Source: an uncultured Granulosicoccaceae bacterium
GTDB lineage: Bacteria; Pseudomonadota; Gammaproteobacteria; Granulosicoccales; Granulosicoccaceae
Reading direction: 5' to 3'
DNA length: 64,000 nt
Assembly (NCBI GenBank): GCA_937998875.1
Contig: CALLBO010000003.1
Span: 1 to 64,000, forward strand
The notes under the pieces were generated by a model that was given only the letters and a program-made list of their open reading frames with translations, was not told the origin of the DNA and searched no databases. This document shows, piece by piece, positions 1 to 64,000 of this stretch; the stretch's first letter is position 1; each line of letters begins with the position of its first letter. Made by a program: the position numbers and the translations under genes.

Positions 1-248
1 ATCTACATGTTATTTATAAAAACGTGTAAAGTAATGGCCAATTCTTACTGTACTGGATCGTCAGCTACATCGGAGAGAATGAACCGTGGAAGAACTCGGA
101 GGACGGAAATCGGAAGACAAAGTTACCGTCGGCTTTGTGCCCTAAGCCGACGAATCGCATGGCGGATCTAAACTATAACTCGTTAACCACGACACACAAA
201 ACCGGACGTTCGATGAGGGTAAGAGCTTTCATCTTAGAGCGAGCTAAC
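1..248. other. Intergenic stretch at window start
   Basis: No convincing gene is visible upstream of the convergently ending DUF1963-like gene. The stretch contains an inverted repeat at about 128-151 (GTCGGCTT, 8-base loop, AAGCCGAC). Its wording resembles other 'gcggac/gccgac' intergenic repeats in this window. It could be a degraded copy of a dispersed repeat, and the hairpin could help end transcription, but no T-run follows it. Confidence 0.4.
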
Positions 249-1940
249 TCAGTTTGATATATGAAATTTAATGTTACTAAATTCGAGATTGCTTAGATCC
301 GTTTTCGTTATGGTGAGCACTAAATGGTACATGTCTCCCCAAATCCAATAGAGCAATTTACTTGTAGGCAGTTCTAGCAATACCACTTCTTTCTGAATAT
401 CAAAATCATGGATGAAACCATAAGGAGTATCCAACATTCTAGCTGCCTCCTGTTCAGCAATCGATCTCCATTTTTTTTCGTAATACTGGCGGATTTCCGG
501 TGGTAAGATAGCAGGATCTTTATTGTATGTTTCTATTGCCGCATCGTTCCGGTAGCCTTCGAAATCCCATATCCAACTGTTTAACCGAGCCGTTTCGTTC
601 TCATACCGCCCAAACAGCGTGGCAGGATAGGCTTTAACTGAGGTTGCAAGCATGTCACTCTCTCGTTCATCGTCTCCAGCAGGGACAAGATGACTTATTG
701 AGATGCTTGCTAGATCCTCTATTAGCGGCGATAGTATTTCTGGTGAAAACGGAGTAGTTTCACTAAGCTTTTGCGCCCGCAGGAGCAACTGGGATATCTC
801 ATCTACGCTCTTTGAATGTTCTTGCTTGAGAGTTTCAAAAGCGTGACCAATATTGGATAGGTTCGTTAATCTTCGTAAGAGTTGATCTTTATTCTCGACC
901 TCCTCTTCACTATCTAGTGTTTCCTTTATACCCTCTATTTCTCGCTCTCTTGGTTCTTTATGTGACGACATTCGATCAGAAGCCCCATTAAGATGGTTGA
1001 TCGCTGTCTGAAACAAACCTGTTGTAGTTTCCCAATCAAATGGTTGAAAACTCCTTTGTGTCAGGTCAATTCCAATGTCATACAACGAGACCTTTGGCTT
1101 TTTCGAATCAGCCTCCGATTTTTCCGAAGTAACGATGTCAATCACCCAGTGCGGTTGAAACTCAGTTCTGGTAGGTGTATCCGTTGGGTAATGAAAACCA
1201 CCTGGCTTAAACCATTCTGGACTTGCAGCGTTAGGTTTTTCTCTTGTGGAACCTTGTGATGTGGCGTAAATCACCTTTGTTTCTGGCGGCCAATTTCGAG
1301 CAACAAAAAAAGACAAATAGCCCTCCCGAGGTCCTAGCCCGGACCAAAGATTCTCAGGGAGTTGGGCGCAGTCAATTTGTGCAATAAAGACGGCCGCTTC
1401 GTCGCCAATTAAAGGCCAATCACAATAATCGGGTAGCACCGGACTGCCACCAAACCAGCTATGAATGGGCTCGTTCGATACACTGCTTGTGCGTGGAACC
1501 AGTCTAACGCCCGGATGCGAATTATCTCGTGCGTCTGCTAATTTGTCCTCATTCTCTAGCTGTGCGTTTACTCCAGCCAAAATTGATTTCAACATCTGTT
1601 TATCTGAACTAGATAAATCACTGATGGACTCGCCCTCTAGCAAACGCTTTTTAAGTGATAGATGCGAGTCACGTAGTCGCAACTTAGTGTGCCTAAAATA
1701 AACGTGAATTCCAGCCACGACTGCAAGAACACAAAGCACTTTGATCGAAAGACTAACTCCAAGGTGCGATACCAGAGTCAACTTTAGAAACGCTTCCATG
1801 CCTCTAAGCCCAATAGGCTGCGTCCGCATTAGCCCGCGGAAATAATCTGCGTGAATAAAATAGGCAAGAAACAGAATAACTGAGAACGTAAAGAGAGCTA
1901 AGAGTAGTGGGTGTATTCTTCGTTTGAACAGTGATGACAT
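249..1940 (-). CDS. Membrane-anchored DUF1963 (YwqG-like) protein
   Basis: Two hydrophobic segments lie near the N terminus (roughly residues 10-30 and 60-83 from the chosen start). They are followed by a soluble part containing the DUF1963/YwqG-type stretch (WFGGSPVLPDYCDWPLIGD, then FIAQIDCAQLP and GYLSFFVA). A charged, probably coiled-coil segment rich in E and K separates this from the C-terminal half of the domain (TPYGFIHDFDIQ, LLYWIWGDMYHLVL). The track ORF starts at 1976, but the ATG at 1940 is preceded by GGAG at good spacing, so I chose it. DUF1963 proteins have no settled biochemical role. The gene stands alone and reads toward the window edge. Membrane anchoring is inferred from hydrophobicity only. 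Confidence 0.7.
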   Translation of the reverse strand: MSSLFKRRIHPLLLALFTFSVILFLAYFIHADYFRGLMRTQPIGLRGMEAFLKLTLVSHLGVSLSIKVLCVLAVVAGIHVYFRHTKLRLRDSHLSLKKRLLEGESISDLSSSDKQMLKSILAGVNAQLENEDKLADARDNSHPGVRLVPRTSSVSNEPIHSWFGGSPVLPDYCDWPLIGDEAAVFIAQIDCAQLPENLWSGLGPREGYLSFFVARNWPPETKVIYATSQGSTREKPNAASPEWFKPGGFHYPTDTPTRTEFQPHWVIDIVTSEKSEADSKKPKVSLYDIGIDLTQRSFQPFDWETTTGLFQTAINHLNGASDRMSSHKEPREREIEGIKETLDSEEEVENKDQLLRRLTNLSNIGHAFETLKQEHSKSVDEISQLLLRAQKLSETTPFSPEILSPLIEDLASISISHLVPAGDDERESDMLATSVKAYPATLFGRYENETARLNSWIWDFEGYRNDAAIETYNKDPAILPPEIRQYYEKKWRSIAEQEAARMLDTPYGFIHDFDIQKEVVLLELPTSKLLYWIWGDMYHLVLTITKTDLSNLEFSNIKFHISN

Positions 1941-2044
1941 TAGTACTCCACGCATATATTTCACTTTCTTAAACACACTTTGATCCTAACAGTGAGCTAT
2001 AATGTTTCCTGATTAAATGCATCTATCTTGAAACATATCAGCCG

Positions 2045-2128
2045 TAATTTTGCAGACAAACGTATAAAACGAATAGGTTAGCCTTTCGTCCGCTTTAGAG
2101 TAAGAAATCACCGAATTTCCACCAAAAC
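2045..2128 (-). repeat. Dispersed intergenic repeat, copy A (inverted relative to 6420-6503)
   Basis: Read on the minus strand, this segment aligns almost without gaps to 6420-6503. The shared core includes TACTCTAAAGCGGACGAA and ACCTATTCG, with most other positions also matching. The two copies lie in opposite orientation on either side of the IS pair and the small secreted gene. It looks like one member of a dispersed, non-coding repeat family. Confidence 0.65.
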
Positions 2129-2155
2129 TGCCTAGAGCGAACGCCCGCAACCGGT

Positions 2156-3829
2156 CCAGACTGTGTGAAAATTCAAAATAACTGCAGTTTTATCGCTCTC
2201 AAAGCTTTGTACTGGCAGGTGAGGCTCTGAATATTTGATGGCACCCCATATGGCGATAATAGATATGAACATTTTTATGCTTTATATCGAAGCATACGTA
2301 ACGTATGAGAGCAATACTTCTTAAGAGAATATCAGCCTCTATGCTGTAATCGCATTTATTAATGCAGACGATCCAAGTATATTAATCACGCGCTTCATAT
2401 TGTACGCCAGAACGTGCAAACTCATCTCCGTTGATACATTTTCCAATCGCCTCGTTTGAAAATGCGTATTCCCCATCCATGATTTAATCGTTCCAAACGG
2501 ATGCTCAGCTGTCTCTCGTCGAGTTTTCATTCTGTTTGGTTCTAACTCAAGCCGCTCCAGCATATCATCGACAAGCTCCTCTGACTGCGAACGACTAATG
2601 CGACGATATTCGCCTGTGGTACAAGCAGATTTTGCGGGACAATCTGCGCAAGCCGTAGTCCAGTACTTATCTATCTCAACTCCTCTTTCAGTGGTTCGCA
2701 TGTGCCATTCCAAACGTTCTCCAGCCGGACATTCGTACTCATCATCTTCCTCGATGTACTTAAAGTCACGCTTTCCGTAACGGCCCTGAGCGAGGCTATT
2801 TGATGTTTGCGGGGCAGGCATCGTTGGGAATATACCATCTTCGTTGCAGGCCTCGATCTGCAAGATATTAAAGTAACCACGATCAGCAAGAACATCTAGA
2901 GAGTCCGCATCTAGTGCCAGCTTCGCCTGAGAGCTAATGCTGTGAAGCTGTGATCTATCGGATCCACTGTTTGTTACCTCGTGTGCCACAATAAGATGAT
3001 TCTCTATGTCTACAGCAGTTTGTACGTTGTACCCGACGATTCCTGTGCCTCTTGTTTTCATTGAGCGCGCATCTGGATCGGTTAGAGAGATCTGATTATC
3101 CGGTTGCTCAAGCATTTGTATTTCAATCTTCTTTAGACGCTCAATTTCCTTTTTTAGCTTATCGATTTTGTCGTTCATGCTTTTTACTTTTGCCTCAGCC
3201 GCCTTGCTGTCCTGAAGATCAGCACTGGCGATACGAGCTAAGTAACGGGCTATGCTTTGATCGATTTCATCCAATCGACGCTGCATTTTGGCAGCGGTGA
3301 AATTATTATCGCGATTATTCACAGCTTTGAATTTACTACCATCGACTGAAACCACGTGACAGGTAAGCAGGTCTAACTTTCTGCAAAGCTGTACAAACTG
3401 TTTACAGACCAACTGGATGGCTTCACCATTATCTTTACGGAAGTCAGCAATTGTTTTGAAATCGGGCGCCAATCGAGCGGTTAGCCACATTAGTTCAACG
3501 TTTCTCAGTGCTTCGCGCTCCAGGCATCTGGAGGACTGTACTTTGTTTAAGTACCCGTAAATATACAGCTTGAGCATTGTTCTTGGATTGTAGCTGGGTC
3601 GACCAGCGCTGCTAGTATCGAGTTTGAATCCAAGGCCGCTGACGTCGAGTTTGTCCACGAATACATCGACAACTCTGACTGGATTGTCTTCGCCAACAAA
3701 GTCGTCAAGCTTTTCTGGAAATAATGTTGCTTGATGGCGGCTTTCGCCTTTAATAAAACCACTCACACGGTGGCTCCAAAGTGCAAAAATGAAGTATAAC
3801 TGCTAAATAATATTCACACAGTCTGGGCC
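2156..3829 (-). mobile_element. IS1182-family insertion sequence, copy 1 (reverse)
   Basis: The element carries one transposase gene and is bounded by inverted ends of the form CCAGACTGTGTGAA. The outer end is near 2156 and the inner end merges into the GGGCCC junction at 3825-3830. The outer end continues into a second shared block (CTGCAGTTTTAT) also present at the far end of copy 2, which confirms the element limit. The inner end abuts copy 2 with no spacer. No target duplication can be read because one flank is the other IS. Confidence 0.85.
2339..3766 (-). CDS. IS1182-family transposase (copy 1)
   Basis: This DDE transposase moves its own element by cut-and-paste or a related route. The N-terminal DUF772-like domain carries GRPSYNPRTMLKLYIYGYLN, followed by a first catalytic Asp region (SVDGSKFKAVNN), a charged coiled-coil insertion, a second Asp region (VLADRGYFN) and the Glu region near the C terminus (EHPFGTIKSWMG). 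A Cys cluster (YECPAGE, CADCPAKSACTTGE) before the last motif is typical of the family. Length, 475 residues, is normal and the frame is intact, so it may be active. It is very similar along its length to the transposase at 3890-5317, which lies in the opposite orientation. Confidence 0.95.
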   Translation of the reverse strand: MSGFIKGESRHQATLFPEKLDDFVGEDNPVRVVDVFVDKLDVSGLGFKLDTSSAGRPSYNPRTMLKLYIYGYLNKVQSSRCLEREALRNVELMWLTARLAPDFKTIADFRKDNGEAIQLVCKQFVQLCRKLDLLTCHVVSVDGSKFKAVNNRDNNFTAAKMQRRLDEIDQSIARYLARIASADLQDSKAAEAKVKSMNDKIDKLKKEIERLKKIEIQMLEQPDNQISLTDPDARSMKTRGTGIVGYNVQTAVDIENHLIVAHEVTNSGSDRSQLHSISSQAKLALDADSLDVLADRGYFNILQIEACNEDGIFPTMPAPQTSNSLAQGRYGKRDFKYIEEDDEYECPAGERLEWHMRTTERGVEIDKYWTTACADCPAKSACTTGEYRRISRSQSEELVDDMLERLELEPNRMKTRRETAEHPFGTIKSWMGNTHFQTRRLENVSTEMSLHVLAYNMKRVINILGSSALINAITA

Positions 3830-3865
3830 CAGACTGTGTGAATATTATTTAGCAGTTATACTTCA
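3790..3865. repeat. Perfect 76-bp palindrome at the junction of two IS elements
   Basis: Two 38-base arms meet at GGG|CCC with no spacer and no mismatch. Each arm is the terminal sequence of one IS1182-family element (CCCAGACTGTGTGAATATTA continuing outward), and the two transposase genes diverge from it. Long spacerless palindromes extrude as cruciforms and are usually unstable in bacteria, so its presence intact suggests a recent event. Each transposase promoter probably lies in or next to an arm, since little other sequence is available. Confidence 0.9.
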
Positions 3866-5503
3866 ATATTGTCCTTCAGAGCCATTTATATGAGTGGTTT
3901 TATTCAAGGCGACTGCCGCCATCAGGCTACATTGTTCCCTGAGAAGCTTGACGATTTTGTAAGTGAAGACAATCCCGTCAGAGTTGTTGATTTTTTCGTA
4001 GATAAGCTAGACGTCAGTGGCCTTGGGTTTAATCTCGATTGTAATGGAGCCGGTCGACCAGGCTACCATCCCAGGACGATGCTTAAGCTGTACATTTACG
4101 GGTACTTAAACAATATCCAGTCCTCCAGAAGTCTGGAGCGTGAAGCATTGAGAAACGTTGAACTGATGTGGCTCACTGCTCGACTAGCCCCTGATTTCAA
4201 AACAATTGCTGACTTCCGAAAAGACAACGGCGAAGCTATCCAGTTAGTGTGCAAGCAGTTTGTAGAGCTCTGCCGACAGATAGGCCTACTCAACAGTCAG
4301 ACAGTTGCGGTCGATGGGAGTAAATTTAAAGCGGTGAACAACCGCGATGAGAATTTCACCGCAGCCAAAATGCGTCGTAGACTGGACGAACTCGACCAGA
4401 GCATTGCCCGTTACTTAGCTCGAATCGCCAGTGCTGATCTTCAGGATAGCAAGGCAGCGAAGGCGAAAGCAAAGAACATGAACGATAAGATCGAGAAATT
4501 AAAAAAGGAGATTGATCGTCTAAAAAAGATAGAAGTACGAATGCTTGAGGAACCAGACAAGCAGATATCTCTAACCGATCCAGATGCACGCTCCATGAAA
4601 ACAAGGGGAACTGGAATTGTCGGATACAACGTGCAAACTGCTGTAGACATAGAGAATCATCTTATCGTCTCGCATGAAGTAACCAATAACGGATCCGATC
4701 GATCACAACTTTACAACATTAGCTATCAAGCCAAACAGGCACTCAATGCTGATTCTCTTGATGTTCTTGCTGATCGTGGTTACTTCAATATATTGGAGAT
4801 TGAGGCCTGTAATGCTGATGGTATCTTCCCGACGATGCCGGTACCGCAGACATCCAATAGTCTCGCCCAGGGGCGGTATGGCAAACGCGACTTTATGTAC
4901 ATTGAAGAAGATGACGAATACGAGTGTCCAGCAGGTGAACGATTGGAGTGGCACATGCGGACCACTGAAGGTGGGCTAGAGGTAGATAAGTACTGGACCA
5001 CTGCTTGCGCGAGTTGCCCCGCGAAGTCTTGCTGTACAACCGGCGAATTCCGTCGGGTCAGTCGCTGGCAGTCTGAAGAGTTAGTGGATGATATGCTGGA
5101 TCGGCTTGAGCTGGAGCCAGATATCATGAAGACACGACGAGAGACGGTCGAACATCCATTCGGTACGATCAAATCATGGATGGGATATACGCATTTTCAG
5201 ATGAAACGATTAGAAAACGTAGCCACAGAGATGAGCTTGCACGTTCTAGCGTACAATATGAAACGCGTGATCAATATTATCGGTGTCTCAGCTTTAATGA
5301 GTGCGATAACAGCCTAGAGGCTGATTTCGTTTTGAAAAAATGGTGCTCTTTATTGCCCCGATACTTCGATATAGAGCGTTCAAATTCGCATAAATATTTT
5401 AGAGATAGGGAATGCAGCCAGAGATTCATGGCTTCAGCCGCCAATACATCGCTTCGACAGCTATAAAACTGCAGGTTTTTTGTATATTCACACAGTCTGG
5501 GCC
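3826..5503 (+). mobile_element. IS1182-family insertion sequence, copy 2 (forward)
   Basis: The left end is GGCCCAGACTGTGTGAATA at the shared junction. The right end is its complement, TATTCACACAGTCTGGGCC, ending at 5503. About 190 bases lie between the transposase stop and the right end. The element is nearly the same length as copy 1. Inside the right end, the sequence read inward (CTGCAGTTTTATAG) matches the corresponding region of copy 1, confirming a common source. Confidence 0.88.
3890..5317 (+). CDS. IS1182-family transposase (copy 2)
   Basis: The track ORF begins at 3869, but the ATG at 3890 gives the N terminus MSGFIQGDCRHQATLFPEKL shared with copies 1 and 3, so I use it. Catalytic landmarks are VDGSKFKAVNN, VLADRGYFN and EHPFGTIKSWMG. 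The Cys-rich segment (YECPAGE, CASCPAKSCCTTGE) and the K/E-rich coiled coil between the first two motifs are present. Substitutions relative to copy 1 are scattered rather than clustered, so the two are close relatives and not a fresh exact duplication. The reading frame is complete. Confidence 0.95.
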   Translation: MSGFIQGDCRHQATLFPEKLDDFVSEDNPVRVVDFFVDKLDVSGLGFNLDCNGAGRPGYHPRTMLKLYIYGYLNNIQSSRSLEREALRNVELMWLTARLAPDFKTIADFRKDNGEAIQLVCKQFVELCRQIGLLNSQTVAVDGSKFKAVNNRDENFTAAKMRRRLDELDQSIARYLARIASADLQDSKAAKAKAKNMNDKIEKLKKEIDRLKKIEVRMLEEPDKQISLTDPDARSMKTRGTGIVGYNVQTAVDIENHLIVSHEVTNNGSDRSQLYNISYQAKQALNADSLDVLADRGYFNILEIEACNADGIFPTMPVPQTSNSLAQGRYGKRDFMYIEEDDEYECPAGERLEWHMRTTEGGLEVDKYWTTACASCPAKSCCTTGEFRRVSRWQSEELVDDMLDRLELEPDIMKTRRETVEHPFGTIKSWMGYTHFQMKRLENVATEMSLHVLAYNMKRVINIIGVSALMSAITA

Positions 5504-5599
5504 AAAAGCTGACGATGGTGAATAACGATAATATGAATTATATTGTTACAGAGCAGATCGATGTATCCCAATTCAAGCACGGAAGAGAGGTTAGCCCAT

Positions 5600-6247
5600 A
5601 TGCTTAATTTTTACAGAATTTGTACGGTCGCCTTAGCGTGGCTTTTTGCATTTCCAAGTCTGACAGTGGCGTCAGATTCTTATGATTTAACGTTTAGTGC
5701 CGTAGTGGATAGACTGATTGTTCCTGGCAAACACACCCTTTCAGGAGGGTTGGAGGAAGGTGATGTTTTAACAGGCTCTTTGTCGATGGTAGAGACGGAG
5801 CGATTTAAAGGCACCTCAGTAACTGAAAATGGTGGTCTGCAATATTGGCAAAATACCGTTAAAAGCATGAAGTTTGGAGAGCCATTGAACGTTAGTTTCG
5901 AAGGAATCTATATGGGATTAAACCCTTCCTTAGAGCAACTCACAATTAGTTTTGATGCTGAAAAATGTAACACGCAGCCAGTATTGAAATGTTCAGTGCA
6001 AGGCGATGAACTCCTAGCCGAAGTAAGCGATTCATCAACTAAGTCTTATAGTCCAATTGATTATCTATTAATCCATCCGGGGCTAAAAGATTCAAGTATT
6101 GAATTCAGTGAGGCGATTGACCTACTTGTAGACGGTGTTCCCAATGGTGATTCAAAAGTTATATTGAAAATGGGCGCGTCTGGAAACGACAGTGATTTGA
6201 TTAGGATCATCCTAAAATTAACTGATATGGATCTCGTAGGTCAGTAG
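5600..6247 (+). CDS. Small secreted protein of unknown function
   Basis: The track ORF starts at 5543, but the ATG at 5600 is preceded by GAGAGG and directly gives a signal peptide (MLNFYRICTVALAWLFAFPS, cleavage likely after TVAS). The mature part, about 190 residues, is rich in S, D and hydrophobic alternation (YDLTFSAVVDRL, LEQLTISFDAEK, IRIILKLTDMDL), suggesting a beta-rich fold. Two Cys in the middle (KCNTQPVLKCSV) could form a disulfide. I do not recognise a family. It sits between an IS1182 copy and a stretch of decayed sequence, with no obvious operon partner. Codon use looks similar to its surroundings. Confidence 0.6.
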   Translation: MLNFYRICTVALAWLFAFPSLTVASDSYDLTFSAVVDRLIVPGKHTLSGGLEEGDVLTGSLSMVETERFKGTSVTENGGLQYWQNTVKSMKFGEPLNVSFEGIYMGLNPSLEQLTISFDAEKCNTQPVLKCSVQGDELLAEVSDSSTKSYSPIDYLLIHPGLKDSSIEFSEAIDLLVDGVPNGDSKVILKMGASGNDSDLIRIILKLTDMDLVGQ

Positions 6248-6419
6248 TGTGAACCCGAGAATCATTACTTGTAACAGGATGTAGTCGCGCATAGCGGAAT
6301 GTCGGCTATGGGCACAGTTTCCCCGTTCGCTGGTTTGACCTGGTAAGGTGCTACCGGTAGCCTCAAATCAGCTGGCAGCTACAGCTGCAGTCGGCCAACT
6401 CCGGCCAGTCGCCCAATCA

Positions 6420-6503
6420 GGTCATGGCGGAAATTCGCTGACTTTTTACTCTAAAGCGGACGAATGGTTCACCTATTCGCTTTGTACGAATGTCTGTAGC
6501 CAT
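6420..6503 (+). repeat. Dispersed intergenic repeat, copy B
   Basis: This is the plus-strand copy of the roughly 84-base repeat also seen inverted at 2045-2128. The longest identical run is TACTCTAAAGCGGACGAA, and GGCGGAAATTCGCTGA and ACCTATTCGCTTTGTACG match with few changes. There is no coding potential. The two copies flank the IS pair asymmetrically, about 30 bases away on one side and 920 on the other. Confidence 0.65.
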
Positions 6504-6592
6504 TCCCTGTTATATGCTTTGTCGATCCTGCAGTCCGCTGATCGTAAATGACTACACATGAATGCTATGAACATTGATGAATAACCAGAAAA

Positions 6593-6698
6593 TAGCAATG
6601 CCACCCCTCATCGCTATGCCAGCATGCTCCTCAGCAGTACCAATGCTTTCCAGTTCAACGATCTGAACGAATGCCCGAAGGTATTCAACTTGCCCACG
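6593..6698 (-). pseudogene. Remnant of a LysR-family regulator N terminus
   Basis: Minus-strand translation gives GQVEYLRAFVQIVELESIGT followed by AEEHAGIA. This matches the start and helix-turn-helix of LysR regulators, and closely parallels GQLEDLHLFVVVVDHKSIGK-AAEKLHIA of the intact LysR at 10213-11091. The position of the start Met is an Arg codon, and after about 30 residues the similarity disappears. Only the first half of the DNA-binding domain survives. It is inferred to be debris of a second LysR gene once oriented away from the neighbouring redox operon. Confidence 0.55.
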
Positions 6699-6957
6699 TT
6701 CTAATAATTGGAACAGTATGTTCTGTATTCCATGTCGGCTTAATAGCTATAACACTATAAAATTAACATTGTTGTGTAGTTGCCAGTCGCTTGGGCTATT
6801 AACTCCACAGTGATTCTTGTACGTGAGCAGCTCCGTTGAATCGATATGGGAAGCACTACATCAACTTTATCATTGAAGGCACATCTTGCTGAGCTTTCGA
6901 TGTACGTACCGAATAAACTACTGAAACAAATCCTCTTATTTGACCTGGAAGCAATGT

Positions 6958-8496
6958 ATGAGACCAATGATTGCAGATAATAAACCGGTTGCTGTCACCC
7001 TCACCAAGGGTGAGGAATACTTTTTCTGCGCTTGTGGGAAGTCAAAAACGCAACCTTTTTGTGATGGATCTCATGCCGGGTCTGAATTCACGCCAAAAGC
7101 ATTCACCGCGGATACAAGCGGTGAAGCGTTCCTGTGTCAGTGCAAACACACTGCAAACGCGCCATTCTGCGATGGCACACACAAGCAATTTGATGATGAT
7201 CAAGTCGGTAAAGCTGGCCCAGGGCCTCAGACTGATCCATCCGCCGCACCCATTGCCAAAGCGACAAAAGACGAGCCGACGGTAGCTGTCATTCATCAGT
7301 TAGCGCGCGATGGTTTATCGAAGGTGGGTCACCACGGCCCAATGACTTCCATGGGGGTGCCACGGCACAAACTGCCACATTGGGATGATTTGCAGGTGAT
7401 GGTCGCGCAAATGGCTACAAAACCATTAATGGATGATGCGAGAGTTTCAACGGAGCTGATTATCGGACCAGAAGCGAAAAAACCATTGTCACTAAAAATA
7501 CCACTGTTTGTATCAGACATGAGTTTTGGTGCTTTGTCAGAGGAAGCCAAAATAGCACTCGCTAAAGGTGCAGAGCTAGCAGGTACGGGTATATGTTCTG
7601 GTGAGGGCGGTATGTTACCTGAGGAACAAGCTGCTAACTCCCGTTACTTCTATGAGCTCGCAAGTGCACAGTTTGGTTATAAAGAGGAACTTCTAACTCG
7701 GGTGCAAGCGTTCCACTTCAAGGGCGGACAGGGTGCGAAAACCGGTACCGGCGGTCATCTTCCGGGTTCGAAAAACATCGGCAAAATATCTGAAGTTCGA
7801 GGCATCCCCGAGGGCACTTCAGCGGTCTCACCACCGACCTTCGCCAATATCAGCACTGTTAAAGATTTTCAGAAATTCAGTGACCGTGTGCGTGAGGTAA
7901 GCGGCGGTATACCGGTGGGTTTCAAGCTAAGCGCAAATCATATAGAACGTGATATTCAGTTTGCTTTAGACGCCAGTGCTGATTACATCATTCTCGATGG
8001 TCGTGGTGGTGGAACAGGAGCGGCGCCCGAAATTTTCAGGGACCACATCAGTGTGCCCACTATTCCGGCGTTAGCCAGAGCCAGAGCTTATCTTGACAAG
8101 CAGGGTGCAAGTGGCCGTGTAACCCTGATAATCACTGGAGGACTGCGTGTACCAATTGATTTTGTTAAAGCCTTGGCACTCGGCGCAGACGGTGTTGCGG
8201 TATCAAACAGCGCCATGCAGTCTATTGGTTGCGTCGCTGCAAGAATGTGCAATACCAACAATTGTCCGGCTGGTATAGCCACTCAGAAGGCTGACTTAAG
8301 GCAGCGCTTAAACGTAGAGAAATCTTCTCAACAATTGAGTAACTTCTTTCACGCCTCTGTTGAGTTAATGGAAGTGATGGCAAGAGCCTGTGGGCATGAT
8401 TCCTTGAGTAAATTCAATAAAAACGATTTGGCGACATGGCATCGTGACATGGCGCAGTTATCGGGTGTAACCTACTCAGGCTTTGAGGGCATATAG
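6958..8496 (+). CDS. Two-CDGSH iron-sulfur / glutamate-synthase-like FMN protein
   Basis: The N terminus holds two CDGSH-type 2Fe-2S modules (FCACGKSKTQPFCDGSH, then CQCKHTANAPFCDGTH), each with the three-Cys, one-His ligand pattern. From about residue 90 comes a glutamate-synthase central/FMN domain: SDMSFGALS, SGEGGMLPEE, GQGAKTGTGGHLPG, the FMN phosphate region LDGRGGGTGAAPE, and a 3Fe-4S-type Cys set C-x5-C-x4-C (CVAARMCNTNNC). It lacks the glutaminase domain of full GltB, so it resembles the stand-alone archaeal-type GltS core. The track start is a TTG at 6940. I prefer the ATG at 6958, which has GGAAG upstream. It heads an operon with a glutathionyl-hydroquinone reductase and a hemerythrin-like protein, so a redox role is more likely than bulk ammonia assimilation. 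That role is inferred. Confidence 0.9.
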   Translation: MRPMIADNKPVAVTLTKGEEYFFCACGKSKTQPFCDGSHAGSEFTPKAFTADTSGEAFLCQCKHTANAPFCDGTHKQFDDDQVGKAGPGPQTDPSAAPIAKATKDEPTVAVIHQLARDGLSKVGHHGPMTSMGVPRHKLPHWDDLQVMVAQMATKPLMDDARVSTELIIGPEAKKPLSLKIPLFVSDMSFGALSEEAKIALAKGAELAGTGICSGEGGMLPEEQAANSRYFYELASAQFGYKEELLTRVQAFHFKGGQGAKTGTGGHLPGSKNIGKISEVRGIPEGTSAVSPPTFANISTVKDFQKFSDRVREVSGGIPVGFKLSANHIERDIQFALDASADYIILDGRGGGTGAAPEIFRDHISVPTIPALARARAYLDKQGASGRVTLIITGGLRVPIDFVKALALGADGVAVSNSAMQSIGCVAARMCNTNNCPAGIATQKADLRQRLNVEKSSQQLSNFFHASVELMEVMARACGHDSLSKFNKNDLATWHRDMAQLSGVTYSGFEGI

Positions 8497-8499
8497 CTG

Positions 8500-9480
8500 A
8501 TGGGTCTTCTGCAAAATGGTGAATGGGTCGATCAGTGGTACGACACTGAATCTACTGGCGGGCGTTTTGTTCGAAGGATGCCACACTTTAGAAACTGGAT
8601 AACAGCTGATGGTACAGCGGGGCCGAGCGGCGTTGGTGGTTTTACAGCGGAGCCTGGTCGCTATCATCTCTATGTATCTTTAGCCTGCCCGTGGGCACAC
8701 AGAACACTTATTTTTCGTGCGCTGAAAGGTTTGCAGGAAATGATTTCTGTGTCAGTTGTCCATTGGTATATGGCAGACAAAGGCTGGACCTTTCAGCCAG
8801 GGGAAGGGGTGGTGGCAGACAGGGTTAACAATGCTGAGTATATGTATGAAGTATATACGGCTGCTCTGTCAGATTACTCGGGTCGCGTAACAGTGCCGGT
8901 CTTATGGGATAGACAAATGAAGACCATTGTGTCGAATGAATCGTCTGAGATAATCAGAATGTTTAACAGCGCTTTTGACGGCATTGGCGCAATCCCGGGT
9001 GACTACTATCCTGAAGCATCGCGCTCAGAGATTGATGCACTAAACGAACGTATTTACGACACAGTGAATAACGGTGTTTACAAGGCAGGTTTCGCCACCA
9101 CGCAAAGTGCTTATGATGAAGCCATTGTGCCTTTGTTTGATACGCTCGAATTTCTAGAGCAGAGATTATTCACACAACGGTATTTAACGGGTAAAGATAT
9201 AACAGAGGCCGATTGGCGACTCTTTACCACGTTGGTGCGCTTCGATCCGGTTTACGTCGGGCACTTCAAATGCAACTTGCGGCGCATAGCCGACTACCCG
9301 AATTTATCGGCATACACACGCGATTTGTACCAACAACCGGGGGTATCAGCCACGATCAACATGCAGCATATAAAGGATCACTACTATGCTAGTCATGAGA
9401 GCATTAATCCGTCACGTGTTATACCAACCGGCCCGGTCATAGATTACACAATGCCACACAACAGAGCGACTCTTGGTTAA
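8500..9480 (+). CDS. yqjG: Glutathionyl-hydroquinone reductase (xi-class GST)
   Basis: This enzyme reduces glutathionyl-hydroquinones to hydroquinones in the cytoplasm, releasing glutathione disulfide. The thioredoxin-fold N terminus has the diagnostic CPWAHR motif (LACPWAHRTLIFRALKGL) with the catalytic Cys. It is preceded by the family signature RNWITADG and GRYHLYVS. The C-terminal helical GST domain has the expected motifs (ITEADWRLFTTLVRFDPVY, FKCNLRRI). Length, 326 residues, is standard. It begins four bases after the stop of the CDGSH/GltS gene and its end overlaps a possible TTG start of the next gene, so the three are likely co-transcribed. A degraded fragment of a related gene lies downstream at 10156-10218. 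Confidence 0.93.
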   Translation: MGLLQNGEWVDQWYDTESTGGRFVRRMPHFRNWITADGTAGPSGVGGFTAEPGRYHLYVSLACPWAHRTLIFRALKGLQEMISVSVVHWYMADKGWTFQPGEGVVADRVNNAEYMYEVYTAALSDYSGRVTVPVLWDRQMKTIVSNESSEIIRMFNSAFDGIGAIPGDYYPEASRSEIDALNERIYDTVNNGVYKAGFATTQSAYDEAIVPLFDTLEFLEQRLFTQRYLTGKDITEADWRLFTTLVRFDPVYVGHFKCNLRRIADYPNLSAYTRDLYQQPGVSATINMQHIKDHYYASHESINPSRVIPTGPVIDYTMPHNRATLG

Positions 9481-10033
9481 CTCTTTTCGCACAGACGAAA
9501 TGCCGGCAGAGATGCGTATTTTGCTTGATGAGTACCCGCGCGACAGCTGGCCTAGGCATCCGGGCTTTAAACAAAAAACCAGAAGGTGGATCGCGGCACA
9601 CCGAATGTTTCGTCAGATTAGTGAAACACTAATCAATGATGCAGAGCGTTATCTGGATGGCAACAAAGATGCGAAAGATTACGTTGATCAACTGATCTAT
9701 CGTGGTGGTTCACTGGTTGGTAACCTGAACGGACATCATAGCTGGGAGGATCATAGCTATTTCCCTGAGTTGTCTGCTGCAGATCCGCGTTTTGATGAGG
9801 GGCTTGAAATTCTCGAGCAGGATCATGTCGCCTTGAATGGCGTGTTAAGTGACTTTACGAATACTGCAATTCGTGCGATTCGCCTGATAGACCTGAATGA
9901 TAGTAAGGCCCGCAGCGAGGTAGGGCGGCTGCACACAGTGACTATAGGCATTGAAAAGTTGTTACAACGTCATCTGGGTGATGAAGAAGAGCTTGCTGTG
10001 CCGATTATATTGCACCATCGCTTGCGTGGTTAA
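9473..10033 (+). CDS. Hemerythrin-like HHE domain protein
   Basis: A four-helix HHE-type protein that probably binds a di-iron centre for oxygen or nitric-oxide sensing or detoxification. Candidate ligands are seen in GHHSWEDHSYFPEL, EQDHVALNGVL and RHLGDEEELAVPIILHH, matching the H...HxxxE...H...HxxxE layout. Length is 186 residues from the TTG at 9473, overlapping the previous gene by 8 bases. An ATG at 9500 is an alternative start that would drop nine residues before the domain. It is the third gene of the redox operon. A role protecting the iron-sulfur flavoprotein from reactive oxygen or nitrogen is inferred from context only. Confidence 0.85.
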   Translation: MVNSFRTDEMPAEMRILLDEYPRDSWPRHPGFKQKTRRWIAAHRMFRQISETLINDAERYLDGNKDAKDYVDQLIYRGGSLVGNLNGHHSWEDHSYFPELSAADPRFDEGLEILEQDHVALNGVLSDFTNTAIRAIRLIDLNDSKARSEVGRLHTVTIGIEKLLQRHLGDEEELAVPIILHHRLRG

Positions 10034-10155
10034 CTGACAGTATCCATAACAAATAAATCAGTTGATACTTTAAAAAAAGAGTTACAAAAAGACGCTAAAT
10101 TCTACCGCACCAAAGGTGAGTTGTCAGCGGAGCCAGCGGGTTTCACAATACCTTG

Positions 10156-10218
10156 AGTGATTCTGAATTTGCTTCAGAAGCAGATCGCTACCATTTATTC
10201 GTGGCACTTCAGTTATAA
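10156..10218 (+). pseudogene. Remnant of a second glutathionyl-hydroquinone reductase gene
   Basis: The plus-strand frame reads SDSEFASEADRYHLFVAL before running into a stop at 10216-10218. This matches the segment just before the catalytic motif of the family (compare GFTAEPGRYHLYVSLACPWA in the intact gene at 8500). Upstream frames are broken by a stop near 10153, and the CPWAHR motif is gone. The fragment's end overlaps the end of the convergent LysR gene by a few bases. A LysR regulator next to this reductase is a plausible ancestral arrangement that was later rearranged. Confidence 0.5.
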
Positions 10219-11091
10219 ACAAGCGTTTGAAATTTCCTTGATGAAGATTCTCATACAATTGCTGAGCCGCCTCTTCTCAGAATAAAGAATACTGATATTC
10301 TGTTCAGCTATTTTATAGTCCGGTAAGACTTTCACCAGCTTGCCACTACCTTCGGCGTCGTCTGCTATAAAGCTTGGTAGTCGCGAAATACCATGGCCGT
10401 TCATTGTCGCCTGCAATAAAAATTGACCACTGTTTGAATTCAAGGTTGGTTGAAACTCAATGTAGACAACTTTATCGTTTTTCAGAAATTCCCATTTCGT
10501 GCGCCTCAAATCGCTATAGCAGAGCAGCGGATGTTCCGCTAGTTGATCGAGATTTTCTGGCAGTTTTCTAATCGATGCGTAGTCAGTCGCTGCATACATA
10601 TAGTGTTGAAACGTACCAATTATTTCTTCACCGAACTCGGTGTTAGTCTCTTTGCTGACCCTGACAACCAGATCATAGTTTTCACGCTCAAGATCCACGT
10701 AGTGGTTTTCGAAATCTAGCGATAGCTTTATATCAGGGTAGCGGTTTTGGAAGTTGAGTAGTGCAGGCATCAGGAAAAAATGCCCGAACTCGTTCGCGAT
10801 AGAGACATGCAAATGCCCAGAGAGATTGACTGGCTCTCTTTTAAAGTCAAATTCGAGTTCCTGTGCATCAGTTAACACGCTTGTTGCGCGTTGATACAGC
10901 TCCCGGCCTGCTGCGGTGACTTGCCAGTTTCCAGCCTCCCGATCGACCAGTTTGATATCGTAACGTTCTTCGAGCAAGTTGAGTCGTCGACTGACAGCAG
11001 ATTTTGCGATATGCAATTTTTCGGCAGCTTTGCCAATGCTTTTGTGGTCAACAACCACTACAAATAGATGTAAGTCTTCTAATTGGCCCAT
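10213..11091 (-). CDS. LysR-family transcriptional regulator
   Basis: An N-terminal winged helix-turn-helix (residues about 1-60, HLFVVVVDHKSIGKAAEKLH, then IAKSAVSRRLNLLEE) is followed by a periplasmic-binding-like effector domain (LSGHLHVSIANEFGHFFLMP, LPSFIADDAEGSGKLVKVLP). At 292 residues it has normal length. It resembles the AaeR/DsdC-like branch often fused to quinone or aromatic stress control, but the effector cannot be predicted. It converges on the redox operon and diverges from the secreted-protein gene at 11339, so either could be its target. The upstream gap of about 250 bases is large enough for LysR boxes, though I could not fix a T-N11-A site with confidence. Confidence 0.92.
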   Translation of the reverse strand: MGQLEDLHLFVVVVDHKSIGKAAEKLHIAKSAVSRRLNLLEERYDIKLVDREAGNWQVTAAGRELYQRATSVLTDAQELEFDFKREPVNLSGHLHVSIANEFGHFFLMPALLNFQNRYPDIKLSLDFENHYVDLERENYDLVVRVSKETNTEFGEEIIGTFQHYMYAATDYASIRKLPENLDQLAEHPLLCYSDLRRTKWEFLKNDKVVYIEFQPTLNSNSGQFLLQATMNGHGISRLPSFIADDAEGSGKLVKVLPDYKIAEQNISILYSEKRRLSNCMRIFIKEISNACL

Positions 11092-11338
11092 TCATACAGT
11101 CTCTGTTGTATAAAAGTATCTATCGCTGGTACGGTATTGATGGCGTGTTTGGAAGCAACCAACAATAGTTCGCACTGTGCAATCGTGCTCTGTGAATTTT
11201 CCAGCTCTGTAAACACTACCATTATCAACTATTTTCTTCCGTACTTGAAATTAGAACAGGTGGGTCTAACTTCTATGATTTTCAAGATCCGCCGCTGGTA
11301 ATACGCTGTATTTGAGATTAACAATTCAAGGATAAAAA

Positions 11339-12562
11339 ATGATCAGAATACACCGTATTGCCGTACTCGCTTTGGCCTTTACAGCCAGTGGAGTATTTGC
11401 TGACGACGGAGCTGGTAGTTTACAGTCTGCAGGAGCTTTGGCTTTTAACGATAAAAACGTACTTTTCGTCGGGGATTCAAAAGCGGGTCGTGTCCACGCT
11501 TTCGCGCTTAACGACCGTGTTCTGACCGACCAGTCTGAATATTCGCTTGGTCGTGCTAAGACGTTTGAAGGGCGCACGATTATTGATGGTATTGACGAGC
11601 AAATTGCTGAGCTGCTCGGAACCACCAGCAAGGAAATCGCTATCAATGACATGGTTGTGCATAAGCCTGGCAAACAGATATTTTTATCTGTTCACAATGG
11701 GCGTGGTCCTGATGCCAAACCGGTCCTATTATCGGTGAATAATGGTGCTCTTGAAATAGTTGATCTGTCTCAAGTGGACCACAATTCTACAGAGGTGGGC
11801 CCTGTACCAACGACCGAATCACTTGAATTCGGGCAGCCTCTGAATAGCCTTTCAATTACAGACATTGACTACTATAACGGCGAAATTTTGGTGGCCGGCG
11901 TTTCCAATGAGGAATTCAGTTCAAAATTGCGACGGATAAAATACCCATTTGATGGCAAGGTTAAAACTACGTCAATTGAGATATGGCATGCAGTACATGC
12001 GCAATATGAAACTCGAGCGCCGATCATAACGCAAACTGTTGCTGAGCTTGACGGTATTCCAACGTTGATTGCCGTGTATGCATGTACACCCATTGTCAGA
12101 ATACCATTGGATGATCTGAAAGACGGCGCAAAAGTACGCGGTACCATGATTGGTGAGATGGGTTTTGGTAACACACCTATCGATATCATTCAGTACACCA
12201 ATTCGTGGGATCAATCCAGCAATGTGTTGGTGACCAACACCAATCGCAGTGCTGCCCAGATTCCTTTGCAAGCACTTGCTACAGCGTCAGCAATGCCCCA
12301 CGGTGATAGCGTAAAACCGGTGTTCTCAGTCGCTGGCGTAGAACAGTATCCAATGCCAATGAGTAATACGCTACATCTGGACACGGTTGATGAAAACTGG
12401 GCCGTTACTATCAGACTGAACCCTGAGGACCCGCGTGTGCTAGAAATGCACACAATTCCATTGCCGATGTGGTTCGACCGTGCGGATCATGTTGTTGAAA
12501 TGAACTGGGAAGATGGTCCCGATCCGTTCGGTTACAAAACCGCGCCACCATTGACCTACTGA
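11339..12562 (+). CDS. Secreted protein, probably beta-propeller-like
   Basis: A signal peptide (MIRIHRIAVLALAFTASGVF, cleavage likely after Ala21) leads a mature part of about 385 residues. It opens with SAGALAFNDKNVLFVGDSKA, a phrase typical of beta-propeller blades, and similar strands recur (LSITDIDYYNGEILVAGVSN, IPTLIAVYACTPIVRIPLDD). The segment NTLHLDTVDENWAVTIR is another blade-like unit. AAGGA sits upstream of the ATG. No catalytic signature was found. It is followed by a hairpin terminator and then another secreted-protein gene, perhaps of related function. The family is not recognised beyond fold type, and the propeller call is inferred from repeat rhythm. Confidence 0.65.
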   Translation: MIRIHRIAVLALAFTASGVFADDGAGSLQSAGALAFNDKNVLFVGDSKAGRVHAFALNDRVLTDQSEYSLGRAKTFEGRTIIDGIDEQIAELLGTTSKEIAINDMVVHKPGKQIFLSVHNGRGPDAKPVLLSVNNGALEIVDLSQVDHNSTEVGPVPTTESLEFGQPLNSLSITDIDYYNGEILVAGVSNEEFSSKLRRIKYPFDGKVKTTSIEIWHAVHAQYETRAPIITQTVAELDGIPTLIAVYACTPIVRIPLDDLKDGAKVRGTMIGEMGFGNTPIDIIQYTNSWDQSSNVLVTNTNRSAAQIPLQALATASAMPHGDSVKPVFSVAGVEQYPMPMSNTLHLDTVDENWAVTIRLNPEDPRVLEMHTIPLPMWFDRADHVVEMNWEDGPDPFGYKTAPPLTY

Positions 12563-12572
12563 TTACGGGATT

Positions 12573-12613
12573 GTGCCTCTCTCGTTTGTCCAGCTATCTG
12601 ATGAGAGAGGCAC
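12573..12613 (+). terminator. Hairpin after the 11339-12562 gene
   Basis: An 11-base perfect inverted repeat (GTGCCTCTCTC / GAGAGAGGCAC) with a 19-base loop begins 11 bases after the stop codon. The following bases are only modestly T-rich, so it may be a weak or factor-assisted terminator. Confidence 0.6.
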
Positions 12614-12699
12614 ACTGTTGATAATTCCCCGTGACAGATTCACCGAATCTGTTTTTCGGTCTTACTGATCAATTTCGATTCATAGTGTAGATAGCTATA

Positions 12700-13560
12700 A
12701 TGTTAAAACTTATTTATTTTTCTATTTTGGTGCTTATTGGCTCAATGATGTCTGTTGGCTATTCTGCAGCTGACCATACAACCGCTGAGATTACGCCTCA
12801 CACTAGTATCCCGGCTCTTGAGTTTGTCACTCCGAGTAATGCGGTCATACCTGCGAACACGCTACGTTTTTATTTGACCTTTTCCAACTCCATGGAACGT
12901 GGGCAGGTGACGCAAAATATTTGGGTTGAGGATCATTTCGGCACGACTATCGAAAATCCATTTTTAAAATTGGGTGTCGAACTCTGGGACCCTCAGCAAA
13001 AGCGGGTTACTTTGTTAATAGACCCGGGTCGGATAAAGACAGGCGTTGGTCCAAACGAGTTGGTCGGTGCGGTTTTCAAAGAGAACTATCGATACGCTAT
13101 AGTTGTATCAGGGGCAATGCAGGATGTTGATGGTGTGCCTATTGGTATTGAGCAGCGGATTGAGTTCACGGCTGGTCCAGCCATTGTTGATCCAGTTAAT
13201 TTGTCATTATGGAAGGTTGACTTGCCGCCAGCGGGCACACGTTTCCCTTTTATTGTCAGGTTTGACCGTATCATGGATGTCGGTACTTCCACGCGCATGA
13301 TTGCAATTCATGGTACAGATGGGAAAGCATTGAAAGGAAAGGTGGTTAGTCACGGCACGTATCTGGAATTTTTCCCGTTGCTCGACTGGGTAGAAGGTGT
13401 CCACCATTTAAAGGTTGATATGGAAATTGAGGATGTGTCCGGTAATTCGATCGTTGTGCCATTTGAAAAGAACGGTGATGATGTCTATATAAATGTGTTG
13501 TCTGAATTGACGTTTCAAATTATCGATAGGGACGATAGAATACGCTCACCTATTTATTGA
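12700..13560 (+). CDS. Secreted protein with bacterial Ig-like (SbsA/Big_5-type) repeats
   Basis: The hydrophobic N terminus (MLKLIYFSILVLIGSMMSVG, cleavage near Ala23) is a signal peptide. Two similar halves follow. Each opens with the Big_5-type pattern of an ordinal 'Pro, then FxFSxxM' strand: PANTLRFYLTFSNSMERG in the first and GTRFPFIVRFDRIMDVG in the second. Each ends with a phrase about a value reached or conserved (YAIVVSGAMQDVDG; HHLKVDMEIEDVSGNS). Ig-like modules of this type are usually surface adhesion or spacer domains. No catalytic domain is attached, so the protein may be a small binding or scaffold protein. It lies downstream of another secreted-protein gene, with a terminator between them. 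Confidence 0.65.
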   Translation: MLKLIYFSILVLIGSMMSVGYSAADHTTAEITPHTSIPALEFVTPSNAVIPANTLRFYLTFSNSMERGQVTQNIWVEDHFGTTIENPFLKLGVELWDPQQKRVTLLIDPGRIKTGVGPNELVGAVFKENYRYAIVVSGAMQDVDGVPIGIEQRIEFTAGPAIVDPVNLSLWKVDLPPAGTRFPFIVRFDRIMDVGTSTRMIAIHGTDGKALKGKVVSHGTYLEFFPLLDWVEGVHHLKVDMEIEDVSGNSIVVPFEKNGDDVYINVLSELTFQIIDRDDRIRSPIY

Positions 13561-13709
13561 CTCAAAACTTTCGTTTTCCACACTTGCAGACAGGTTGCAG
13601 TATTGTGTTGCTAGCAGAGCATGTACGAGTTTGGGCAACGTCCGCTTTCCAGCCATCCAGTAAATCTGCATAAACGTCAGTGCCCATAGCTGACCGTCAG
13701 CTAAGGGCA

Positions 13710-15408
13710 GAGGCTGTGTGAAAACTATGGTGTAAAATGGTGGCGCAATAAACGAAGGATTCGGTTATGAGCGGGTTTATACAGGGAATCGGTCGGCAGC
13801 AAGATACACTTCTTCCGGAACGGCTTGATGATTACATAGCTGAAGACAACACAGTACGTGTGATTGACGTATTCGTTGACTCTTTGCCACTGATCAATCT
13901 CGGTTTTTCCACCATTCCAAGTCATACGGGGCGGCCAGGCTACCACCCCTCAGTACTTCTCAAGTTGTATGTCTATGGTTATCTCAACCGAATTCAGTCT
14001 AGTAGAAGACTTGAGAGAGAAGCACAAAGAAATGTGGAGGTAATGTGGCTACTCGAGCGGCTAACACCGGATTTTAAAACAATCGCCGATTTCCGTAAAA
14101 ACAATGCCAAAGCAATCAAGAATGTATGTCGGGAGTTTGTTCTGCTCAGTAAACGAATTGGTTTGCTGGATACTGACTGTGTAGCAATTGATGGGAGTAA
14201 GTTCAAAGCAGTCAATAATGCCGATCGTGCTTTCTCTAAGGCAAAAATTGAGCGACGGCGACAGAAGATTGATGAAAGCATCAATGACTACCTGGACGAG
14301 ATCAAGCGCGCTGATCGACACGATACAAAAGAATCCCGAAATACAATAATTCAACTCCAGAAACGACTTGCCAAGGTACGCGAAGAAGCCAAGAGGCTCG
14401 AATTTCTGGAGGCGGAACTGCTTGAATCACCTGATAGACAGCTCTCACTCACCGACCCGGATGCACGTATTATGGCAACCCGCGGCCGCAGCTCTGTAAT
14501 GGTAGGCTACAACGTCCAAACAGCTGTTGACGCTACAAATCACTTGATCGTGGCACATGAAGTCACGAACGTTGGCAACGACCGATCGCAGCTCTCGAAT
14601 ATCGCTATACAAGCTAACGAAGTGTTGCAACATGATGATCTGTGTGTACTTGCAGACAAAGGTTACTATAAAGGCGAAGAAATACTTGCCTGCAAAGAAG
14701 CGAATATCACAACTTACTTACCCAGGACCAAGACCTCCAATAGTCGTGCAGCTGGCTTGTATGATCGATCAGAGTTTATCTATGATTCAGAAAATGATGA
14801 GTACACGTGTCCCGCCAACCAAATACTAAGCAGACGACATAGAAGCGTTGAACAAGGCAAGAAAATAGATACGTACTATGCGTCAGCTCCAGTATGCCGG
14901 GCTTGCCGTAAAAAGGAGCACTGTACTACCGGTGAGCACCGCCGTATACGAAGATGGGAGCATGAAGAGGTGCTTGATGAACTGGATAAGAGAATGGCCA
15001 ATGAGCCGACTCGAATGCAAACAAGACGCTGCACAGTCGAGCATCCGTTTGGCACAATAAAGCATTGGATGGGACACACACACTTTCAAATGAAAACCAT
15101 GAATAGAGTTAGCACCGAAATGAGCCTGCACGTCCTATCGTACAATCTGAAACGTGTAATCTCGATACTGGGGGTCAATGAACTAATTGAAGCAATAACC
15201 AATAAAAGCTACGCATAAGATGACGTAGTAAGTAGTTTTTTAGTCGCGATAGAAGCCTCTAAGAGTCTTTGTAAGCTGTCTTATATTTCTCGCTAAAATT
15301 TATTTGCTACTGATGAGTAAATACAGAACCCACTCATCGAGCACTCAAGGCTAGAGATGGCCAATTTACGTGCTTCTTTCTTACCGAAAATAGTTTTAAC
15401 ACAGCCTC
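13710..15408 (+). mobile_element. IS1182-family insertion sequence, copy 3
   Basis: The left end GAGGCTGTGTGAAAACTA (13710-13727) is matched by its complement TAGTTTTAACACAGCCTC (15391-15408) with one mismatch, bracketing the transposase gene. A four-base GGCA lies directly outside both ends (13706-13709 and 15409-15412), a possible target duplication. The ends share the CTGTGTGAA core with copies 1 and 2 but differ elsewhere, so this is a separate member of the family. The left flank is an intergenic repeat region containing CGTCCGCTTTCC. Confidence 0.87.
13767..15218 (+). CDS. IS1182-family transposase (copy 3, divergent)
   Basis: The DDE transposase shows the same plan as copies 1 and 2: N-terminal MSGFIQGIGRQQDTLLPERL, GRPGYHPSVLLKLYVYGYLN, catalytic regions AIDGSKFKAVNNAD, VLADKGYYKG and EHPFGTIKHWMG, and the Cys-rich segment (YTCPANQ, CRACRKKEHCTTGE). 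At 483 residues it is full length and uninterrupted. Identity with copies 1 and 2 is clearly lower than between those two, particularly in the coiled-coil middle part. It separates the Big_5 secreted-protein gene from the beta-propeller/DGWGW gene. Confidence 0.95.
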   Translation: MSGFIQGIGRQQDTLLPERLDDYIAEDNTVRVIDVFVDSLPLINLGFSTIPSHTGRPGYHPSVLLKLYVYGYLNRIQSSRRLEREAQRNVEVMWLLERLTPDFKTIADFRKNNAKAIKNVCREFVLLSKRIGLLDTDCVAIDGSKFKAVNNADRAFSKAKIERRRQKIDESINDYLDEIKRADRHDTKESRNTIIQLQKRLAKVREEAKRLEFLEAELLESPDRQLSLTDPDARIMATRGRSSVMVGYNVQTAVDATNHLIVAHEVTNVGNDRSQLSNIAIQANEVLQHDDLCVLADKGYYKGEEILACKEANITTYLPRTKTSNSRAAGLYDRSEFIYDSENDEYTCPANQILSRRHRSVEQGKKIDTYYASAPVCRACRKKEHCTTGEHRRIRRWEHEEVLDELDKRMANEPTRMQTRRCTVEHPFGTIKHWMGHTHFQMKTMNRVSTEMSLHVLSYNLKRVISILGVNELIEAITNKSYA

Positions 15409-15508
15409 GGCACTACTAAGACGGTCGGACAGAGAAACTCTCATCACTTTACTGACATGTACTGTCAGGTCAGATGTGGGCTATCACAAGTAATTGTGTC
15501 ACAAATTA

Positions 15509-17083
15509 CTACCGTTCGATAAGGCAGGACTCTGAACCATCCCATCCCCAGCCATCACCGTCGGTGTCTATGCAATATTCCGCTACAGATTGTATCAAAC
15601 AAGACTGAGTGCCATCCCAACCCCAGCCATCTCCGTCACTATCTATGCATAGGCCGCTGGCAGGTGGTTCATTTGGCGAATCTACTGTCTGCGGTTCTGA
15701 ATCTATCATGCAAGACTGTACACCATTCCATCCCCAGCCATCCCCATCGGTATCGACGCAATAGACTTCCATCATCGGCTGCTGAACGACAACGTCATTG
15801 TTGTCAATGATGCAGCTACGACCAGGTGTGGCTTGAGGTTGTTGCCATCCAAAACCATCGCCGTCTTGGTCTGCACATTCAAGGCCTTCATAGACTTGTT
15901 CATTAAAAGAGCTGCCATCAGTGGCAAAAGGCACGCAATTACCCGGGCCCAGGTTATCCCCGTCAGGATCCGGACAAACCGGATCAATGTTCAAAGGTAC
16001 CCAGCCCAGGCCAGCGTATTTAATAAAACCACTGTGCGAAAGATCTTCAACTACGTCGGTGAAGTATTTCCGGTAAGTACCTCGTTCCAGGTCATGTACA
16101 AACCACAACTCAAATCTTTCTCCGCCGAAATTTCTGGCAAAGTAAGCGATAAACTTATCGTCTTTACTAATAACGGGACGAGAAAATAGTTCAAGTCCTT
16201 CTCTGCTAATGTCGAAGTCGCTTATTCTGTTGGTAGTATCTAAGGTCAAGTCACGGATAAAATTGTCTATGAGGGCGTTTTCATCATTTGAGACCAGATT
16301 CTCAGCGCGGCTGCTAAACACTACGAATTGACCACCTCTGCTTATGCTGCCCCGATAACTTCCATCGTTACCTTCTATGTTGTCGTTGTTCACACTAACG
16401 CGCGAGGTAGTTTCTAATAGACGGTCTCGAATGTATACATCGGCTTCATCGTTGCGATCATCAGATACTAAGGCAGTCCTTGTCTCAAACGTAACAAAAC
16501 GACCGTCTTCGCTAATCCACGGTGGTAGGAAATCTGAACCGGGGGAAGCCCCGAATTGCGAAGAAAATGGTTGTCCATCAACAACGCTGACCAGTTCGAG
16601 CTCACGAGTTACGAGATCGTGAAGATATACATCTCGCATGTTATTCGTATCAAATTCAGAGGAATCGTCCCGATTAAGAAATGCGACGAAACGACCGTCC
16701 GGAGTGATGCTTGCGGTTTGACCGCGCGCCAGCCACTGAGTGCTTGCGTTTATCCGGTCAAAAACCAGGATATTCGTATAGTGATGTACTGATTCTTCAC
16801 TGATGTTTTCAGCCCGGGTGGTATATACAACAAAGCGACCATCGCCGCTGATCATGGCGTCTTCGCTACTGGCATCACCGGCGTTTCCGAATCTATCCGC
16901 TGATATTAAAGTTGTTTCATCGGTCAGTCGATCCAACAGGGCGACTTGACTAAGAGAATCATCGTCATAAAAGGTGTATACCATGTAGCGACCGTCGTCA
17001 CTGAAGGTAGTGTTGTACTCCATGGCGATCAATGGGAATGGAAGTAAAACAGCGACAATGAGCTGGAGTAATATTTTAGTCAT
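15509..17083 (-). CDS. Secreted PD40 beta-propeller protein with C-terminal DGDGWGW repeats
   Basis: A signal peptide (MTKILLQLIVAVLLPFPLIA) is followed by TolB/PD40-type propeller blades, each with a 'DGRFVxF' strand: SGDGRFVVYTTRAENIS, TPDGRFVAFLNRDD, SEDGRFVTFETRTALVS, SRGGQFVVFSSRAENLV. From about residue 370 the chain becomes Cys- and Asp-rich, beginning with PVCPDPDGDNLGPGNC and CADQDGDGFGWQQ. It ends in three units of the form C-[IV]-D-[TS]-DGDGWGW-[ND]-G-x2-SC. These units resemble the GWGWENNxSC core of CBM10 cellulose-binding modules, and the DxDGDG part could bind calcium. The combination suggests an extracellular polysaccharide- or surface-binding protein. Enzymatic activity is not evident. 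Confidence 0.75.
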   Translation of the reverse strand: MTKILLQLIVAVLLPFPLIAMEYNTTFSDDGRYMVYTFYDDDSLSQVALLDRLTDETTLISADRFGNAGDASSEDAMISGDGRFVVYTTRAENISEESVHHYTNILVFDRINASTQWLARGQTASITPDGRFVAFLNRDDSSEFDTNNMRDVYLHDLVTRELELVSVVDGQPFSSQFGASPGSDFLPPWISEDGRFVTFETRTALVSDDRNDEADVYIRDRLLETTSRVSVNNDNIEGNDGSYRGSISRGGQFVVFSSRAENLVSNDENALIDNFIRDLTLDTTNRISDFDISREGLELFSRPVISKDDKFIAYFARNFGGERFELWFVHDLERGTYRKYFTDVVEDLSHSGFIKYAGLGWVPLNIDPVCPDPDGDNLGPGNCVPFATDGSSFNEQVYEGLECADQDGDGFGWQQPQATPGRSCIIDNNDVVVQQPMMEVYCVDTDGDGWGWNGVQSCMIDSEPQTVDSPNEPPASGLCIDSDGDGWGWDGTQSCLIQSVAEYCIDTDGDGWGWDGSESCLIER

Positions 17084-17314
17084 GCGTCAAACCCAAACTA
17101 TCATTCTTGAATTGAGTACTGTCGAAACACTCCGAAGCAGGAGTGCTTCCCGTCATGACGATAACAGGTATTTGAAAGGAGAATCAAGGAAACACGCCAA
17201 TCTAGTGGAAAATAATTAGTCAGCGCCTGACAAGGTGGATTAGCAGTCTGTCTTTGCCCTCAATTCCATGCCGTTGGGGCCGCGATTTCGCATGTTTTAC
17301 AGAGAGGTTTCTAT

Positions 17315-18289
17315 TTAGTCCCGCTCTGCGTCAGCCTCCTGCATTCGATCATCGGTGTAGCGATTGCCAACCACTGTTGAGTCATTTATCAGATCGTTAA
17401 GGGTATCCACAGTTTCCTGCGAAAGGGCAAGAGTTGCAGCGCCCGCGTTCTCTTTCATGAACTCAATGTGTTTTGTTCCTGGAATTGGAACATCATTGTC
17501 ACGATGTAGTAACCATGCCAACGCTAACTGAGCCATTGAACAATTGTTCTGTTCCGCGATTTCTGCAAAAGGTACCAGTAGCTTTTTGTTTTGTGCATAA
17601 GCTTCAGGTTCGAAGCGGGGACGGGCGATCGTAGTGCGCAGGTCGCCTTCTACCAGTTGGGTTACATCAGCTGCTTTGCCGGTTAGGAATGCACGACCAA
17701 GTGGTGAGAACGGCACCATGGTAACGCCCAGTTCGTCGCATGCATCCAGGATGCCTCTCTCCGGAGTTCGTGACCATAGTGAATATTCAGATTGCAGTGC
17801 TGCGATAGGGTGAACCTTATGAGCGCGGCGTAAATTTTCGCAGCACACCTCAGACAAACCGATCTCACGCACTTTGCCATCCTGCACCAGTTTCGACAGC
17901 GCACCGGTACTTTCTTCAATAGGTATGTTCGGATCAACGCGGTGCAGATAGTACAGATCAATGACATCAGTACGCAGACGCTTCAGGCTGTTCTCACAGC
18001 TTTCAATGATGCCAGCAGGATCGCCGTTAATTCCTTCACGCGATAAGCCGCACTTTGTCGCAAGAACGTATTCACTGCGGCGACTTTCCAGTGCGTTGCC
18101 AATGAGTGTCTCATTGTGACCTGAGCCGTATACCTGGGCGGTATCAAGAAACGTGTAGCCTACATCCAGTGCCTCGTTGAGCAGCCGTTCGGATTCAGCA
18201 TCATCTGCCTTGCCATATCCCATTGACATGTTCATGCAGCCCAAACCGATTGCAGAAACAGATAGTGAGCCGATGGTGCGAGTTTTCAT
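17315..18289 (-). CDS. Aldo/keto reductase
   Basis: An NADPH-dependent oxidoreductase of the AKR superfamily with a (beta/alpha)8 barrel. The tetrad positions are visible: Asp in FLDTAQVYGSG, the Tyr four residues on, Lys in VLATKCGLS and His in DLYYLHRVDPN. The C-terminal cofactor segment is VPIPGTKHIEFMKENAGA. The track start at 18364 adds a 25-residue tail with no sign of function. The ATG at 18289, after GGAAATATCAA, starts directly at the conserved MKTRTIGSLSVSAIGLGCMN, so I chose it (324 residues). It resembles the broad YajO/IolS-like subgroup and the substrate cannot be told. It stands alone, reading toward the propeller-protein gene. Confidence 0.9.
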   Translation of the reverse strand: MKTRTIGSLSVSAIGLGCMNMSMGYGKADDAESERLLNEALDVGYTFLDTAQVYGSGHNETLIGNALESRRSEYVLATKCGLSREGINGDPAGIIESCENSLKRLRTDVIDLYYLHRVDPNIPIEESTGALSKLVQDGKVREIGLSEVCCENLRRAHKVHPIAALQSEYSLWSRTPERGILDACDELGVTMVPFSPLGRAFLTGKAADVTQLVEGDLRTTIARPRFEPEAYAQNKKLLVPFAEIAEQNNCSMAQLALAWLLHRDNDVPIPGTKHIEFMKENAGAATLALSQETVDTLNDLINDSTVVGNRYTDDRMQEADAERD

Positions 18290-18445
18290 TTGATATTTCC
18301 GGGTTCGGTTGTAAGCAATAGTTGATTTTGCATCAGTGTTCCGCCTACAGAATTGTGGACACAATATTTCACTGTCGATCCCGGTTTAGACTGGTCCGGG
18401 AGTTGCATTTTAAAACGTCATGACATAATATTCACTTATGGCTTG

Positions 18446-18467
18446 TTGCCGGCGCTGAGGCCGGCAA
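18446..18467. repeat. GC-rich hairpin upstream of the microprotein ORF
   Basis: TTGCCGGC and GCCGGCAA form an 8-base perfect stem around a 6-base loop. No T-run follows. It may fold in the 5' leader of the small ORF at 18498, or may simply be an intergenic palindrome. Confidence 0.4.
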
Positions 18468-18497
18468 GCTTACAACCACGACTCACTGGAGTGCACG

Positions 18498-18566
18498 ATG
18501 ATCTTAGGTCTTATAGCGTTTTTACTATACGTAACATTCAAATGGCAGAGGATTGAATGGTGGTAG
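18498..18566 (+). CDS. Possible 22-residue single-span membrane microprotein
   Basis: This ORF is too short for the track. The ATG is preceded by GGAG with a 6-base gap, a textbook ribosome-binding site. The product is a hydrophobic helix followed by a short basic and aromatic tail (starts MILGLIAFLLYVTF, ends KWQRIEWW). The pattern of a stand-alone transmembrane segment with a charged end is typical of bacterial membrane microproteins. It sits alone between the aldo/keto reductase and the hydrolase gene. Evidence is limited to start signal and composition, and chance occurrence is possible. Confidence 0.4.
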   Translation: MILGLIAFLLYVTFKWQRIEWW

Positions 18567-18684
18567 CCTCATCTTTGCGGCAGCGAACCTAGTCTGGAGA
18601 TACTTTGGTTTTTAACGCTGCGAACGCACTGGTAGCGGTGCGTTAATCCAATGCTCACAAAGCCAATGATCGCAAGAATAGCGA

Positions 18685-19371
18685 TCAGGTGACGTTAATA
18701 GTCATCGGCTCAAGACCATCCACGCTCATTTCCATGACGTCTCCGCGTTGTACTGGACCTACGCCTGCCGGTGTACCTGCAAGAATCACATCTCCAGCTT
18801 CAAGCGTGAAGTATTCTGAGAGGTACGAGATCATCTCGGGTACTTTCCAGATCATCTGATTCAGATCTCCCTCCTGTGTAACTTTTTTATTCACTTTTAG
18901 TTCTATGCGTCCCTGATCAGGATGGCCAACACTTTCCACGGTATGAATCGGGCCAACCGGGGCAGAGCGCTCAAACGCCTTACCTATTTCCCACGGACGT
19001 CCCATCTTTTTTTGTGCACCTTGCAGATCGCGTCTTGTCATATCCAGAGAAAGGGCATAACCATAGACATGATCGAGCGCTTTATCTAACGGGATGTCGT
19101 CGCCTCCGGCCTTTAACATCACTGCAAGCTCTGCTTCATGATGTACGTCATTGGAGTGTTTCGGGTAGGGGAACTCACCGGAAGCATCCAGGTTGTTGGG
19201 ATTTTTTTGAAAGAAAAAAGGCGGTTCGCGATCAGGATCGTGCCCCATTTCAACCGCATGTGCGGCGTAGTTTCTCCCAATGCAATACACCCGACGTACA
19301 GGAAACTTTGCTTCAGTCCCGAGGACAGGAAGTAGAACCGGGGCGGGTGCGTCTATGACTAATGCGGTCAT
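18685..19371 (-). CDS. Fumarylacetoacetate-hydrolase-family protein (fumarylpyruvate hydrolase-like)
   Basis: A metal-dependent hydrolase that cleaves a C-C bond in 2,4-diketo acids. The fold signature is clear: CIGRNYAAHAVEMGHDPDRE, FFFQKNPNNL, HHEAELAVML with the metal-binding Glu pair, LDMTRRDLQGAQKKMGRPWE and ILAGTPAGVGPV. The wording is closest to the fumarylpyruvate hydrolase (NagK) branch of the gentisate pathway. The same superfamily also includes the L-2,4-diketo-3-deoxyfuconate hydrolase of oxidative fucose pathways. I moved the start from 19500 to the ATG at 19371, which follows GGAG and begins at the conserved N terminus. It is divergent from a GntR regulator across a region with an inverted repeat, so it is probably under that regulator. 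Confidence 0.88.
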   Translation of the reverse strand: MTALVIDAPAPVLLPVLGTEAKFPVRRVYCIGRNYAAHAVEMGHDPDREPPFFFQKNPNNLDASGEFPYPKHSNDVHHEAELAVMLKAGGDDIPLDKALDHVYGYALSLDMTRRDLQGAQKKMGRPWEIGKAFERSAPVGPIHTVESVGHPDQGRIELKVNKKVTQEGDLNQMIWKVPEMISYLSEYFTLEAGDVILAGTPAGVGPVQRGDVMEMSVDGLEPMTINVT

Positions 19372-19467
19372 GTAATCTCCTGAGGGGTCGCGCAGCTCTG
19401 GCCGACTGGATTGATCTAAATCAATCGGACCAATGATAGCAAACAGCGGTTTTATCGTTGATGATCT

Positions 19468-19519
19468 AAATTGGTTGTGCCTATAATGCTTGAAAATCAC
19501 CTAATTGATCAACCAATTT
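19468..19519. promoter_or_regulatory. Inverted repeat between the divergent hydrolase and GntR genes
   Basis: AAATTGGTTG (19468-19477) and CAACCAATTT (19510-19519) are perfect 10-base complements. They lie in the only space available for the two divergent promoters, and the right half also overlaps TTGATCAACCAA. FCD-type GntR proteins commonly bind short palindromes near their own start, so this is a candidate operator. The 32-base gap between arms is wider than usual for one dimer. Confidence 0.4.
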
Positions 19520-19528
19520 TGAGTTATT

Positions 19529-20218
19529 GTGCTGGCAAGACAGGAATTTAAAGAAGACAACAGTGAGCTTTATCGGCTCAAAACCTTCATTGAAGAAGGG
19601 GGTTTTGTGCCGGGTGATCGACTACCGTCGGAGCGCCAGTTGATCGATGATTTGGGCGTAACAAGATCTTCATTGCGCAAAGCGCTGGACACATTGGAGC
19701 GTGAAGGCGCTATCTGGCGCCATGTAGGCAAGGGAACTTTCGTTGGTGCTAAAAACGGAAGCCAGCCATTCCCGCACCTGGCTGAACTCAGTCAGCAACT
19801 CACACCAATTCAGATGATGCGGGCGCGTTTGTCACTTGAGCCTGCGATTACGCGGGAGGCGGCAATCAATGCGTCGGCCGATGATGTGGATGCAATCAGA
19901 ACCGCGCGCGATAAAGCACATACTGCTGATGGGTGGGATGCCTACGAAGAGGCCGATGACTTGTTTCATCGTTGCATAGCTCAGGCGACCGGTAATTTAT
20001 TACTGCTTTCTGTTTTTGATCATTTAAATCATGTACGCCGTGCAGTGGCATGGCGGCAGGTGATAAGAAATTCAGATAAACCTTCAGCGGAGCATTCAAG
20101 CTTCGCCGAACATGATCTAATTGTTGAAGCTATAAGTGATCGTGATCCAGCGGCTGCCTACTCTGCGATGCATTGTCACCTGACGTCTGTATCTAATCGA
20201 CTATACGGGGTCACGTAA
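19529..20218 (+). CDS. GntR-family regulator, FCD subgroup
   Basis: The N-terminal winged helix (residues about 12-75) carries FVPGDRLPSERQLIDDLGVT, RSSLRKALDTLEREG and HVGKGTFVG. An all-helical FCD domain follows (RLSLEPAITREAA, ADDLFHRCIAQATGN, HDLIVEAISDRD, MHCHL), with the Asp/His pattern that binds a metal and a carboxylate effector. The start is a GTG with no strong ribosome-binding site, and an alternative start is not obvious. It heads the importer operon and is divergent from the hydrolase gene. The regulator may sense a carboxylic-acid substrate or intermediate of the hydrolase, which is inferred. Confidence 0.92.
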   Translation: MLARQEFKEDNSELYRLKTFIEEGGFVPGDRLPSERQLIDDLGVTRSSLRKALDTLEREGAIWRHVGKGTFVGAKNGSQPFPHLAELSQQLTPIQMMRARLSLEPAITREAAINASADDVDAIRTARDKAHTADGWDAYEEADDLFHRCIAQATGNLLLLSVFDHLNHVRRAVAWRQVIRNSDKPSAEHSSFAEHDLIVEAISDRDPAAAYSAMHCHLTSVSNRLYGVT

Positions 20219-20323
20219 AGTCTCGATGGTGCGCAGGTTTTACCTGTGCATTTTTGCTGTAACCGTTTCGCCAGACCCCGGGCGGGATGTAACAATTTAA
20301 CTGGTTTAAAGCGAGGAAAAACC

Positions 20324-21301
20324 ATGCGAAGATTCTTAAAGAAACTGGCCATTGCAACAGTGGCAGTGCCGTTAGTGTTAGGTTTTACTGCATCATTGGC
20401 ACATGCAGAAAAAATAAAGATTGCGCTTGCTGAAACGCCTTCAGATGAACTGGCTGCATTTTTTGTCGCGCTGGAGCGTGCAAAGGCCAACGGGCTCGAC
20501 TACGAGTGGACAGCGTTCTCCGATGAAGAGCTCGCTATTCAGGCGGTACTGAGTGGTCAAATGGATATTGGTTTTGGTACGCCGTACGCTGCCATGCAGA
20601 GATCAAAAGCTCCTATCAGAATCATCTTCCAACTTTCAAAACTGAAGTTCTTTCCGGTCACGACCAAAAAATATAGTTCTCTGGAAGATCTGAACGGCGA
20701 GCCGATTCTGCTTCACTCTCGTGGTGGCGGTACTGACTCGATTGCGAACGTTATTGAAGACAAGATGAATATCAAGTTCGGTGAACGATCTTATGTGCCG
20801 GGTTCATCGAACCGGGTTGTAGCGCTGGTAGCAGGGCAGGCCAACGCGACAATTATTGATCTCTCCAATAAGAACAAGGTGATGCGCCAGCATGCGGACA
20901 AGTTTAATGTGCTGCCAATGTTCGATGTTGAAGCAAGTGATGAAGCACTTTTTGCGAATCTTGACTGGATCAAGGAAAACTCTGAAGACGTGCAGATTTT
21001 CGTTGATGCGCTTGCTAGTACCTGGAAAGACATGAGTGAAGATCCATCGATAGTTGCCAAGGAAACAAACCCTGATGGACCGATTGGTCAGTTACCTCCG
21101 GAAATTCTGGGCAACCTTGATGAGTTTTATTCAGCCGCCGTTGAGGGTGGCTTGTACAGCCCGAATGGTGGCGGTATGACTGCGGCCAAAGCCGATCTCG
21201 AGTGGTATAGCGCTGCCGGTCAGCTCGAAGGTGACATCGATAGTCTGAATATTGATGACTTCTGGTATATGGATCCGCTTAACAAAGCAACCGGACAGTA
21301 G
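20324..21301 (+). CDS. NMT1/SsuA-type ABC transporter substrate-binding protein
   Basis: A periplasmic binding protein for a small organic ligand, of the SsuA/TauA/THI5 class. The signal peptide begins MRRFLKKLAIATVAVPLVLG and is probably cleaved after Ala28 (LAHA). The mature sequence has the class-typical pattern (IKIALAETPSDELAAFFVAL, IQAVLSGQMDIGFGTPYAA, LNGEPILLHSRGGGTDSI). The track start at 20246 is unlikely; GAGGA precedes the ATG at 20324. It is followed by a terminator-like hairpin and then permease, ATPase and second permease genes. Binding proteins of this class handle sulfonates, taurine, nitriles, thiamin precursors and similar molecules, so the ligand is open. Sulfatase genes downstream suggest a sulfur-containing compound. 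Confidence 0.9.
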   Translation: MRRFLKKLAIATVAVPLVLGFTASLAHAEKIKIALAETPSDELAAFFVALERAKANGLDYEWTAFSDEELAIQAVLSGQMDIGFGTPYAAMQRSKAPIRIIFQLSKLKFFPVTTKKYSSLEDLNGEPILLHSRGGGTDSIANVIEDKMNIKFGERSYVPGSSNRVVALVAGQANATIIDLSNKNKVMRQHADKFNVLPMFDVEASDEALFANLDWIKENSEDVQIFVDALASTWKDMSEDPSIVAKETNPDGPIGQLPPEILGNLDEFYSAAVEGGLYSPNGGGMTAAKADLEWYSAAGQLEGDIDSLNIDDFWYMDPLNKATGQ

Positions 21302-21311
21302 GTAAACCTGT

Positions 21312-21333
21312 GCACCCGCTCTTTTGCGGGTGC
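21312..21333 (+). terminator. Attenuating terminator after the binding-protein gene
   Basis: GCACCCGC, a 6-base loop, GCGGGTGC and then GCTTTTC form a compact intrinsic-terminator shape. It lies 10 bases after the binding-protein stop codon and inside the operon. Partial termination here would give more binding protein than membrane components, a common arrangement in importer operons. Confidence 0.7.
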
Positions 21334-21364
21334 GCTTTTCGGTGTCTGTAGAGGAATCGCATTC

Positions 21365-22126
21365 GTGCTAAGTCGTTCACTTACACTTAAATTGGTCTCT
21401 GCCATTGTTGTATTCGGCGCATGGGAGATTGCCGGACGCATACCGGTGAGCTATGCGTTTCCCACTTTCATTGATTCGATGAAGGCCTTGTATGCAATGA
21501 CTGTGGATGGAAGGTTGTTCGAGGCCTATGGGGAAACGCTTAAACCGTTGGTGATTGGTGTGTGTATCTCAGCGGTGTTGGGCATTATCATTGGGCTCTG
21601 GATTGGTCTGAGTAGTTGGTTTGACTGGCTATTCTCACCAATATTTATTGTGATGCAGGCGGCACCATTGGCAGCACTTATCCCGCTGCTGGTAATGATC
21701 TATGGCATAGGGCTCACCTCAAAGGTATTTGTGGTTTGCATTATGGCAATGCCGGTCATTGTTCTTAATACTTCAAGTGCTGTGCGCAACACCCCCTCAT
21801 CATTTATTGAGATGAGTAAGTCCTTTCTGGCATCACGCTGGGAAGTGCTTTTTAAAATCATTATTCCGGCAGCATCGCCTGTTATTTTCTCCGGGCTCCG
21901 GCTTGGTGTCTCAGCAGGTTTCATCGGTGCGATTCTTTCGGAACTTAAAATTACCCCGACCGGTGTCGGCGATATCATTACTTTCAGCCGTTCCATTGCA
22001 GACTACGCAAGTATGTATGCGGCGATATTTTCTATCATCGTACTTGCAGTCGTCTTTCTTAATTTACTAGAGACGCTTGAACGCGTTTTGTTCGAAGGAA
22101 ATGTACGTGGCTATGCTTCAGACTGA
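21365..22126 (+). CDS. SsuC-type ABC transporter permease (first of two)
   Basis: An inner-membrane permease with about six hydrophobic segments (for example LVSAIVVFGAWEIAG, PLVIGVCISAVLGIIIGLWI, IFSIIVLAVVFLNLLETLE). The cytoplasmic coupling loop reads SSFIEMSKSFLASRWEVLFK followed by IIIPAASPVIFSGLRLG, the EAA-type motif of this class. The start is a GTG with GAGGA upstream. Its 3' end overlaps the likely starts of the ATPase gene. A second, different permease gene lies after the ATPase, so the transporter is probably a permease heterodimer, less common in this class than the usual homodimer. Confidence 0.9.
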   Translation: MLSRSLTLKLVSAIVVFGAWEIAGRIPVSYAFPTFIDSMKALYAMTVDGRLFEAYGETLKPLVIGVCISAVLGIIIGLWIGLSSWFDWLFSPIFIVMQAAPLAALIPLLVMIYGIGLTSKVFVVCIMAMPVIVLNTSSAVRNTPSSFIEMSKSFLASRWEVLFKIIIPAASPVIFSGLRLGVSAGFIGAILSELKITPTGVGDIITFSRSIADYASMYAAIFSIIVLAVVFLNLLETLERVLFEGNVRGYASD

Positions 22127-22913
22127 TGCGTTGGCAGAAGAGCTTGCACCCCTGCAAACTGATAATGCGGTTTCAGTGAGTGGTGTGTCCAAGAATTATG
22201 GTGATGTAGAAGCGTTGAAAAATCTGTCGCTGGACTTTCCGCGCGGACAACTCACTTCATTGCTTGGTCCTTCGGGCTGTGGCAAGACGACACTACTCAA
22301 AATTATTGCAGGACTGCTTGATCCGACCGAGGGTGAAATTCTGGTAAACGGATCACCGGTTACCGGCCCTGGTGAAGACCGTGCCTTTGTGTTTCAGGAT
22401 TTTGCGTTATTACCCTGGGCGTCGGTACTAAGAAATGTTTCTTTCGGTCTTGAGTTGCGAGGTGTTGCCAAATCAGAACGCGAAGATATAGCCATTAAGT
22501 ACATCAAGGAAGTCGGGCTGGACGGATTTGAGAAAAGCTTTCCGCATGAATTATCCGGTGGCATGCGCCAGCGTGTAGGGCTTGCACGTGCATTGTCTGT
22601 TGATGCAGATGTGTTGCTTATGGATGAGCCGTTTTCAGCCGTCGATGAACAAACGAGACGCAAGTTCCAGGAAGATCTGCTGGCGCTTGTAGCGAATGAA
22701 AACAAAACCTTTATCTTTGTAACTCACTCAATTGAAGAAGCCGTATACGTTTCTGACCAGATAGCGATTCTTCTACCGCGACCGAGCCGTGTTGCAGACA
22801 TCATCCGCCCAACGGGTTTACGCGAGAAAGACACGGCAAGCATCCGAAGAGACCCTGAGTATCTCGATATTGTTGACGAGATCTGGGAATCCCTTAAGAC
22901 GTACGTGGAGTAG
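22113..22913 (+). CDS. SsuB/TauB-type ABC transporter ATPase
   Basis: The nucleotide-binding subunit of the importer. Walker A is GPSGCGKTT, the Q-loop is FVFQDFALLPW, the signature is LSGGMRQRVGLARAL and Walker B is VLLMDEPFSAVD, followed by the H-loop TFIFVTHSIEEA. Length and order are typical. Several starts are possible. The track gives TTG 22077, while AAGGAA at 22095-22100 fits GTG 22107 (6-base gap) or ATG 22113. I list 22113, but 22107 is equally plausible. All overlap the end of the upstream permease gene, indicating translational coupling. Confidence 0.92.
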   Translation: MLQTDALAEELAPLQTDNAVSVSGVSKNYGDVEALKNLSLDFPRGQLTSLLGPSGCGKTTLLKIIAGLLDPTEGEILVNGSPVTGPGEDRAFVFQDFALLPWASVLRNVSFGLELRGVAKSEREDIAIKYIKEVGLDGFEKSFPHELSGGMRQRVGLARALSVDADVLLMDEPFSAVDEQTRRKFQEDLLALVANENKTFIFVTHSIEEAVYVSDQIAILLPRPSRVADIIRPTGLREKDTASIRRDPEYLDIVDEIWESLKTYVE

Positions 22914-22916
22914 GGC

Positions 22917-23669
22917 ATGAAGGTATTTGGTGTTCGTCTACCTGGAATGTCTTCACTATTATTGTGGGGCCTCTTATGGGAAATCGTCGGTCGCTCAGGC
23001 TATTCCTTTTTTGTACCGCCGCTTTCCGAGGTGGTTACAACGCTTTTTGAAATCATTGGTACAGCAGCATTTCAAAAAGCCTTGTACGAAACGGCCTACG
23101 CATTTTGTTCCGGTGTGTTTTTCGCCATAGTCATTGGCATACCCACAGGTATCCTGATGGGAAAAAACAGACTCGTCGATGAGCTGTTGCTGCCGTGGGT
23201 TAATATTTTTCTCAGCGCTCCTCTAACTGCTTTGGTTCCTGTGCTGATGGTGCTGTTCGGCTTTGGCATGAAATCGATCATCATTACCACCACACTCTTT
23301 GCTATCTGGATCATTATCCTGAATGCACGTGCAGGTGTAATGCAGATCAACCGCTCTCTGGTCGAGATGGCCACCAGTTTTGGTGCCACACCCTGGTCTG
23401 CATTTTCCAAGATCTACTTCTGGGCGGCTCTCCCCGAAATACTCGGTGGTGTGCGGATCGGAATAATCAGAGCCGTGAAAGGGGTCATTATCGGTCAGCT
23501 GCTTATTTCACTGGTTGGGTTCGGAGCGTTGTTTGAACTTTACTCTAATAACTTTCTGATGAAGCACTTCTGGGCCGTTCTGGTGGTGTTGTTTGCACTG
23601 GCGTTTACCATTTCAGAGTTTCTGGCATACCTTGAAAGACGGGTATCCTATTATGCCGCCAAGCGGTAA
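22917..23669 (+). CDS. SsuC-type ABC transporter permease (second of two)
   Basis: A second inner-membrane permease with about six spans (YAFCSGVFFAIVIGIPTGIL, VNIFLSAPLTALVPVLMVLF, FWAVLVVLFALAFTISEFLA). The EAA loop region is SLVEMATSFGATPWSAFSKIYFWAALPEILGG. It begins three bases after the ATPase stop, so it is the same transcript. Sequence differs clearly from the first permease, arguing for a heterodimeric channel. The operon may continue into the sulfatase-like gene 86 bases further on. Confidence 0.9.
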   Translation: MKVFGVRLPGMSSLLLWGLLWEIVGRSGYSFFVPPLSEVVTTLFEIIGTAAFQKALYETAYAFCSGVFFAIVIGIPTGILMGKNRLVDELLLPWVNIFLSAPLTALVPVLMVLFGFGMKSIIITTTLFAIWIIILNARAGVMQINRSLVEMATSFGATPWSAFSKIYFWAALPEILGGVRIGIIRAVKGVIIGQLLISLVGFGALFELYSNNFLMKHFWAVLVVLFALAFTISEFLAYLERRVSYYAAKR

Positions 23670-23723
23670 CGATGCTTCGGATTTTCTCCAGTTAAGTGCT
23701 GTTACCCATATTGATATACACTA

Positions 23724-23752
23724 AGTCTGTTTGGATATTTTAAAAGCAGACT
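23724..23752 (+). promoter_or_regulatory. Hairpin immediately before the sulfatase-like GTG start
   Basis: AGTCTGTTT and AAGCAGACT can pair over 8 of 9 positions around an 11-base loop. The right arm ends four bases before the GTG at 23756, exactly where a ribosome-binding site would lie, and no Shine-Dalgarno sequence is otherwise visible. It could restrict translation or act as a weak internal terminator. Confidence 0.35.
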
Positions 23753-23755
23753 AAC

Positions 23756-25051
23756 GTGCCTGTCATCGAGCATCGCAACATCTTATTCTGCCTGTTCGAT
23801 TCCTTAAGCCTCGAAGAACTCGATGTGCTGGAGCGAGCAGGAAATCTGCCTTCACTGTCGTCTCTTAGAGCAGATGGCATGTTCTTCAGTCGTTGCTATA
23901 CACCGTGTCCGGAAAGTAGCCCTGCTCGCGCCAGTCTTTTTACCGGGCTTGATCCATCGGTTCATGGGCTATGGACTAACGGTGTCGCCCTTCCGGGTAA
24001 CGAACAAACATTCGCCAAACGACTGTCAAACTCAGGCTACGCAACTTATCTGGCGGGCCGCTATCAATTGGCCGGTGTCTCGCGATGGACGACAGAGCAG
24101 GTTAACGGCGGAGAGTTTGCTGAGATGGACTGGGCGCACGGTCCATTGCATCGTTCACGGCAAAACGCCTATTTGAACTGGCTTGAGAGAACAGCACCGG
24201 AACATCATGCAAAGGTCTTTACTACACAGGCCAATCCGCAAAACACAATTGTGTCCCAACAACAGAGGGCGGTTTATGAAGGTTTGCCGGACAAGTTAAG
24301 TTTTAATCATTGGGTGGGTGAACGGGTAGATGACTGGATTCGAAGCGCATCTCAAGATCAACCATTTCTATCGGTAGCAAGTTTCTCCACAGGAGATGGC
24401 CTGGGGGCAGAGCCGGCTGTAAATGCGGATGCAGAGGGCTTAAGTAAGATTGCGTTGCAACAGGCAGATGCTGCAATCGGTCAAATCATTGGGCAGTTGC
24501 AAGCAAGTAATCGTATGGATGACACGGTGATTATCGTCGCTTCTGCGCGGGGTAATCATGATCCGGATGTTGCTAACACCGTGATGGATGAGCGTTGTAT
24601 AAAAGTACCACTGCTGATTTATCAATCTGACGGTGAGAGCAAAGTGGTAGAGCTGCCAGTATCTACGATTGATATTGCGCCTACAGTGCTCGATTTGGCC
24701 AATGTGTCCGTTGGACCCCGTATGCAAGGTAGTTCGTTATTAAGTGCTTTCGGTAACGCTGATTCCTTCCGAAACTGGTCTATGACGCGTTTACGTGCGA
24801 CCAATACTAATGGTGAACGTGAGTGGTATACGTCGTTCTGTAACAACAGAATGAAGTTGGTGATACAGCATGATAAAAATGATTGCGAAGACACAACACG
24901 CTTGTACGATCTTGAAGCCGATCCTTGCGAACAGAATAATCTGGCATTGAACAATGCGCATATTGCTGTCCTTGAAGACATGATTGACCAGATGATAGAT
25001 GCGCGTTGTGCGTTGGAAGATCGCACTGAACCACGCATAGCGGACTTTTAG
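23756..25051 (+). CDS. Sulfatase-family protein, probably catalytically impaired
   Basis: Overall similarity to the next sulfatase is clear along the chain (opening RNILFCLFDS, SLFTGLDPSVHGLWTNGV, WAHGPLHRSRQNAYLNWLER, ending TRLYDLEADPCEQNNLALNN). Several catalytic sites differ. The active-site motif reads SSPAR, with Ser54 where formylglycine would form from Cys or Ser. The metal-binding DQQR of the N terminus is FDSLS. The usual FTSDHG is replaced by VASARG, and the FDPHHPF segment is missing. The protein is about 65 residues shorter than its neighbour. Ser-type sulfatases exist, but the loss of the Asp-His pair argues for a binding or regulatory pseudoenzyme. The start is a GTG without a clear ribosome-binding site. 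No signal peptide is seen. Confidence 0.85.
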   Translation: MPVIEHRNILFCLFDSLSLEELDVLERAGNLPSLSSLRADGMFFSRCYTPCPESSPARASLFTGLDPSVHGLWTNGVALPGNEQTFAKRLSNSGYATYLAGRYQLAGVSRWTTEQVNGGEFAEMDWAHGPLHRSRQNAYLNWLERTAPEHHAKVFTTQANPQNTIVSQQQRAVYEGLPDKLSFNHWVGERVDDWIRSASQDQPFLSVASFSTGDGLGAEPAVNADAEGLSKIALQQADAAIGQIIGQLQASNRMDDTVIIVASARGNHDPDVANTVMDERCIKVPLLIYQSDGESKVVELPVSTIDIAPTVLDLANVSVGPRMQGSSLLSAFGNADSFRNWSMTRLRATNTNGEREWYTSFCNNRMKLVIQHDKNDCEDTTRLYDLEADPCEQNNLALNNAHIAVLEDMIDQMIDARCALEDRTEPRIADF

Positions 25052-25052
25052 C

Positions 25053-26546
25053 GTGACCAAGAAATCTATAAAAAAGCGCCCGAATGTACTTTTTATTTGT
25101 ACCGATCAACAGCGTGGTGACAGTCTACATTGTACCGGTGCAACATGGGCGGTAACTCCTAACCTGGATAAACTGGCCGGTGACGGCGCGTTGTTTAAGA
25201 ATTGTTATGTGCAAAATCCGGTCTGCAGTCCTTCCCGAGCGAGTCTGTTTACCGGTAAGTATGTGGCCAGTCACGGACTCTATGCTAACGGTGTTCCTCT
25301 GCCGGAACATCAAAAAATGTTTACTCGTACGCTGGCAGATGCAGGTTATGACTGCGGCATGATTGGTAAGCAGCATCTGTCTCCCTGTGATAATTGGCAA
25401 ACGGAACCGCGCCGTGATGATGGCTACCGTTACTTTAAGTGGGCACATGGTCCTAATCATCGTGCAGTAGAAAATGATTATCATGCGTGGCTGCGCGCTA
25501 CACAGCCGGAAATTTATGCACAGATATTTCCAGAGGCAGGTGCGAATGAAAGTACCGCCTACGGTAATAAGGCTAAAATGGGTACACCGATAGATTCGGT
25601 GCCAAAGGAAGCCCATTACTCTCACTGGGTTGCAGATTGTGCGCTGGAGTTTATAAATCACCCGCGTGAAGAAGACGATAGTTTTTGTCTGGTCGCCAAT
25701 TTTTTTGATCCGCATCATCCTTTCGGCGCGCCGCAGGAATTCCGGGATCTGATTGATTCTGATGCGATACCTGATCCGAATACACGCGATGATGAACTGA
25801 GTAACAAGCCACCTGAGCAAACGTTTTATTCGGAGAAAAGTTATGCAGGTGTGGCGCCAGGCTTCAGGGATTACACACAAGAGCAGATTCGTGAAATCAG
25901 GGCACAGTATTGGGCCATGATTGCGCTTATCGATTATGAGGTTGGGCGTATATTAGATGCGTTGGCTAAAGCCGGTCTGGCTGAGGATACACTGGTGGTC
26001 TTTACCTCTGATCATGGTGAGATGCTGGGGAATCATCAACAGTTGTTAAAAGGGCCGCAACTCTATGATGATCTGACTCATGTTCCGCTGATTGCACGAT
26101 GGCCGCGAAAGGTCACAGCCGGGCAAGTCATTGATGAGTTGGTGCAGTGGGTAGATTTACCGGCGACTTTTCTTGATGTAGCGGGATGTACAAATAGCCT
26201 GGGAGTGCAAGGGGAAACACTGTTGCCTCTGATGACACAACAGGAAGCAAAGTGGCGTGACTGGGCGTTAAGCGAATACCGTGATTCGGGATTTACTACT
26301 GATCCCAAAATCATGACGACCATGCTCAGGCATGAAAACTGGAAGCTGATCATCTGGCACGGGGCGCCTGCAACAGGCGGGCAGCGTAATGGAGAGATGT
26401 ATGATCTATCCAAGGACCCTCACGAGCTCTTTAACCTGTTTCATGAGCCTGAATATGCAGAAACTCGTAGAAAATTAAAGATGAAGCTACTTAAGGTAAT
26501 GGCTGAAACAGAGGATCACACACAGCCACAGGTCCGTAGTTGGTAG
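25053..26546 (+). CDS. Cys-type sulfatase (type I), cytoplasmic
   Basis: A hydrolase of sulfate esters in the alkaline-phosphatase superfamily. It has the sulfatase signature CSPSRASLFTG (Cys58, to be converted to formylglycine), the N-terminal metal site VLFICTDQQRGDS, the substrate-side FDPHHPF, and the second metal site FTSDHGEMLGNH. Length, 497 residues, is typical. The GTG start follows the previous stop by one base, so the two genes are coupled. No signal peptide or membrane segment is present, so it should act in the cytoplasm on imported substrates. The formylglycine-generating enzyme needed to activate it is encoded at 34583. The substrate cannot be read from sequence, though the linked importers suggest a small sulfated sugar or organosulfate. 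Confidence 0.93.
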   Translation: MTKKSIKKRPNVLFICTDQQRGDSLHCTGATWAVTPNLDKLAGDGALFKNCYVQNPVCSPSRASLFTGKYVASHGLYANGVPLPEHQKMFTRTLADAGYDCGMIGKQHLSPCDNWQTEPRRDDGYRYFKWAHGPNHRAVENDYHAWLRATQPEIYAQIFPEAGANESTAYGNKAKMGTPIDSVPKEAHYSHWVADCALEFINHPREEDDSFCLVANFFDPHHPFGAPQEFRDLIDSDAIPDPNTRDDELSNKPPEQTFYSEKSYAGVAPGFRDYTQEQIREIRAQYWAMIALIDYEVGRILDALAKAGLAEDTLVVFTSDHGEMLGNHQQLLKGPQLYDDLTHVPLIARWPRKVTAGQVIDELVQWVDLPATFLDVAGCTNSLGVQGETLLPLMTQQEAKWRDWALSEYRDSGFTTDPKIMTTMLRHENWKLIIWHGAPATGGQRNGEMYDLSKDPHELFNLFHEPEYAETRRKLKMKLLKVMAETEDHTQPQVRSW

Positions 26547-26575
26547 CATCTATTGGAATCGAGTTGGGTGAAGGT

Positions 26576-26601
26576 ACACAGGCATGCTCGGATGCCTGTG
26601 T
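26576..26601 (+). terminator. Hairpin after the sulfatase operon
   Basis: ACACAGGCAT and ATGCCTGTGT form a 10-base perfect stem with loop GCTCGG, starting 29 bases after the sulfatase stop. Only TTGGG follows, so a T-run is lacking and termination may depend on the longer palindrome next to it. Confidence 0.5.
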
Positions 26602-26633
26602 TGGGATGCCGCCATGTTCATGAATAAACCGGG

Positions 26634-26690
26634 CTAGGAGTCTGCGCGGCAGAACGCCGCTACGCGGACTTCTACCGCGCAGACTCCTAG
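26634..26690. repeat. 57-bp palindromic element with CTAG ends
   Basis: CTAGGAGTCTGCGCGG and CCGCGCAGACTCCTAG are perfect 16-base complements around a 25-base centre that itself contains CGCTACGCGG. The right arm overlaps the stop codon of the convergent lipoprotein gene (26687-26689). It could end transcription from both sides. The shape, a GC-rich stem with CTAG termini, suggests a REP- or MITE-like element. Confidence 0.7.
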
Positions 26691-27265
26691 AGCGCTCGAT
26701 CAAACGGTAGCGTGAGTACGAGTGTGCCTGGTGCCTGGTTTATGCCCAACAAAGCATCATCAAGGTAAAGTACGCCGGCATCATCTACATAGACTAAAAC
26801 ATCATTGGTCGTACCGATTGCTTCGTTAGGCGGGTCATCCGGTTCATTGAGCGTGTTCGTAAAAGTGTCTACTGTAAGACTTAGGCTATTAGCCTGTACT
26901 CCATCTGCCGTAGTAACCAATTCCGCACCTTCCTGGTAAGTACCGGTGATGGTGGTTGTACCCCTCTCGAAAGTAGCGCCATCAATTTCCTGAAATTGAA
27001 TGGTGCAGCTTTCGTCAAGATACCCGCTCTGAACAAATTGCCAGGTAGCAGCTTCAAAATTGAAGTCATAGGTGAAGTAGGTGTCTGCTCCCTCGATTGG
27101 AATTGGTGCGGCGATGCACCCGGTTGTCCAGCTGCCGACGTAGGCGGCTGTCATGCCCGTCTCCGCATTTGTATCTGTAACTGCGGCGCCATTATCACTG
27201 CCGCACGCTGTGATTATGGTGAGAGCAAGTACCGCTGCTGAGAGTTTTTTCAATTGATGTTGCAT
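26687..27265 (-). CDS. Small lipoprotein of unknown function
   Basis: The chosen ATG at 27265 (not 27304) gives a lipoprotein signal (MQHQLKKLSAAVLALTIITA, then CGSDNG) whose lipobox ends in the Cys at position 21. The mature part is about 170 residues, acidic, with regular beta-type alternation (YFTYDFNFEAATWQFVQSGY, TITGTYQEGAELVTTADG, DVLVYVDDAGVLYLDD). One Cys pair (GCIAAPI and SCTIQF) could be bridged. I do not recognise a domain, though the layout recalls small periplasmic beta-barrel or lipocalin-like lipoproteins. It ends inside a palindromic element shared with the end of the sulfatase operon. Confidence 0.6.
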   Translation of the reverse strand: MQHQLKKLSAAVLALTIITACGSDNGAAVTDTNAETGMTAAYVGSWTTGCIAAPIPIEGADTYFTYDFNFEAATWQFVQSGYLDESCTIQFQEIDGATFERGTTTITGTYQEGAELVTTADGVQANSLSLTVDTFTNTLNEPDDPPNEAIGTTNDVLVYVDDAGVLYLDDALLGINQAPGTLVLTLPFDRAL

Positions 27266-27415
27266 TTTATTCCCGTCGGTGCGTTTTAAAGATTGGGAAC
27301 ACAATACATGAGTTGTCTACAGGCAGGTCTAGTTATTACTAGCTCTGTGGGTTACTTTGGGGCAAATTGAGAGAAGTTTACTGACTATCAAATCAATTCC
27401 GGCATTGACTCAATA

Positions 27416-27450
27416 TTCCATATATGGCATTGTCAATTCCATATATGGAA
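27416..27450. promoter_or_regulatory. Paired palindromic sites over the IclR gene start
   Basis: TTCCATATATGG (27416-27427) and TTCCATATATGGAA (27437-27450) are palindromic and spaced exactly 21 bases apart, two helical turns. Both lie on the start region of the IclR gene: the first contains the ATG at 27424 and the second the in-frame ATG at 27445. IclR proteins bind palindromes of this size as dimers or tetramers, so self-control at this site is likely. Confidence 0.65.
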
Positions 27451-28296
27451 TCTGTCGCTCTAAAATCAGACGCATCCCTGAGCCCGACGGCGCGCACCCT
27501 GCAGGTGTTGGAATACATTATGGCGGCAGGGCCGGGGCCCATTAAGCAAGTAGATATCGCCCGTGATTGTGGCCTGTCTCCTTCAACTCTCAATCGAATT
27601 ATCAAGACGCTTTCTGACTGGGGTTACCTTTTCCGTACCAGTGAGAAGTATTGTGTGCGGAACTTCCGGATGGAGCGCAACGTCCCGATGTCGGAGACCT
27701 ATCTCGCTAAACTTGATGACACCATGCGTGCTTTGTCGGAAGAGTTAGGCACGTCTGCAGAGGTGGTTGTTGTCGCCGGGCATGAGCTGCTCTGGCATTC
27801 TAAAACAGAGCACCCGAACCCTCAGGTTCTGATTCGTGCAAATGTTGGCTTTAGACGTTCGTTGTACGAGCTGGATGCACTATCGCAGCTTTATCTGAGT
27901 CGTCTTGACTGGAAAGACCTTGAGTCGCGGTTTTATACTGACGGGTTCTTTGCCACAGCACGTGATGGTGATCAGCAAACGCGCAGGTTAACTGCGAGCT
28001 CGGTAAAAAAGCAGTTGATGTCGGTGCAGCAGCAGACATTTGCGGCTGATCTGGAAGGCAATCATATGGGTATTCGTAGATTTGCTACGGTAGTTGAAGA
28101 CCCCGATGGTAAGTTCCTGCACCTGCTAACCCTGGCTGAGCCGGTAGGTGATCTGAGTAACGAAAAAGCCCATGTGAAGCGCTATCGCGATGCGCTGCTC
28201 GAAGCACGTGATGGCTTAACCGAGCTCGTCTATACCGAAAATCCCGCGTACAGACCGCGGCCGAAACATCATGTTATGCCACAACGGGGCGGTTAG
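27424..28296 (+). CDS. IclR-family transcriptional regulator
   Basis: The N-terminal winged helix (residues about 20-75) reads PTARTLQVLEYIMAAGPGPI, then QVDIARDCGLSPSTLNRIIK. The C-terminal effector domain follows (ETYLAKLDDTMRALSEELGT, SAEVVVVAGHELLWHS, VGFRRSLYELDALSQLYLS). Length, 290 residues, is slightly longer than average. The first ATG at 27424 and an ATG at 27445 both fall in palindromic operator-like sequence. The second would give the more usual short N-terminal lead. It heads the importer-sulfatase operon, whose first gene starts 39 bases after its stop with a strong ribosome-binding site. It is probably the local regulator of sugar uptake, with the effector unknown. Confidence 0.92.
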   Translation: MALSIPYMESVALKSDASLSPTARTLQVLEYIMAAGPGPIKQVDIARDCGLSPSTLNRIIKTLSDWGYLFRTSEKYCVRNFRMERNVPMSETYLAKLDDTMRALSEELGTSAEVVVVAGHELLWHSKTEHPNPQVLIRANVGFRRSLYELDALSQLYLSRLDWKDLESRFYTDGFFATARDGDQQTRRLTASSVKKQLMSVQQQTFAADLEGNHMGIRRFATVVEDPDGKFLHLLTLAEPVGDLSNEKAHVKRYRDALLEARDGLTELVYTENPAYRPRPKHHVMPQRGG

Positions 28297-28334
28297 CCTC
28301 ATTAAACATCACTACCCGGAGGAAGGATAATCAA

Positions 28335-29609
28335 ATGAAAAGATTACTCACAACGCTACTGTCTGCATCACTGTTTGCGGGTGTAGCAGCTACTACCACA
28401 GTACATGCGCAGGACGAAATCAATGTCGTCATGTTTGGCATGCCTTACACCAAAGGTCTTCAAGCCATTGCCGGTGATTTTGAAAAAGAAACTGGTATAA
28501 AGGCCAATATTGATGTGATCGGTCAGGACGTTTTTGAAAACCGTATAACCCTTTCGTTTACCGGCAATACCGGTGACATTGATGTAGTACATACACCGGT
28601 TATTCAGGTGCAGCGCTGGGTTGCAGCAGACTGGTTAAAGCCTATCACTGCAGAAGTTGATGCCATGGCTGTGAAGTCAGACATCATGGCGGGTCCGCTG
28701 GATGCCTATAAGATCAATGGTGAACAGTGGGCGGTACCTTATATGGCGGCGACCGGTCTGATGACTTATCGCAAAGATATTCTCGAAGCCGCGGGTGTTG
28801 AAGTACCACAAACTTGGGAAGAAATGCTTGCAGTTGCCGCGAAAGTTCACTCCGATGAGACTGCAGCAATTGCCATGCGTGCGGTACCGGGGCAGGGTTT
28901 TAACATGTTTATCTTCCCGATGGTGATGCGTGCCTATGGGGGTAAATTCTTTGAAGACTACACCGCAGGTGACCTGACACCGGCTATCAATTCACCGGAA
29001 ACACTGGAGGCGCTGAATGTCTATATGAAGCTGCTTAACGAGTACGGACCACAAGGCGCTGGCAATTTTAACTTTGCGGAAGTTCAGGCGGCAGCGCAAA
29101 ATGGTCAGATTACTTTTGCAGTCGAGGGTACTGGAATAGCGGCTTCATTAGTTGACCCTGATAAAAGTAAGTTTGCAGATAAGACCGGCATCACCTTGCC
29201 ACCTGGTGGACCGGCTGGACGATCTCCGGCTATTGCAGTACATGGGCTGGGTATTCCAGCATCAGCGAAGAATCCGGAGCTATCTGCAAAGTTTATTGAG
29301 TGGGCCGTAAGCGCCGAAACTATGACCAAGATTGCGCTGGCTCAGCCGTTTTCGAACTTTACTACCCAGTCAGTTGCACAGAACGAAGAGGTTATCGCCA
29401 AGTACTCAAAAGTGCATCCTGATTTTCTGGCGGTACAGGCTGAAGCACTTAATCTTGCGGTCGGTCATTACCGTCCGTTGCTGCCGGAATGGCCAGCGCT
29501 TGGACAGGCGATAGGTGAGAATATCAACGGTGCACTCAACGGTTTGATGTCGCCGGAAGAAGCACTGGAAGCCGCAGAGCAGGAGATGAGAGATATTCTC
29601 GGGCTCTAG
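28335..29609 (+). CDS. ABC sugar transporter substrate-binding protein
   Basis: A periplasmic family-1 solute-binding protein (MalE/UgpB class). The signal peptide (MKRLLTTLLSASLFAGVAAT, cleavage likely after Ala25 in VHAQD) is followed by the class pattern: INVVMFGMPYTKGLQAIAGD, DIDVVHTPVIQVQRW, WAVPYMAATGLMTYRKD, a hinge near TWEEMLAVAAK, and AVHGLGIPASAKNPE near the C terminus. Length is typical. GGAGGAAGGAT gives an excellent ribosome-binding site. It is followed by a terminator-like hairpin, permeases, a sulfatase and the ATPase. A sulfated sugar or oligosaccharide is the inferred ligand because of the co-transcribed sulfatase. Confidence 0.92.
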   Translation: MKRLLTTLLSASLFAGVAATTTVHAQDEINVVMFGMPYTKGLQAIAGDFEKETGIKANIDVIGQDVFENRITLSFTGNTGDIDVVHTPVIQVQRWVAADWLKPITAEVDAMAVKSDIMAGPLDAYKINGEQWAVPYMAATGLMTYRKDILEAAGVEVPQTWEEMLAVAAKVHSDETAAIAMRAVPGQGFNMFIFPMVMRAYGGKFFEDYTAGDLTPAINSPETLEALNVYMKLLNEYGPQGAGNFNFAEVQAAAQNGQITFAVEGTGIAASLVDPDKSKFADKTGITLPPGGPAGRSPAIAVHGLGIPASAKNPELSAKFIEWAVSAETMTKIALAQPFSNFTTQSVAQNEEVIAKYSKVHPDFLAVQAEALNLAVGHYRPLLPEWPALGQAIGENINGALNGLMSPEEALEAAEQEMRDILGL

Positions 29610-29631
29610 AGCAACGCAAGTAGTTACTTAC

Positions 29632-29665
29632 AAAGCGCCCGGTTGTGTAAGCTGCCGGGCGCTTT
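29632..29665 (+). terminator. Attenuating terminator after the sugar-binding-protein gene
   Basis: AAAGCGCCCGG and CCGGGCGCTTT form an 11-base stem with a 12-base loop, with T-rich sequence at the right end (GCTTTCATT). It lies 22 bases after the binding-protein stop and before the permease start, favouring excess binding protein over permease. Confidence 0.75.
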
Positions 29666-29699
29666 CATTGGCATCTGTCCAATCGAAGCTTTCACATAA

Positions 29700-30590
29700 A
29701 TGACATCAAAACCACAACCTCGTGCAACCGCGGAGCTTGAGCGCGGTTATCGAAACATGCTGCTTCCAGCTGTTTTTGCAGTGGGGATATTCGCAATTGT
29801 ACCACTCGCTGGAATGCTGGCGCTTTCATTTAGTGACTATCACCTGATACGCGGTACCAATTGGGATTTCGGTTTCAAGAACTTTGTCCGTCTGGTATCA
29901 GACAAGCGTTTAATGGGGTCTGTCTATGCGATGTCTGTTCTGTCTTTCTTTGGGGTATTAACACAGGTTCTCATTGGTGCAGCCATCGCGGTTGGGTTGA
30001 GCAAGATTGTTGGTAAATGGCGACTGGGACGAGTGCTGTTTCTATTACCATATGCTGTACCTCATGTAGCAGTGGCGCTTATCTGGTTGTCTTTGTTTAC
30101 ACCAACCCTTTCACCAATAAATGCGTTTTTCGATTTATTCGGTATAACGGTGCCATCTTTTCTGACCACGCAAAATGGTGCCTTGTTTGCCATTGTTATG
30201 GCTGATACCTGGACCAATTTCCCGTTCGCTATGTTGATTATACTCGCGGCATTGCAGGGTATCTCTCCAGACCTTGATGAGGCTGCCGCGCTTGATGGAG
30301 CTACCCGCGTTCAATCCTTTTTTTATGTGACTTTGCCGCTGCTGATACCGGCCTTTTTGATGGTCACACTGTTTCGATTTATTGATTCGCTAAAGCACTT
30401 CCCGATGATCTTTGTTATGACCAAGGGTGGGCCAGGCAGATCAACGCAGGCAACTAATTATTACGCCTATATACAGACATTTCAGAATTCCAATGTCGCC
30501 TACGGTGCTGCCATCGCGGTGACACTATTTATTGTGGCAGCTATTATCAGTTTCTATGTGGCCAGGCTTAATCAGCGGATAACATCGTGA
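29700..30590 (+). CDS. MalF/UgpA-type ABC sugar transporter permease
   Basis: An inner-membrane permease with about six spans (LLPAVFAVGIFAIVPLAGML, VLIGAAIAVGLSKIVGKW, AIAVTLFIVAAIISFYV). The cytoplasmic coupling loop is EAAALDGATRVQSFFYVTLP, followed by LLIPAFLMVT. FVMTKGGPGRSTQATNYYAY is typical of the MalF/UgpA subgroup. The stop codon overlaps the GTG start of the next permease gene by four bases (GTGA), so the two are coupled. Confidence 0.93.
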   Translation: MTSKPQPRATAELERGYRNMLLPAVFAVGIFAIVPLAGMLALSFSDYHLIRGTNWDFGFKNFVRLVSDKRLMGSVYAMSVLSFFGVLTQVLIGAAIAVGLSKIVGKWRLGRVLFLLPYAVPHVAVALIWLSLFTPTLSPINAFFDLFGITVPSFLTTQNGALFAIVMADTWTNFPFAMLIILAALQGISPDLDEAAALDGATRVQSFFYVTLPLLIPAFLMVTLFRFIDSLKHFPMIFVMTKGGPGRSTQATNYYAYIQTFQNSNVAYGAAIAVTLFIVAAIISFYVARLNQRITS

Positions 30591-31417
30591 TTGATAACAC
30601 GTCCTCATTTCGCGTTAAAAAGGCATTCGGTGTAACCATAATGCTGGTGCTGCTGTTCTTCGCTGCATTGCCCACTGTGTGGGTGCTGATCATGTCATTT
30701 CGCGAACAAGCGGAAATTTTTGAGCCGATCTGGGAGAGCCCGTTGGCAGTAACGCTTGATAACTACCGGGGCATTGCACGTTCGGATTTTCCAAAAGCAT
30801 TGTTGAACAGTTTTATCTGTGCAGGCAGTTCAACATTACTCGCGATGATAGTCGGAGTGCCAGCGGGTTTTGCACTGGCCAAGTCGCGCTTGTCTGGAAA
30901 GTTTTATGCGTCCTGGTTGTTGCTGTTGTTACGCATGGCACCTCCGGTAGGATTTGTGATACCGCTTTTTCTGCTCTACGTGAATGCTGGTTTGATTGAT
31001 ACGTACTTCGGCCTGATCGTCGCGTATATGACGCTGACACTGCCGTTGATTGTCTGGTCTATGTGGAATTCATTTGCGCAGGTACCAGATGAATTGATCG
31101 AGGCTGCCATCATGGACGGTGCAACTCTTGGCAAGGCTTTTCTGCAGGTTGCACTTCCCGCTGCACGACCCGGTGCAGTAGCCGCTGCCATATTGGGTTT
31201 TCTTATCGTCTGGAATGACTTCTTCTATGCGTTGATTATCACCCGATCATCCACCGTTACTGCTCCTGTGGCGGTAATGAATTTTATTTCCTACGACAGT
31301 GTTGACTGGGGTTCCATTGCTGTTGCAAGTATTGCACTCACCTTACCTATTTTGCCCCTGATGGTAATCGCGAATCGCTATATTGTTCAGTCACTATCGG
31401 GTGCGGTTAAAGGATAA
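30587..31417 (+). CDS. MalG/UgpE-type ABC sugar transporter permease
   Basis: The partner inner-membrane permease, with about six spans (VTIMLVLLFFAALPTVWVLI, LLAMIVGVPAGFALAKSRL, MTLTLPLIVWSMWNSF). The coupling loop reads ELIEAAIMDGATLGKAFLQV, followed by ALPAARPGAVA. The start is GTG, overlapping the previous stop. The sulfatase start is four bases after its end, a tight operon. With the MalF-type neighbour it forms a heterodimeric channel. Confidence 0.93.
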   Translation: MIDNTSSFRVKKAFGVTIMLVLLFFAALPTVWVLIMSFREQAEIFEPIWESPLAVTLDNYRGIARSDFPKALLNSFICAGSSTLLAMIVGVPAGFALAKSRLSGKFYASWLLLLLRMAPPVGFVIPLFLLYVNAGLIDTYFGLIVAYMTLTLPLIVWSMWNSFAQVPDELIEAAIMDGATLGKAFLQVALPAARPGAVAAAILGFLIVWNDFFYALIITRSSTVTAPVAVMNFISYDSVDWGSIAVASIALTLPILPLMVIANRYIVQSLSGAVKG

Positions 31418-31420
31418 AGA

Positions 31421-32914
31421 ATGTCAGATCGACCGAATATTGTTTTTATACTCACCGATCAGCAACGGTATGACACCATCGCAGCGATGGGGTTTGATCA
31501 TATGATCACTCCAAATCTTGATCGACTGGCGCGTCAGGGTACTGCTTTTGAAAACATGTATATCACAGCGCCTTCCTGTGCGCCGTCTCGTGCTTCGTTG
31601 TTCAGTGGGGTCTATCCACACACCAATGGTGTGTTCCGCAACGATGAGCCGTGGAATTACTGTTGGGTAAAAGACCTTGCAGAGGGTGGTTATCGCACCG
31701 TAAATGTTGGCAAGATGCATACTATGCCGGTAGAGGGTCCGTTCGGTTTTCATGAGCGGCACGTCGTGGAAAACAAGGATCGTGATCATCCCAATCTGCC
31801 GTTCTATCTCGATAACTGGGATAAAGCCTATTTTTTACGCGGTCTACGTAAGCCATCACGGGTATCGCAACGTGAGCGTGATGATTACGATGAACTGCTT
31901 GGTGCATGGGTGTGGGAGCACGATGAGATTATGCACCCCGATGTTTTTGTTGGTCAGATGGCGTGTTGGTGGATAGACCGTTATCCGGGGGAAGATCCTT
32001 TCTTTCTGCAAGTCGGCTTACCGGGACCACACCCGCCTTACGATCCAACAGAACAATACCTTGAGATGTATACAGGCCGTGAGATGCCGGCGCCTATACC
32101 ACCGGACCCTGAATCTCAGCCTGAAGCCATGCAGGAGTTGCGTAAGTTTCATTTGGGTGAAGATGCTGATGGCGTTGTGCATCTTGCAGACCCAACACCT
32201 GAACAGTCACAACGGCAGAGAGCGCATTACTACGCCAACGTCACCATGATCGATAAACAGGTTGGCGATATTCTGGACACGCTTGAAAAGCGTGGCGCTC
32301 TTGATAACACCATCATCATCTTCACTTCGGACCATGGTGATTGCCTTGGTGATCACGGTCATTCACAAAAGTGGAATATGTATGAACCCACTGTTCATGT
32401 ACCAGCGTTGATTTCGTGGCCCGGTCATATACCTGAAGGGCAGCGGGTGAGTGATCTGGTGGCGTTGTTTGATCTGGGGCCGACAATACTTGAATACGCC
32501 GGTATTGAACCACCAGAGTGGATGGAGGCAACCTCGCTGCAACCGTATTTAGGTGGTAAACAGCAGGCAGAGCGGCAACGGGTTTATGCAGAGCACTCTA
32601 ACGATGCGCTACTTACCGGTACGCGCTTTATGACTATGATTCGTGATGGTGCAATAAAACTGGTGCATTTTGTCGATTCTGAAAATGGTCAGTTGTTTGA
32701 TCTCGATAATGATCCGGATGAGCAGGTTAACTTATGGCACGATCCGGCATATGCTGAAAAACGTGCTTACCTGATCAATGAAATTCTTAACTGGCGACTG
32801 GAGAGTAGTCTGCACACGCAGGGATTTATAGAAGCCTGTATACGGGGTGAGCAGGCGATGATGTCACCGCCGTGTACACCCGCACGAGGCCAGCATCGTG
32901 AAGGAAGCAGATAG
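31421..32914 (+). CDS. Cys-type sulfatase embedded in the sugar importer operon
   Basis: A sulfate ester hydrolase with the signature [11 protein letters not shown] (Cys53), first metal site [12 protein letters not shown], and second metal site [18 protein letters not shown]. The [12 protein letters not shown] segment occupies the substrate-side region of the family. Length, 497 residues, is normal and the ribosome-binding site AAGGA is close. No signal peptide is present, so it is cytoplasmic. It differs substantially from the sulfatase at 25053, so the two probably have different substrates. The position between the permeases and the ATPase of a sugar importer strongly suggests that the imported compound carries a sulfate that this enzyme removes after uptake. 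That link is inferred. Confidence 0.94.
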
Positions 32915-32916
32915 CA

Positions 32917-33921
32917 ATGGCGAGGATTGAGCTTAAAAATGTTGAGAAGGCATTCGGTAAAGTAGAAGTCATCAAGCCGTTGAATCTTGAGATAGAAGAC
33001 GGTGAATTTGTGGTTTTTGTCGGCCCGTCAGGATGTGGAAAATCCACACTTCTCAGGCTCATTGCCGGGCTGGAAGATACCACTGCCGGTACCATTGAGA
33101 TAGATGGCAGAGATTCAACCAGCATGCCACCGGGTAAGCGTGGTCTAGCTATGGTGTTTCAAAGCTATGCGCTGTACCCGCATATGACTGTGCGAAAAAA
33201 CATCGCCTTCCCTATGCGAATGGCGAAGATACCCCGCGCCGAGCAAAAACAACGAATAGAATCCGCAGCGCAAGTACTCAACTTAACCGATTATCTGGAT
33301 AGAAGACCCGGTCAACTTTCCGGTGGGCAGCGCCAACGCGTTGCCATTGGTCGTGCGATTGTACGTGAGCCCTCAGCTTTCCTGTTTGATGAACCGCTTT
33401 CAAATCTTGATGCTGCATTGCGGGTCGGGATGCGCATGGAGATCACTGAACTACACAAACGGCTTGAAACAACGATGGTCTATGTTACGCATGATCAGGT
33501 TGAAGCGATGACCATGGCAGACAAAATTGTCGTTCTTCATGATGGTGTTATAGAGCAGGTGGGCAGTCCGCTGGAGCTTTACAACAGGCCGGTGAATTTG
33601 TTTGTGGCCGGGTTTATTGGTTCACCGAAAATGAATATTATCGATGGTGGGCAAGCACCGGGAATTGATGCGTACAAAATCGGCATCAGGCCCGAGCATA
33701 TTAATATCTCAACCGAGAGCGGATTATGGGAGGCAACGGTTGGTGTCGCAGAGCATCTTGGAAGCGATACTTTCTTTCATGCCAGAGTTGATGGGATGTC
33801 TGATCCGATAACAGTCCGAACGGACGGTAGTATGCAGGTTAACCGCGGTAGTACTATTTATCTGTCACCGGACGAACAGAAAATCCATCGCTTTGACGCT
33901 CAGGGTATACGCATTGATTGA
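32917..33921 (+). CDS. MsmK/UgpC-type ABC sugar transporter ATPase
   Basis: The nucleotide-binding subunit. Walker A is GPSGCGKST, the Q-loop is [12 protein letters not shown], the signature is [15 protein letters not shown], Walker B is [12 protein letters not shown] and the switch His is in [13 protein letters not shown]. The C-terminal TOBE region follows ([29 protein letters not shown]). It starts three bases after the sulfatase stop and completes the importer begun at 28335. A DUF6940-like gene and the sulfatase-activating enzyme come next, likely on the same transcript. Confidence 0.95.
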
Positions 33922-33959
33922 CTGTCACCATGCCGCAGATTCAAGAGGTATGAGTACTG

Positions 33960-34586
33960 TTGGACTTTGAAATTGTTGTCGAGGAAGTGCAGCCAGAGGT
34001 GCTTCGATACCAGCTCTATGCGTTGGATCAACCTGTTACTTTCGGGCAATTTATCAACGCCCTTGCTAGTGACAAGGCAAGTGATGCGGAGTTTCGGCAG
34101 CAATTCAATTCACTACTCGCTGAAGCGCCGTTTGAAGCGTATCGCATTGAGACGCCTGCATTATCGTTACTGTCTCTTGATGATTCATTCGAGTTCGTAT
34201 TGATTAACGCGCCGGCGTTGTTGCATCGTACAACAGATGCGATAACGTTCGCACAGTATTTTGAACAATCCGAAGCCGATGTAGTCGTGTTTAAGAGTCT
34301 CGGTGGCGATGCAATTCTGATAGCGCCAGTATCGTTAGGAAGTTATGAATATTGTAATCATCTTGCAGTCTTTGTTCGCAGTGCTCCTGAGTCTCAGGTT
34401 CAGTCGCTTTGGCAAATGGTGGGGCAGGTGCTGATGCGGGACGTCTGCACTGAACCGCGTTGGTTTAGCACTGAAGGCAGTGGTGTGGCGTGGTTGCATG
34501 TTCGCATTGACTCTCGACCAAAGTACTACGGTTATAAAAAATATGCAGTTGTGCGTGGTGGGTGTAATCCAGAGGCCCTGAGATGA
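33960..34586 (+). CDS. DUF6940-like protein of unknown function
   Basis: A soluble protein of about 208 residues with a TTG start. Distinctive phrases are FEFVLINAPAL, VVVFKSLGGDAILIAPV and AWLHVRIDSRPKYYGYKKY, which I associate from memory with the DUF6940 family. No catalytic motif can be named, though several Tyr and Arg residues near the C terminus (RPKYYGY) look conserved in style. Its last four bases overlap the start of the formylglycine-generating enzyme gene (ATGA), so the two are translationally coupled. Context suggests a helper in sulfatase maturation or in the sugar pathway, but nothing in the sequence proves it. Confidence 0.6.
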   Translation: MDFEIVVEEVQPEVLRYQLYALDQPVTFGQFINALASDKASDAEFRQQFNSLLAEAPFEAYRIETPALSLLSLDDSFEFVLINAPALLHRTTDAITFAQYFEQSEADVVVFKSLGGDAILIAPVSLGSYEYCNHLAVFVRSAPESQVQSLWQMVGQVLMRDVCTEPRWFSTEGSGVAWLHVRIDSRPKYYGYKKYAVVRGGCNPEALR

Positions 34587-35512
34587 CCTGCTGTCCGCCG
34601 TCGTCATCGCCATCGGAAGAGTCTTTCACGCCAACGGTTTTCACACCGTCGGAGGCTGCAGTTCGGCCTGCGTCTGTCATGATTCCTGGTGGCACCGGGT
34701 TTATTGGTACAGACAAACCTTACATTCGGTTTGATGGGGAAGGTCCGTTAAGGAAAGGTCAGGTGGGCGCGTTCACTATGTCTCAAGGTTCTATAAGTAA
34801 TGCGGATTTTGCAGCGTTTGTGGCGGATACCGGTTATATAACAGAGGCGGAGCACTATGGCTGGTCATTCGTGTTCTGGAATCAGGTACCGGATTACGTC
34901 GGTGATACCCAAGCGGTACCTGGAGCTACGTGGTGGCGTCGGGTAGATGGAGCATCATGGCGATACATTACCGGGCCTCGCTGTGCATTGATTAATGATC
35001 TGCAGGATCATCCAGTGGTTCATATTTCGTGGAATGATGCTATGGCTTATTGCTCTTGGGCGGGGGGGCGGTTACCGACGGAACTTGAGTGGGAGCATGC
35101 AGCTCGCGGTGGTCTAACGGACGCACGCTTTCCGTGGGGTGACGCAGAGCCGGACGACGAAAAGAACATTTTTTGTAATATCTGGCAAGGACGTTTTCCT
35201 CAGAACAACACCTTGAAAGATGGTTACCAGGCCACCGCCCCGGCTTTGTCATTCGAGCCGAATGGATATGGCTTGTACAATATGGTTGGTAATGTGTGGG
35301 ACTGGACTGCAGAGACACATCGGGTTCCGGGTCGTCGTAGTGCATCGGGTTCTGATCATTTGCAGGCAGCCAGCCCTAACAAGGTTGCTAAGGGTGGATC
35401 GTTCCTGTGCCACAAAAGCTATTGCTACCGATACCGTATTGCAGCGCGAATCGGCAATGCACCGGACAGCACAACCACTCATATGGGCTTCAGGGTGGTG
35501 TGGGATCGCTAG
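34583..35512 (+). CDS. Formylglycine-generating enzyme (sulfatase activator)
   Basis: A copper-dependent oxidase that converts the active-site Cys of type I sulfatases into formylglycine. The SUMF1/FGE fold is clear (FTMSQGSISNADFAAFVADT, HPVVHISWNDAMAYCSWAGG, RLPTELEWEHAARGG, NGYGLYNMVGNVWDWT). The catalytic Cys pair is in GGSFLCHKSYCYRYR (Cys276 and Cys281), as in true FGEs and unlike related SUMF1-domain proteins. Length is 309 residues. There is no signal peptide, so maturation occurs in the cytoplasm. The N terminus starts MTCCPPSSSPS, which partly mimics the C-x-P-S-R substrate motif. It should serve both Cys-type sulfatases in the window (25053 and 31421). Confidence 0.93.
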   Translation: MTCCPPSSSPSEESFTPTVFTPSEAAVRPASVMIPGGTGFIGTDKPYIRFDGEGPLRKGQVGAFTMSQGSISNADFAAFVADTGYITEAEHYGWSFVFWNQVPDYVGDTQAVPGATWWRRVDGASWRYITGPRCALINDLQDHPVVHISWNDAMAYCSWAGGRLPTELEWEHAARGGLTDARFPWGDAEPDDEKNIFCNIWQGRFPQNNTLKDGYQATAPALSFEPNGYGLYNMVGNVWDWTAETHRVPGRRSASGSDHLQAASPNKVAKGGSFLCHKSYCYRYRIAARIGNAPDSTTTHMGFRVVWDR

Positions 35513-35583
35513 TCTCTTATTGAATCGAGAGCCTATTTGAATCGTCGACTGTTCTGTAGAGGTCTGTTGTATTGATTGACCCG

Positions 35584-36546
35584 TCAGGAATTCGAAACCA
35601 TAAGAGCATCTACCTTGTCTCTTGTGGGCATTGCGGGAGAAGTACCAGCCTTTGTTACTGATAATCCCGCGACTGCACATGCAAAATGGGCGGCTTCCAC
35701 CGGGCTTTGATTCTGTGCAAGTGCCGCCGCAAAACCACCGTTAAAAGCATCACCCGCTCCGGTGGTTTCAACCACGGGGCCTGCATTAACTGCAGGTATA
35801 TGAACTGACTGATCTTTACTGTGTAACAGCGCACCCTGCTCACCGAGGGTAATCAAGGCTGTTCCGACTCCCTTTTGCAGCAGTACGTCACCTGCTGCTT
35901 TCGCATCTGAAATTGACGATACTTTAACACCTGTATAAACCTCAACTTCTGTTTCATTGGGTGTTACATAGTCGCATAGCTGGAATACAGCATCGTCTAA
36001 TGGTTCTGCAGGTGCGGTATTCAATATGGTAGTAACACCGGCGCTACGAGCAATACTGAGTGCATGCTCGGCGGCTGCTATTGGTTGTTCCAACTGGGTT
36101 ATAAAAACATCTGATTTTTCAATGGTCGATTTTATTTTATCAATGTATGCCGTATCTATAGTCATTGCAGCACCAGGGCAAACAATAATGGCGTTGTCTC
36201 CGGTTTTGTCATCAATAAATATGTAGGCGGAACCGGTGTAGCTGTTTTCGATTTGTTCTACGTGTGCTGTAATGTTCTCGTGGGAGTATAGGTCCAGGGC
36301 TAATTGGGCGAAAGCATCTTTACCGAGTTTGCTAATAAAGGACACATTCGCATTGCATCGCGCTGCAGCAACTGCTTGATTGGAGCCTTTGCCACCCGGA
36401 CCCAGCGCAAAGCTTTCGCCTAGAATGGTTTCACCCATGTGCGGCTGCCGGGTTGCTCTGTAGGCAGCGTCAGCAACGAATACACCAAGGATAGATACTG
36501 ACCCGGTACGAACAACATCAGGCCCATTGCGAACAATATCAGGCAT
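35584..36546 (-). CDS. Ribokinase-family (PfkB) sugar kinase
   Basis: A PfkB-family kinase that phosphorylates a sugar at the expense of ATP, closest in wording to ribokinase. Motifs are GGKGSNQAVAAARCNANVSF near the N terminus and TTGAGDAFNGGFAAALAQNQ with the catalytic Asp. Length is about 320 residues, with a short N-terminal lead. Its start overlaps the end of the FucU gene, so the two form an operon on the minus strand, divergent from deoC. It could act on ribose or on another furanose released from the imported glycan. Substrate is inferred from family only. Confidence 0.9.
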   Translation of the reverse strand: MPDIVRNGPDVVRTGSVSILGVFVADAAYRATRQPHMGETILGESFALGPGGKGSNQAVAAARCNANVSFISKLGKDAFAQLALDLYSHENITAHVEQIENSYTGSAYIFIDDKTGDNAIIVCPGAAMTIDTAYIDKIKSTIEKSDVFITQLEQPIAAAEHALSIARSAGVTTILNTAPAEPLDDAVFQLCDYVTPNETEVEVYTGVKVSSISDAKAAGDVLLQKGVGTALITLGEQGALLHSKDQSVHIPAVNAGPVVETTGAGDAFNGGFAAALAQNQSPVEAAHFACAVAGLSVTKAGTSPAMPTRDKVDALMVSNS

Positions 36547-36988
36547 CAGGAGGGATAACTCCTTTGGTTAAAATGAAGCACCCGTAAAAACGACGTTCAC
36601 CGGTGGTAACTACTGCGTAGGCTTTTTTTGCTCTGTCGTAAAATGCGAATCTTTCCACTGGAACCAATGGCCAGGGCTTGCCCTCTGCGTTATTAATAAC
36701 GCTTTGAACTTCTGATTGCACTTCGGTTATTTCATCAGGTGCGCCAACAACTTCCATGCGCTGGGCTGCATCATCAATAAATGTGTCCAGCGGCATCACC
36801 GAAAGCACGGCTTCCACAGCACGTGGTGCTGGAGCCTCAATGCGTAGTAACTTGCCGATTGCAGTTTGACGTGCGACTGAATCTGCCGGAAAATTAGTAT
36901 CGCTAATCACCAGGTAGTCTCCGTGCCCCATAGCACGCAGCGCGTAAAGTACATCGGCGTTAAGTAAAGGATCGAGGTTTTTTAGCAT
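36539..36988 (-). CDS. fucU: FucU/RbsD-family sugar mutarotase
   Basis: A small cytoplasmic enzyme that interconverts sugar anomers so that the next enzyme gets its preferred form. The N terminus LKNLDPLLNADVLYALRAMG, then HGDYLVISDTNFPA, carries the catalytic His and Asp region and fits FucU (L-fucose mutarotase) better than RbsD. I chose the ATG at 36988 over the track start at 37075, because AGGGA precedes it and it begins exactly at the conserved N terminus, giving about 149 residues. It precedes the PfkB kinase gene on the minus strand with an 8-base overlap. A fucose-type substrate agrees with the lactonase-like and dehydrogenase-like genes downstream. Confidence 0.85.
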   Translation of the reverse strand: MLKNLDPLLNADVLYALRAMGHGDYLVISDTNFPADSVARQTAIGKLLRIEAPAPRAVEAVLSVMPLDTFIDDAAQRMEVVGAPDEITEVQSEVQSVINNAEGKPWPLVPVERFAFYDRAKKAYAVVTTGERRFYGCFILTKGVIPPDA

Positions 36989-37125
36989 GTTTTTCCCTTG
37001 AGCTGCCTTAAGTTGCTGGCGATGTTGCACCATATCAACAAAAAATCGCCGGAGCGTCAATAACTTCTGCGACACTGGTCAAGTGTGTATAACGGATCTC
37101 AACTCGCTGAAACGGTAACAGACTC

Positions 37126-37917
37126 ATGAGTGTTCAAGACCCTGACAATAAAACCCGCATCCATCAGATTATCAGTTTGCTGGATTTGACCAACTTGAAT
37201 GACGATTGTGATCAATCAGCAATTGAAGCACTGTGTGCTCAGGCAACAACCCCGGTGGGTGACGTTGCAGCAGTATGTGTCTGGCCAAAATTTGTATCTG
37301 ACGCACGAACCTGTTTGGGTAAGAGTTCTACGGTTCAAATTGCAACTGTAGTTAACTTTCCACTGGGCAATGACGCGCCTCAGGTTGTGCACACGGCGAT
37401 CGATAAAGCGCTTTCAGATGGTGCCACAGAGATTGACTACGTCCAGCCATATACCTCGTTGATCAACGGAAATACAGATCAGGTACGTGATGCTATCCGA
37501 TCTGTGCGTAAACTCATACCGGAGTCTGAAAAATTTAAAGTCATTCTCGAAACAGGTGAGCTTGGCTCGCAATCTCAAATTCAAAGTGCTTCAGAAATCG
37601 CAATCGGGGAGGGGGCAGATTTTATTAAAACCTCTACCGGAAAAGTTCCGGTTAATGCCACACTCGAAGCTGCAGCGGTAATGATGGAGGTCATAGCGAA
37701 GACAGATCGAAATATAGGATTTAAAGCGGCAGGTGGAATTAGAAAAGTTGATGAGGCAATTAACTATCTGAACCTTGCAGACGAATGTATGGGAGCGGGC
37801 TGGGCTGATGCGGCTCACTTTCGTTTTGGTGCGTCAAGCTTATTGCAGGATGCGCTAATGAAACTAGACCTGGCTGTTCCCTCAGGTGCGAGTCCGAATA
37901 AAAGTGGTGAGTATTAA
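37126..37917 (+). CDS. deoC: Deoxyribose-phosphate aldolase
   Basis: A class I aldolase that splits 2-deoxyribose 5-phosphate into acetaldehyde and glyceraldehyde 3-phosphate. The Schiff-base Lys lies in FIKTSTGKVPVNATLEAA and the second catalytic Lys in GFKAAGGIRKVDEA. Other matches are VCVWPKFV, ATVVNFPLG and EIDYVQPYTSLI. At 263 residues it resembles the longer enterobacterial type. It is divergent from the fucU and ribokinase pair and has no other deo genes nearby, so it may serve a pentose or deoxy-sugar breakdown step of this locus instead of nucleoside salvage. That choice is inferred. Confidence 0.93.
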   Translation: MSVQDPDNKTRIHQIISLLDLTNLNDDCDQSAIEALCAQATTPVGDVAAVCVWPKFVSDARTCLGKSSTVQIATVVNFPLGNDAPQVVHTAIDKALSDGATEIDYVQPYTSLINGNTDQVRDAIRSVRKLIPESEKFKVILETGELGSQSQIQSASEIAIGEGADFIKTSTGKVPVNATLEAAAVMMEVIAKTDRNIGFKAAGGIRKVDEAINYLNLADECMGAGWADAAHFRFGASSLLQDALMKLDLAVPSGASPNKSGEY

Positions 37918-38446
37918 AGTGCCCTAGTGTAGTCAACTAATAAAGTTGGTAACAAACTTCGGTCATATCCCGTTACTTTGCACAAAGCAAAAGCCGCAGT
38001 TTAAATAGTTGGCTGCCGGAGCGCCAGTTGCTCGTATATCAGCTTGGTACAGACAACACCGTAGGGGGATATGCTTGCGCATCCAACATGCGCAGCACGT
38101 CAAATACGTAACTTACCGGTAAATCATGCGATCTTATTTACTGTAAATGTTGTATTGTTCGTAGCGGTGGTCTGGTGGATGCGCAAGCTTATCCCCCCTA
38201 CGAAATATGGTGTCATCAATTTCGTTCATAGCGGTTTTGCGCCTGTAGTGCCGGTTGCTCGTTTATCTGTTGGTTAAGACATAACGTAGGGGGGATAAGC
38301 TTGCGCATCCACCATGTGCAGAACGTCAAATAGTTACTTACAGGTCAAACATGCGATCTTATTCACTGTTATGGTTGTAGTGTTCGTAGCGGAAAGGTAG
38401 ATGACAGATTGTATTGTTGATCATAAAAACGGACTTTATATTAGCT
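37918..38446. other. Gene-free stretch carrying repeats
   Basis: About 530 bases with no supportable gene. It contains two direct copies of a roughly 146-base unit and one inverted copy of the unit's start, described separately. The 68-residue track ORF at 38071 is a by-product of the repeat. No terminator for deoC or for the convergent phosphotransferase gene could be separated from the repeats. Confidence 0.6.
38022..38392 (+). repeat. Direct pair of 146-base repeats with an inverted partner
   Basis: Units at 38022-38167 and 38248-38392 (period about 225 bases) share GTTGCTCGT, GTAGGGGG(G)ATA, GCTTGCGCATCCA, CACGTCAAATA-like, ACTTAC and CATGCGATCTTATT through to TTCGTAGCGG. Between them, 38176-38202 carries the inverse complement of the CGTAGGGGG...CGCATCCA part, so each copy can pair with it into a long stem. 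The GTAGGG...GCGCATCCACC wording resembles widespread REP-like repeats of Gammaproteobacteria. No transposase is adjacent. Confidence 0.75.
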
Positions 38447-39523
38447 TCACAACCATCTTAGACCTGTCCTGATAGCGTAGCTGTAGTTGTCTAGCCTTGT
38501 GCGTACCCTTTTTTTCTCAGCCTCATCAGTTACCGAACCCAAGTGCTGTGCAGCAAAAACACCCATTCGTAGTGCGTTCGACAAGTGACCCAAATCCATC
38601 ATTGCCTGAATATCAGCTGGGTCAACTCTGTCTCCGAGCTTTTTTGTTAACCTGGCCAAATAAAATTGTACCGCACGATCAACTGAGTAATTGCTCCTGT
38701 AGAACTCTGTTTTATCCAAGTACCAGAACAGATCTATTGACATTAAACTATTCGCAGCCATTTGCCAGTCGAATACGACGAGATCACCGTCGGTGGCATA
38801 GCTCATATTGGAAACTTTATAATCTCCATGCACTAGCGTGCTCGGATATTTTTCCAACGCTGTGTATAAAGGTACTGGATTATTAACGAGCTGCTCCAGT
38901 GAGGAAAACGTGTTTTGATCCAGCTCATCCTTTAGGATGGTCCAACCTGTTTCCAGTGCGTTCGGGATCCAGCCGGACAAGTGCGGATATTTGGCAGGGG
39001 TAGTAGGTAACATACATCCGATAAAATCCTGAGCATCACATAAACCCAATTCAGGGGAGGATAGCTCCTCGCTTTCCCAATATTCGGAATGGATGTGAGA
39101 TAAAACGTCTAATGCTGTCTCAATGTTTAAAGGAGATATGGCTGTGTGTGTCGAGAGCAAGCCCTCTGAGATGTCTGACATCAAGATTGCACATTGATTT
39201 TCTTCTCTTACACAACCGATTATGGCGTGCTGTACTAGTGGTTCGAGTTGATCAAGTAGTCCATATTCGTATAGCGTTACCGAGCGGCAAAGACGGTCTC
39301 GTGTTGAGTGAAGGAACCAATCTTCATTAGCGGTAAATTGTTTGAGCACGAAAGAAGTATTTGCGCTGGTTCTAACACGCGACAACTCGCTTCCTGAGCG
39401 CCCATCATTTTGCGGCAACGGTGAAACCTCAACTGATTCAATCTCTTGTCGCAATAGTTCGCTTAAAGTTTCAGGCAGAAGCAATTTATCTACCGAGCTG
39501 AAACTGTTGTGATGGCGTTGCAT
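38447..39523 (-). CDS. APH/choline-kinase-like phosphotransferase
   Basis: A kinase-fold small-molecule phosphotransferase. The catalytic loop VHGDYKVSNM and the metal site LVVFDWQMAANSLMSIDLFW match the aminoglycoside phosphotransferase/EcKinase group. An N-terminal nucleotide-binding lobe includes NTSFVLKQF with the ATP-contacting Lys. I moved the start from 39547 to the ATG at 39523, which follows GGAGAACACGAAAC. Length is about 358 residues. Substrates in this group include choline, hydroxy-acids and antibiotics, and nothing here decides. It stands alone and is read toward the repeat stretch. Confidence 0.85.
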   Translation of the reverse strand: MQRHHNSFSSVDKLLLPETLSELLRQEIESVEVSPLPQNDGRSGSELSRVRTSANTSFVLKQFTANEDWFLHSTRDRLCRSVTLYEYGLLDQLEPLVQHAIIGCVREENQCAILMSDISEGLLSTHTAISPLNIETALDVLSHIHSEYWESEELSSPELGLCDAQDFIGCMLPTTPAKYPHLSGWIPNALETGWTILKDELDQNTFSSLEQLVNNPVPLYTALEKYPSTLVHGDYKVSNMSYATDGDLVVFDWQMAANSLMSIDLFWYLDKTEFYRSNYSVDRAVQFYLARLTKKLGDRVDPADIQAMMDLGHLSNALRMGVFAAQHLGSVTDEAEKKRVRTRLDNYSYAIRTGLRWL

Positions 39524-39723
39524 GTTTCGTGTTCTCCGTAGTTTCAACGCTATCTTGGTCTCAAGTTAGTAGAAGTACCAACGGCTGTTTAATGTTTGTC
39601 GGATAAGTCAGTCTGGTTTTATGGCTGCTAATGGCAGCCCCCCGACAGATCTCTACAGCACCGATTTGACGCGAGCGATTACCCTCTTTATTGAAAAGTT
39701 ACAAACCGCATTGCCACCCCGAA

Positions 39724-40563
39724 CTATTGTAAGTGCCAGATGCGCTGGGCATTTTTATAAAACATCGCGTTACGCTCATCAGTGGAGTACTGGCTAAACA
39801 GTAGTCTGGTGGCAGCTACCCAGCTTGCCAGTGATCCTCCCAATGTGCAGACTGGTGAATCACTCCCCCAGACTATTCTGTCAGATCCAAACACTTCGAC
39901 TGTGTGTTCGACGAATGGTCGAATATCATCAAGTGTCCAGTTTTCACTGTCTCCGTAGGCAATAACGCCTGATACCTTTCCGGCCACATTGGGGCGTTTG
40001 CCAATGTGGCCCATAAATGCGCGCCATGGATCCAGTTGTTTGTCTTTGACGTTTGGTACACCACAATGGTCGAGTACAAACTGAACATCCGGGCATGCGT
40101 CAATCAGTTCTACCATGATTGGCAATTGATCAGCGCGCGCGCAAATATCAAAGACGTAATCGGTGCCGGATAAAAGCTTTACGTTTTTACGAAACAGCTC
40201 GCTGCGGGAAATTTCATCGTCAACTACATGTAGCACTCGCCTGAAGCCTTTTATCCAGGGTTTCGATTGTTGTCTTTCAAGGTAAGCCGGAAAATCGTTG
40301 TTCTCAGGGCAGCATGCCGCAATAGCTCCAACCAGCTGTGAGCCTGGTTGATCCATGAGCTCCTTTATGAATGCTGATTCTTGTTCCATTTCAGCATCAG
40401 CAACATTAACCTCCATGTGCAGGGATTTTTCGATGCCCAGTTGCCTGCTGTTACGCAGGTAATCAGTGTAACTGGCGTCATGGTTTAGCGCTGGTACGTC
40501 ATTCAGCCATGGGTAACTGAGGCGATTTCGGTCGATTAGATGTACATGTGTGTCAATCAGCAT
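39724..40563 (-). CDS. Amidohydrolase-family lactonase (L-fuconolactonase-like)
   Basis: A metal-dependent hydrolase with an amidohydrolase_2 fold. Landmarks are DTHVHLIDRNRLSYPWL (metal-binding HxH), FVLDHCGVPN and VWGSDSPVCTLGGSLASWVA with the final metal Asp. Sequence style and length (about 279 residues) agree with L-fuconolactonase/L-rhamnonolactonase relatives. The start was moved from 40605 to the ATG at 40563, which has GGAG upstream and starts exactly at the conserved N terminus. It is divergent from the oxidoreductase gene. With FucU and the fucose-dehydrogenase-like gene it would perform the lactone opening of an oxidative deoxy-sugar route. This role is inferred. Confidence 0.85.
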   Translation of the reverse strand: MLIDTHVHLIDRNRLSYPWLNDVPALNHDASYTDYLRNSRQLGIEKSLHMEVNVADAEMEQESAFIKELMDQPGSQLVGAIAACCPENNDFPAYLERQQSKPWIKGFRRVLHVVDDEISRSELFRKNVKLLSGTDYVFDICARADQLPIMVELIDACPDVQFVLDHCGVPNVKDKQLDPWRAFMGHIGKRPNVAGKVSGVIAYGDSENWTLDDIRPFVEHTVEVFGSDRIVWGSDSPVCTLGGSLASWVAATRLLFSQYSTDERNAMFYKNAQRIWHLQ

Positions 40564-40730
40564 AGTATCGCTCCTGGATAGACAACTGGATTGCAACGAA
40601 ATCAACTACAGTGCAGAACTGTGGTGACGAAGGATGGACTGAATCCTCGTCTGGCACAGGTCCGGATCTCCTATGCGTGAGACAATTGATGTGATAATTT
40701 GTACTGTCTCCGTATAAAACGCGTGCTTGC

Positions 40731-41819
40731 ATGTCGTCACTCCTGCGATTCAACCCGCACAAACTTCGTCAATTCTGGCCCGCACCGGAGAGCCCATTGC
40801 CTGTCGTCATATTCGGCGCTGGTTCTATTGTACGTGATGCACATCTGCAGGCATACCGGAACTGTGGAATACCGGTTGCCGGTATTTATGATCCGGATGT
40901 GGTAAAGGTTCGCCAACTTTGTGATGAGTGGGGTGTCACTTTATATCGTAGTGAAGACGAAGCGCTGGAGAACTCAGGTGTGTGTTTCGATCTTGCCACA
41001 CCACCGGATGCGCATGCAGGTTTGTTAAGCAAGATACCGATGCAAGCACCTGTGCTTATCCAGAAACCGATGGGGAGTAATATAGAAGCGGCAACGGAGA
41101 TACTGGCAATATGCCGCCAGCGTAAACTCATTGCCGCTGTCAATTTTCAATTGCGATTTGCACCGATGATGCTGGCCCTCAGGCATGCCATTGATGACGG
41201 TTACCTGGGTACGGTTGTTGATTTTGATGCCTGGCTTGCTCTCGATACTCCATGGCATCTTTGGGAGTTTCTTGAATCTTTGGATAGAGTGGAGATAGCA
41301 GTTCATTCCATCCACTATCTGGATTTTGTGCGATCCATTCTGGGTAACCCGCACGGTGTGCATGCGAAAACCTTATCACATCCCCGGAGCAAGGTTGCTC
41401 AGTCCCGTACTGCTGCGATACTTGACTACGGTAATGATGTGCGGTGCTGCCTCTCGATAAATCACGATCACTTTTTTGGCCGAAAGTTTCAGGCATGCGA
41501 ATTTAGAATATGTGGAACGGAAGGCGCTGCTTATGTAAAGCTTGGGGTTAACCTGGACTATCCGCACGGTGAGCCGGATGAACTCTGGATTCATCCAGCG
41601 GGTGAGGATAATTGGATGCAGGTTAGTCTTAATGGGGCCTGGTTTCCCGATGCGTTTGCCGGACGTATGTCCAATCTACAACGTGTTGCAACTGGCGAAG
41701 ACACAGAGCTGGTTAGTTCTGTTGAAGATGCCTGGCACACGATGGCGCTAGTGGAGGCGGCATTCACCTCCAGTTCAACCAACGCGACACCCGTTACAGC
41801 TTCACCTGTTTTTACCTGA
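40731..41819 (+). CDS. Gfo/Idh/MocA-family oxidoreductase
   Basis: An NAD(P)-dependent sugar oxidoreductase. The Rossmann N terminus is VVIFGAGSIVRDAHLQAYRN and the conserved loop is VLIQKPMGSNIEAATEILAI, where Gln replaces the more common Glu of EKP. A second alpha/beta domain follows (FDAWLALDTPWHLWEFL, VEIAVHSIHYLDFVRSILG). At 362 residues it has normal length. It is the first gene of a plus-strand run with an isomerase and two kinases, and is divergent from the lactonase-like gene, so both may share control. Members act on many sugars and inositols, and the exact substrate is open. Confidence 0.9.
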   Translation: MSSLLRFNPHKLRQFWPAPESPLPVVIFGAGSIVRDAHLQAYRNCGIPVAGIYDPDVVKVRQLCDEWGVTLYRSEDEALENSGVCFDLATPPDAHAGLLSKIPMQAPVLIQKPMGSNIEAATEILAICRQRKLIAAVNFQLRFAPMMLALRHAIDDGYLGTVVDFDAWLALDTPWHLWEFLESLDRVEIAVHSIHYLDFVRSILGNPHGVHAKTLSHPRSKVAQSRTAAILDYGNDVRCCLSINHDHFFGRKFQACEFRICGTEGAAYVKLGVNLDYPHGEPDELWIHPAGEDNWMQVSLNGAWFPDAFAGRMSNLQRVATGEDTELVSSVEDAWHTMALVEAAFTSSSTNATPVTASPVFT

Positions 41820-41866
41820 GATGTGCTTCCAGGTAAAATTTTACTTTACCAACATGAGTTTAAAAT

Positions 41867-42853
41867 ATGCCTCTTTATGCTGCGCGATTGAATGCATTTA
41901 AAATTGGAGCAGATAGCTATTGGCCCGGTAAGAACCAAATTACCACCATAGATATGCTGGATCGCGCCTCGACAGTTGAGGGTTTAAACGCAGTTGATTT
42001 TAACTATCCTGATCACTTCGAAGATTGCAGTACGGCTGAGTTAAAGCAACATGCCGATGACAATGATATTCATTTAAACGGATTGGCTATGCGCTACTAC
42101 ACCGATCCTGCGTTTAAACTCGGTGGATTTACAAACCCTGATCCTCGGGTTAGACGCGCTGCAATCGACTTAACGTTAGAAGGAATAGACAAGCTATCCG
42201 AGATGGGGGGCTCGTTGATGACGCTGTGGCTGGGGCAGGACGGGTTTGACTACTCTTTTCAGGTTAACTATCAGCAGTTATGGGACTACACGCTCGAAGC
42301 GCTTGCAGAAATTTGTGACCACAATAAATCTGTAGATATTTCTTTAGAATACAAACCCAATGAGCCACGATCCTTTTCACTGATGCCGGATGTTGGCAGT
42401 AATTTGCTTGCGTTATCAGAACTCAATCGATCCAACACGGGAATCACCCTTGATTTTGCCCATGTGCTTTACGCCGAAGAGATGCCTGCTCATGCGGCGG
42501 CGATGGTAGCGCGCTTTTCACGTCTGCTTGGTGTGCACCTTAATGATGGTTATGGTAAGCGTGACGACGGCTTGATGATAGGCAGTGTTCATCCGGTTAA
42601 AACGGTTGAGCTGCTGGTTGAAATGAATCGGCTCAACTATGACAGTGCCATCTACTTTGATACCTTTCCCGATTTGTCTGGTCTGGACCCGGTGGCGGAA
42701 GCTACGGTAAATGTAGAGATGGCGAACCGGCTGGCGTTGGTTGCAGATGAGCTGACAGATAATGCTGAGCTTCGTGCGGCTATTGCGAATCAGGACGCTC
42801 CGGCAAGTCAGACAATCGTAAATAGGGTGCTGTATGGCAGAGCCTGGACATGA
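41867..42853 (+). CDS. TIM-barrel sugar isomerase/epimerase
   Basis: A xylose-isomerase-like (AP_endonuc_2) protein of 328 residues. Likely metal ligands are in SLEYKPNEPRSF, ITLDFAHVLYA and GVHLNDGYGKRDDG, with a last acidic position in IYFDTFPDLSG. It resembles the RhaI/sugar-phosphate isomerase neighbourhood, but the substrate cannot be fixed. It follows the Gfo/Idh/MocA gene after 47 bases and precedes a PfkB kinase, a common trio in aldose and inositol catabolism. No signal peptide is present. Confidence 0.85.
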   Translation: MPLYAARLNAFKIGADSYWPGKNQITTIDMLDRASTVEGLNAVDFNYPDHFEDCSTAELKQHADDNDIHLNGLAMRYYTDPAFKLGGFTNPDPRVRRAAIDLTLEGIDKLSEMGGSLMTLWLGQDGFDYSFQVNYQQLWDYTLEALAEICDHNKSVDISLEYKPNEPRSFSLMPDVGSNLLALSELNRSNTGITLDFAHVLYAEEMPAHAAAMVARFSRLLGVHLNDGYGKRDDGLMIGSVHPVKTVELLVEMNRLNYDSAIYFDTFPDLSGLDPVAEATVNVEMANRLALVADELTDNAELRAAIANQDAPASQTIVNRVLYGRAWT

Positions 42854-42904
42854 ATCCAGAGGCGGCAGATTACACGGTATTGAAAATCATGCAGGCATTC
42901 TTCA

Positions 42905-43792
42905 GTGAGTGAGCCTCTAAACAATAAGGGATGCGCTACCACTATTGTGGTGCTTGGCAGCCTTCACTACGACATTATGGTTGAAGCACCTGATCGGCCT
43001 CTTAAAGGTGAAACGGTCACCGGTACCCGCTGGTATCCGAAGTTTGGTGGTAAAGGGGGTAATCAGGCCATAGCAGCGAGGCTGCATGGTGCTGAAGTTC
43101 GGTTGGTCAGCGCTACGGGTAACGATAATTTTGCTGACTACATTCATGCAAGGCTTGCTCAGGCAGATATTAGCAGCGACTACATTGAACAACTGGACAA
43201 TGAACCAACCGGCATGAGCTTAGCGATACAGGATGCTGACGGGGACTATGGAGCAGTTATAGTTTCAGGATCTAACCTGGCGATTGACCCTGCAGTTTTA
43301 GAAAACGAGGTACTTTGGGCTAACGCTACAGTGTTGCTGTTACAAAACGAAGTACCTGAAGCATTGAATAGTGTTGCAGCGTTGAAGGCGCGTGAGCTTG
43401 GTCTGACAGTGTGCCTGAATGCAGCACCTGCACGTAGCATGTCGCCAGACTTTCTGAATCTTGTGGATGTTTTGATAGTGAACGCGCTTGAGGCTGAAGC
43501 ACTGGGCAGCGAAGTTGTGGATTCATTAGAAACTGCGGCTCAGGCAGCGGCCTGTTTATCAGATCGGTTTCCCACCGTCATTGTTACTGCAGGTGGTGAC
43601 GGAGTTGCAGCTTCTTCAATTGCAACAGGGGTTATAAAGTTATCGGCTAAACCAATAGAAGTCAGCAGCACTCATGGCGCAGGTGATGTTTTTACCGGTG
43701 TGTTGTGCGCTGAATTAGCGGCGGGATCAGCATTGGAAACGGCGCTGGGTATTGCGAATGAGCTGGCTGCAGAACACGTGGCGTCTGCCTGA
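42905..43792 (+). CDS. PfkB-family carbohydrate kinase
   Basis: A cytosolic sugar kinase with GGKGGNQAIAARLHGAEVRL at the substrate side and SSTHGAGDVFTGVLCAELAA carrying the catalytic Asp. It is a second PfkB enzyme in the locus, distinct in sequence from the one at 35584. The start is a GTG directly after the isomerase gene, without a strong Shine-Dalgarno site. It follows the oxidoreductase and isomerase and so probably phosphorylates their product. Ribokinase-like wording is noted, but substrate assignment is not possible. Confidence 0.9.
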   Translation: MSEPLNNKGCATTIVVLGSLHYDIMVEAPDRPLKGETVTGTRWYPKFGGKGGNQAIAARLHGAEVRLVSATGNDNFADYIHARLAQADISSDYIEQLDNEPTGMSLAIQDADGDYGAVIVSGSNLAIDPAVLENEVLWANATVLLLQNEVPEALNSVAALKARELGLTVCLNAAPARSMSPDFLNLVDVLIVNALEAEALGSEVVDSLETAAQAAACLSDRFPTVIVTAGGDGVAASSIATGVIKLSAKPIEVSSTHGAGDVFTGVLCAELAAGSALETALGIANELAAEHVASA

Positions 43793-43931
43793 AGTGCTGC
43801 CGGTTAGGGTGTTTAACTGATATTCATCGGCAAGCACCAGCCGAATGCGAAACCGCAGATAGTTGTTGCTGACTGCGACTGCCCGCTATGCTAATTTGAT
43901 CAACTGAAAAGTTCACAACAGCGCTGGGGGA

Positions 43932-44960
43932 ATGGTGATTAAAACACGGCATTGGGACAGGCTGGGAAATGGTGGCCTCACATTTACCGAGCTCGGTTTC
44001 GGCACGGCGCCGCTCGGTAATCTGTACAAAGCAATAACCGATGATCAGGCACGGGCAACGCTTGATGCTGCCTGGGCGGGCGGGGTTCGATACTATGATA
44101 CAGCACCACTTTATGGTTTGGGCCTCTCTGAAACCAGACTGAATCCTTTTCTGCGTGACAAACCTCGTGATGAATATGTGCTGTCATCCAAAGTAGGTCG
44201 ATTGATTCAGCCATGCGCGCAAGTGCATCGCGCGGGTATCGGAAAATGGTTTGAAGTGCCCTGTCGTCGTGAGCAGTACGATTATACCTATGACGGTGTT
44301 ATGCGTTCATTCGAACATTCTTTTTCCCGTCTTGGTGTTGACCGAATAGACATACTCTACGTACACGATCTGTGTGTGTTTACCCATGGCTCCAAAGAGG
44401 CGTCCAACGCGCGGATTGAAGAGTTCTTTGCCGGTCGTGGTTACGATGCAATGATCTCGCTGAGAGATCAGGGTCTTGTTCGCGCTATTGGTGGCGGGAT
44501 TAACGAATGGGAAGTCTGCCAAACGCTGGCAGAACGTGGAGACTTTGATCTATTCCTTCTGGCTGGGCGCTACACACTGCTTGAGCAAACAGCGCTGGAT
44601 AGTTTTTTGCCGCTTTGTGAAAAGCTGGGGATCGGCATTGTCACTGGTGGCCCCTATAACTCGGGTATTCTTGCAACCGGAGCTGTTCCGGGGGCGTATT
44701 ATAACTACGAGTCAGCACCACAGAAGATCATGGACAAAGTCAACGCCATTGAATTTGTTTGTAAGAGACACAGCGTTCGGTTGGTTGATGCAGCGTTTCA
44801 GTTTCCATTGTTGCATCCAGCCCATGTGGCTGTCATCCCCGGTGGTCAGGGTGAAAGTGAAATGACAGCTAACCTGCAAGCGGCTTCTGCGGAAATTCCG
44901 GATGCACTATGGAGTGATCTCAAAGCTGATGGATTACTGCGTGAAGATGCGCCAACGTAA
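43932..44960 (+). CDS. Aldo/keto reductase, L-fucose (D-threo-aldose) dehydrogenase-like
   Basis: An AKR-superfamily enzyme of 342 residues. The tetrad regions are YYDTAPLYGLGLSE (Asp, Tyr), VLSSKVGRLI (Lys) and IDILYVHDLCVF (His). A family-specific long insertion follows (FTHGSKEASNARIEEFFAGR), as does YNSGILATGAVPGAYYNYES. These features match the D-threo-aldose 1-dehydrogenase/L-fucose dehydrogenase group, which oxidises L-fucose to its lactone. The chosen ATG follows GGGGGA. With FucU and the lactonase-like gene it supports an oxidative fucose-type route. It precedes the BtpA gene by about 50 bases. Confidence 0.88.
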   Translation: MVIKTRHWDRLGNGGLTFTELGFGTAPLGNLYKAITDDQARATLDAAWAGGVRYYDTAPLYGLGLSETRLNPFLRDKPRDEYVLSSKVGRLIQPCAQVHRAGIGKWFEVPCRREQYDYTYDGVMRSFEHSFSRLGVDRIDILYVHDLCVFTHGSKEASNARIEEFFAGRGYDAMISLRDQGLVRAIGGGINEWEVCQTLAERGDFDLFLLAGRYTLLEQTALDSFLPLCEKLGIGIVTGGPYNSGILATGAVPGAYYNYESAPQKIMDKVNAIEFVCKRHSVRLVDAAFQFPLLHPAHVAVIPGGQGESEMTANLQAASAEIPDALWSDLKADGLLREDAPT

Positions 44961-45011
44961 CCGTTGCATGCAGGTATTTACTAATCACGCGTTGGATAAA
45001 GGTGTTTCAAA

Positions 45012-45821
45012 ATGACAGAAAAGTTCGAACGGATCTTCGGAAAAACCAAACCGGTCATCGGAATGGTGCATATCGGTGCGCTGCCGGGTACGCCGTTATT
45101 TGATCCTGAGCTTGATCTCGTGGCTTGTGCCCGTGCAGATCTTATTGCACTGCAACAGGCTGGATTTGATGCTGTGATGTTTGGTAACGAAAATGACAGG
45201 CCTTATGAATTTCAAGTCGACACTGCATCCACGGCAACAATGGCGGCTATTCTTGGCGAGTTAAAGTCTGACATCACGGTACCATTTGGAGTGAATGTAT
45301 TGTGGGATCCCATGTCAACGATTGCATTGGGGGTCGCAACCGGTGCACATTTTGTACGTGAAATCTTTACCGGTATGTATGCATCGGATATGGGGTCGTG
45401 GACAACAGATGCCGCTAAGGCTATGCGTTATCGGGACAGGCTGGGGCGCTCAGACATGGCAATGCTTTATAACGTATCTGCAGAATTTGCCTATTCTCTC
45501 GATCGTAGATCATTGCCGGATCGTGCACGCAGCACGGTGTTTTCTTCTATTCCGGATGCAATACTTGTGTCCGGCCAGATAACCGGTGAGGCGGCTGAAA
45601 TGTCCGATTTATCCGGGGTTAAAGCAGTGTTGCCGGACACTCCTGTGCTGGCTAACACAGGCGTTAAGTACGATACGGTAGGTGATGTTTTAGCAGTGGC
45701 GGACGGTTGTATTGTTGGCTCATCAATCAAAGTTGGGGGAGACACCTGGAACCCGGTAGATCCGGATCGGGCCCTTCAATTCATGGCTCGTGCTAAGGAT
45801 GTACGTACCAGTAGAACCTGA
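45012..45821 (+). CDS. BtpA/SgcQ-family protein
   Basis: A TIM-barrel protein of 269 residues with the family opening KPVIGMVHIGALPGTPLF, then FDAVMFGNENDRPYEF, PFGVNVLWDPMSTIALGVAT, VREIFTGMYASDMG and the end region VADGCIVGSSIKVGGDTWNP. BtpA was named from photosystem biogenesis in cyanobacteria. SgcQ is a homologue in an enterobacterial carbohydrate operon. The molecular role is uncertain. It lies directly before an M42 peptidase gene, and sgc operons also pair SgcQ with the M42-like SgcX. A role in sugar turnover is therefore more likely here than one in membranes. Confidence 0.9.
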   Translation: MTEKFERIFGKTKPVIGMVHIGALPGTPLFDPELDLVACARADLIALQQAGFDAVMFGNENDRPYEFQVDTASTATMAAILGELKSDITVPFGVNVLWDPMSTIALGVATGAHFVREIFTGMYASDMGSWTTDAAKAMRYRDRLGRSDMAMLYNVSAEFAYSLDRRSLPDRARSTVFSSIPDAILVSGQITGEAAEMSDLSGVKAVLPDTPVLANTGVKYDTVGDVLAVADGCIVGSSIKVGGDTWNPVDPDRALQFMARAKDVRTSRT

Positions 45822-45848
45822 ACCAATAGACGCCTGAAGCGAAGAAGC

Positions 45849-46949
45849 ATGGATATGAAAGATAAGATCCGCAAAGATTTGATGGAACTCATGCTGGTTC
45901 CCGGGCTCTCGGGCCATGAAGATCGGGTGCGGCGTCGGTTAAAAAACAGTCTGGCTGGGCAGGGAATTAAAACCGAATCCGACTGCCTTGGTAATCTGCA
46001 TGCTCACTTTGCAGGTGAGGGTCCACGGGTGATGTTGTTTACTCACATGGATCAACTCGGCTTCATTGTACGCAAAATAGAGGCTGATGGTTTCCTGCGT
46101 CTGGAGCGGCTTGGCGGTGTGCCGGAGCGGGCGTTGGCAGCGCAGGATGTGTTGATCTGCGTTGCAGAAGGGCGCGATGTGGCAGGTACCATTGCGCATA
46201 AAAGTCATCATGCCACTTCACCTGACGAGAAATATTCAGTTACTCCCTATGCAAACCTTTATGTAGATGCAGGATTCAGCAGCGCTGCTGCCGTGGAAGC
46301 TGCAGGTATTCGTATTGGTCAGCCGGTTGTTTATGCACCGTTTGCTGAATCCCGTGCTGAAGATAAAATTTGTGGTACCTCTGTTGATGACAGGGCTGGT
46401 TGCGCCGTGTTACTGGCGATGGCTGACAAGCTTCGCAAACGCTCCAGCGGACCACCCGTTGATTTGTGTTTTACAGTACTGGAAGAGTTTAACTTGCGCG
46501 GTGCTCAAACACTGGCGCAGCAGTTACAACCGGACATTGCCATACAGCTGGATCTGATGCTCGCTACAGATACTCCTGATATGGCATCACGCGGTGATAT
46601 GGTTTTGGGTGGTGGGCCCGGAATGAGTTTATATAGTTTTCACGGGCGTGGTACGTTGAATGGTGTGATACCGCATCCAGCCATGGTGTCGCTTTTTGAG
46701 GCCTCGGCAAAAGCGCACAACATACCGCTTCAGCGTAGTGCGCAAACAGGTGTGCTAACCGATTTATCTTATGTGCAGCTAATTGGAAAAGGAGTGGCAT
46801 CGATAGATATGGGTTTCCCCATGCGCGCATCGCACTCTGCACGTGAAGTTTGTGATCTGAATGATCTCGTGCAACTTACAGACTTATTACATGTCGCAAT
46901 CTCCAGTATTAGTCCGGATTTTTCATTGAACAGGGATGACTACACGTAA
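45849..46949 (+). CDS. M42-family metallopeptidase (SgcX/FrvX-like)
   Basis: A di-metal hydrolase of the glutamyl aminopeptidase/endoglucanase family, 366 residues. Metal-ligand regions are FTHMDQLGF, GTSVDDRAGCAVLL, CFTVLEEFNLRGA, QLDLMLATDTPD and MRASHSAREVCD. Despite the family name, members next to sugar genes (FrvX, SgcX) have no proven peptide substrate. Its position between BtpA and an FGGY kinase supports a function on a sugar-derived or peptide-like conjugate. Its stop codon overlaps the kinase ATG by one base, which implies coupling. Confidence 0.92.
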   Translation: MDMKDKIRKDLMELMLVPGLSGHEDRVRRRLKNSLAGQGIKTESDCLGNLHAHFAGEGPRVMLFTHMDQLGFIVRKIEADGFLRLERLGGVPERALAAQDVLICVAEGRDVAGTIAHKSHHATSPDEKYSVTPYANLYVDAGFSSAAAVEAAGIRIGQPVVYAPFAESRAEDKICGTSVDDRAGCAVLLAMADKLRKRSSGPPVDLCFTVLEEFNLRGAQTLAQQLQPDIAIQLDLMLATDTPDMASRGDMVLGGGPGMSLYSFHGRGTLNGVIPHPAMVSLFEASAKAHNIPLQRSAQTGVLTDLSYVQLIGKGVASIDMGFPMRASHSAREVCDLNDLVQLTDLLHVAISSISPDFSLNRDDYT

Positions 46950-48445
46950 TGGCTTACACACTTGGTGTAGATATCGGTACCTATGAAACCAAAGGTGTAT
47001 TGGTTGACGGGAATGGTCGTGTGCATGCACAGGCAGCACGCGGTCATAAGATGCTGGTGCCCGAGCCAGGCTGGGCAGAGCATCGACCTGAAGAAGACTG
47101 GTGGGGCGACTTTGTCTATGTTTGTCAGACTCTCTTAAAAAAGAGCGGCATTGACGCCACCGAGATAAAGGCGGTGGCCTGCAGTGCTATTGGTCCTTGT
47201 ATGTTGCCCGTAGACGAGCAGGGCCACCCACTGATGAACGGTGTGCTTTATGGTGTTGATGGTCGGGCGGAGCGTGAAGTGGTTGAGCTTACTGAGCGAA
47301 TTGGAGAATCCACTGTTGTAGATCGCTGTGGTAACGCGTTAACTTCCCAATCGGTCGGGCCCAAAATTCTGTGGCTTAAACGGCAGAGGCCAGAAATCTT
47401 TGCAAAAGCTGCGCACATTCTTACGTCAACCAGCTTTCTTGTTCAAAGACTCACAGGTGAAGTGGTGATCGACCATTACACTGCCGCTAATTTTGCACCG
47501 CTGTATGACGTCGACAAACAGAACTGGATTGATGATCTGGCCAATGACATCATCCCGCTCGATAAACTGCCGCGACTGTTGTGGTCTAATGAAATTGCCG
47601 GAGAAATAACATCAGCTGCTGCCATTGAAACAGGGTTAGCAGTGGGTACCCCTGTAACCGCAGGGACAATCGATGCTGCTGCAGAAGCTTTATCTGTGGG
47701 TATGCAGCACCCCGGGGACATGATGATGATGTACGGATCAACCATATTCATTATCTTACGTACAGCCAGAAGGGTGGCAGACCCACGGCTATGGTACGCC
47801 CCATGGTTATTTGCCGGTGAGCATGCCTCAATGGCAGGGCTTGCAACATCTGGCACATTGACGCACTGGTTTAGAGATCAGTTTGCGACAGATCTGGATC
47901 CTGAGACTGCGTTTGCAGACCTTGCCAAAGAAGCGGCACTAGCACCACCGGGTGCTAATGGTTTACTAATGCTGCCCTATTTCTCGGGGGAGCGTACGCC
48001 AATACATGATGTATATGCCAAGGGTTCGTTTTTTGGTCTAAACCTGACACACAAGCGTGGTGATATGTACCGTGCGCTGATTGAAGGTATTGCCCACGGT
48101 ACGCGACATGTTACCGATACATTTGCTGAAGTTGGTCAGTCACCGGAACGTTTACTCGCCGTTGGCGGTGGAACTAAAAATGCGTTATGGCTTCAGGCAA
48201 CTTCTGATGTAACGGGGATCGACCAGATTGTCTGCCAGCAGACAATTGGTGCAAGTTACGGCGATGCGTTTCTGGCTGCTCTTGCGGTGGGTAGTGTTGA
48301 GCGATCTGACATTCAAAACTGGAATCCACCGGTGGAAACGATACAGGCTATCGGCAATCCGGTATATGACAAAAGCCATGACCTGTTTCGGCGACTCTAT
48401 GAACAAACTAAAGATATTGCCAAAGAGTTGAGTGATGATGCCTGA
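46949..48445 (+). CDS. FGGY-family carbohydrate kinase
   Basis: A sugar kinase with an actin-like ATPase fold. The N-terminal phosphate loop is TLGVDIGTYETKGVLVDGNG. The sugar side shows GWAEHRPEEDWW and VLYGVDGRAEREV, and the C-terminal adenosine region is LLAVGGGTKNALWLQATSDV. At 498 residues it is of standard length and closest in style to xylulokinase-like members. It starts at the last base of the peptidase stop and its end overlaps the SIS gene, so three genes are tightly coupled. The substrate is likely a ketopentose or ketohexose from the isomerase upstream, which is inferred. Confidence 0.93.
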   Translation: MAYTLGVDIGTYETKGVLVDGNGRVHAQAARGHKMLVPEPGWAEHRPEEDWWGDFVYVCQTLLKKSGIDATEIKAVACSAIGPCMLPVDEQGHPLMNGVLYGVDGRAEREVVELTERIGESTVVDRCGNALTSQSVGPKILWLKRQRPEIFAKAAHILTSTSFLVQRLTGEVVIDHYTAANFAPLYDVDKQNWIDDLANDIIPLDKLPRLLWSNEIAGEITSAAAIETGLAVGTPVTAGTIDAAAEALSVGMQHPGDMMMMYGSTIFIILRTARRVADPRLWYAPWLFAGEHASMAGLATSGTLTHWFRDQFATDLDPETAFADLAKEAALAPPGANGLLMLPYFSGERTPIHDVYAKGSFFGLNLTHKRGDMYRALIEGIAHGTRHVTDTFAEVGQSPERLLAVGGGTKNALWLQATSDVTGIDQIVCQQTIGASYGDAFLAALAVGSVERSDIQNWNPPVETIQAIGNPVYDKSHDLFRRLYEQTKDIAKELSDDA

Positions 48446-48989
48446 TCACAAAGCAGCATTGGCTGAAATTGCAAATGTTCTCGATGGCGTAGATAAAGAG
48501 TCAATAAACAGAGCCTGTCGTATGATTGCAGATTCCAGGGCTTTGCTACTTTATGGTTGTGGGCGTGAAGGGCTACAAATGCGCGGCCTTGCAATGCGTC
48601 TTTATCATCTTGGAGTCAACGCCAGTATGGTTGCTGATATGGCCGCCCCACCGCTTGGCAAAGGCGATCTGTTTATTGCGTCAGCAGGGCCGGGAGAGCT
48701 CTCAACCGTTACGGCTTTGATGAATGTCGCGAAACGGGATGGTGCCAGTGTATTGTTTTTTACAGCAACGCCTGATGCTGGGCCTGCAGCTATTGCTGAT
48801 CTGGCAGTCTCTATTCCTGCGCAGACAATGGCTGATGATCTGGAAAGCACCGGCCGTTCAATACTGCCGATGGGCTCTATCTATGAAGGCTCGCTATTTG
48901 TGTTGTTCGAGATGATTATTCTACAGCTGCAGGCGCTATTGAATGCCAGCGCTGCAGAGATGCGCGCACGGCATACCAATATGGAGTGA
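48435..48989 (+). CDS. SIS-domain sugar-phosphate isomerase (6-phospho-3-hexuloisomerase-like)
   Basis: A SIS fold with LLYGCGREGLQMRGLAMRLY and FIASAGPGELSTVTALMNVA, the phosphosugar-binding elements of the HxlB group. At about 185 residues it is a single domain, as in 6-phospho-3-hexuloisomerases. Possible starts are GTG 48432, ATG 48435 and ATG 48438, all overlapping the FGGY gene end. No hexulose-phosphate synthase is nearby, so classical formaldehyde fixation is not implied. It more likely isomerises a kinase product of this operon. It is the last gene of the run. Confidence 0.88.
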   Translation: MMPDHKAALAEIANVLDGVDKESINRACRMIADSRALLLYGCGREGLQMRGLAMRLYHLGVNASMVADMAAPPLGKGDLFIASAGPGELSTVTALMNVAKRDGASVLFFTATPDAGPAAIADLAVSIPAQTMADDLESTGRSILPMGSIYEGSLFVLFEMIILQLQALLNASAAEMRARHTNME

Positions 48990-49072
48990 TGTAAAGTCGC
49001 GAATAAAACAGACTGACTATTGAGTCACTTTGGAATAAGCAGTCCACATGCTGTCATCGATACCGCGGACGT

Positions 49073-50302
49073 TCACGTATTCTTTAAAATACTGTTGATT
49101 TCTCTTGCAATCACTTCAAAATCTGCAATCTCAGCCTCCTGAGGTTCCGACAATATACGGTGTTTTTGGCCGTCCAGCGTTGCTATTTCAAGAACTGGAA
49201 AGCTCACCTTTTTGTTCTTTTTTAATTTTGACCGCATTGCAGCAAACACTGCATCGACTTCATCCAACCTGAATTGAAACCCACGCAACGCGGGTACAGG
49301 ACGGGTCTTTACATTGACTCCTTTTGAAGACACGCGGATCTCGGTCACATTGTAGTTTATTGCAATTGCGTAGACAGCGAGTACAACACCGATTAGGTTG
49401 AACAAGATAATATGAAAAAGTGCGCCTGCTAGTTGAATAGCTAAAGAAGAGAATATCAAAACAAAAGTGCACCATACGACAGCAAACCATAACAGAAATC
49501 GGCTGCCGTCTGCTCGCCACTGCCAGGTGATTTTAATTCCATCTTGAAATTCATTAAGCCGGTATCTTGGACTAATTGATGTTAGAGGTGCCGTTATGCT
49601 ATCAATGCTTGCGGCTGGATACGCTGAGCCACAGTGCCGGCAAAATGGCCCGGGGTTAACTGCCACGCCGCAGGAGTTGCAGTTAACCGGAGAATCCGTT
49701 TTCTGGTCAATAATCCATTGCACATCTTCCGCCTCACCAGCAATGGGTTCAACGGGTATGTTCAGAGAGCGAAGTAAAGCCTTTCTAACGGTGACAAATT
49801 CTTCAATTGAGTGGCCTCCACGATATAGCTGTATTCGCTCACCTTTTTTCGTAATAACGTAAAGGACCGGATACTCATAGACAGAGTTATCTTTGGTTTG
49901 ATGTCCACGGGAGATAAAAATCTGTTTGATATTAGCAATAGGCAGTCGAATCGACTTTTCCCATGGTACCGGTAGTGGTGAATGAGAAAGCGACAGACAT
50001 GATTGATTCGTCTTAATTACCACCTGGTTGACGAGATCGGTCAGGGCAAAGATGTAGAGAAAACAAATACCAGGGACCAGCAATGGCAATGTAATTAGTG
50101 CTGTTAGGGTGCTGGTCCATAATTCTTTTATAATAAAGCTGCGCCAGAAAACAAAAAAAACCAGAATTATCCAACTGAATATTTGACGGTTTGATATTTT
50201 CACCACAACACCGTTGTCTTCAGCTGGTTGTATCTGAATCTGGCTGGAAAGCTTAGTAGATTGTTTTTTGTCGGTGACCGAGCCTGGAAGCGGATAGGGC
50301 AT
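49073..50302 (-). CDS. Zinc-ribbon membrane protein, possibly N-terminally disrupted
   Basis: Four hydrophobic segments in two pairs are visible (QIFSWIILVFFVFWRSFI, ALITLPLLVPGICFLYIFAL, FLLWFAVVWCTFVLIFSSLA, FHIILFNLIGVVLAVYAIA). A zinc ribbon between them reads CNSCGVAVNPGPFCRHCG. The track start ATG falls just after another ribbon encoded in the same frame upstream, with C-x2-C, a 9-residue gap and C-x2-C (CLSCGAGRNLGKRCKHCG). That frame runs back to an ATG at 50401 but is broken by TAA as its third codon (ATG AGT TAA). Either initiation is unusual, the strain carries a nonsense mutation, or only the shorter protein is made. The family is not recognised. Confidence 0.7.
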   Translation of the reverse strand: MPYPLPGSVTDKKQSTKLSSQIQIQPAEDNGVVVKISNRQIFSWIILVFFVFWRSFIIKELWTSTLTALITLPLLVPGICFLYIFALTDLVNQVVIKTNQSCLSLSHSPLPVPWEKSIRLPIANIKQIFISRGHQTKDNSVYEYPVLYVITKKGERIQLYRGGHSIEEFVTVRKALLRSLNIPVEPIAGEAEDVQWIIDQKTDSPVNCNSCGVAVNPGPFCRHCGSAYPAASIDSITAPLTSISPRYRLNEFQDGIKITWQWRADGSRFLLWFAVVWCTFVLIFSSLAIQLAGALFHIILFNLIGVVLAVYAIAINYNVTEIRVSSKGVNVKTRPVPALRGFQFRLDEVDAVFAAMRSKLKKNKKVSFPVLEIATLDGQKHRILSEPQEAEIADFEVIAREINSILKNT

Positions 50303-50401
50303 TCCGCAATGTTTACAGCGTTTACCTAAATTTCTGCCAGCTCCGCAGGACAGACACTGGGTTGACTCAGCTTCATAAGCGTTTTCGATCTGTTAACTCA
50401 T
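50303..50401 (-). pseudogene. Upstream zinc-ribbon coding segment interrupted at codon 3
   Basis: This stretch is in frame with the gene at 49073 and encodes a four-Cys ribbon (CLSCGAGRNLGKRCKHCG) ahead of its annotated ATG. The only ATG upstream is at 50401, followed by AGT and TAA. No GTG or TTG lies between the TAA and the ribbon. The good conservation of the ribbon suggests that it was translated until recently, or is still made from a rare start codon. Confidence 0.55.
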
Positions 50402-50598
50402 TTATGCGACAGACCTTATTTCTTGTTACTTAGGTACGTCAAGCTTAAAATCAGCACTCGGGTACTGACCATCGCGTCACACATAGTTACAGCTCACAGA
50501 TATGCCTCTGCTTCGAGTTTTCATACCCGGTATTGTTGATATTTTATATGTCATGACGTATTATTTGTGCTTCCTTCCAGTAGTTTTCGGAGTCCGGT

Positions 50599-52599
50599 AT
50601 GAAGCACTGCATGAGTATCGATGCTAGCCCTAGTGGGGCGTGCAGAAAGTTCGATAACACTTTTCTTCGCCACAGACGTCATAGCTGCGTTAAAAAAACT
50701 CGACGTAGGCCCTGCTATGCCTGCGTTTTTTCGCCTTGCTCTGACGCTTGTGGCTGTGAAAAGTTTGTTACCGAACTTTCCGCACGCCCTACTAGAGTGA
50801 TTCAGCTGTTAATGGCACTTATTCTTACTGCAATCTCGCAGCAGATCGGGGCACAGCAGGGGGCGGACTGCCTGATGTGCCACACGGGTTTACCCGCCAC
50901 TGAATTCAATGTAATTCCAGAAGAAACAACAGAACAGGCACAAGCGGGTTGCGATTATTCATTTGCAGCCGATTTTGATGGGTGGGGTTGGAATGCGATC
51001 GCGGGTGAGAGCTGCCCACCGTTAGCAACTCCTGATACCTCACAACAGAGTGCATCAACCTGTGACTACAGCAATGCCGGTCTTTATGACGGCTGGGGAT
51101 GGGACCCGGTAAACCGGGCCAGTTGCTCTCCTCAACAGAGTGACGATCCACACGCTCGTTTCCCTGTATGTAGCGCTACTTTATATGATGCTGATGAAGA
51201 TGGATTCGGTTGGGAGGATAACGCCACTTGTATTGTTACTTCCGACTCGACTGCAGCTCCGGTCTTCACCAACCGGCAAACCGGTAATCAGGTTGATCTG
51301 GTCAGAGCTTACTGGGACGGAAACACCGATTTGGCAAACAAAGTGGTGCAATGTGACCTGTATTACTTCGATAGTTATTCAATGATTTATCGCACTGAAG
51401 ATTTTCCTTTCAGATCGGGTGCAGGCATAAACAATCAGGTGTTCCCGTCGTACCGATTTCACCATCTTGCTCTACCACCGGAGCCGCCATACCGCGGCTG
51501 GATTCGTGATGTGTCTATCGTAGATAATGGAGAACCCATTCCAACGCCACTGACAACAGATCCGTATTGGACAACGGATGACGGGCGTTATATTGGCCCG
51601 ACTCTTCTGCAGGAACCTTATCTTGAACTAATAACCCGTAATAACGGTGTAAAGGCCATACGAGCCTGGGTAAACAGCCGTCAGGACACAGCTCTTGATC
51701 TTTATAACACGGGCAACCGGGTTCGGCGCGATGGTTATTTTGAGTGTTATGACATTAATGGTCGTGACTTTCAGCCCAGTGGAGTTGTCGGGGGAGGCAC
51801 CACAAGTCCTACAGTGAAGGCAGATCTTGTTTTCACGACACAACCAAGTCCTTCACAGCCGGAGCTGCCAGCGATACAGGATCCGTTGACGGGTGAGCCA
51901 GTTGTATTTGAAAAGGCGTACTGGGATTATAATAAGGATCTTGCGGGGCGACAGGCCCTTTGCTTAACATTCCGTTTTGATGAGCGGGGGCTGCCCAATG
52001 CATACGGCCCGGTAGGTGCCTATGAATTCCCGTTTCACTACGTCAACTCAGGTACTAGAATTCACTATCGGGATTTTGGTGGTCCTTCACCGGGTCGTGC
52101 CGGTTCGTTTATTGTTGAGGATGGCGTGTTAAGAAATCCGGATGGCAGTGACCTGTATGACAGTGTGCTTTTCTCGTCTGATTATGTGCAAATGTTAGAG
52201 GAGGGTATTCGAATATGGAGATCTCCTGATGAGTTTAAATGGTGCTACAACACCCAGCCGACAGGCTCTGCACCCGAGGTGACCGATAACAACCAATGTG
52301 TCTACAGTAATGCGAATCAATATGATGGCTGGGGCTGGAACCCCGTCACCAGAACTTCGTGTCCGCCACTCGCACCCGTTGTAGATAGTGCGCCCAATAC
52401 TGAACCCAGTGGCTGCGATTACAACAACGCGGGTGACGGAGGGTGGGGTTGGAACCCGACGACTCGCACGTCCTGTCCGCCATTACCGCAGTCTGCTGGT
52501 ACAACTAACTCCGGATTAGATAACTGTGACTACAGCAATGCGGGTGCTGATGGCTGGGGTTGGAATCCGGTAACGCTTGTCTCATGCAGGCCACGTTGA
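50599..52599 (+). CDS. Secreted protein with CBM10-like DGWGW motifs and a duplicated unknown domain
   Basis: The hydrophobic signal-like segment is VIQLLMALILTAISQQIGAQ (about residues 67-86). After it come a CXXCH heme-type motif (DCLMCHTG) and three DGWGW-type units (CDYSFAADFDGWGWN, CDYSNAGLYDGWGWD, DEDGFGWEDNATC). Two similar roughly 150-residue domains follow, each opening AYWD-x-N-x-DLA. Three further units close the chain, such as CVYSNANQYDGWGWNPVTRT and CDYSNAGADGWGWNPVT. The units resemble the CBM10 core GWGWENNxSC. The first 66 residues are translated from a palindromic repeat element. A GGAG site supports ATG 50599, but GTG 50797 or ATG 50812 would begin directly at the signal peptide. 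A cell-surface glycan-binding role is inferred. Confidence 0.75.
   Translation: MKHCMSIDASPSGACRKFDNTFLRHRRHSCVKKTRRRPCYACVFSPCSDACGCEKFVTELSARPTRVIQLLMALILTAISQQIGAQQGADCLMCHTGLPATEFNVIPEETTEQAQAGCDYSFAADFDGWGWNAIAGESCPPLATPDTSQQSASTCDYSNAGLYDGWGWDPVNRASCSPQQSDDPHARFPVCSATLYDADEDGFGWEDNATCIVTSDSTAAPVFTNRQTGNQVDLVRAYWDGNTDLANKVVQCDLYYFDSYSMIYRTEDFPFRSGAGINNQVFPSYRFHHLALPPEPPYRGWIRDVSIVDNGEPIPTPLTTDPYWTTDDGRYIGPTLLQEPYLELITRNNGVKAIRAWVNSRQDTALDLYNTGNRVRRDGYFECYDINGRDFQPSGVVGGGTTSPTVKADLVFTTQPSPSQPELPAIQDPLTGEPVVFEKAYWDYNKDLAGRQALCLTFRFDERGLPNAYGPVGAYEFPFHYVNSGTRIHYRDFGGPSPGRAGSFIVEDGVLRNPDGSDLYDSVLFSSDYVQMLEEGIRIWRSPDEFKWCYNTQPTGSAPEVTDNNQCVYSNANQYDGWGWNPVTRTSCPPLAPVVDSAPNTEPSGCDYNNAGDGGWGWNPTTRTSCPPLPQSAGTTNSGLDNCDYSNAGADGWGWNPVTLVSCRPR
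50630..50795. repeat. Palindromic element inside the N-terminal coding frame
   Basis: Two imperfect arms of about 80 bases each face each other around 50711. The ends are CTAGTGGGGCGTGC and GCACGCCCTACTAG, followed inward by AGAAAGTTCGATAACAC against GTTACCGAACTTTCC, and by TTTTTTCGCC-type internal matches. The whole can fold into one long hairpin. The termini are CTAG-like, as in the palindrome at 26634. It lies between the ATG with a ribosome-binding site and the signal peptide of the secreted protein. Confidence 0.6.
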
Positions 52600-53506
52600 G
52601 TGCAATGTAAAGCAATAACACCTACATTAGTCCAGCGACGGTATTCCCTAAATCAGTTAACAACAAGGTCGGAATTTTCGAATTCACCATGCCTGCATTT
52701 TTGTCCATAAAATCAGAGAGGCCGTGCGCTCACCGAACTCACTTCTGGACAAATAACAAAGAATGGCCCGAAATCTACAATCAGAATGGGCCAGGGATTA
52801 ACTGCAGTGGACACAACAACGAGGAAGGGGTGCGTGATGGATTCCCATCAGTCAGAGTAGTCTTGAACAAAAATTCTTTTAGGGCTTTCCCATGAATGTC
52901 TCACTCCAGACCCGGACAACGTTCAGCGGCTATTGGAAATCTCGGCGGTGCCGGATAGTGCTCGCAAGCCAGCCTATCAGCGGTGAAATCACCAAGAACA
53001 GAGCGAGGATTTCGACCGGGAGGTGGACCCAAACAATATGAAACACCGGATCTGATGAATGATGAAGCACGAGGGTCGTGATCAACCCGGCGATCATCAT
53101 TATCAGGCAGACAGGGCTTATCCGGTTTTGGTGAGGACTGGTCATATTTTTCGTCTTTCAAGTTCTATTCCATGGAAAACTCAACAAAAAGCAGATCACA
53201 ATTTTCCAATCCCGGGGTCGCGGTTTGCAAAAGTTCTTGGCAGAGACTCAATTTAGTTTTTAGTGAGTTGACATCCGATAGCCGGAAAATGGATGCGGGT
53301 GATCCATGATCGACTGTTTCTCCGGCATTTGGATTGTCTGCGGAGTATTGCTAATGCTTCCAGCGTACCAGCCTTCGGCCGATCACTGGTATTTTCAGTA
53401 CCTGTCGCCAGCGGATATTTCCGATATAAAGTCGATAGGGAGAAAGGGGCGTTGGACCATTTCGGTATTATCTCTGCCACGGTGTAGGGTGGACTGCGGA
53501 GAGTAG
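52600..53506. other. Long stretch without a firm gene
   Basis: About 900 bases between two convergent genes. One small membrane-protein ORF on the minus strand (52930-53145) is plausible and listed separately. A 66-residue plus-strand ORF at 53306-53506 begins with a hydrophobic run (MIDCFSGIWIVCGVLLMLPA) but lacks a clear ribosome-binding site and overlaps a 75-residue ORF on the other strand. The 86-residue ORF at 52901 is a frame shadow. No repeats or hairpins of note were found apart from TGGCCC/GGGCCA near 52765-52795. Confidence 0.45.
52930..53145 (-). CDS. Possible 71-residue two-span membrane protein
   Basis: The predicted product has a short polar start, two hydrophobic segments (VCLIMMIAGLITTLVLHH and LPVEILALFLVISPLIGWLA) and a basic tail ending RHRRDFQ, which fits a small inner-membrane protein with both ends inside. 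The start codon lacks a strong ribosome-binding site. No neighbour suggests a function and no family is recognised. Confidence 0.4.
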   Translation of the reverse strand: MTSPHQNRISPVCLIMMIAGLITTLVLHHSSDPVFHIVWVHLPVEILALFLVISPLIGWLASTIRHRRDFQ

Positions 53507-54421
53507 TTATTTAACCGCCCCGGCTGCCATACCCTTGATAATGTATTTTTCAAGAAAGATCGCAACAACAATTAACGGGAGTATCGCCGCAGAAGACAAC
53601 GCTGCCATTGACCACCAGTTAATCCCTTGTGATCCGGTTTGTGATGCCACCATCACCGGTAGTGTTGTTGAGTTCGTGGCTGTTAAAAGAGCTGCAAAGA
53701 AGTATTCATTCCAGCATAAAACCAAAGACAGAATAAAGGCCGCCACCATACCCGGCAGAGCTATAGGGACAACAATCTGCAGGAAAGCGCCCCATATTCC
53801 AAGACCATCTACCAAAGCTGCTTCTTCTAGCTCTATCGGGATACCCTGAAACTGATCGCGCATAATCCATATCACAATGGGTAACACCATCAGTGTATAG
53901 AGCAGAATCAAACCAACGCGCGTGTCGAGCAGAGCCAGAGATTTATACAATACTAAAAAGGGCAGGGCCAGCACCACGGGTGGCAGGATCATCTGGCTAA
54001 GAAAGAAAAACGAAATATCGGAGTTTTTCATAAAGCCGAATCGGTAGTTGAATCGGGATAGTCCGTAGGCTGCCAGTGAACCTAACACGACAGCCAGAAA
54101 AGATGCGGTTAGTGAGATGACAGTCGAGTTCCAGAATCGCTTGAGAAACTCATCGCGTACGGTTGATACTTCACCGATCAGGCGGGGTGAAAACCCGATA
54201 GATTCCCAGCCTTTCCAACGCGGCGTGAAATCCCACCACGGCACCATATTGCCTCGCATAACATCCGGGGCCAGTTTGAAAGAGGTGGTAAAGGTCCAGT
54301 AGATTGGGAAAAGGCAGATCACAGCCCATAGAAAGAGGGCTGTGTAGATGGCGACTCGACTCGTCCACCATTTTCTTTTGACTGGTTTGTCGCTGTCGTG
54401 GTCTTTAAAAATAGCGCTCAT
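53507..54421 (-). CDS. MalG-type ABC sugar transporter permease
   Basis: An inner-membrane permease of 304 residues with about six spans (AIYTALFLWAVICLFPIYWT, TASFLAVVLGSLAAYGLSRF, LILLYTLMVLPIVIWIM, MVAAFILSLVLCWNEYFFAA). The cytoplasmic coupling loop reads ELEEAALVDGLGIWGAFLQI, then VVPIALPGMV. The start overlaps the upstream permease stop by four bases, so both are coupled. It is the last gene of the minus-strand importer operon, which starts with the Tat-type binding protein. Confidence 0.92.
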   Translation of the reverse strand: MSAIFKDHDSDKPVKRKWWTSRVAIYTALFLWAVICLFPIYWTFTTSFKLAPDVMRGNMVPWWDFTPRWKGWESIGFSPRLIGEVSTVRDEFLKRFWNSTVISLTASFLAVVLGSLAAYGLSRFNYRFGFMKNSDISFFFLSQMILPPVVLALPFLVLYKSLALLDTRVGLILLYTLMVLPIVIWIMRDQFQGIPIELEEAALVDGLGIWGAFLQIVVPIALPGMVAAFILSLVLCWNEYFFAALLTATNSTTLPVMVASQTGSQGINWWSMAALSSAAILPLIVVAIFLEKYIIKGMAAGAVK

Positions 54422-55551
54422 GCCGGGCGCTCCATCCAGCGACTGACCACTTTAAGAAGTACGGTGACAAATATGATGATAAGAATCAAATAAACGATCG
54501 CGAGTAACGTACCGTAGCCGACGTTTGAACGGTCGCGATATTCACGAAAAATAAAACTGGTGACACTGTCAGTGGCACCGCCCGGCCCGCCGGACGTGAC
54601 ATTGATAATAATATCTGCCAGTTTTAATTTGAATATGATCCGGATAACTATTGCTGTCACTGATACCGGCAGCATGAGTGGAAAGATAACTTCTTTAAAA
54701 CTCTGCCAGCCAGTTGCACCATCGACCTTCGACGCTTCAATGACTTCCTGCGGTAATGCCTGTAACCCTGCCAACAGCATAATCATCATGAACGGTATAA
54801 AGGTCCAGGCGTCCATTGCCATAATCATGAATCGTGCGACTTCGGCAGAGCCGAAAAAGCTGGGTTCTATACCTATTTCACGCAGAAGCCTTGAGATAGG
54901 GCCAAAGCGTACTTCCAGCATTGATTTGCCGATCATCCACGATACTGCCACCGGGCTCAGCATCAGCGGCAGTAGAAAAACCACCCGGAAAAATTTGCGT
55001 GCACGTATTTGCGAGTTAAGTAAGAGTGCCAGCCCGAATGCAATGATGTACTCCACACTGACAGCAAGCACGTAGAACACCATATTTTTCAGCGCATTCC
55101 AGTAGAACTCGTCGTTCCACATTTCACGGACGTTTGCCAGGCCATTGGGTTGTGGCCCGTTTGGAGAGGCGAGGTTCCAGTCTGTGAACGAGATATAAAG
55201 TGCAAATAACAATGGAAAGACAACAAGGCTGATCACGAACAAGGCAGCAGGAAGTACGAACAAAGTGCGTTTGCCTTTTTCTCCGTTAACAATCACCTGT
55301 GCGGCGCACAGCGCCGTTGCCCACAGCATGTAGGCATAAAGTACAGGTCGCCAGTTGTCGAACCCGTTTGCAACTCGACCGGTTTCAAATGCGAATTGCC
55401 ATAGTGCAAGTGACAGACCAAACAGCGCCGTACCCCATACCAGAAGTTTTCCGAAGCGCTTGCGTTTGTCTGAGATATTGTCTGCTGTAACAGTATGCAG
55501 CAGGTCGCCTTCGATCATCATTGTCTGGTGTGTAGCCGATTCTGCAAGCAT
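54418..55551 (-). CDS. MalF-type ABC sugar transporter permease
   Basis: An inner-membrane permease of 377 residues, longer than usual because of an extra N-terminal segment of about 90 residues with two additional spans (LLVWGTALFGLSLALWQFAF, LYAYMLWATALCAAQVIV). The core has about six spans and the coupling loop EVIEASKVDGATGWQSFKEV, then IFPLMLPVSV. VTSGGPGGATDSVTSFIFRE is the usual MalF-group phrase. It is separated from the binding-protein gene by a hairpin. It pairs with the MalG-type permease downstream. Confidence 0.92.
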   Translation of the reverse strand: MLAESATHQTMMIEGDLLHTVTADNISDKRKRFGKLLVWGTALFGLSLALWQFAFETGRVANGFDNWRPVLYAYMLWATALCAAQVIVNGEKGKRTLFVLPAALFVISLVVFPLLFALYISFTDWNLASPNGPQPNGLANVREMWNDEFYWNALKNMVFYVLAVSVEYIIAFGLALLLNSQIRARKFFRVVFLLPLMLSPVAVSWMIGKSMLEVRFGPISRLLREIGIEPSFFGSAEVARFMIMAMDAWTFIPFMMIMLLAGLQALPQEVIEASKVDGATGWQSFKEVIFPLMLPVSVTAIVIRIIFKLKLADIIINVTSGGPGGATDSVTSFIFREYRDRSNVGYGTLLAIVYLILIIIFVTVLLKVVSRWMERPA

Positions 55552-55607
55552 TGGTTTGATGGCTGGATTGATCTCTTTAGTGATGCGGGAAGAGAGCGGA
55601 GCAGGTA

Positions 55608-55633
55608 ACAGGCGTAGCTTGCGCTACGCCTGT
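55608..55633 (-). terminator. Attenuating hairpin between binding-protein and permease genes
   Basis: ACAGGCGTAGC and GCTACGCCTGT form an 11-base perfect stem with a TTGC loop. Read on the minus strand it follows the binding-protein gene and precedes the permease, where partial termination would raise the binding-protein share. It lacks a good T-run, so processing or a stability role is also possible. Confidence 0.65.
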
Positions 55634-55693
55634 GGCAGGTACTTGTCATAATCTCCGTATCTAGCCGAGATGGACCTATGACGTGTAACTGTA

Positions 55694-57319
55694 CTAGAGG
55701 CCCAATGAAGCCTTGTACACAGCAATCTGATCATCGCGACCGATCTGATCTGTGATCTTTTCCCATGCTGCCGCTATTGCATCAGCAGTTTCCTGTGCTG
55801 AGGCGTATTTACCAGCATAGCCCTTGGCCAGTTCATCTTCAGCGACTGAGTAGTACTGGAAGATGCCCGGGATTCGAGGCTCAATAGCTGCATTGGGATG
55901 ATTGTAGCTGTCTGCATTTGAGCCAAGGTAGTCTTCAATATAAGCGCGGTCATAACCTGCCTCTTCCCATTCTTCGAACTGGAAGTGTGAGTTACGATAC
56001 GGCTGAAAACCTGAAGGATAAGCTGATGCCCATAGTGAAAGATCTTTGCCACCCAGGTGAGCCGCTGCTGACCACGCGGCCTTCTTCTTTTTCTCGTCAC
56101 TGTCGACGGTTGCCATAACGTAAACACCCCAGCCAATGTAGGCCATATTGGGCGCTTCGTTACGTGTTTCTTCCCACTCACCGCTTTGTGCATTGTATAC
56201 GCGGTCAGAGGCCGGGTTAATACCAAAGCCAACGACATCACCCACGACTGACGTATCGGAGGTACGTGCAGAAGAACCAACATCCCCCCACCAGTTCAGC
56301 ATAGATCCACTGCCTGCAAGGAATTGCGAGAACGCTGTAGTACCCGGGTCTGCGTTGATTTGATCAGCGGGGTAGGCGTCTGCTTCAATAAGATCCATAA
56401 CATCCTGAATAGCTTGTACCCAGGCCGGGTTGTTAACCATGGGCTTCATGGTGTCTGGCTCGAATAGCCAGGCAGGGCTGTCCGGGTGCTTTGCATACGC
56501 GGAAGCGCGGTTTTCAAGGAAGTAGAAACCAAAACCACCCCAGCCCTTAAGCGGATCAAGATACCCGTGCGCAGGCAAACCAGTGAGTGGATCTTCTTTA
56601 CCAACCAGGTCTTTGGAAATTTGATTGATTTCCTGCCAGGTGGTTGGTACCTCTTTACCGGTAACAGATCCTTCGCCGAAGTAATCAGTTCTGTAGGCAA
56701 AAGTATGGCAGTCACCATCAATAGATACACGATAAGTCTTGCCGTCCCATGTTCCAACGGGTGCTTTGAGGTAATCGACGTAATCATCCATGTCGATCTG
56801 TTCTTTCACCCAGTCCGGCATTTCAGATGCCATGCCTTTACCCAATACGTCACCCTCAAACGGTGCACCCATTTCGATAATATCGAAGTCTACTGTACCG
56901 GTAGCGATAGACTGTTGTAGTCGTGCGTTGTAATCAGCTTGTGCTAGATCGATCCAGTTGATCTTGGCGCCGGTATACGCTTCCCATGGCTTCAGGAAAC
57001 CACGAAACAGGAAGTTGTGAAGGTTCTGATTGTTTAGTCCCATGAAGGTGAGTTCTACACCATCGAATTCGCCAGCGGACACGTTTTCTTTCGTCGCACC
57101 CAGGCACATTTCACCAACTTTCTGCCAGTCGCTATCGGTTGGTGAGCCAGCACCAACACCTGGTATTTTCAGAATGTCTGCGCGGACATTGCTATGTGCA
57201 TCACCCAGTGCCAGCTTCGGCATCATTGCGGCTGCACCGGCAGCTGTCATGCCTTTAAGCACTTGCCGACGGTTTAATTTCTGGGCATTTCTAATGTAGT
57301 TGTAAAGCTCAACCTTCAT
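55694..57319 (-). CDS. ABC sugar transporter substrate-binding protein with Tat signal
   Basis: A periplasmic family-1 binding protein of about 541 residues, longer than the typical 420. The N terminus has a twin-arginine signal (KLNRRQVLKGMTAAGAAAMM, cleavage probably after LALG), so it is exported folded, which is unusual for this class. Binding-protein features are VELTFMGLNNQNLHNFLFRG, FDIIEMGAPFEGDVLGKG and YIGWGVYVMATVDSDEKKKK. I chose the ATG at 57319 instead of 57361, as GGAGGAAATAGT precedes it. It opens the minus-strand importer operon, with the matching ATPase gene divergent at 57836. The ligand is unknown, perhaps a uronate-type oligosaccharide given uxuAB nearby. Confidence 0.92.
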   Translation of the reverse strand: MKVELYNYIRNAQKLNRRQVLKGMTAAGAAAMMPKLALGDAHSNVRADILKIPGVGAGSPTDSDWQKVGEMCLGATKENVSAGEFDGVELTFMGLNNQNLHNFLFRGFLKPWEAYTGAKINWIDLAQADYNARLQQSIATGTVDFDIIEMGAPFEGDVLGKGMASEMPDWVKEQIDMDDYVDYLKAPVGTWDGKTYRVSIDGDCHTFAYRTDYFGEGSVTGKEVPTTWQEINQISKDLVGKEDPLTGLPAHGYLDPLKGWGGFGFYFLENRASAYAKHPDSPAWLFEPDTMKPMVNNPAWVQAIQDVMDLIEADAYPADQINADPGTTAFSQFLAGSGSMLNWWGDVGSSARTSDTSVVGDVVGFGINPASDRVYNAQSGEWEETRNEAPNMAYIGWGVYVMATVDSDEKKKKAAWSAAAHLGGKDLSLWASAYPSGFQPYRNSHFQFEEWEEAGYDRAYIEDYLGSNADSYNHPNAAIEPRIPGIFQYYSVAEDELAKGYAGKYASAQETADAIAAAWEKITDQIGRDDQIAVYKASLGL

Positions 57320-57835
57320 ACTATTTCCTCCGGGTTTTAGTAAAAACTGTTGATAAAACAAGCTGTTCAGGGAAAATTCTGATTTTTTCCTGAGCCAGTA
57401 CCGCTGAGCCAGGCTGGGGGATTACCAAAACATCGTTTAATCCGCCCATGCTTGCGTAACTGACCGCTACGCACACAGGATACCCCAGATATATGATTGG
57501 GTCATGTGGTTAAATTATGCTCCGTTCTGCTGTCGGTGATTAGTGAACAGGCTTAAGAATTAGAGCGTTGTTGAACCAGGGTGGTAAAGGTTCTAGTCCA
57601 TGCCAGTCACACTTCCTGTGCGTTGGCAGGGTGCTTTGAGAATAACGCGACTTTATTATTCTCCATAAGTTTTTCAGCCTCGACTGAGTTCATGAACAAT
57701 GCTATCGTTTTTAATCTTCAGTTGACTAATGCTCGAACGCAAACATGCTTAACTCTTTTCGTTTGCATGTGTTTATTGGCATCCGCCGCACTTGCTAACC
57801 GTAATCTATAAAGTAGCGAATCAGGAACCAGGCTA
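57320..57835. other. Divergent promoter region between binding-protein and ATPase genes
   Basis: About 515 bases separate two divergent importer genes. It should hold both promoters. The 76-residue track ORF at 57581 has no ribosome-binding site and no recognisable sequence, so I treat it as accidental. No clear palindromic operator was found by eye. The minus-strand leader includes the GGAGGAAATAGT ribosome-binding site before 57319. Confidence 0.5.
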
Positions 57836-58870
57836 ATGGGGAACGTCACGATCCGGGATTTGCGCAAGTCTTATGGAAAAGTAGAAGTAATCCATGGACT
57901 GAGCCTTGATATTGGTGACTCTGAGTTTGTTGCATTGGTCGGACCCTCGGGGTGTGGTAAGTCAACGCTACTTCGAATGATTGCCGGTCTCGAACCGATT
58001 AATGCAGGTACTGTTGCTATTGGTGACCGGGTAGTTAACAACCTTCCTCCATCGGAACGCGATATCGCTATGGTTTTTCAAACCTACGCGCTTTATCCGC
58101 ACAAATCGGTGGCGGAAAATATGGGCTTTGCACTGAAGGTTGCCGGTAAGAGTAAGTCTGAAATAAGTCTTCGCGTTAAGGAAGCAGCCGAGATACTCAG
58201 TTTGACTGAGTATCTTGATCGCAAGCCGCGTCATTTGTCTGGTGGTCAGCGCCAACGAGTTGCGATGGGCCGGGCTATAGTTCGGGATCCGGAAGTGTTT
58301 CTTTTTGATGAGCCGCTTTCCAACCTGGACGCAAAGCTCAGAGTTCAGATGCGTACAGAAATTAAAGAGCTGCACCAGCGTTTAAAGACAACGACTGTCT
58401 TTGTAACGCATGATCAGATAGAAGCGATGACACTGGCAGACAGAATCGTTGTTATGCAGGATGGTTACATTGAACAAATAGGTACACCGCTGGAACTCTA
58501 CGATCATCCGGTCAATGAATTCGTTGCAACTTTCATCGGTGCCCCGTCCATGAATCTATTGTCAGCCAGCCTGAACAACGGAACTGTCTCGATAGGAGAT
58601 CAGCAGTTCGATGGACCGGCTGGCAATGGTGAAGTGAAATTGGGTGTTCGGCCGGAACATCTGGTTATGTCAGAAAACGGTCTGCCGATGACGGTCAAGG
58701 TAGTAGAGCCTACCGGTTCCGAGACTATGGTCTTTCTGAACTTTGAAAGTCAGGATGTGGTTGCTGTTTTCCGAGAGCGGCATGATTTTAAAACGGGTCA
58801 GGTAATACACCTGCAACCTGACCCGGCACATTTGCACTTATTTAGTGCTGAGGACGGTAAGCGGCTTTAG
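57836..58870 (+). CDS. UgpC/MsmK-type ABC sugar transporter ATPase
   Basis: The nucleotide-binding subunit of a sugar importer. Walker A is GPSGCGKST, the Q-loop is MVFQTYALYPHK, the signature is [15 protein letters not shown], Walker B is [12 protein letters not shown] and the switch region is TTVFVTHDQIEAM. A C-terminal TOBE domain follows (KLGVRPEHLVMS, GQVIHLQPDPAHLHLFSAED). At 344 residues it is typical. It is divergent from the binding protein and permeases, which lack an ATPase gene of their own, so it probably energises that importer and possibly others. Confidence 0.95.
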   Translation: MGNVTIRDLRKSYGKVEVIHGLSLDIGDSEFVALVGPSGCGKSTLLRMIAGLEPINAGTVAIGDRVVNNLPPSERDIAMVFQTYALYPHKSVAENMGFALKVAGKSKSEISLRVKEAAEILSLTEYLDRKPRHLSGGQRQRVAMGRAIVRDPEVFLFDEPLSNLDAKLRVQMRTEIKELHQRLKTTTVFVTHDQIEAMTLADRIVVMQDGYIEQIGTPLELYDHPVNEFVATFIGAPSMNLLSASLNNGTVSIGDQQFDGPAGNGEVKLGVRPEHLVMSENGLPMTVKVVEPTGSETMVFLNFESQDVVAVFRERHDFKTGQVIHLQPDPAHLHLFSAEDGKRL

Positions 58871-59098
58871 GTCTGCTTAGTTCTGCGGGAAGCACCCGCG
58901 CATGAATGTTGGCATGTCATAGCGGGCGGCCTTTTACTTTATTCGGGAAAGTACCATGATCACGATGTCAGGGGATTGCAGTCTGTTTGTATATCATCGA
59001 TATTAAGTAATCTGGTTGCCAGCATCACCTGGTACTGTTCCGAAGCGCACCCCGTTACACATTAACCTGATATAAAAAAGTTTGTATCGCTTTCTAAG

Positions 59099-60325
59099 TT
59101 AGTTTTGTCCGGGAAGTTTCCAGAGTCCGGCCCGGGCACCTTCGGTAAGCGCCAATACAATATGATAAAGCAATCGGCTGAGTGCCTCTGGCCATATAGG
59201 TTTGCCGGTATTGTCCAGTTGATTCACAAATGCCGGTTGATTTGCAAAGTACTTACGAAAAACAAGCAACATCAATTGCTGCGCGCTGATTGCATGATCT
59301 GTATGGTCTTTTCTGATGGCATAGGTCTTAATTGCTTCTGTCTGTGGCCAGAGTAGGAAATTGTCTTCCCGCCAGCTGGTATCGGCTGCTACAGCATCAA
59401 ACGTGGCACCTTGCATAACGCCGCTTGAAGCAAAGCCATATTTGTCTGCAAACGCCAGTAAGGCATCTGCGGTGCCGCATACCTGCGTGTCTCCACCGAG
59501 TTCAGCTTCACGATAAAGTAGCCAGGCCCATTCGCATTGATGCCCTATTTCACGTCGCTGACCGTTTCGTCCGGCAAGCGATTTTAAATTGGGGGCAATG
59601 AACTCGATGAGTGTGCCAGTGGCTTGATCGTAAAAATACTCAAGTCCTTTCATTCTCATTTGCTTAGCACGTTCAAGCCAGGCCGGACACCCGGTCATCT
59701 CATATACCTGAAGTGCGGCTTCATAGAGATGCATGTGCGGGTTTTGAGCTCGCCACGGAGCGTCTGGATGTTGTGGGTCTTTAAGCCCGTCATGTTCGAG
59801 TAGCAGGTCGGTGGCAGGGTCAGTAAGATTGTTCGCGATAGATAGCCAGCAAGCTTCAAGTTCGGCATCTATGTTGACTTCCGGATTTAGTTTTCCCCAG
59901 GTAGAAAGCCCCAGCAGTACAAAGCTCTGATCATAACTCAGAGCCAGATCGTCATCTTTGTTACCGGTAGGCTGTTTAGTACCATTACGAGCGCGACTGT
60001 AAATGCCAGGTGTTTTTCGAAACGAGGGTAGTGTGTCGCGTGCAACCCGTGCGGCCCTATGAAAAACAGTACTCCCGGTTATTAGAGCCAGATGTGAGAA
60101 CGTGAAAAGCAACCGTGCCTGGGCTAGTACAGTTCTTCTGTCTTTTTGTAACGGCTTTGCTTTATCGTCTAGTAGGTCGTAAAAACCAAATCCTTCAGGA
60201 TCTTGAGCGCGTTCAATCCATTGAGGTAAGAAAGATTGATGGAACCAGTCTACCCACTCTTGTAGTTGTGCGTCTTCAGCTGGTTGGGGTGTTGCAATTG
60301 ATTGTATTGATGAATGGGTATTCAA
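59099..60325 (-). CDS. AGE-family sugar epimerase/isomerase
   Basis: An (alpha/alpha)6-barrel enzyme of the N-acylglucosamine 2-epimerase superfamily, 408 residues. Family phrases are WIERAQDPEGFGFYDLLDD, RRTVLAQARLLFTFSHLALI, NPHMHLYEAALQVYEMTGCP, IGHQCEWAWLLYREAE and LLWPQTEAIKTYAIRKD, which carry the catalytic His residues. The group includes sulfoquinovose isomerase-type YihS and mannose isomerases as well as epimerases, so the substrate is open. Its start overlaps the stop of the GntR gene by four bases. The pair is divergent from uxuAB, suggesting joint control with hexuronate use. Confidence 0.9.
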   Translation of the reverse strand: MNTHSSIQSIATPQPAEDAQLQEWVDWFHQSFLPQWIERAQDPEGFGFYDLLDDKAKPLQKDRRTVLAQARLLFTFSHLALITGSTVFHRAARVARDTLPSFRKTPGIYSRARNGTKQPTGNKDDDLALSYDQSFVLLGLSTWGKLNPEVNIDAELEACWLSIANNLTDPATDLLLEHDGLKDPQHPDAPWRAQNPHMHLYEAALQVYEMTGCPAWLERAKQMRMKGLEYFYDQATGTLIEFIAPNLKSLAGRNGQRREIGHQCEWAWLLYREAELGGDTQVCGTADALLAFADKYGFASSGVMQGATFDAVAADTSWREDNFLLWPQTEAIKTYAIRKDHTDHAISAQQLMLLVFRKYFANQPAFVNQLDNTGKPIWPEALSRLLYHIVLALTEGARAGLWKLPGQN

Positions 60326-61029
60326 ATTTCAGTAAGTACCTCGGTGTCTTCAAAGTAGTCTGGGTAGGTTGCAACCACTTGTGGTAAATCATTTTTTATT
60401 TCCCGTAAGTGTGTACGCATAGCCCTGTCAGCGCTTTTTGCGCTGCCTTTTCTAATTGCTTCAACGATTGCTGCGTGTTGAGTAATAAGTTTTCCCGGTG
60501 AGAACTCTCTGGCACTGATGTTCCTGACGCGTGTCATTGGCAGGTTGAGACCTTCCAGGTAGTCGGATACTTCGGGTGCCTTTGCATAATTCGCTAATGA
60601 TTGATGAAATGACTCATCGAGGCGCATGAACTCAGCTGGTGCTGAAGCCTCTGCTACTTTTTTCTGTAGCTCTATGTGCGATGTAAGGTCGATGATCATG
60701 TCAGGTGTCGCATTATCTACAACCTTGCGGACGAGGTCTGCCTCAACTGCCTCACGAATGAATCGTGCGGTAAGTGCAGCTGATACTGAAATACGTTTTA
60801 TGAAAGTACCGCGCTGCGGGCGAATGCTAACCAGATTTTCTTCCGCCAGCTTTATAAATGCTTCACGAACCGGTTGGCGTGATACTTCATAGCTTGCGGC
60901 AATTTCTGTCTCTGAAATGCGTTGGCCGGGAGCGAGTTCGCAGGAAACTATCCGGTCACGCAGTCTTTTATGCAACTGAGGGGAGACGGCATTCTCGACA
61001 GATAATGGTATGAGGGTGGCTGGGCTCAT
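60322..61029 (-). CDS. GntR-family regulator, FCD subgroup
   Basis: The winged helix (residues about 15-85) carries LAPGQRISETEIAASYEVSR, then QPVREAFIKLAEENLV and RPQRGTFIKRIS. The FCD domain contains RFIREAVEADLVRKVVDNA, LDESFHQSLANYAKAPEVSD and ITQHAAIVEAIRKGSAKSAD, with the metal-binding Asp and His. It is 235 residues long. It is upstream of and coupled to the AGE-family gene and divergent from uxuAB. FCD regulators of this placement (UxuR, ExuR, KdgR types) often respond to hexuronates, so it is a likely local repressor. A short palindrome in the shared promoter region may be its site. Confidence 0.92.
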   Translation of the reverse strand: MSPATLIPLSVENAVSPQLHKRLRDRIVSCELAPGQRISETEIAASYEVSRQPVREAFIKLAEENLVSIRPQRGTFIKRISVSAALTARFIREAVEADLVRKVVDNATPDMIIDLTSHIELQKKVAEASAPAEFMRLDESFHQSLANYAKAPEVSDYLEGLNLPMTRVRNISAREFSPGKLITQHAAIVEAIRKGSAKSADRAMRTHLREIKNDLPQVVATYPDYFEDTEVLTEI

Positions 61030-61077
61030 AGGCAGATTTCACGAAGGCTGTAGGAGTTATAGCGTCGACAGGTCAGT

Positions 61078-61086
61078 GTTGTCAAC
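61078..61086. promoter_or_regulatory. Small palindrome in the gntR-uxuA promoter region
   Basis: GTTGTCAAC is a perfect 9-base odd palindrome about midway in the 109 bases between the divergent GntR and UxuA genes. FCD-type GntR proteins commonly use short sites of the TTGTNNACAA type, so it is a candidate operator. The match is short and could be chance. Confidence 0.3.
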
Positions 61087-61138
61087 TAGTATGGAAGCAT
61101 GGTAGATTATTTCCATTGAAGAGGAGGAATGTATAAGA

Positions 61139-62356
61139 ATGCAGCAGACGTGGCGTTGGTTCGGGCCGAACGACGCGGTTTCAATTGATGAGTTGTTGCA
61201 GGCGGGAGTGCAGGGCGTCGTCACAGCGTTGCACCATGTGCCGCCAGGCGAAGTCTGGGCAATGGAACAGATTGGTCAGCGGCAGCTTGAGGTTGCGCGT
61301 ATGGCTGATGGGTCTCGATCAAATCTTGCCTGGGTGGTCGTTGAAAGTCTGCCGGTTTCTGAAGATATCAAACGGCAAAGTGGGGATTGGAAACAGCATA
61401 TTGAAAACTACCGTCAAAGCCTGACTCACCTGCATACCGCAGGTATAGAGGTAGTCTGCTACAACTTCATGCCGGTACTCGACTGGACGCGTACCGATTT
61501 AGCGTACCGACTGCAAAGCGGTGCAACCTGCATGCGTTTTGATTATACGGACTTCGCTGTGTTTGATATTAGTCTGCTTAAACGCGATGGTGCTGCTGCA
61601 GATTTTCCCGAAGAAATTGTCGAATCAGCCGCTGTGCGTTTTGCAGGTATGTCTGATTCAACTAAGGCAGCGCTGCTGGATAATCTTGTTTGTGGATTAC
61701 CCGGGACAGATATCACGCTGTCTTTAGAAGATGTGCGTTCGCACTTGACTGCCTATAACAACATCTCCGCTGATCAATTGCGGGCCAATCTAATAGATTT
61801 TCTGGCGGAGGTTGCACCTCATGCTGAATCTCTTGGAATGAGGTTATGCTGTCACCCGGATGATCCGCCATATCCGTTGATGGGTTTGCCCAGAATCATG
61901 TCAACTGAAAGTCACTACCAACAAGTTCTGGACGCTGTCGACATCAACTCAAACGGTGTGACGCTTTGTTCTGGCTCTCTGGGGGCACGCTCCGACAACG
62001 ATTTGCCGGGCATGATGCAACGTCTCGGTGAGCGTGTGCATTTTCTTCACCTGCGTAACGTACAGCGTGAAAGCGATGCGTTGTTTGGTAGCTTCCATGA
62101 GTCTGAGCATCTTCAAGGTGGCACAGATATGGTCGCGTTGATTGCGGCGGTGCTTGAGGAAGAACACAAACGTAAGCTGACAGGTAGGTCTGATATCTCG
62201 ATTCCGTACAGACCGGATCATGGACAGAACATTCTCGATGATCACAATCGTACTGCTCAACCTGGATATCCTGCGATTGGCAGGTTAAAAGGCCTTGCGG
62301 AGTTACGTGGAATAGAAGCAACACTTAGTCATCCGGCTCACGGTGCTTTGAGCTGA
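61139..62356 (+). CDS. uxuA: Mannonate dehydratase
   Basis: It dehydrates D-mannonate to 2-keto-3-deoxy-D-gluconate in the cytoplasm. Strong matches are TWRWFGPNDAVSIDELLQAG, VVTALHHVPPGEVWAMEQIG, VVCYNFMPVLDWTRTDLAYR, MRLCCHPDDPPYPLMGLPRI and HFLHLRNVQRE, including the metal-binding Cys and His set. C-terminal RPDHGQNILDD is characteristic. Length, 405 residues, is standard. GAGGAGG lies upstream of the ATG with an 11-base gap. The stop overlaps the start of uxuB by one base. It sets the fate of glucuronate-derived carbon. Confidence 0.97.
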   Translation: MQQTWRWFGPNDAVSIDELLQAGVQGVVTALHHVPPGEVWAMEQIGQRQLEVARMADGSRSNLAWVVVESLPVSEDIKRQSGDWKQHIENYRQSLTHLHTAGIEVVCYNFMPVLDWTRTDLAYRLQSGATCMRFDYTDFAVFDISLLKRDGAAADFPEEIVESAAVRFAGMSDSTKAALLDNLVCGLPGTDITLSLEDVRSHLTAYNNISADQLRANLIDFLAEVAPHAESLGMRLCCHPDDPPYPLMGLPRIMSTESHYQQVLDAVDINSNGVTLCSGSLGARSDNDLPGMMQRLGERVHFLHLRNVQRESDALFGSFHESEHLQGGTDMVALIAAVLEEEHKRKLTGRSDISIPYRPDHGQNILDDHNRTAQPGYPAIGRLKGLAELRGIEATLSHPAHGALS

Positions 62357-63915
62357 TGTGTGCTCGATTGACATCGATAGACGGGGTAAGCAGTTCGGTG
62401 CGGCGACCCGGTTATCTACCCGAAGAACATGGTATTGGCATTGTTCATATCGGAGTGGGGTCTTTTCATCGTGCGCATCAGGCGGTGTTTACAGATGATG
62501 CATTGGCTCAACACGGCGGTGACTGGCGAATTGCCGGTGTTAGTTTGCGTTCAAAAGAGATTGCTTCCGCGCTGAACACCCAAAACGGTTTATACACAGT
62601 GATCGAGAAGGGCCATGTGAACAGTGCGGCAGATAGTACAGCAAGAATTATTGCGGCAATTGATCATGTCATTGCTGCAGACACTGAAGCTACATTGTCA
62701 ATGCTGTGCGATCCCGGGGTGCGCATTGTGACACTCACTGTGACGGAAGCCGGTTACGGAATTGATCGCGAAAGCCGATTGCCGGATAGGAGCAATTCGT
62801 TGATAGTGGCAGATCTTGCTAATCCCGCAAATGCAGTGGGAGTATTAGGCTTGCTTGTCGAATCTATTTATCGTCGTCGTGAATCAGGGATCGAGCCTTT
62901 TACGATAGTGTCGTGCGACAACCTGCCTGCTAACGGAGAATTTCTGCGCGACGGTGTCGTCGGGTTTTCACGCTCTGCCTATAACGATGAGCTGGCAAAC
63001 TGGATCAAAGACACAGTGGCGTTCCCGAATTCGATGGTTGATCGAATTACACCTGCGCCTACCATTGAAACTTACAAAGACGCGGAAAGACTGACTGGCT
63101 GCGAAGATAAGGCTGCGGTTGAAACAGAGCCTTTTATTCAATGGATTATTGAAGATACTTTTCCTTCAGGCAGACCCAAGTGGGAGGCCGGTGGGGCGGT
63201 CTTCGTTGACGATGTAGCGCAGTACGAGCGTATGAAGCTAACGATGCTGAACGGGACTCACTCTATGTTGGCTTATAGCGGGTATTTGAGCGGCAGCGCC
63301 TGCGTACGCGATGTAATGCAAGATGAACATCTTTCCAGGCTGGTCCAAAGGCACTTGCAAGCCGCAGCAGAACTGTTGCAACCGGTACCGGGTGTAGACT
63401 ATGGCGAATACGCATCGGCTCTGACTGATAGGTTTTCCAACCCTTCTATCGCCCATCAGACCTTTCAGATTGCGAGCGATGGTACTGAAAAGCTGCCGCA
63501 ACGCATATTTCAACCAGCCATCAAAGCCCTGAACGCAAATACAGACATCAGACCATTTGCATATGCCGCCGCCATGTGGATGCGCTTTTGTCTGCAGAGA
63601 CTGGACGACGGTACAACTTATGACTTGAATGATCCTCGTGCTAATGAAATCTCGCAAGCAGTGAAAGGTGTTGGGCAAGATGGATTTTCGCTGGCTGATG
63701 CCATTCATGCGTTGCCTGACTTTATTCCTCATGAGTTGAGTGAGAGTAGACCGTGGCGCGAGTGTGTTGCGGAGGTTCTGACTTTCTCGCTATGTGAGGG
63801 ATGTGTTGCCGCTGTAACACGTGAAGCCACGATGTATGCTGCAATGAGAAACACCACTGTAGGCGAGATACCCTTAGGTGACACAGAGCCTGTTCAAGCG
63901 AGATTGAGGAGTTAG
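62356..63915 (+). CDS. uxuB: Fructuronate reductase (mannitol dehydrogenase family)
   Basis: An NAD-dependent polyol dehydrogenase-family enzyme. In this context it interconverts D-fructuronate and D-mannonate. The N-terminal Rossmann region is GIGIVHIGVGSFHRAHQAVF, and the catalytic part is RMKLTMLNGTHSMLAYSGYL, with its Lys and His. WIIEDTFPSGRPKWEAGGAV is also typical. At 519 residues it is normal length. The start codon overlaps the uxuA stop, indicating coupling. It and uxuA form the core of hexuronate breakdown, but no uronate isomerase (UxaC) is in view, so that step may be encoded beyond the window. Confidence 0.95.
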   Translation: MCARLTSIDGVSSSVRRPGYLPEEHGIGIVHIGVGSFHRAHQAVFTDDALAQHGGDWRIAGVSLRSKEIASALNTQNGLYTVIEKGHVNSAADSTARIIAAIDHVIAADTEATLSMLCDPGVRIVTLTVTEAGYGIDRESRLPDRSNSLIVADLANPANAVGVLGLLVESIYRRRESGIEPFTIVSCDNLPANGEFLRDGVVGFSRSAYNDELANWIKDTVAFPNSMVDRITPAPTIETYKDAERLTGCEDKAAVETEPFIQWIIEDTFPSGRPKWEAGGAVFVDDVAQYERMKLTMLNGTHSMLAYSGYLSGSACVRDVMQDEHLSRLVQRHLQAAAELLQPVPGVDYGEYASALTDRFSNPSIAHQTFQIASDGTEKLPQRIFQPAIKALNANTDIRPFAYAAAMWMRFCLQRLDDGTTYDLNDPRANEISQAVKGVGQDGFSLADAIHALPDFIPHELSESRPWRECVAEVLTFSLCEGCVAAVTREATMYAAMRNTTVGEIPLGDTEPVQARLRS

Positions 63916-63921
63916 CTGTTG

Positions 63922-64000
63922 ATGCAAAATACAACTGCCCGGTTGGTGACGGGGCTGGATAAATTACAGCCGGGAATTTTCAGTTTGTACCGCAGTACGG
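63922..64000 (+). CDS. Start of a further gene, truncated by the window end
   Basis: An open frame from ATG at 63922 reads MQNTTARLVTGLDKLQPGIF and continues to the window edge without a stop. GAGGA lies at 63906-63910 near the end of uxuB, a plausible ribosome-binding site. It lies only a few bases after uxuB and is probably part of the same operon. The visible 26 residues are too few to name the product. Confidence 0.45.
   Translation, partial: MQNTTARLVTGLDKLQPGIFSLYRST

What the first reader, a model, noticed from the sequence alone, without database searches (positions are those of the whole stretch)
23756..25051. Sulfatase pseudoenzyme paired with a normal sulfatase
The fold is kept but the formylglycine Cys is Ser in SSPAR, the DQ metal site is lost, DHG has become ARG and the FDPHHPF segment is missing. 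It is co-encoded with an intact paralogue one base downstream. It may be a structural partner, substrate-capturing subunit, or regulator of the active sulfatase, a role not generally described for sulfatases.
Basis: partly seen in the sequence, partly recalled or inferred. Interest (0 to 1): 0.65.

Follow-up and report, generated by a model that had tools for sequence, protein, structure and literature searches.

The report
Dead sulfatase paired with live one
A bacterial gene for a sulfate-removing enzyme has lost its chemistry but has been kept, always directly in front of a working sister gene, in many unrelated marine bacteria, which suggests that the dead protein is a needed helper subunit of the live enzyme, an arrangement I found no description of for this enzyme family.

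Summary
The 431-residue product of 23756-25051 has the sulfatase fold, but three of four metal ligands, the formylglycine residue, the GKxH lysine and the FDPHH segment are gone. SSPAR alone would fit a Ser-type sulfatase, but orthologues have Ser, Ala or Gly there, so that reading fails. One correction: the Asp of DQ is kept; only the Gln is lost.

The pair is not strain-specific. I found 15 loci in 14 genomes of Granulosicoccaceae and Rhodobacterales. In all of them the degenerate gene lies directly 5' of an active-type partner, in a sugar-ABC/sulfatase operon. Two genomes with only scars of the degenerate gene have no partner. The degenerate lineage is monophyletic, evolves fast, and still looks constrained.

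Its C-terminal 26 residues are the best-conserved part relative to the partner (84% versus 49% body identity), the reverse of the partner (60% versus 75%). In choline sulfatase this tail reaches into the neighbouring subunit's active-site entrance. Best explanation: a pseudo-sulfatase subunit of a hetero-oligomer that completes the partner's active site in trans. Hetero-oligomerisation is inferred; a tethered AlphaFold2 model was inconclusive. I found no described precedent among sulfatases in the papers searched.

The parts
23756..25051 (+). Degenerate sulfatase (pseudo-sulfatase), 431 aa, no signal peptide apparent
25053..26546 (+). Active-type S1 sulfatase partner, 497 aa, all catalytic residues present (D18 Q19 C58 R62 K106 H108 H221/H222 D320 H321 K333)
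   Evidence: residues invariant in the partner orthologues
23915..23929 (+). SSPAR (aa 54-58): formylglycine Cys replaced; S/A/G in orthologues; Arg58 invariant
24056..24067 (+). GRYQ (aa 101-104): GKxH with Lys replaced by invariant Arg102
24131..24184 (+). WAHGPLHRSRQNAYLNWL (aa 126-143): subfamily motif, 92% mean identity in pseudo, 96% in partner
24383..24469 (+). Site of the deletion that removes FDPHHPF and following residues (aa about 210-238)
24545..24553 (+). ARG (aa 264-266): metal-binding DHG replaced; Arg265 invariant in all orthologues
24971..25048 (+). C-terminal tail (aa 406-431, ...MIDARCALEDRTEPRIADF): most conserved part relative to partner
27424..28296 (+). IclR-type regulator, conserved neighbour
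28335..31417 (+). Sugar ABC importer: binding protein and two permeases, conserved neighbours
31421..32914 (+). Second, distant active-type sulfatase of the operon
32917..33921 (+). UgpC-type ABC ATPase, conserved neighbour
34583..35512 (+). Formylglycine-generating enzyme-type protein (PF03781)
   Evidence: FGE relatives also at L032, L055, L057, L062
20246..23669 (+). NMT1/SsuA-type ABC importer directly upstream; shared only with the nearest relative L017

Best explanation
The gene makes a pseudo-sulfatase that is an obligate non-catalytic subunit of a hetero-oligomer (dimer or dimer of dimers) with the active sulfatase encoded next to it. Its own active site is dead: no formylglycine can form, three of four metal ligands are lost, and the former metal position probably holds an Asp15-Arg265 salt bridge. 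Its job is done mainly by its C-terminal tail, which crosses to the live subunit and builds or gates its active-site entrance, as the swapped tail does in homotetrameric choline sulfatase. The live subunit's own tail reaches only the dead site and has been free to drift. Shown: loss of catalytic residues, universal pairing, parallel divergence, apparent co-loss, tail conservation inversion. Inferred: physical complex, tail in trans, salt bridge, effect on activity or specificity.
For: (1) Pairing: 15 of 15 loci with the degenerate gene have the partner directly 3', spaced from overlap to 14 nt, in two operon arrangements and two proteobacterial classes. (2) Genomes with only truncated remnants of the degenerate gene (L036, L037) have no partner anywhere. 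(3) Distance matrices of pseudo and partner correlate (r 0.79, Mantel p 0.0001, 11 loci). (4) Constraint: for window versus L017, pN 0.22 versus pS 0.70, dN/dS about 0.13 with dS near saturation. (5) Tail: aa 406-431 have 84% mean identity in pseudo versus 49% in its body; the partner shows 60% versus 75%. Only 26-aa windows starting at 392-406 (14 of 406) have pseudo more conserved than partner. 14 of 26 tail columns are invariant in pseudo but variable in partner, against 9 of 405 elsewhere (Fisher p 9e-14). (6) Tail Arg427 is invariant in pseudo, R in 3 of 4 unpaired relatives, Q in 10 of 12 partners. (7) In S. meliloti choline sulfatase the C-terminal tail mediates tetramerisation, three tunnel residues come from another protomer's tail, and removing 12 residues cuts kcat/KM for choline sulfate 2.5x10^3-fold (PMC5870055). 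The closest folds of the model include that enzyme and dimeric SpAS1/SpAS2. (8) In the lone-chain model, conserved segments 54-79, 105-120 and 423-431 have pLDDT below 50, as interface segments might.
Against: No direct evidence of a complex. The tethered-pair AlphaFold2 model has pTM 0.49 and no confident packing, though with two paired rows and a three-residue linker it is uninformative. Low pLDDT may reflect the shallow alignment. Sulfatase relatives at 56-60% identity occur without a pseudo partner, so the fold does not need one. Sequence similarity of this tail to that of choline sulfatase was not shown; only position and role are compared. The Fisher test treats columns as independent.
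Confidence: 0.5

Rival explanations
1. A ligand sensor: the dead pocket, with invariant Arg58, Arg102 and Arg265, still binds a sulfated sugar or free sulfate without metal and regulates the partner, the importer or the regulator.
For: Three positively charged residues of the old pocket are invariant in pseudo proteins although metal ligands are lost; Arg265 replaces a metal ligand in every orthologue.
Against: Arg265 may simply neutralise Asp15. The conservation maximum relative to partner lies in the tail, not the pocket.
Confidence: 0.17
2. A cryptic enzyme with a different, metal-free or rebuilt active site.
For: A conserved fold with family-specific invariant residues such as D66 and R345; constraint.
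Against: The nucleophile position varies as S/A/G; metal ligands are A/G and R; no conserved new His/Asp cluster seen; strict pairing with a live sulfatase is not expected of an independent enzyme.
Confidence: 0.1
3. A maturation helper or decoy: it keeps the PARAS context around the formylglycine position and assists or competes for the formylglycine-generating enzyme on the partner.
For: P-A-R-A-S context kept in the orthologues that cover it; FGE genes sit in or near the operon in several loci.
Against: Those residues are also structural; unpaired relatives with their own FGE manage without; does not explain tail conservation.
Confidence: 0.1
4. A decaying duplicate retained by chance or hitch-hiking.
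For: Branch lengths several times those of partner; truncated remnants in two genomes.
Against: Long reading frame kept in 14 genomes of two classes, dN/dS well below 1, and 84% conserved tail. Remnant genomes also lack the partner, so there the whole pair was lost.
Confidence: 0.03

Closest known systems
Choline sulfatase BetC/SmCS of Sinorhizobium meliloti (PDB 6FNY; PMC5870055)
   Same: Same superfamily and fold; close structural match of the model; C-terminal tail crosses to the neighbouring protomer and forms its active-site entrance
   Different: Homotetramer of active subunits; no pseudo-subunit; different tail length and sequence
Dimeric arylsulfatases SpAS1/SpAS2 of Silicibacter (Ruegeria) pomeroyi (4UPI, 4UPL)
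   Same: Top Foldseek hits of the pseudo-sulfatase; dimers with C-terminal extensions
   Different: Active homodimers
Prozyme with AdoMetDC, and the deoxyhypusine synthase pair of trypanosomes (PMC5201418, PMC3663545)
   Same: Dead paralogue paired with a live one; hetero-oligomer that activates
   Different: Unrelated enzymes, eukaryotic; activation by an N-terminal switch in AdoMetDC; physical evidence exists there
PbgA/YejM/LapC, sulfatase-like protein of the same superfamily (PMC7018646)
   Same: Sulfatase-like domain in a protein studied for a non-sulfatase role
   Different: Membrane-anchored, not paired with a live paralogue; only weak profile match (NCBIfam 36 bits against cut-off 825)
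L061a of genome G954 (degenerate copy in an Opp-type operon)
   Same: Loses C58 (S), K106 (R), D18, H221/222 and K333; shares an operon with an intact relative; groups with the pseudo clade
   Different: Keeps DHG and full length; less diverged

Membership tests
S1 formylglycine sulfatases (active enzyme) | Alkaline-phosphatase-superfamily sulfatase fold | tested here: met
   Pfam PF00884 3e-26; Foldseek E 4e-21 to sulfatases
S1 formylglycine sulfatases (active enzyme) | C/S-x-P-x-R with convertible Cys or Ser | tested here: not met
   S in the window, but S/A/G across orthologues
S1 formylglycine sulfatases (active enzyme) | Four metal ligands (D, D/Q, D, H/N) | tested here: not met
   D15 kept; Q to S/A, D to A/G, H to R
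S1 formylglycine sulfatases (active enzyme) | Catalytic Lys/His of GKxH, His of FDPHH, second Lys | tested here: not met
   K to R always; His-containing segment deleted; K333 lost
S1 formylglycine sulfatases (partner, 25053-26546) | All catalytic residues present and conserved | tested here: met
   Invariant in the partner orthologues
Pseudoenzyme-enzyme hetero-oligomers (prozyme-like) | Catalytically dead paralogue by sequence | tested here: met
Pseudoenzyme-enzyme hetero-oligomers (prozyme-like) | Conserved genetic association with live paralogue | tested here: met
Pseudoenzyme-enzyme hetero-oligomers (prozyme-like) | Physical complex | tested here: inconclusive
   Tethered AlphaFold2 model pTM 0.49 with two paired rows
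Pseudoenzyme-enzyme hetero-oligomers (prozyme-like) | Change of the live enzyme's activity by the dead one | not testable with these tools
   Needs biochemistry
Choline sulfatase (TIGR03417) | Score above the curated cut-off | tested here: not met
   Pseudo 110.6 and partner 207.2 bits against cut-off 433

The most novel reading that the evidence does not exclude
An obligate hetero-oligomeric sulfatase in which one subunit has lost all chemistry and survives to lend its C-terminal tail to the other subunit's active site, so that the two tails of an ancestral symmetric enzyme were specialised: one kept under selection in the dead chain, one released in the live chain.
Probability: 0.38. Interest if true: 0.75.

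Novelty: new variant of a known kind. Interest (0 to 1): 0.62.

Why it matters
Sulfatases are usually described as monomers or homo-oligomers of identical active chains. A conserved dead subunit would mean that expressing the annotated active gene alone can miss activity or true substrate specificity, and that annotation pipelines wrongly count the dead gene as a sulfatase. It is also a clean natural case of a symmetric enzyme splitting into a catalytic and a tail-donating chain, with a less degraded relative (L061a) and unpaired relatives for comparison.

Tried and rejected
Ser-type sulfatase (AtsB-modified): rejected, A/G at the position in orthologues. Recent tandem duplication of the partner: the AU test rejects pseudo plus partner as one clade (p 0.009); the pseudo lineage groups instead with L061a (95/98; 83/93 with catalytic columns masked, so not secure). 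Sequencing error or pseudogene: rejected by intact frames in many assemblies and constraint. Heterodimer by AlphaFold2: a first alignment (A4) put pseudo rows on the partner half and was not used; the second (A5) gave pTM 0.49, uninformative. Plasmid search found no hit above 60% identity. Literature: 'pseudosulfatase' has no paper; searches for heterodimeric, inactive or degenerate sulfatase found only four papers, none that from title and abstract describes such a pair; only open-licence papers are held. A second survey with L061a in 395 genomes found no further degenerate copy of its kind.

Full report
WHAT IS THERE. The window encodes on the + strand a 431-residue degenerate sulfatase (23756-25051) and, after one base, a 497-residue active-type sulfatase (25053-26546). 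Both start with GTG and have no obvious signal peptide (own reading). The degenerate protein matches Pfam Sulfatase and SGSH_C; its AlphaFold2 model (pLDDT 78, pTM 0.85) matches sulfatases at E down to 4e-21, the dimeric SpAS1 and the choline sulfatase of S. meliloti first.

WHAT IS LOST. Against the partner: D18 kept (D15), Q19 to S, C58 to S, R62 kept (R58), K106 to R102, H108 to Q, FDPHHPF deleted, D320 to A, H321 to R265, K333 lost. In orthologues the nucleophile position is S, A or G, so it is not a Ser-type sulfatase; K to R and H to R are universal; D15 and R58 are invariant. My inference is that D15 and R265 pair where the metal used to sit.

HOW WIDESPREAD. Orthologues occur in 5 of 48 genomes of the family, the window's own included, and in one further gammaproteobacterial genome of 369. 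A scan of 84,980 species' genomes found 14 loci with much of the gene (L022-L035), in Granulosicoccaceae and Rhodobacterales, including cultured Marinovum algicola FF3 (L031) and Tateyamaria pelophila DSM 17270 (L032), and two truncated ones (L036, L037). After removal of duplicates there are 15 loci in 14 genomes, window included. In all 15 the degenerate gene lies directly 5' of the partner orthologue, in an operon with an IclR regulator, a sugar ABC importer, a second distant sulfatase and a UgpC-type ATPase, where the contig is long enough to show it. Two arrangements exist (pair at the front, or behind the second sulfatase and UgpC), so the pair holds together when the operon is rearranged. 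Spacing runs from overlaps to 14 nt; some starts are uncertain. A few loci are cut by contig ends, and L029 has a split partner.

PAIR AS A UNIT. In genomes with only remnants of the degenerate gene, no partner is found. Partner orthologues above 65% identity without the degenerate gene were not found, apart from one contig that starts inside the partner (G003). Relatives of the partner at 56-60% identity occur without a degenerate gene in other operons, Opp-type in L055, L056 and L061, with a formylglycine-generating enzyme gene beside them in L055 and L062 and probably L056 (by eye). I call these unpaired relatives. Pseudo and partner distances correlate (r 0.79, Mantel p 0.0001), as expected of genes that travel together; this alone does not prove contact.

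PHYLOGENY. The degenerate proteins form one clade (100/100), the partners another (95/99). One unpaired-type operon (G954, L061) also holds a second, milder degenerate copy, L061a (D18S, C58S, K106R, HH to QG, K333N, but DHG kept). It groups with the degenerate clade, 95/98 in one tree and 83/93 with catalytic columns masked, and may be an earlier stage of the same lineage. Pseudo plus partner as a single clade is rejected (p-AU 0.009), with the caution that the pseudo stem is long.

SELECTION. For the closest pair of genomes the degenerate gene has pN 0.22 and pS 0.70 (dN/dS about 0.13, dS close to saturation), and dN about four times the partner's. It is constrained but fast.

THE TAIL. Mean identity over 11 paired loci: degenerate protein body 49%, last 26 residues 84%; partner body 75%, tail 60%. 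The same genomes are compared for both proteins, so shared history is controlled. Only windows at the C terminus have the degenerate protein more conserved than the partner; 14 of 26 tail columns are invariant in it but variable in the partner, against 9 of 405 elsewhere. Arg427 is invariant in the degenerate protein, present in three of four unpaired relatives, and Gln in 10 of 12 partners. At eight positions, including W73, S134, Q136 and R427, unpaired relatives agree with the dead protein and not with the live one; at 18, catalytic ones included, they agree with the live one. In choline sulfatase the tail drives tetramerisation, reaches the active-site entrance of another protomer, contributes three tunnel residues including Arg507, and is needed for activity; tails of choline sulfatases, phosphonate hydrolases and dimeric arylsulfatases are less conserved than the whole proteins (57 versus 62, 39 versus 50, 27 versus 51%) (PMC5870055). 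The partner follows that rule; the degenerate protein inverts it.

MECHANISM. I take the protein to be a non-catalytic subunit of a hetero-oligomer with the partner, its tail serving the partner's active site while the partner's tail, now facing a dead site, drifts. Shown: sequence loss, pairing, constraint, tail inversion. Inferred: complex, tail position, effect on activity. A tethered-pair AlphaFold2 model (L017 pair joined through its in-frame stop) had pTM 0.49 and cannot decide.

SUBSTRATE. The operon imports a sugar; further along are a weak L-fucose mutarotase match (82 bits, cut-off 141), a weak L-fuconolactonase match, a FAH-family protein, a ribokinase (above cut-off) and a deoxyribose-phosphate aldolase (above cut-off). 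A cytoplasmic sulfated deoxysugar such as fucose sulfate from algae is a guess only.

NOVELTY. Dead-live paralogue pairs are known elsewhere (prozyme, PMC5201418; deoxyhypusine synthase, PMC3663545; review PMC10211241, in which the word sulfatase does not occur). I found no description of one for sulfatases in the held open-licence papers.

Noticed in passing
L061 6509-8044 (genome G954): Second, milder degenerate sulfatase sharing an Opp-type operon with an intact relative; possible earlier stage of the pseudo lineage.
   Followed up: partly
L036 7905-8879; L037 7980-8498: Truncated remnants of the pseudo-sulfatase; in L036 its N-terminal part is followed in one frame by part of a formylglycine-generating enzyme, as if the operon between them was deleted. 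Neither genome has a partner.
   Followed up: yes
L029 9236-11859: Partner gene interrupted (about 1.1 kb between two parts) in one of two near-identical operon copies of the same MAG; L030 holds an intact copy.
   Followed up: no
window 15509-17083 and 50599-52599; also L019 10839-11696: Predicted proteins with repeated Cys-containing GWGW motifs (e.g. CIDTDGDGWGWDGTQSC); meaning unknown.
   Followed up: no
window 2339-3766, 3869-5317, 13767-15218: Three related transposase-like ORFs of about 480 aa.
   Followed up: no
window 20246-23669: NMT1/SsuA-type ABC importer directly upstream of the pair, present only in the nearest relative (L017) and not in the other loci that extend far enough.
   Followed up: partly
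window 33960-34586: DUF6940 protein between UgpC and the formylglycine-generating enzyme, overlapping the latter's start; also in L017.
   Followed up: no
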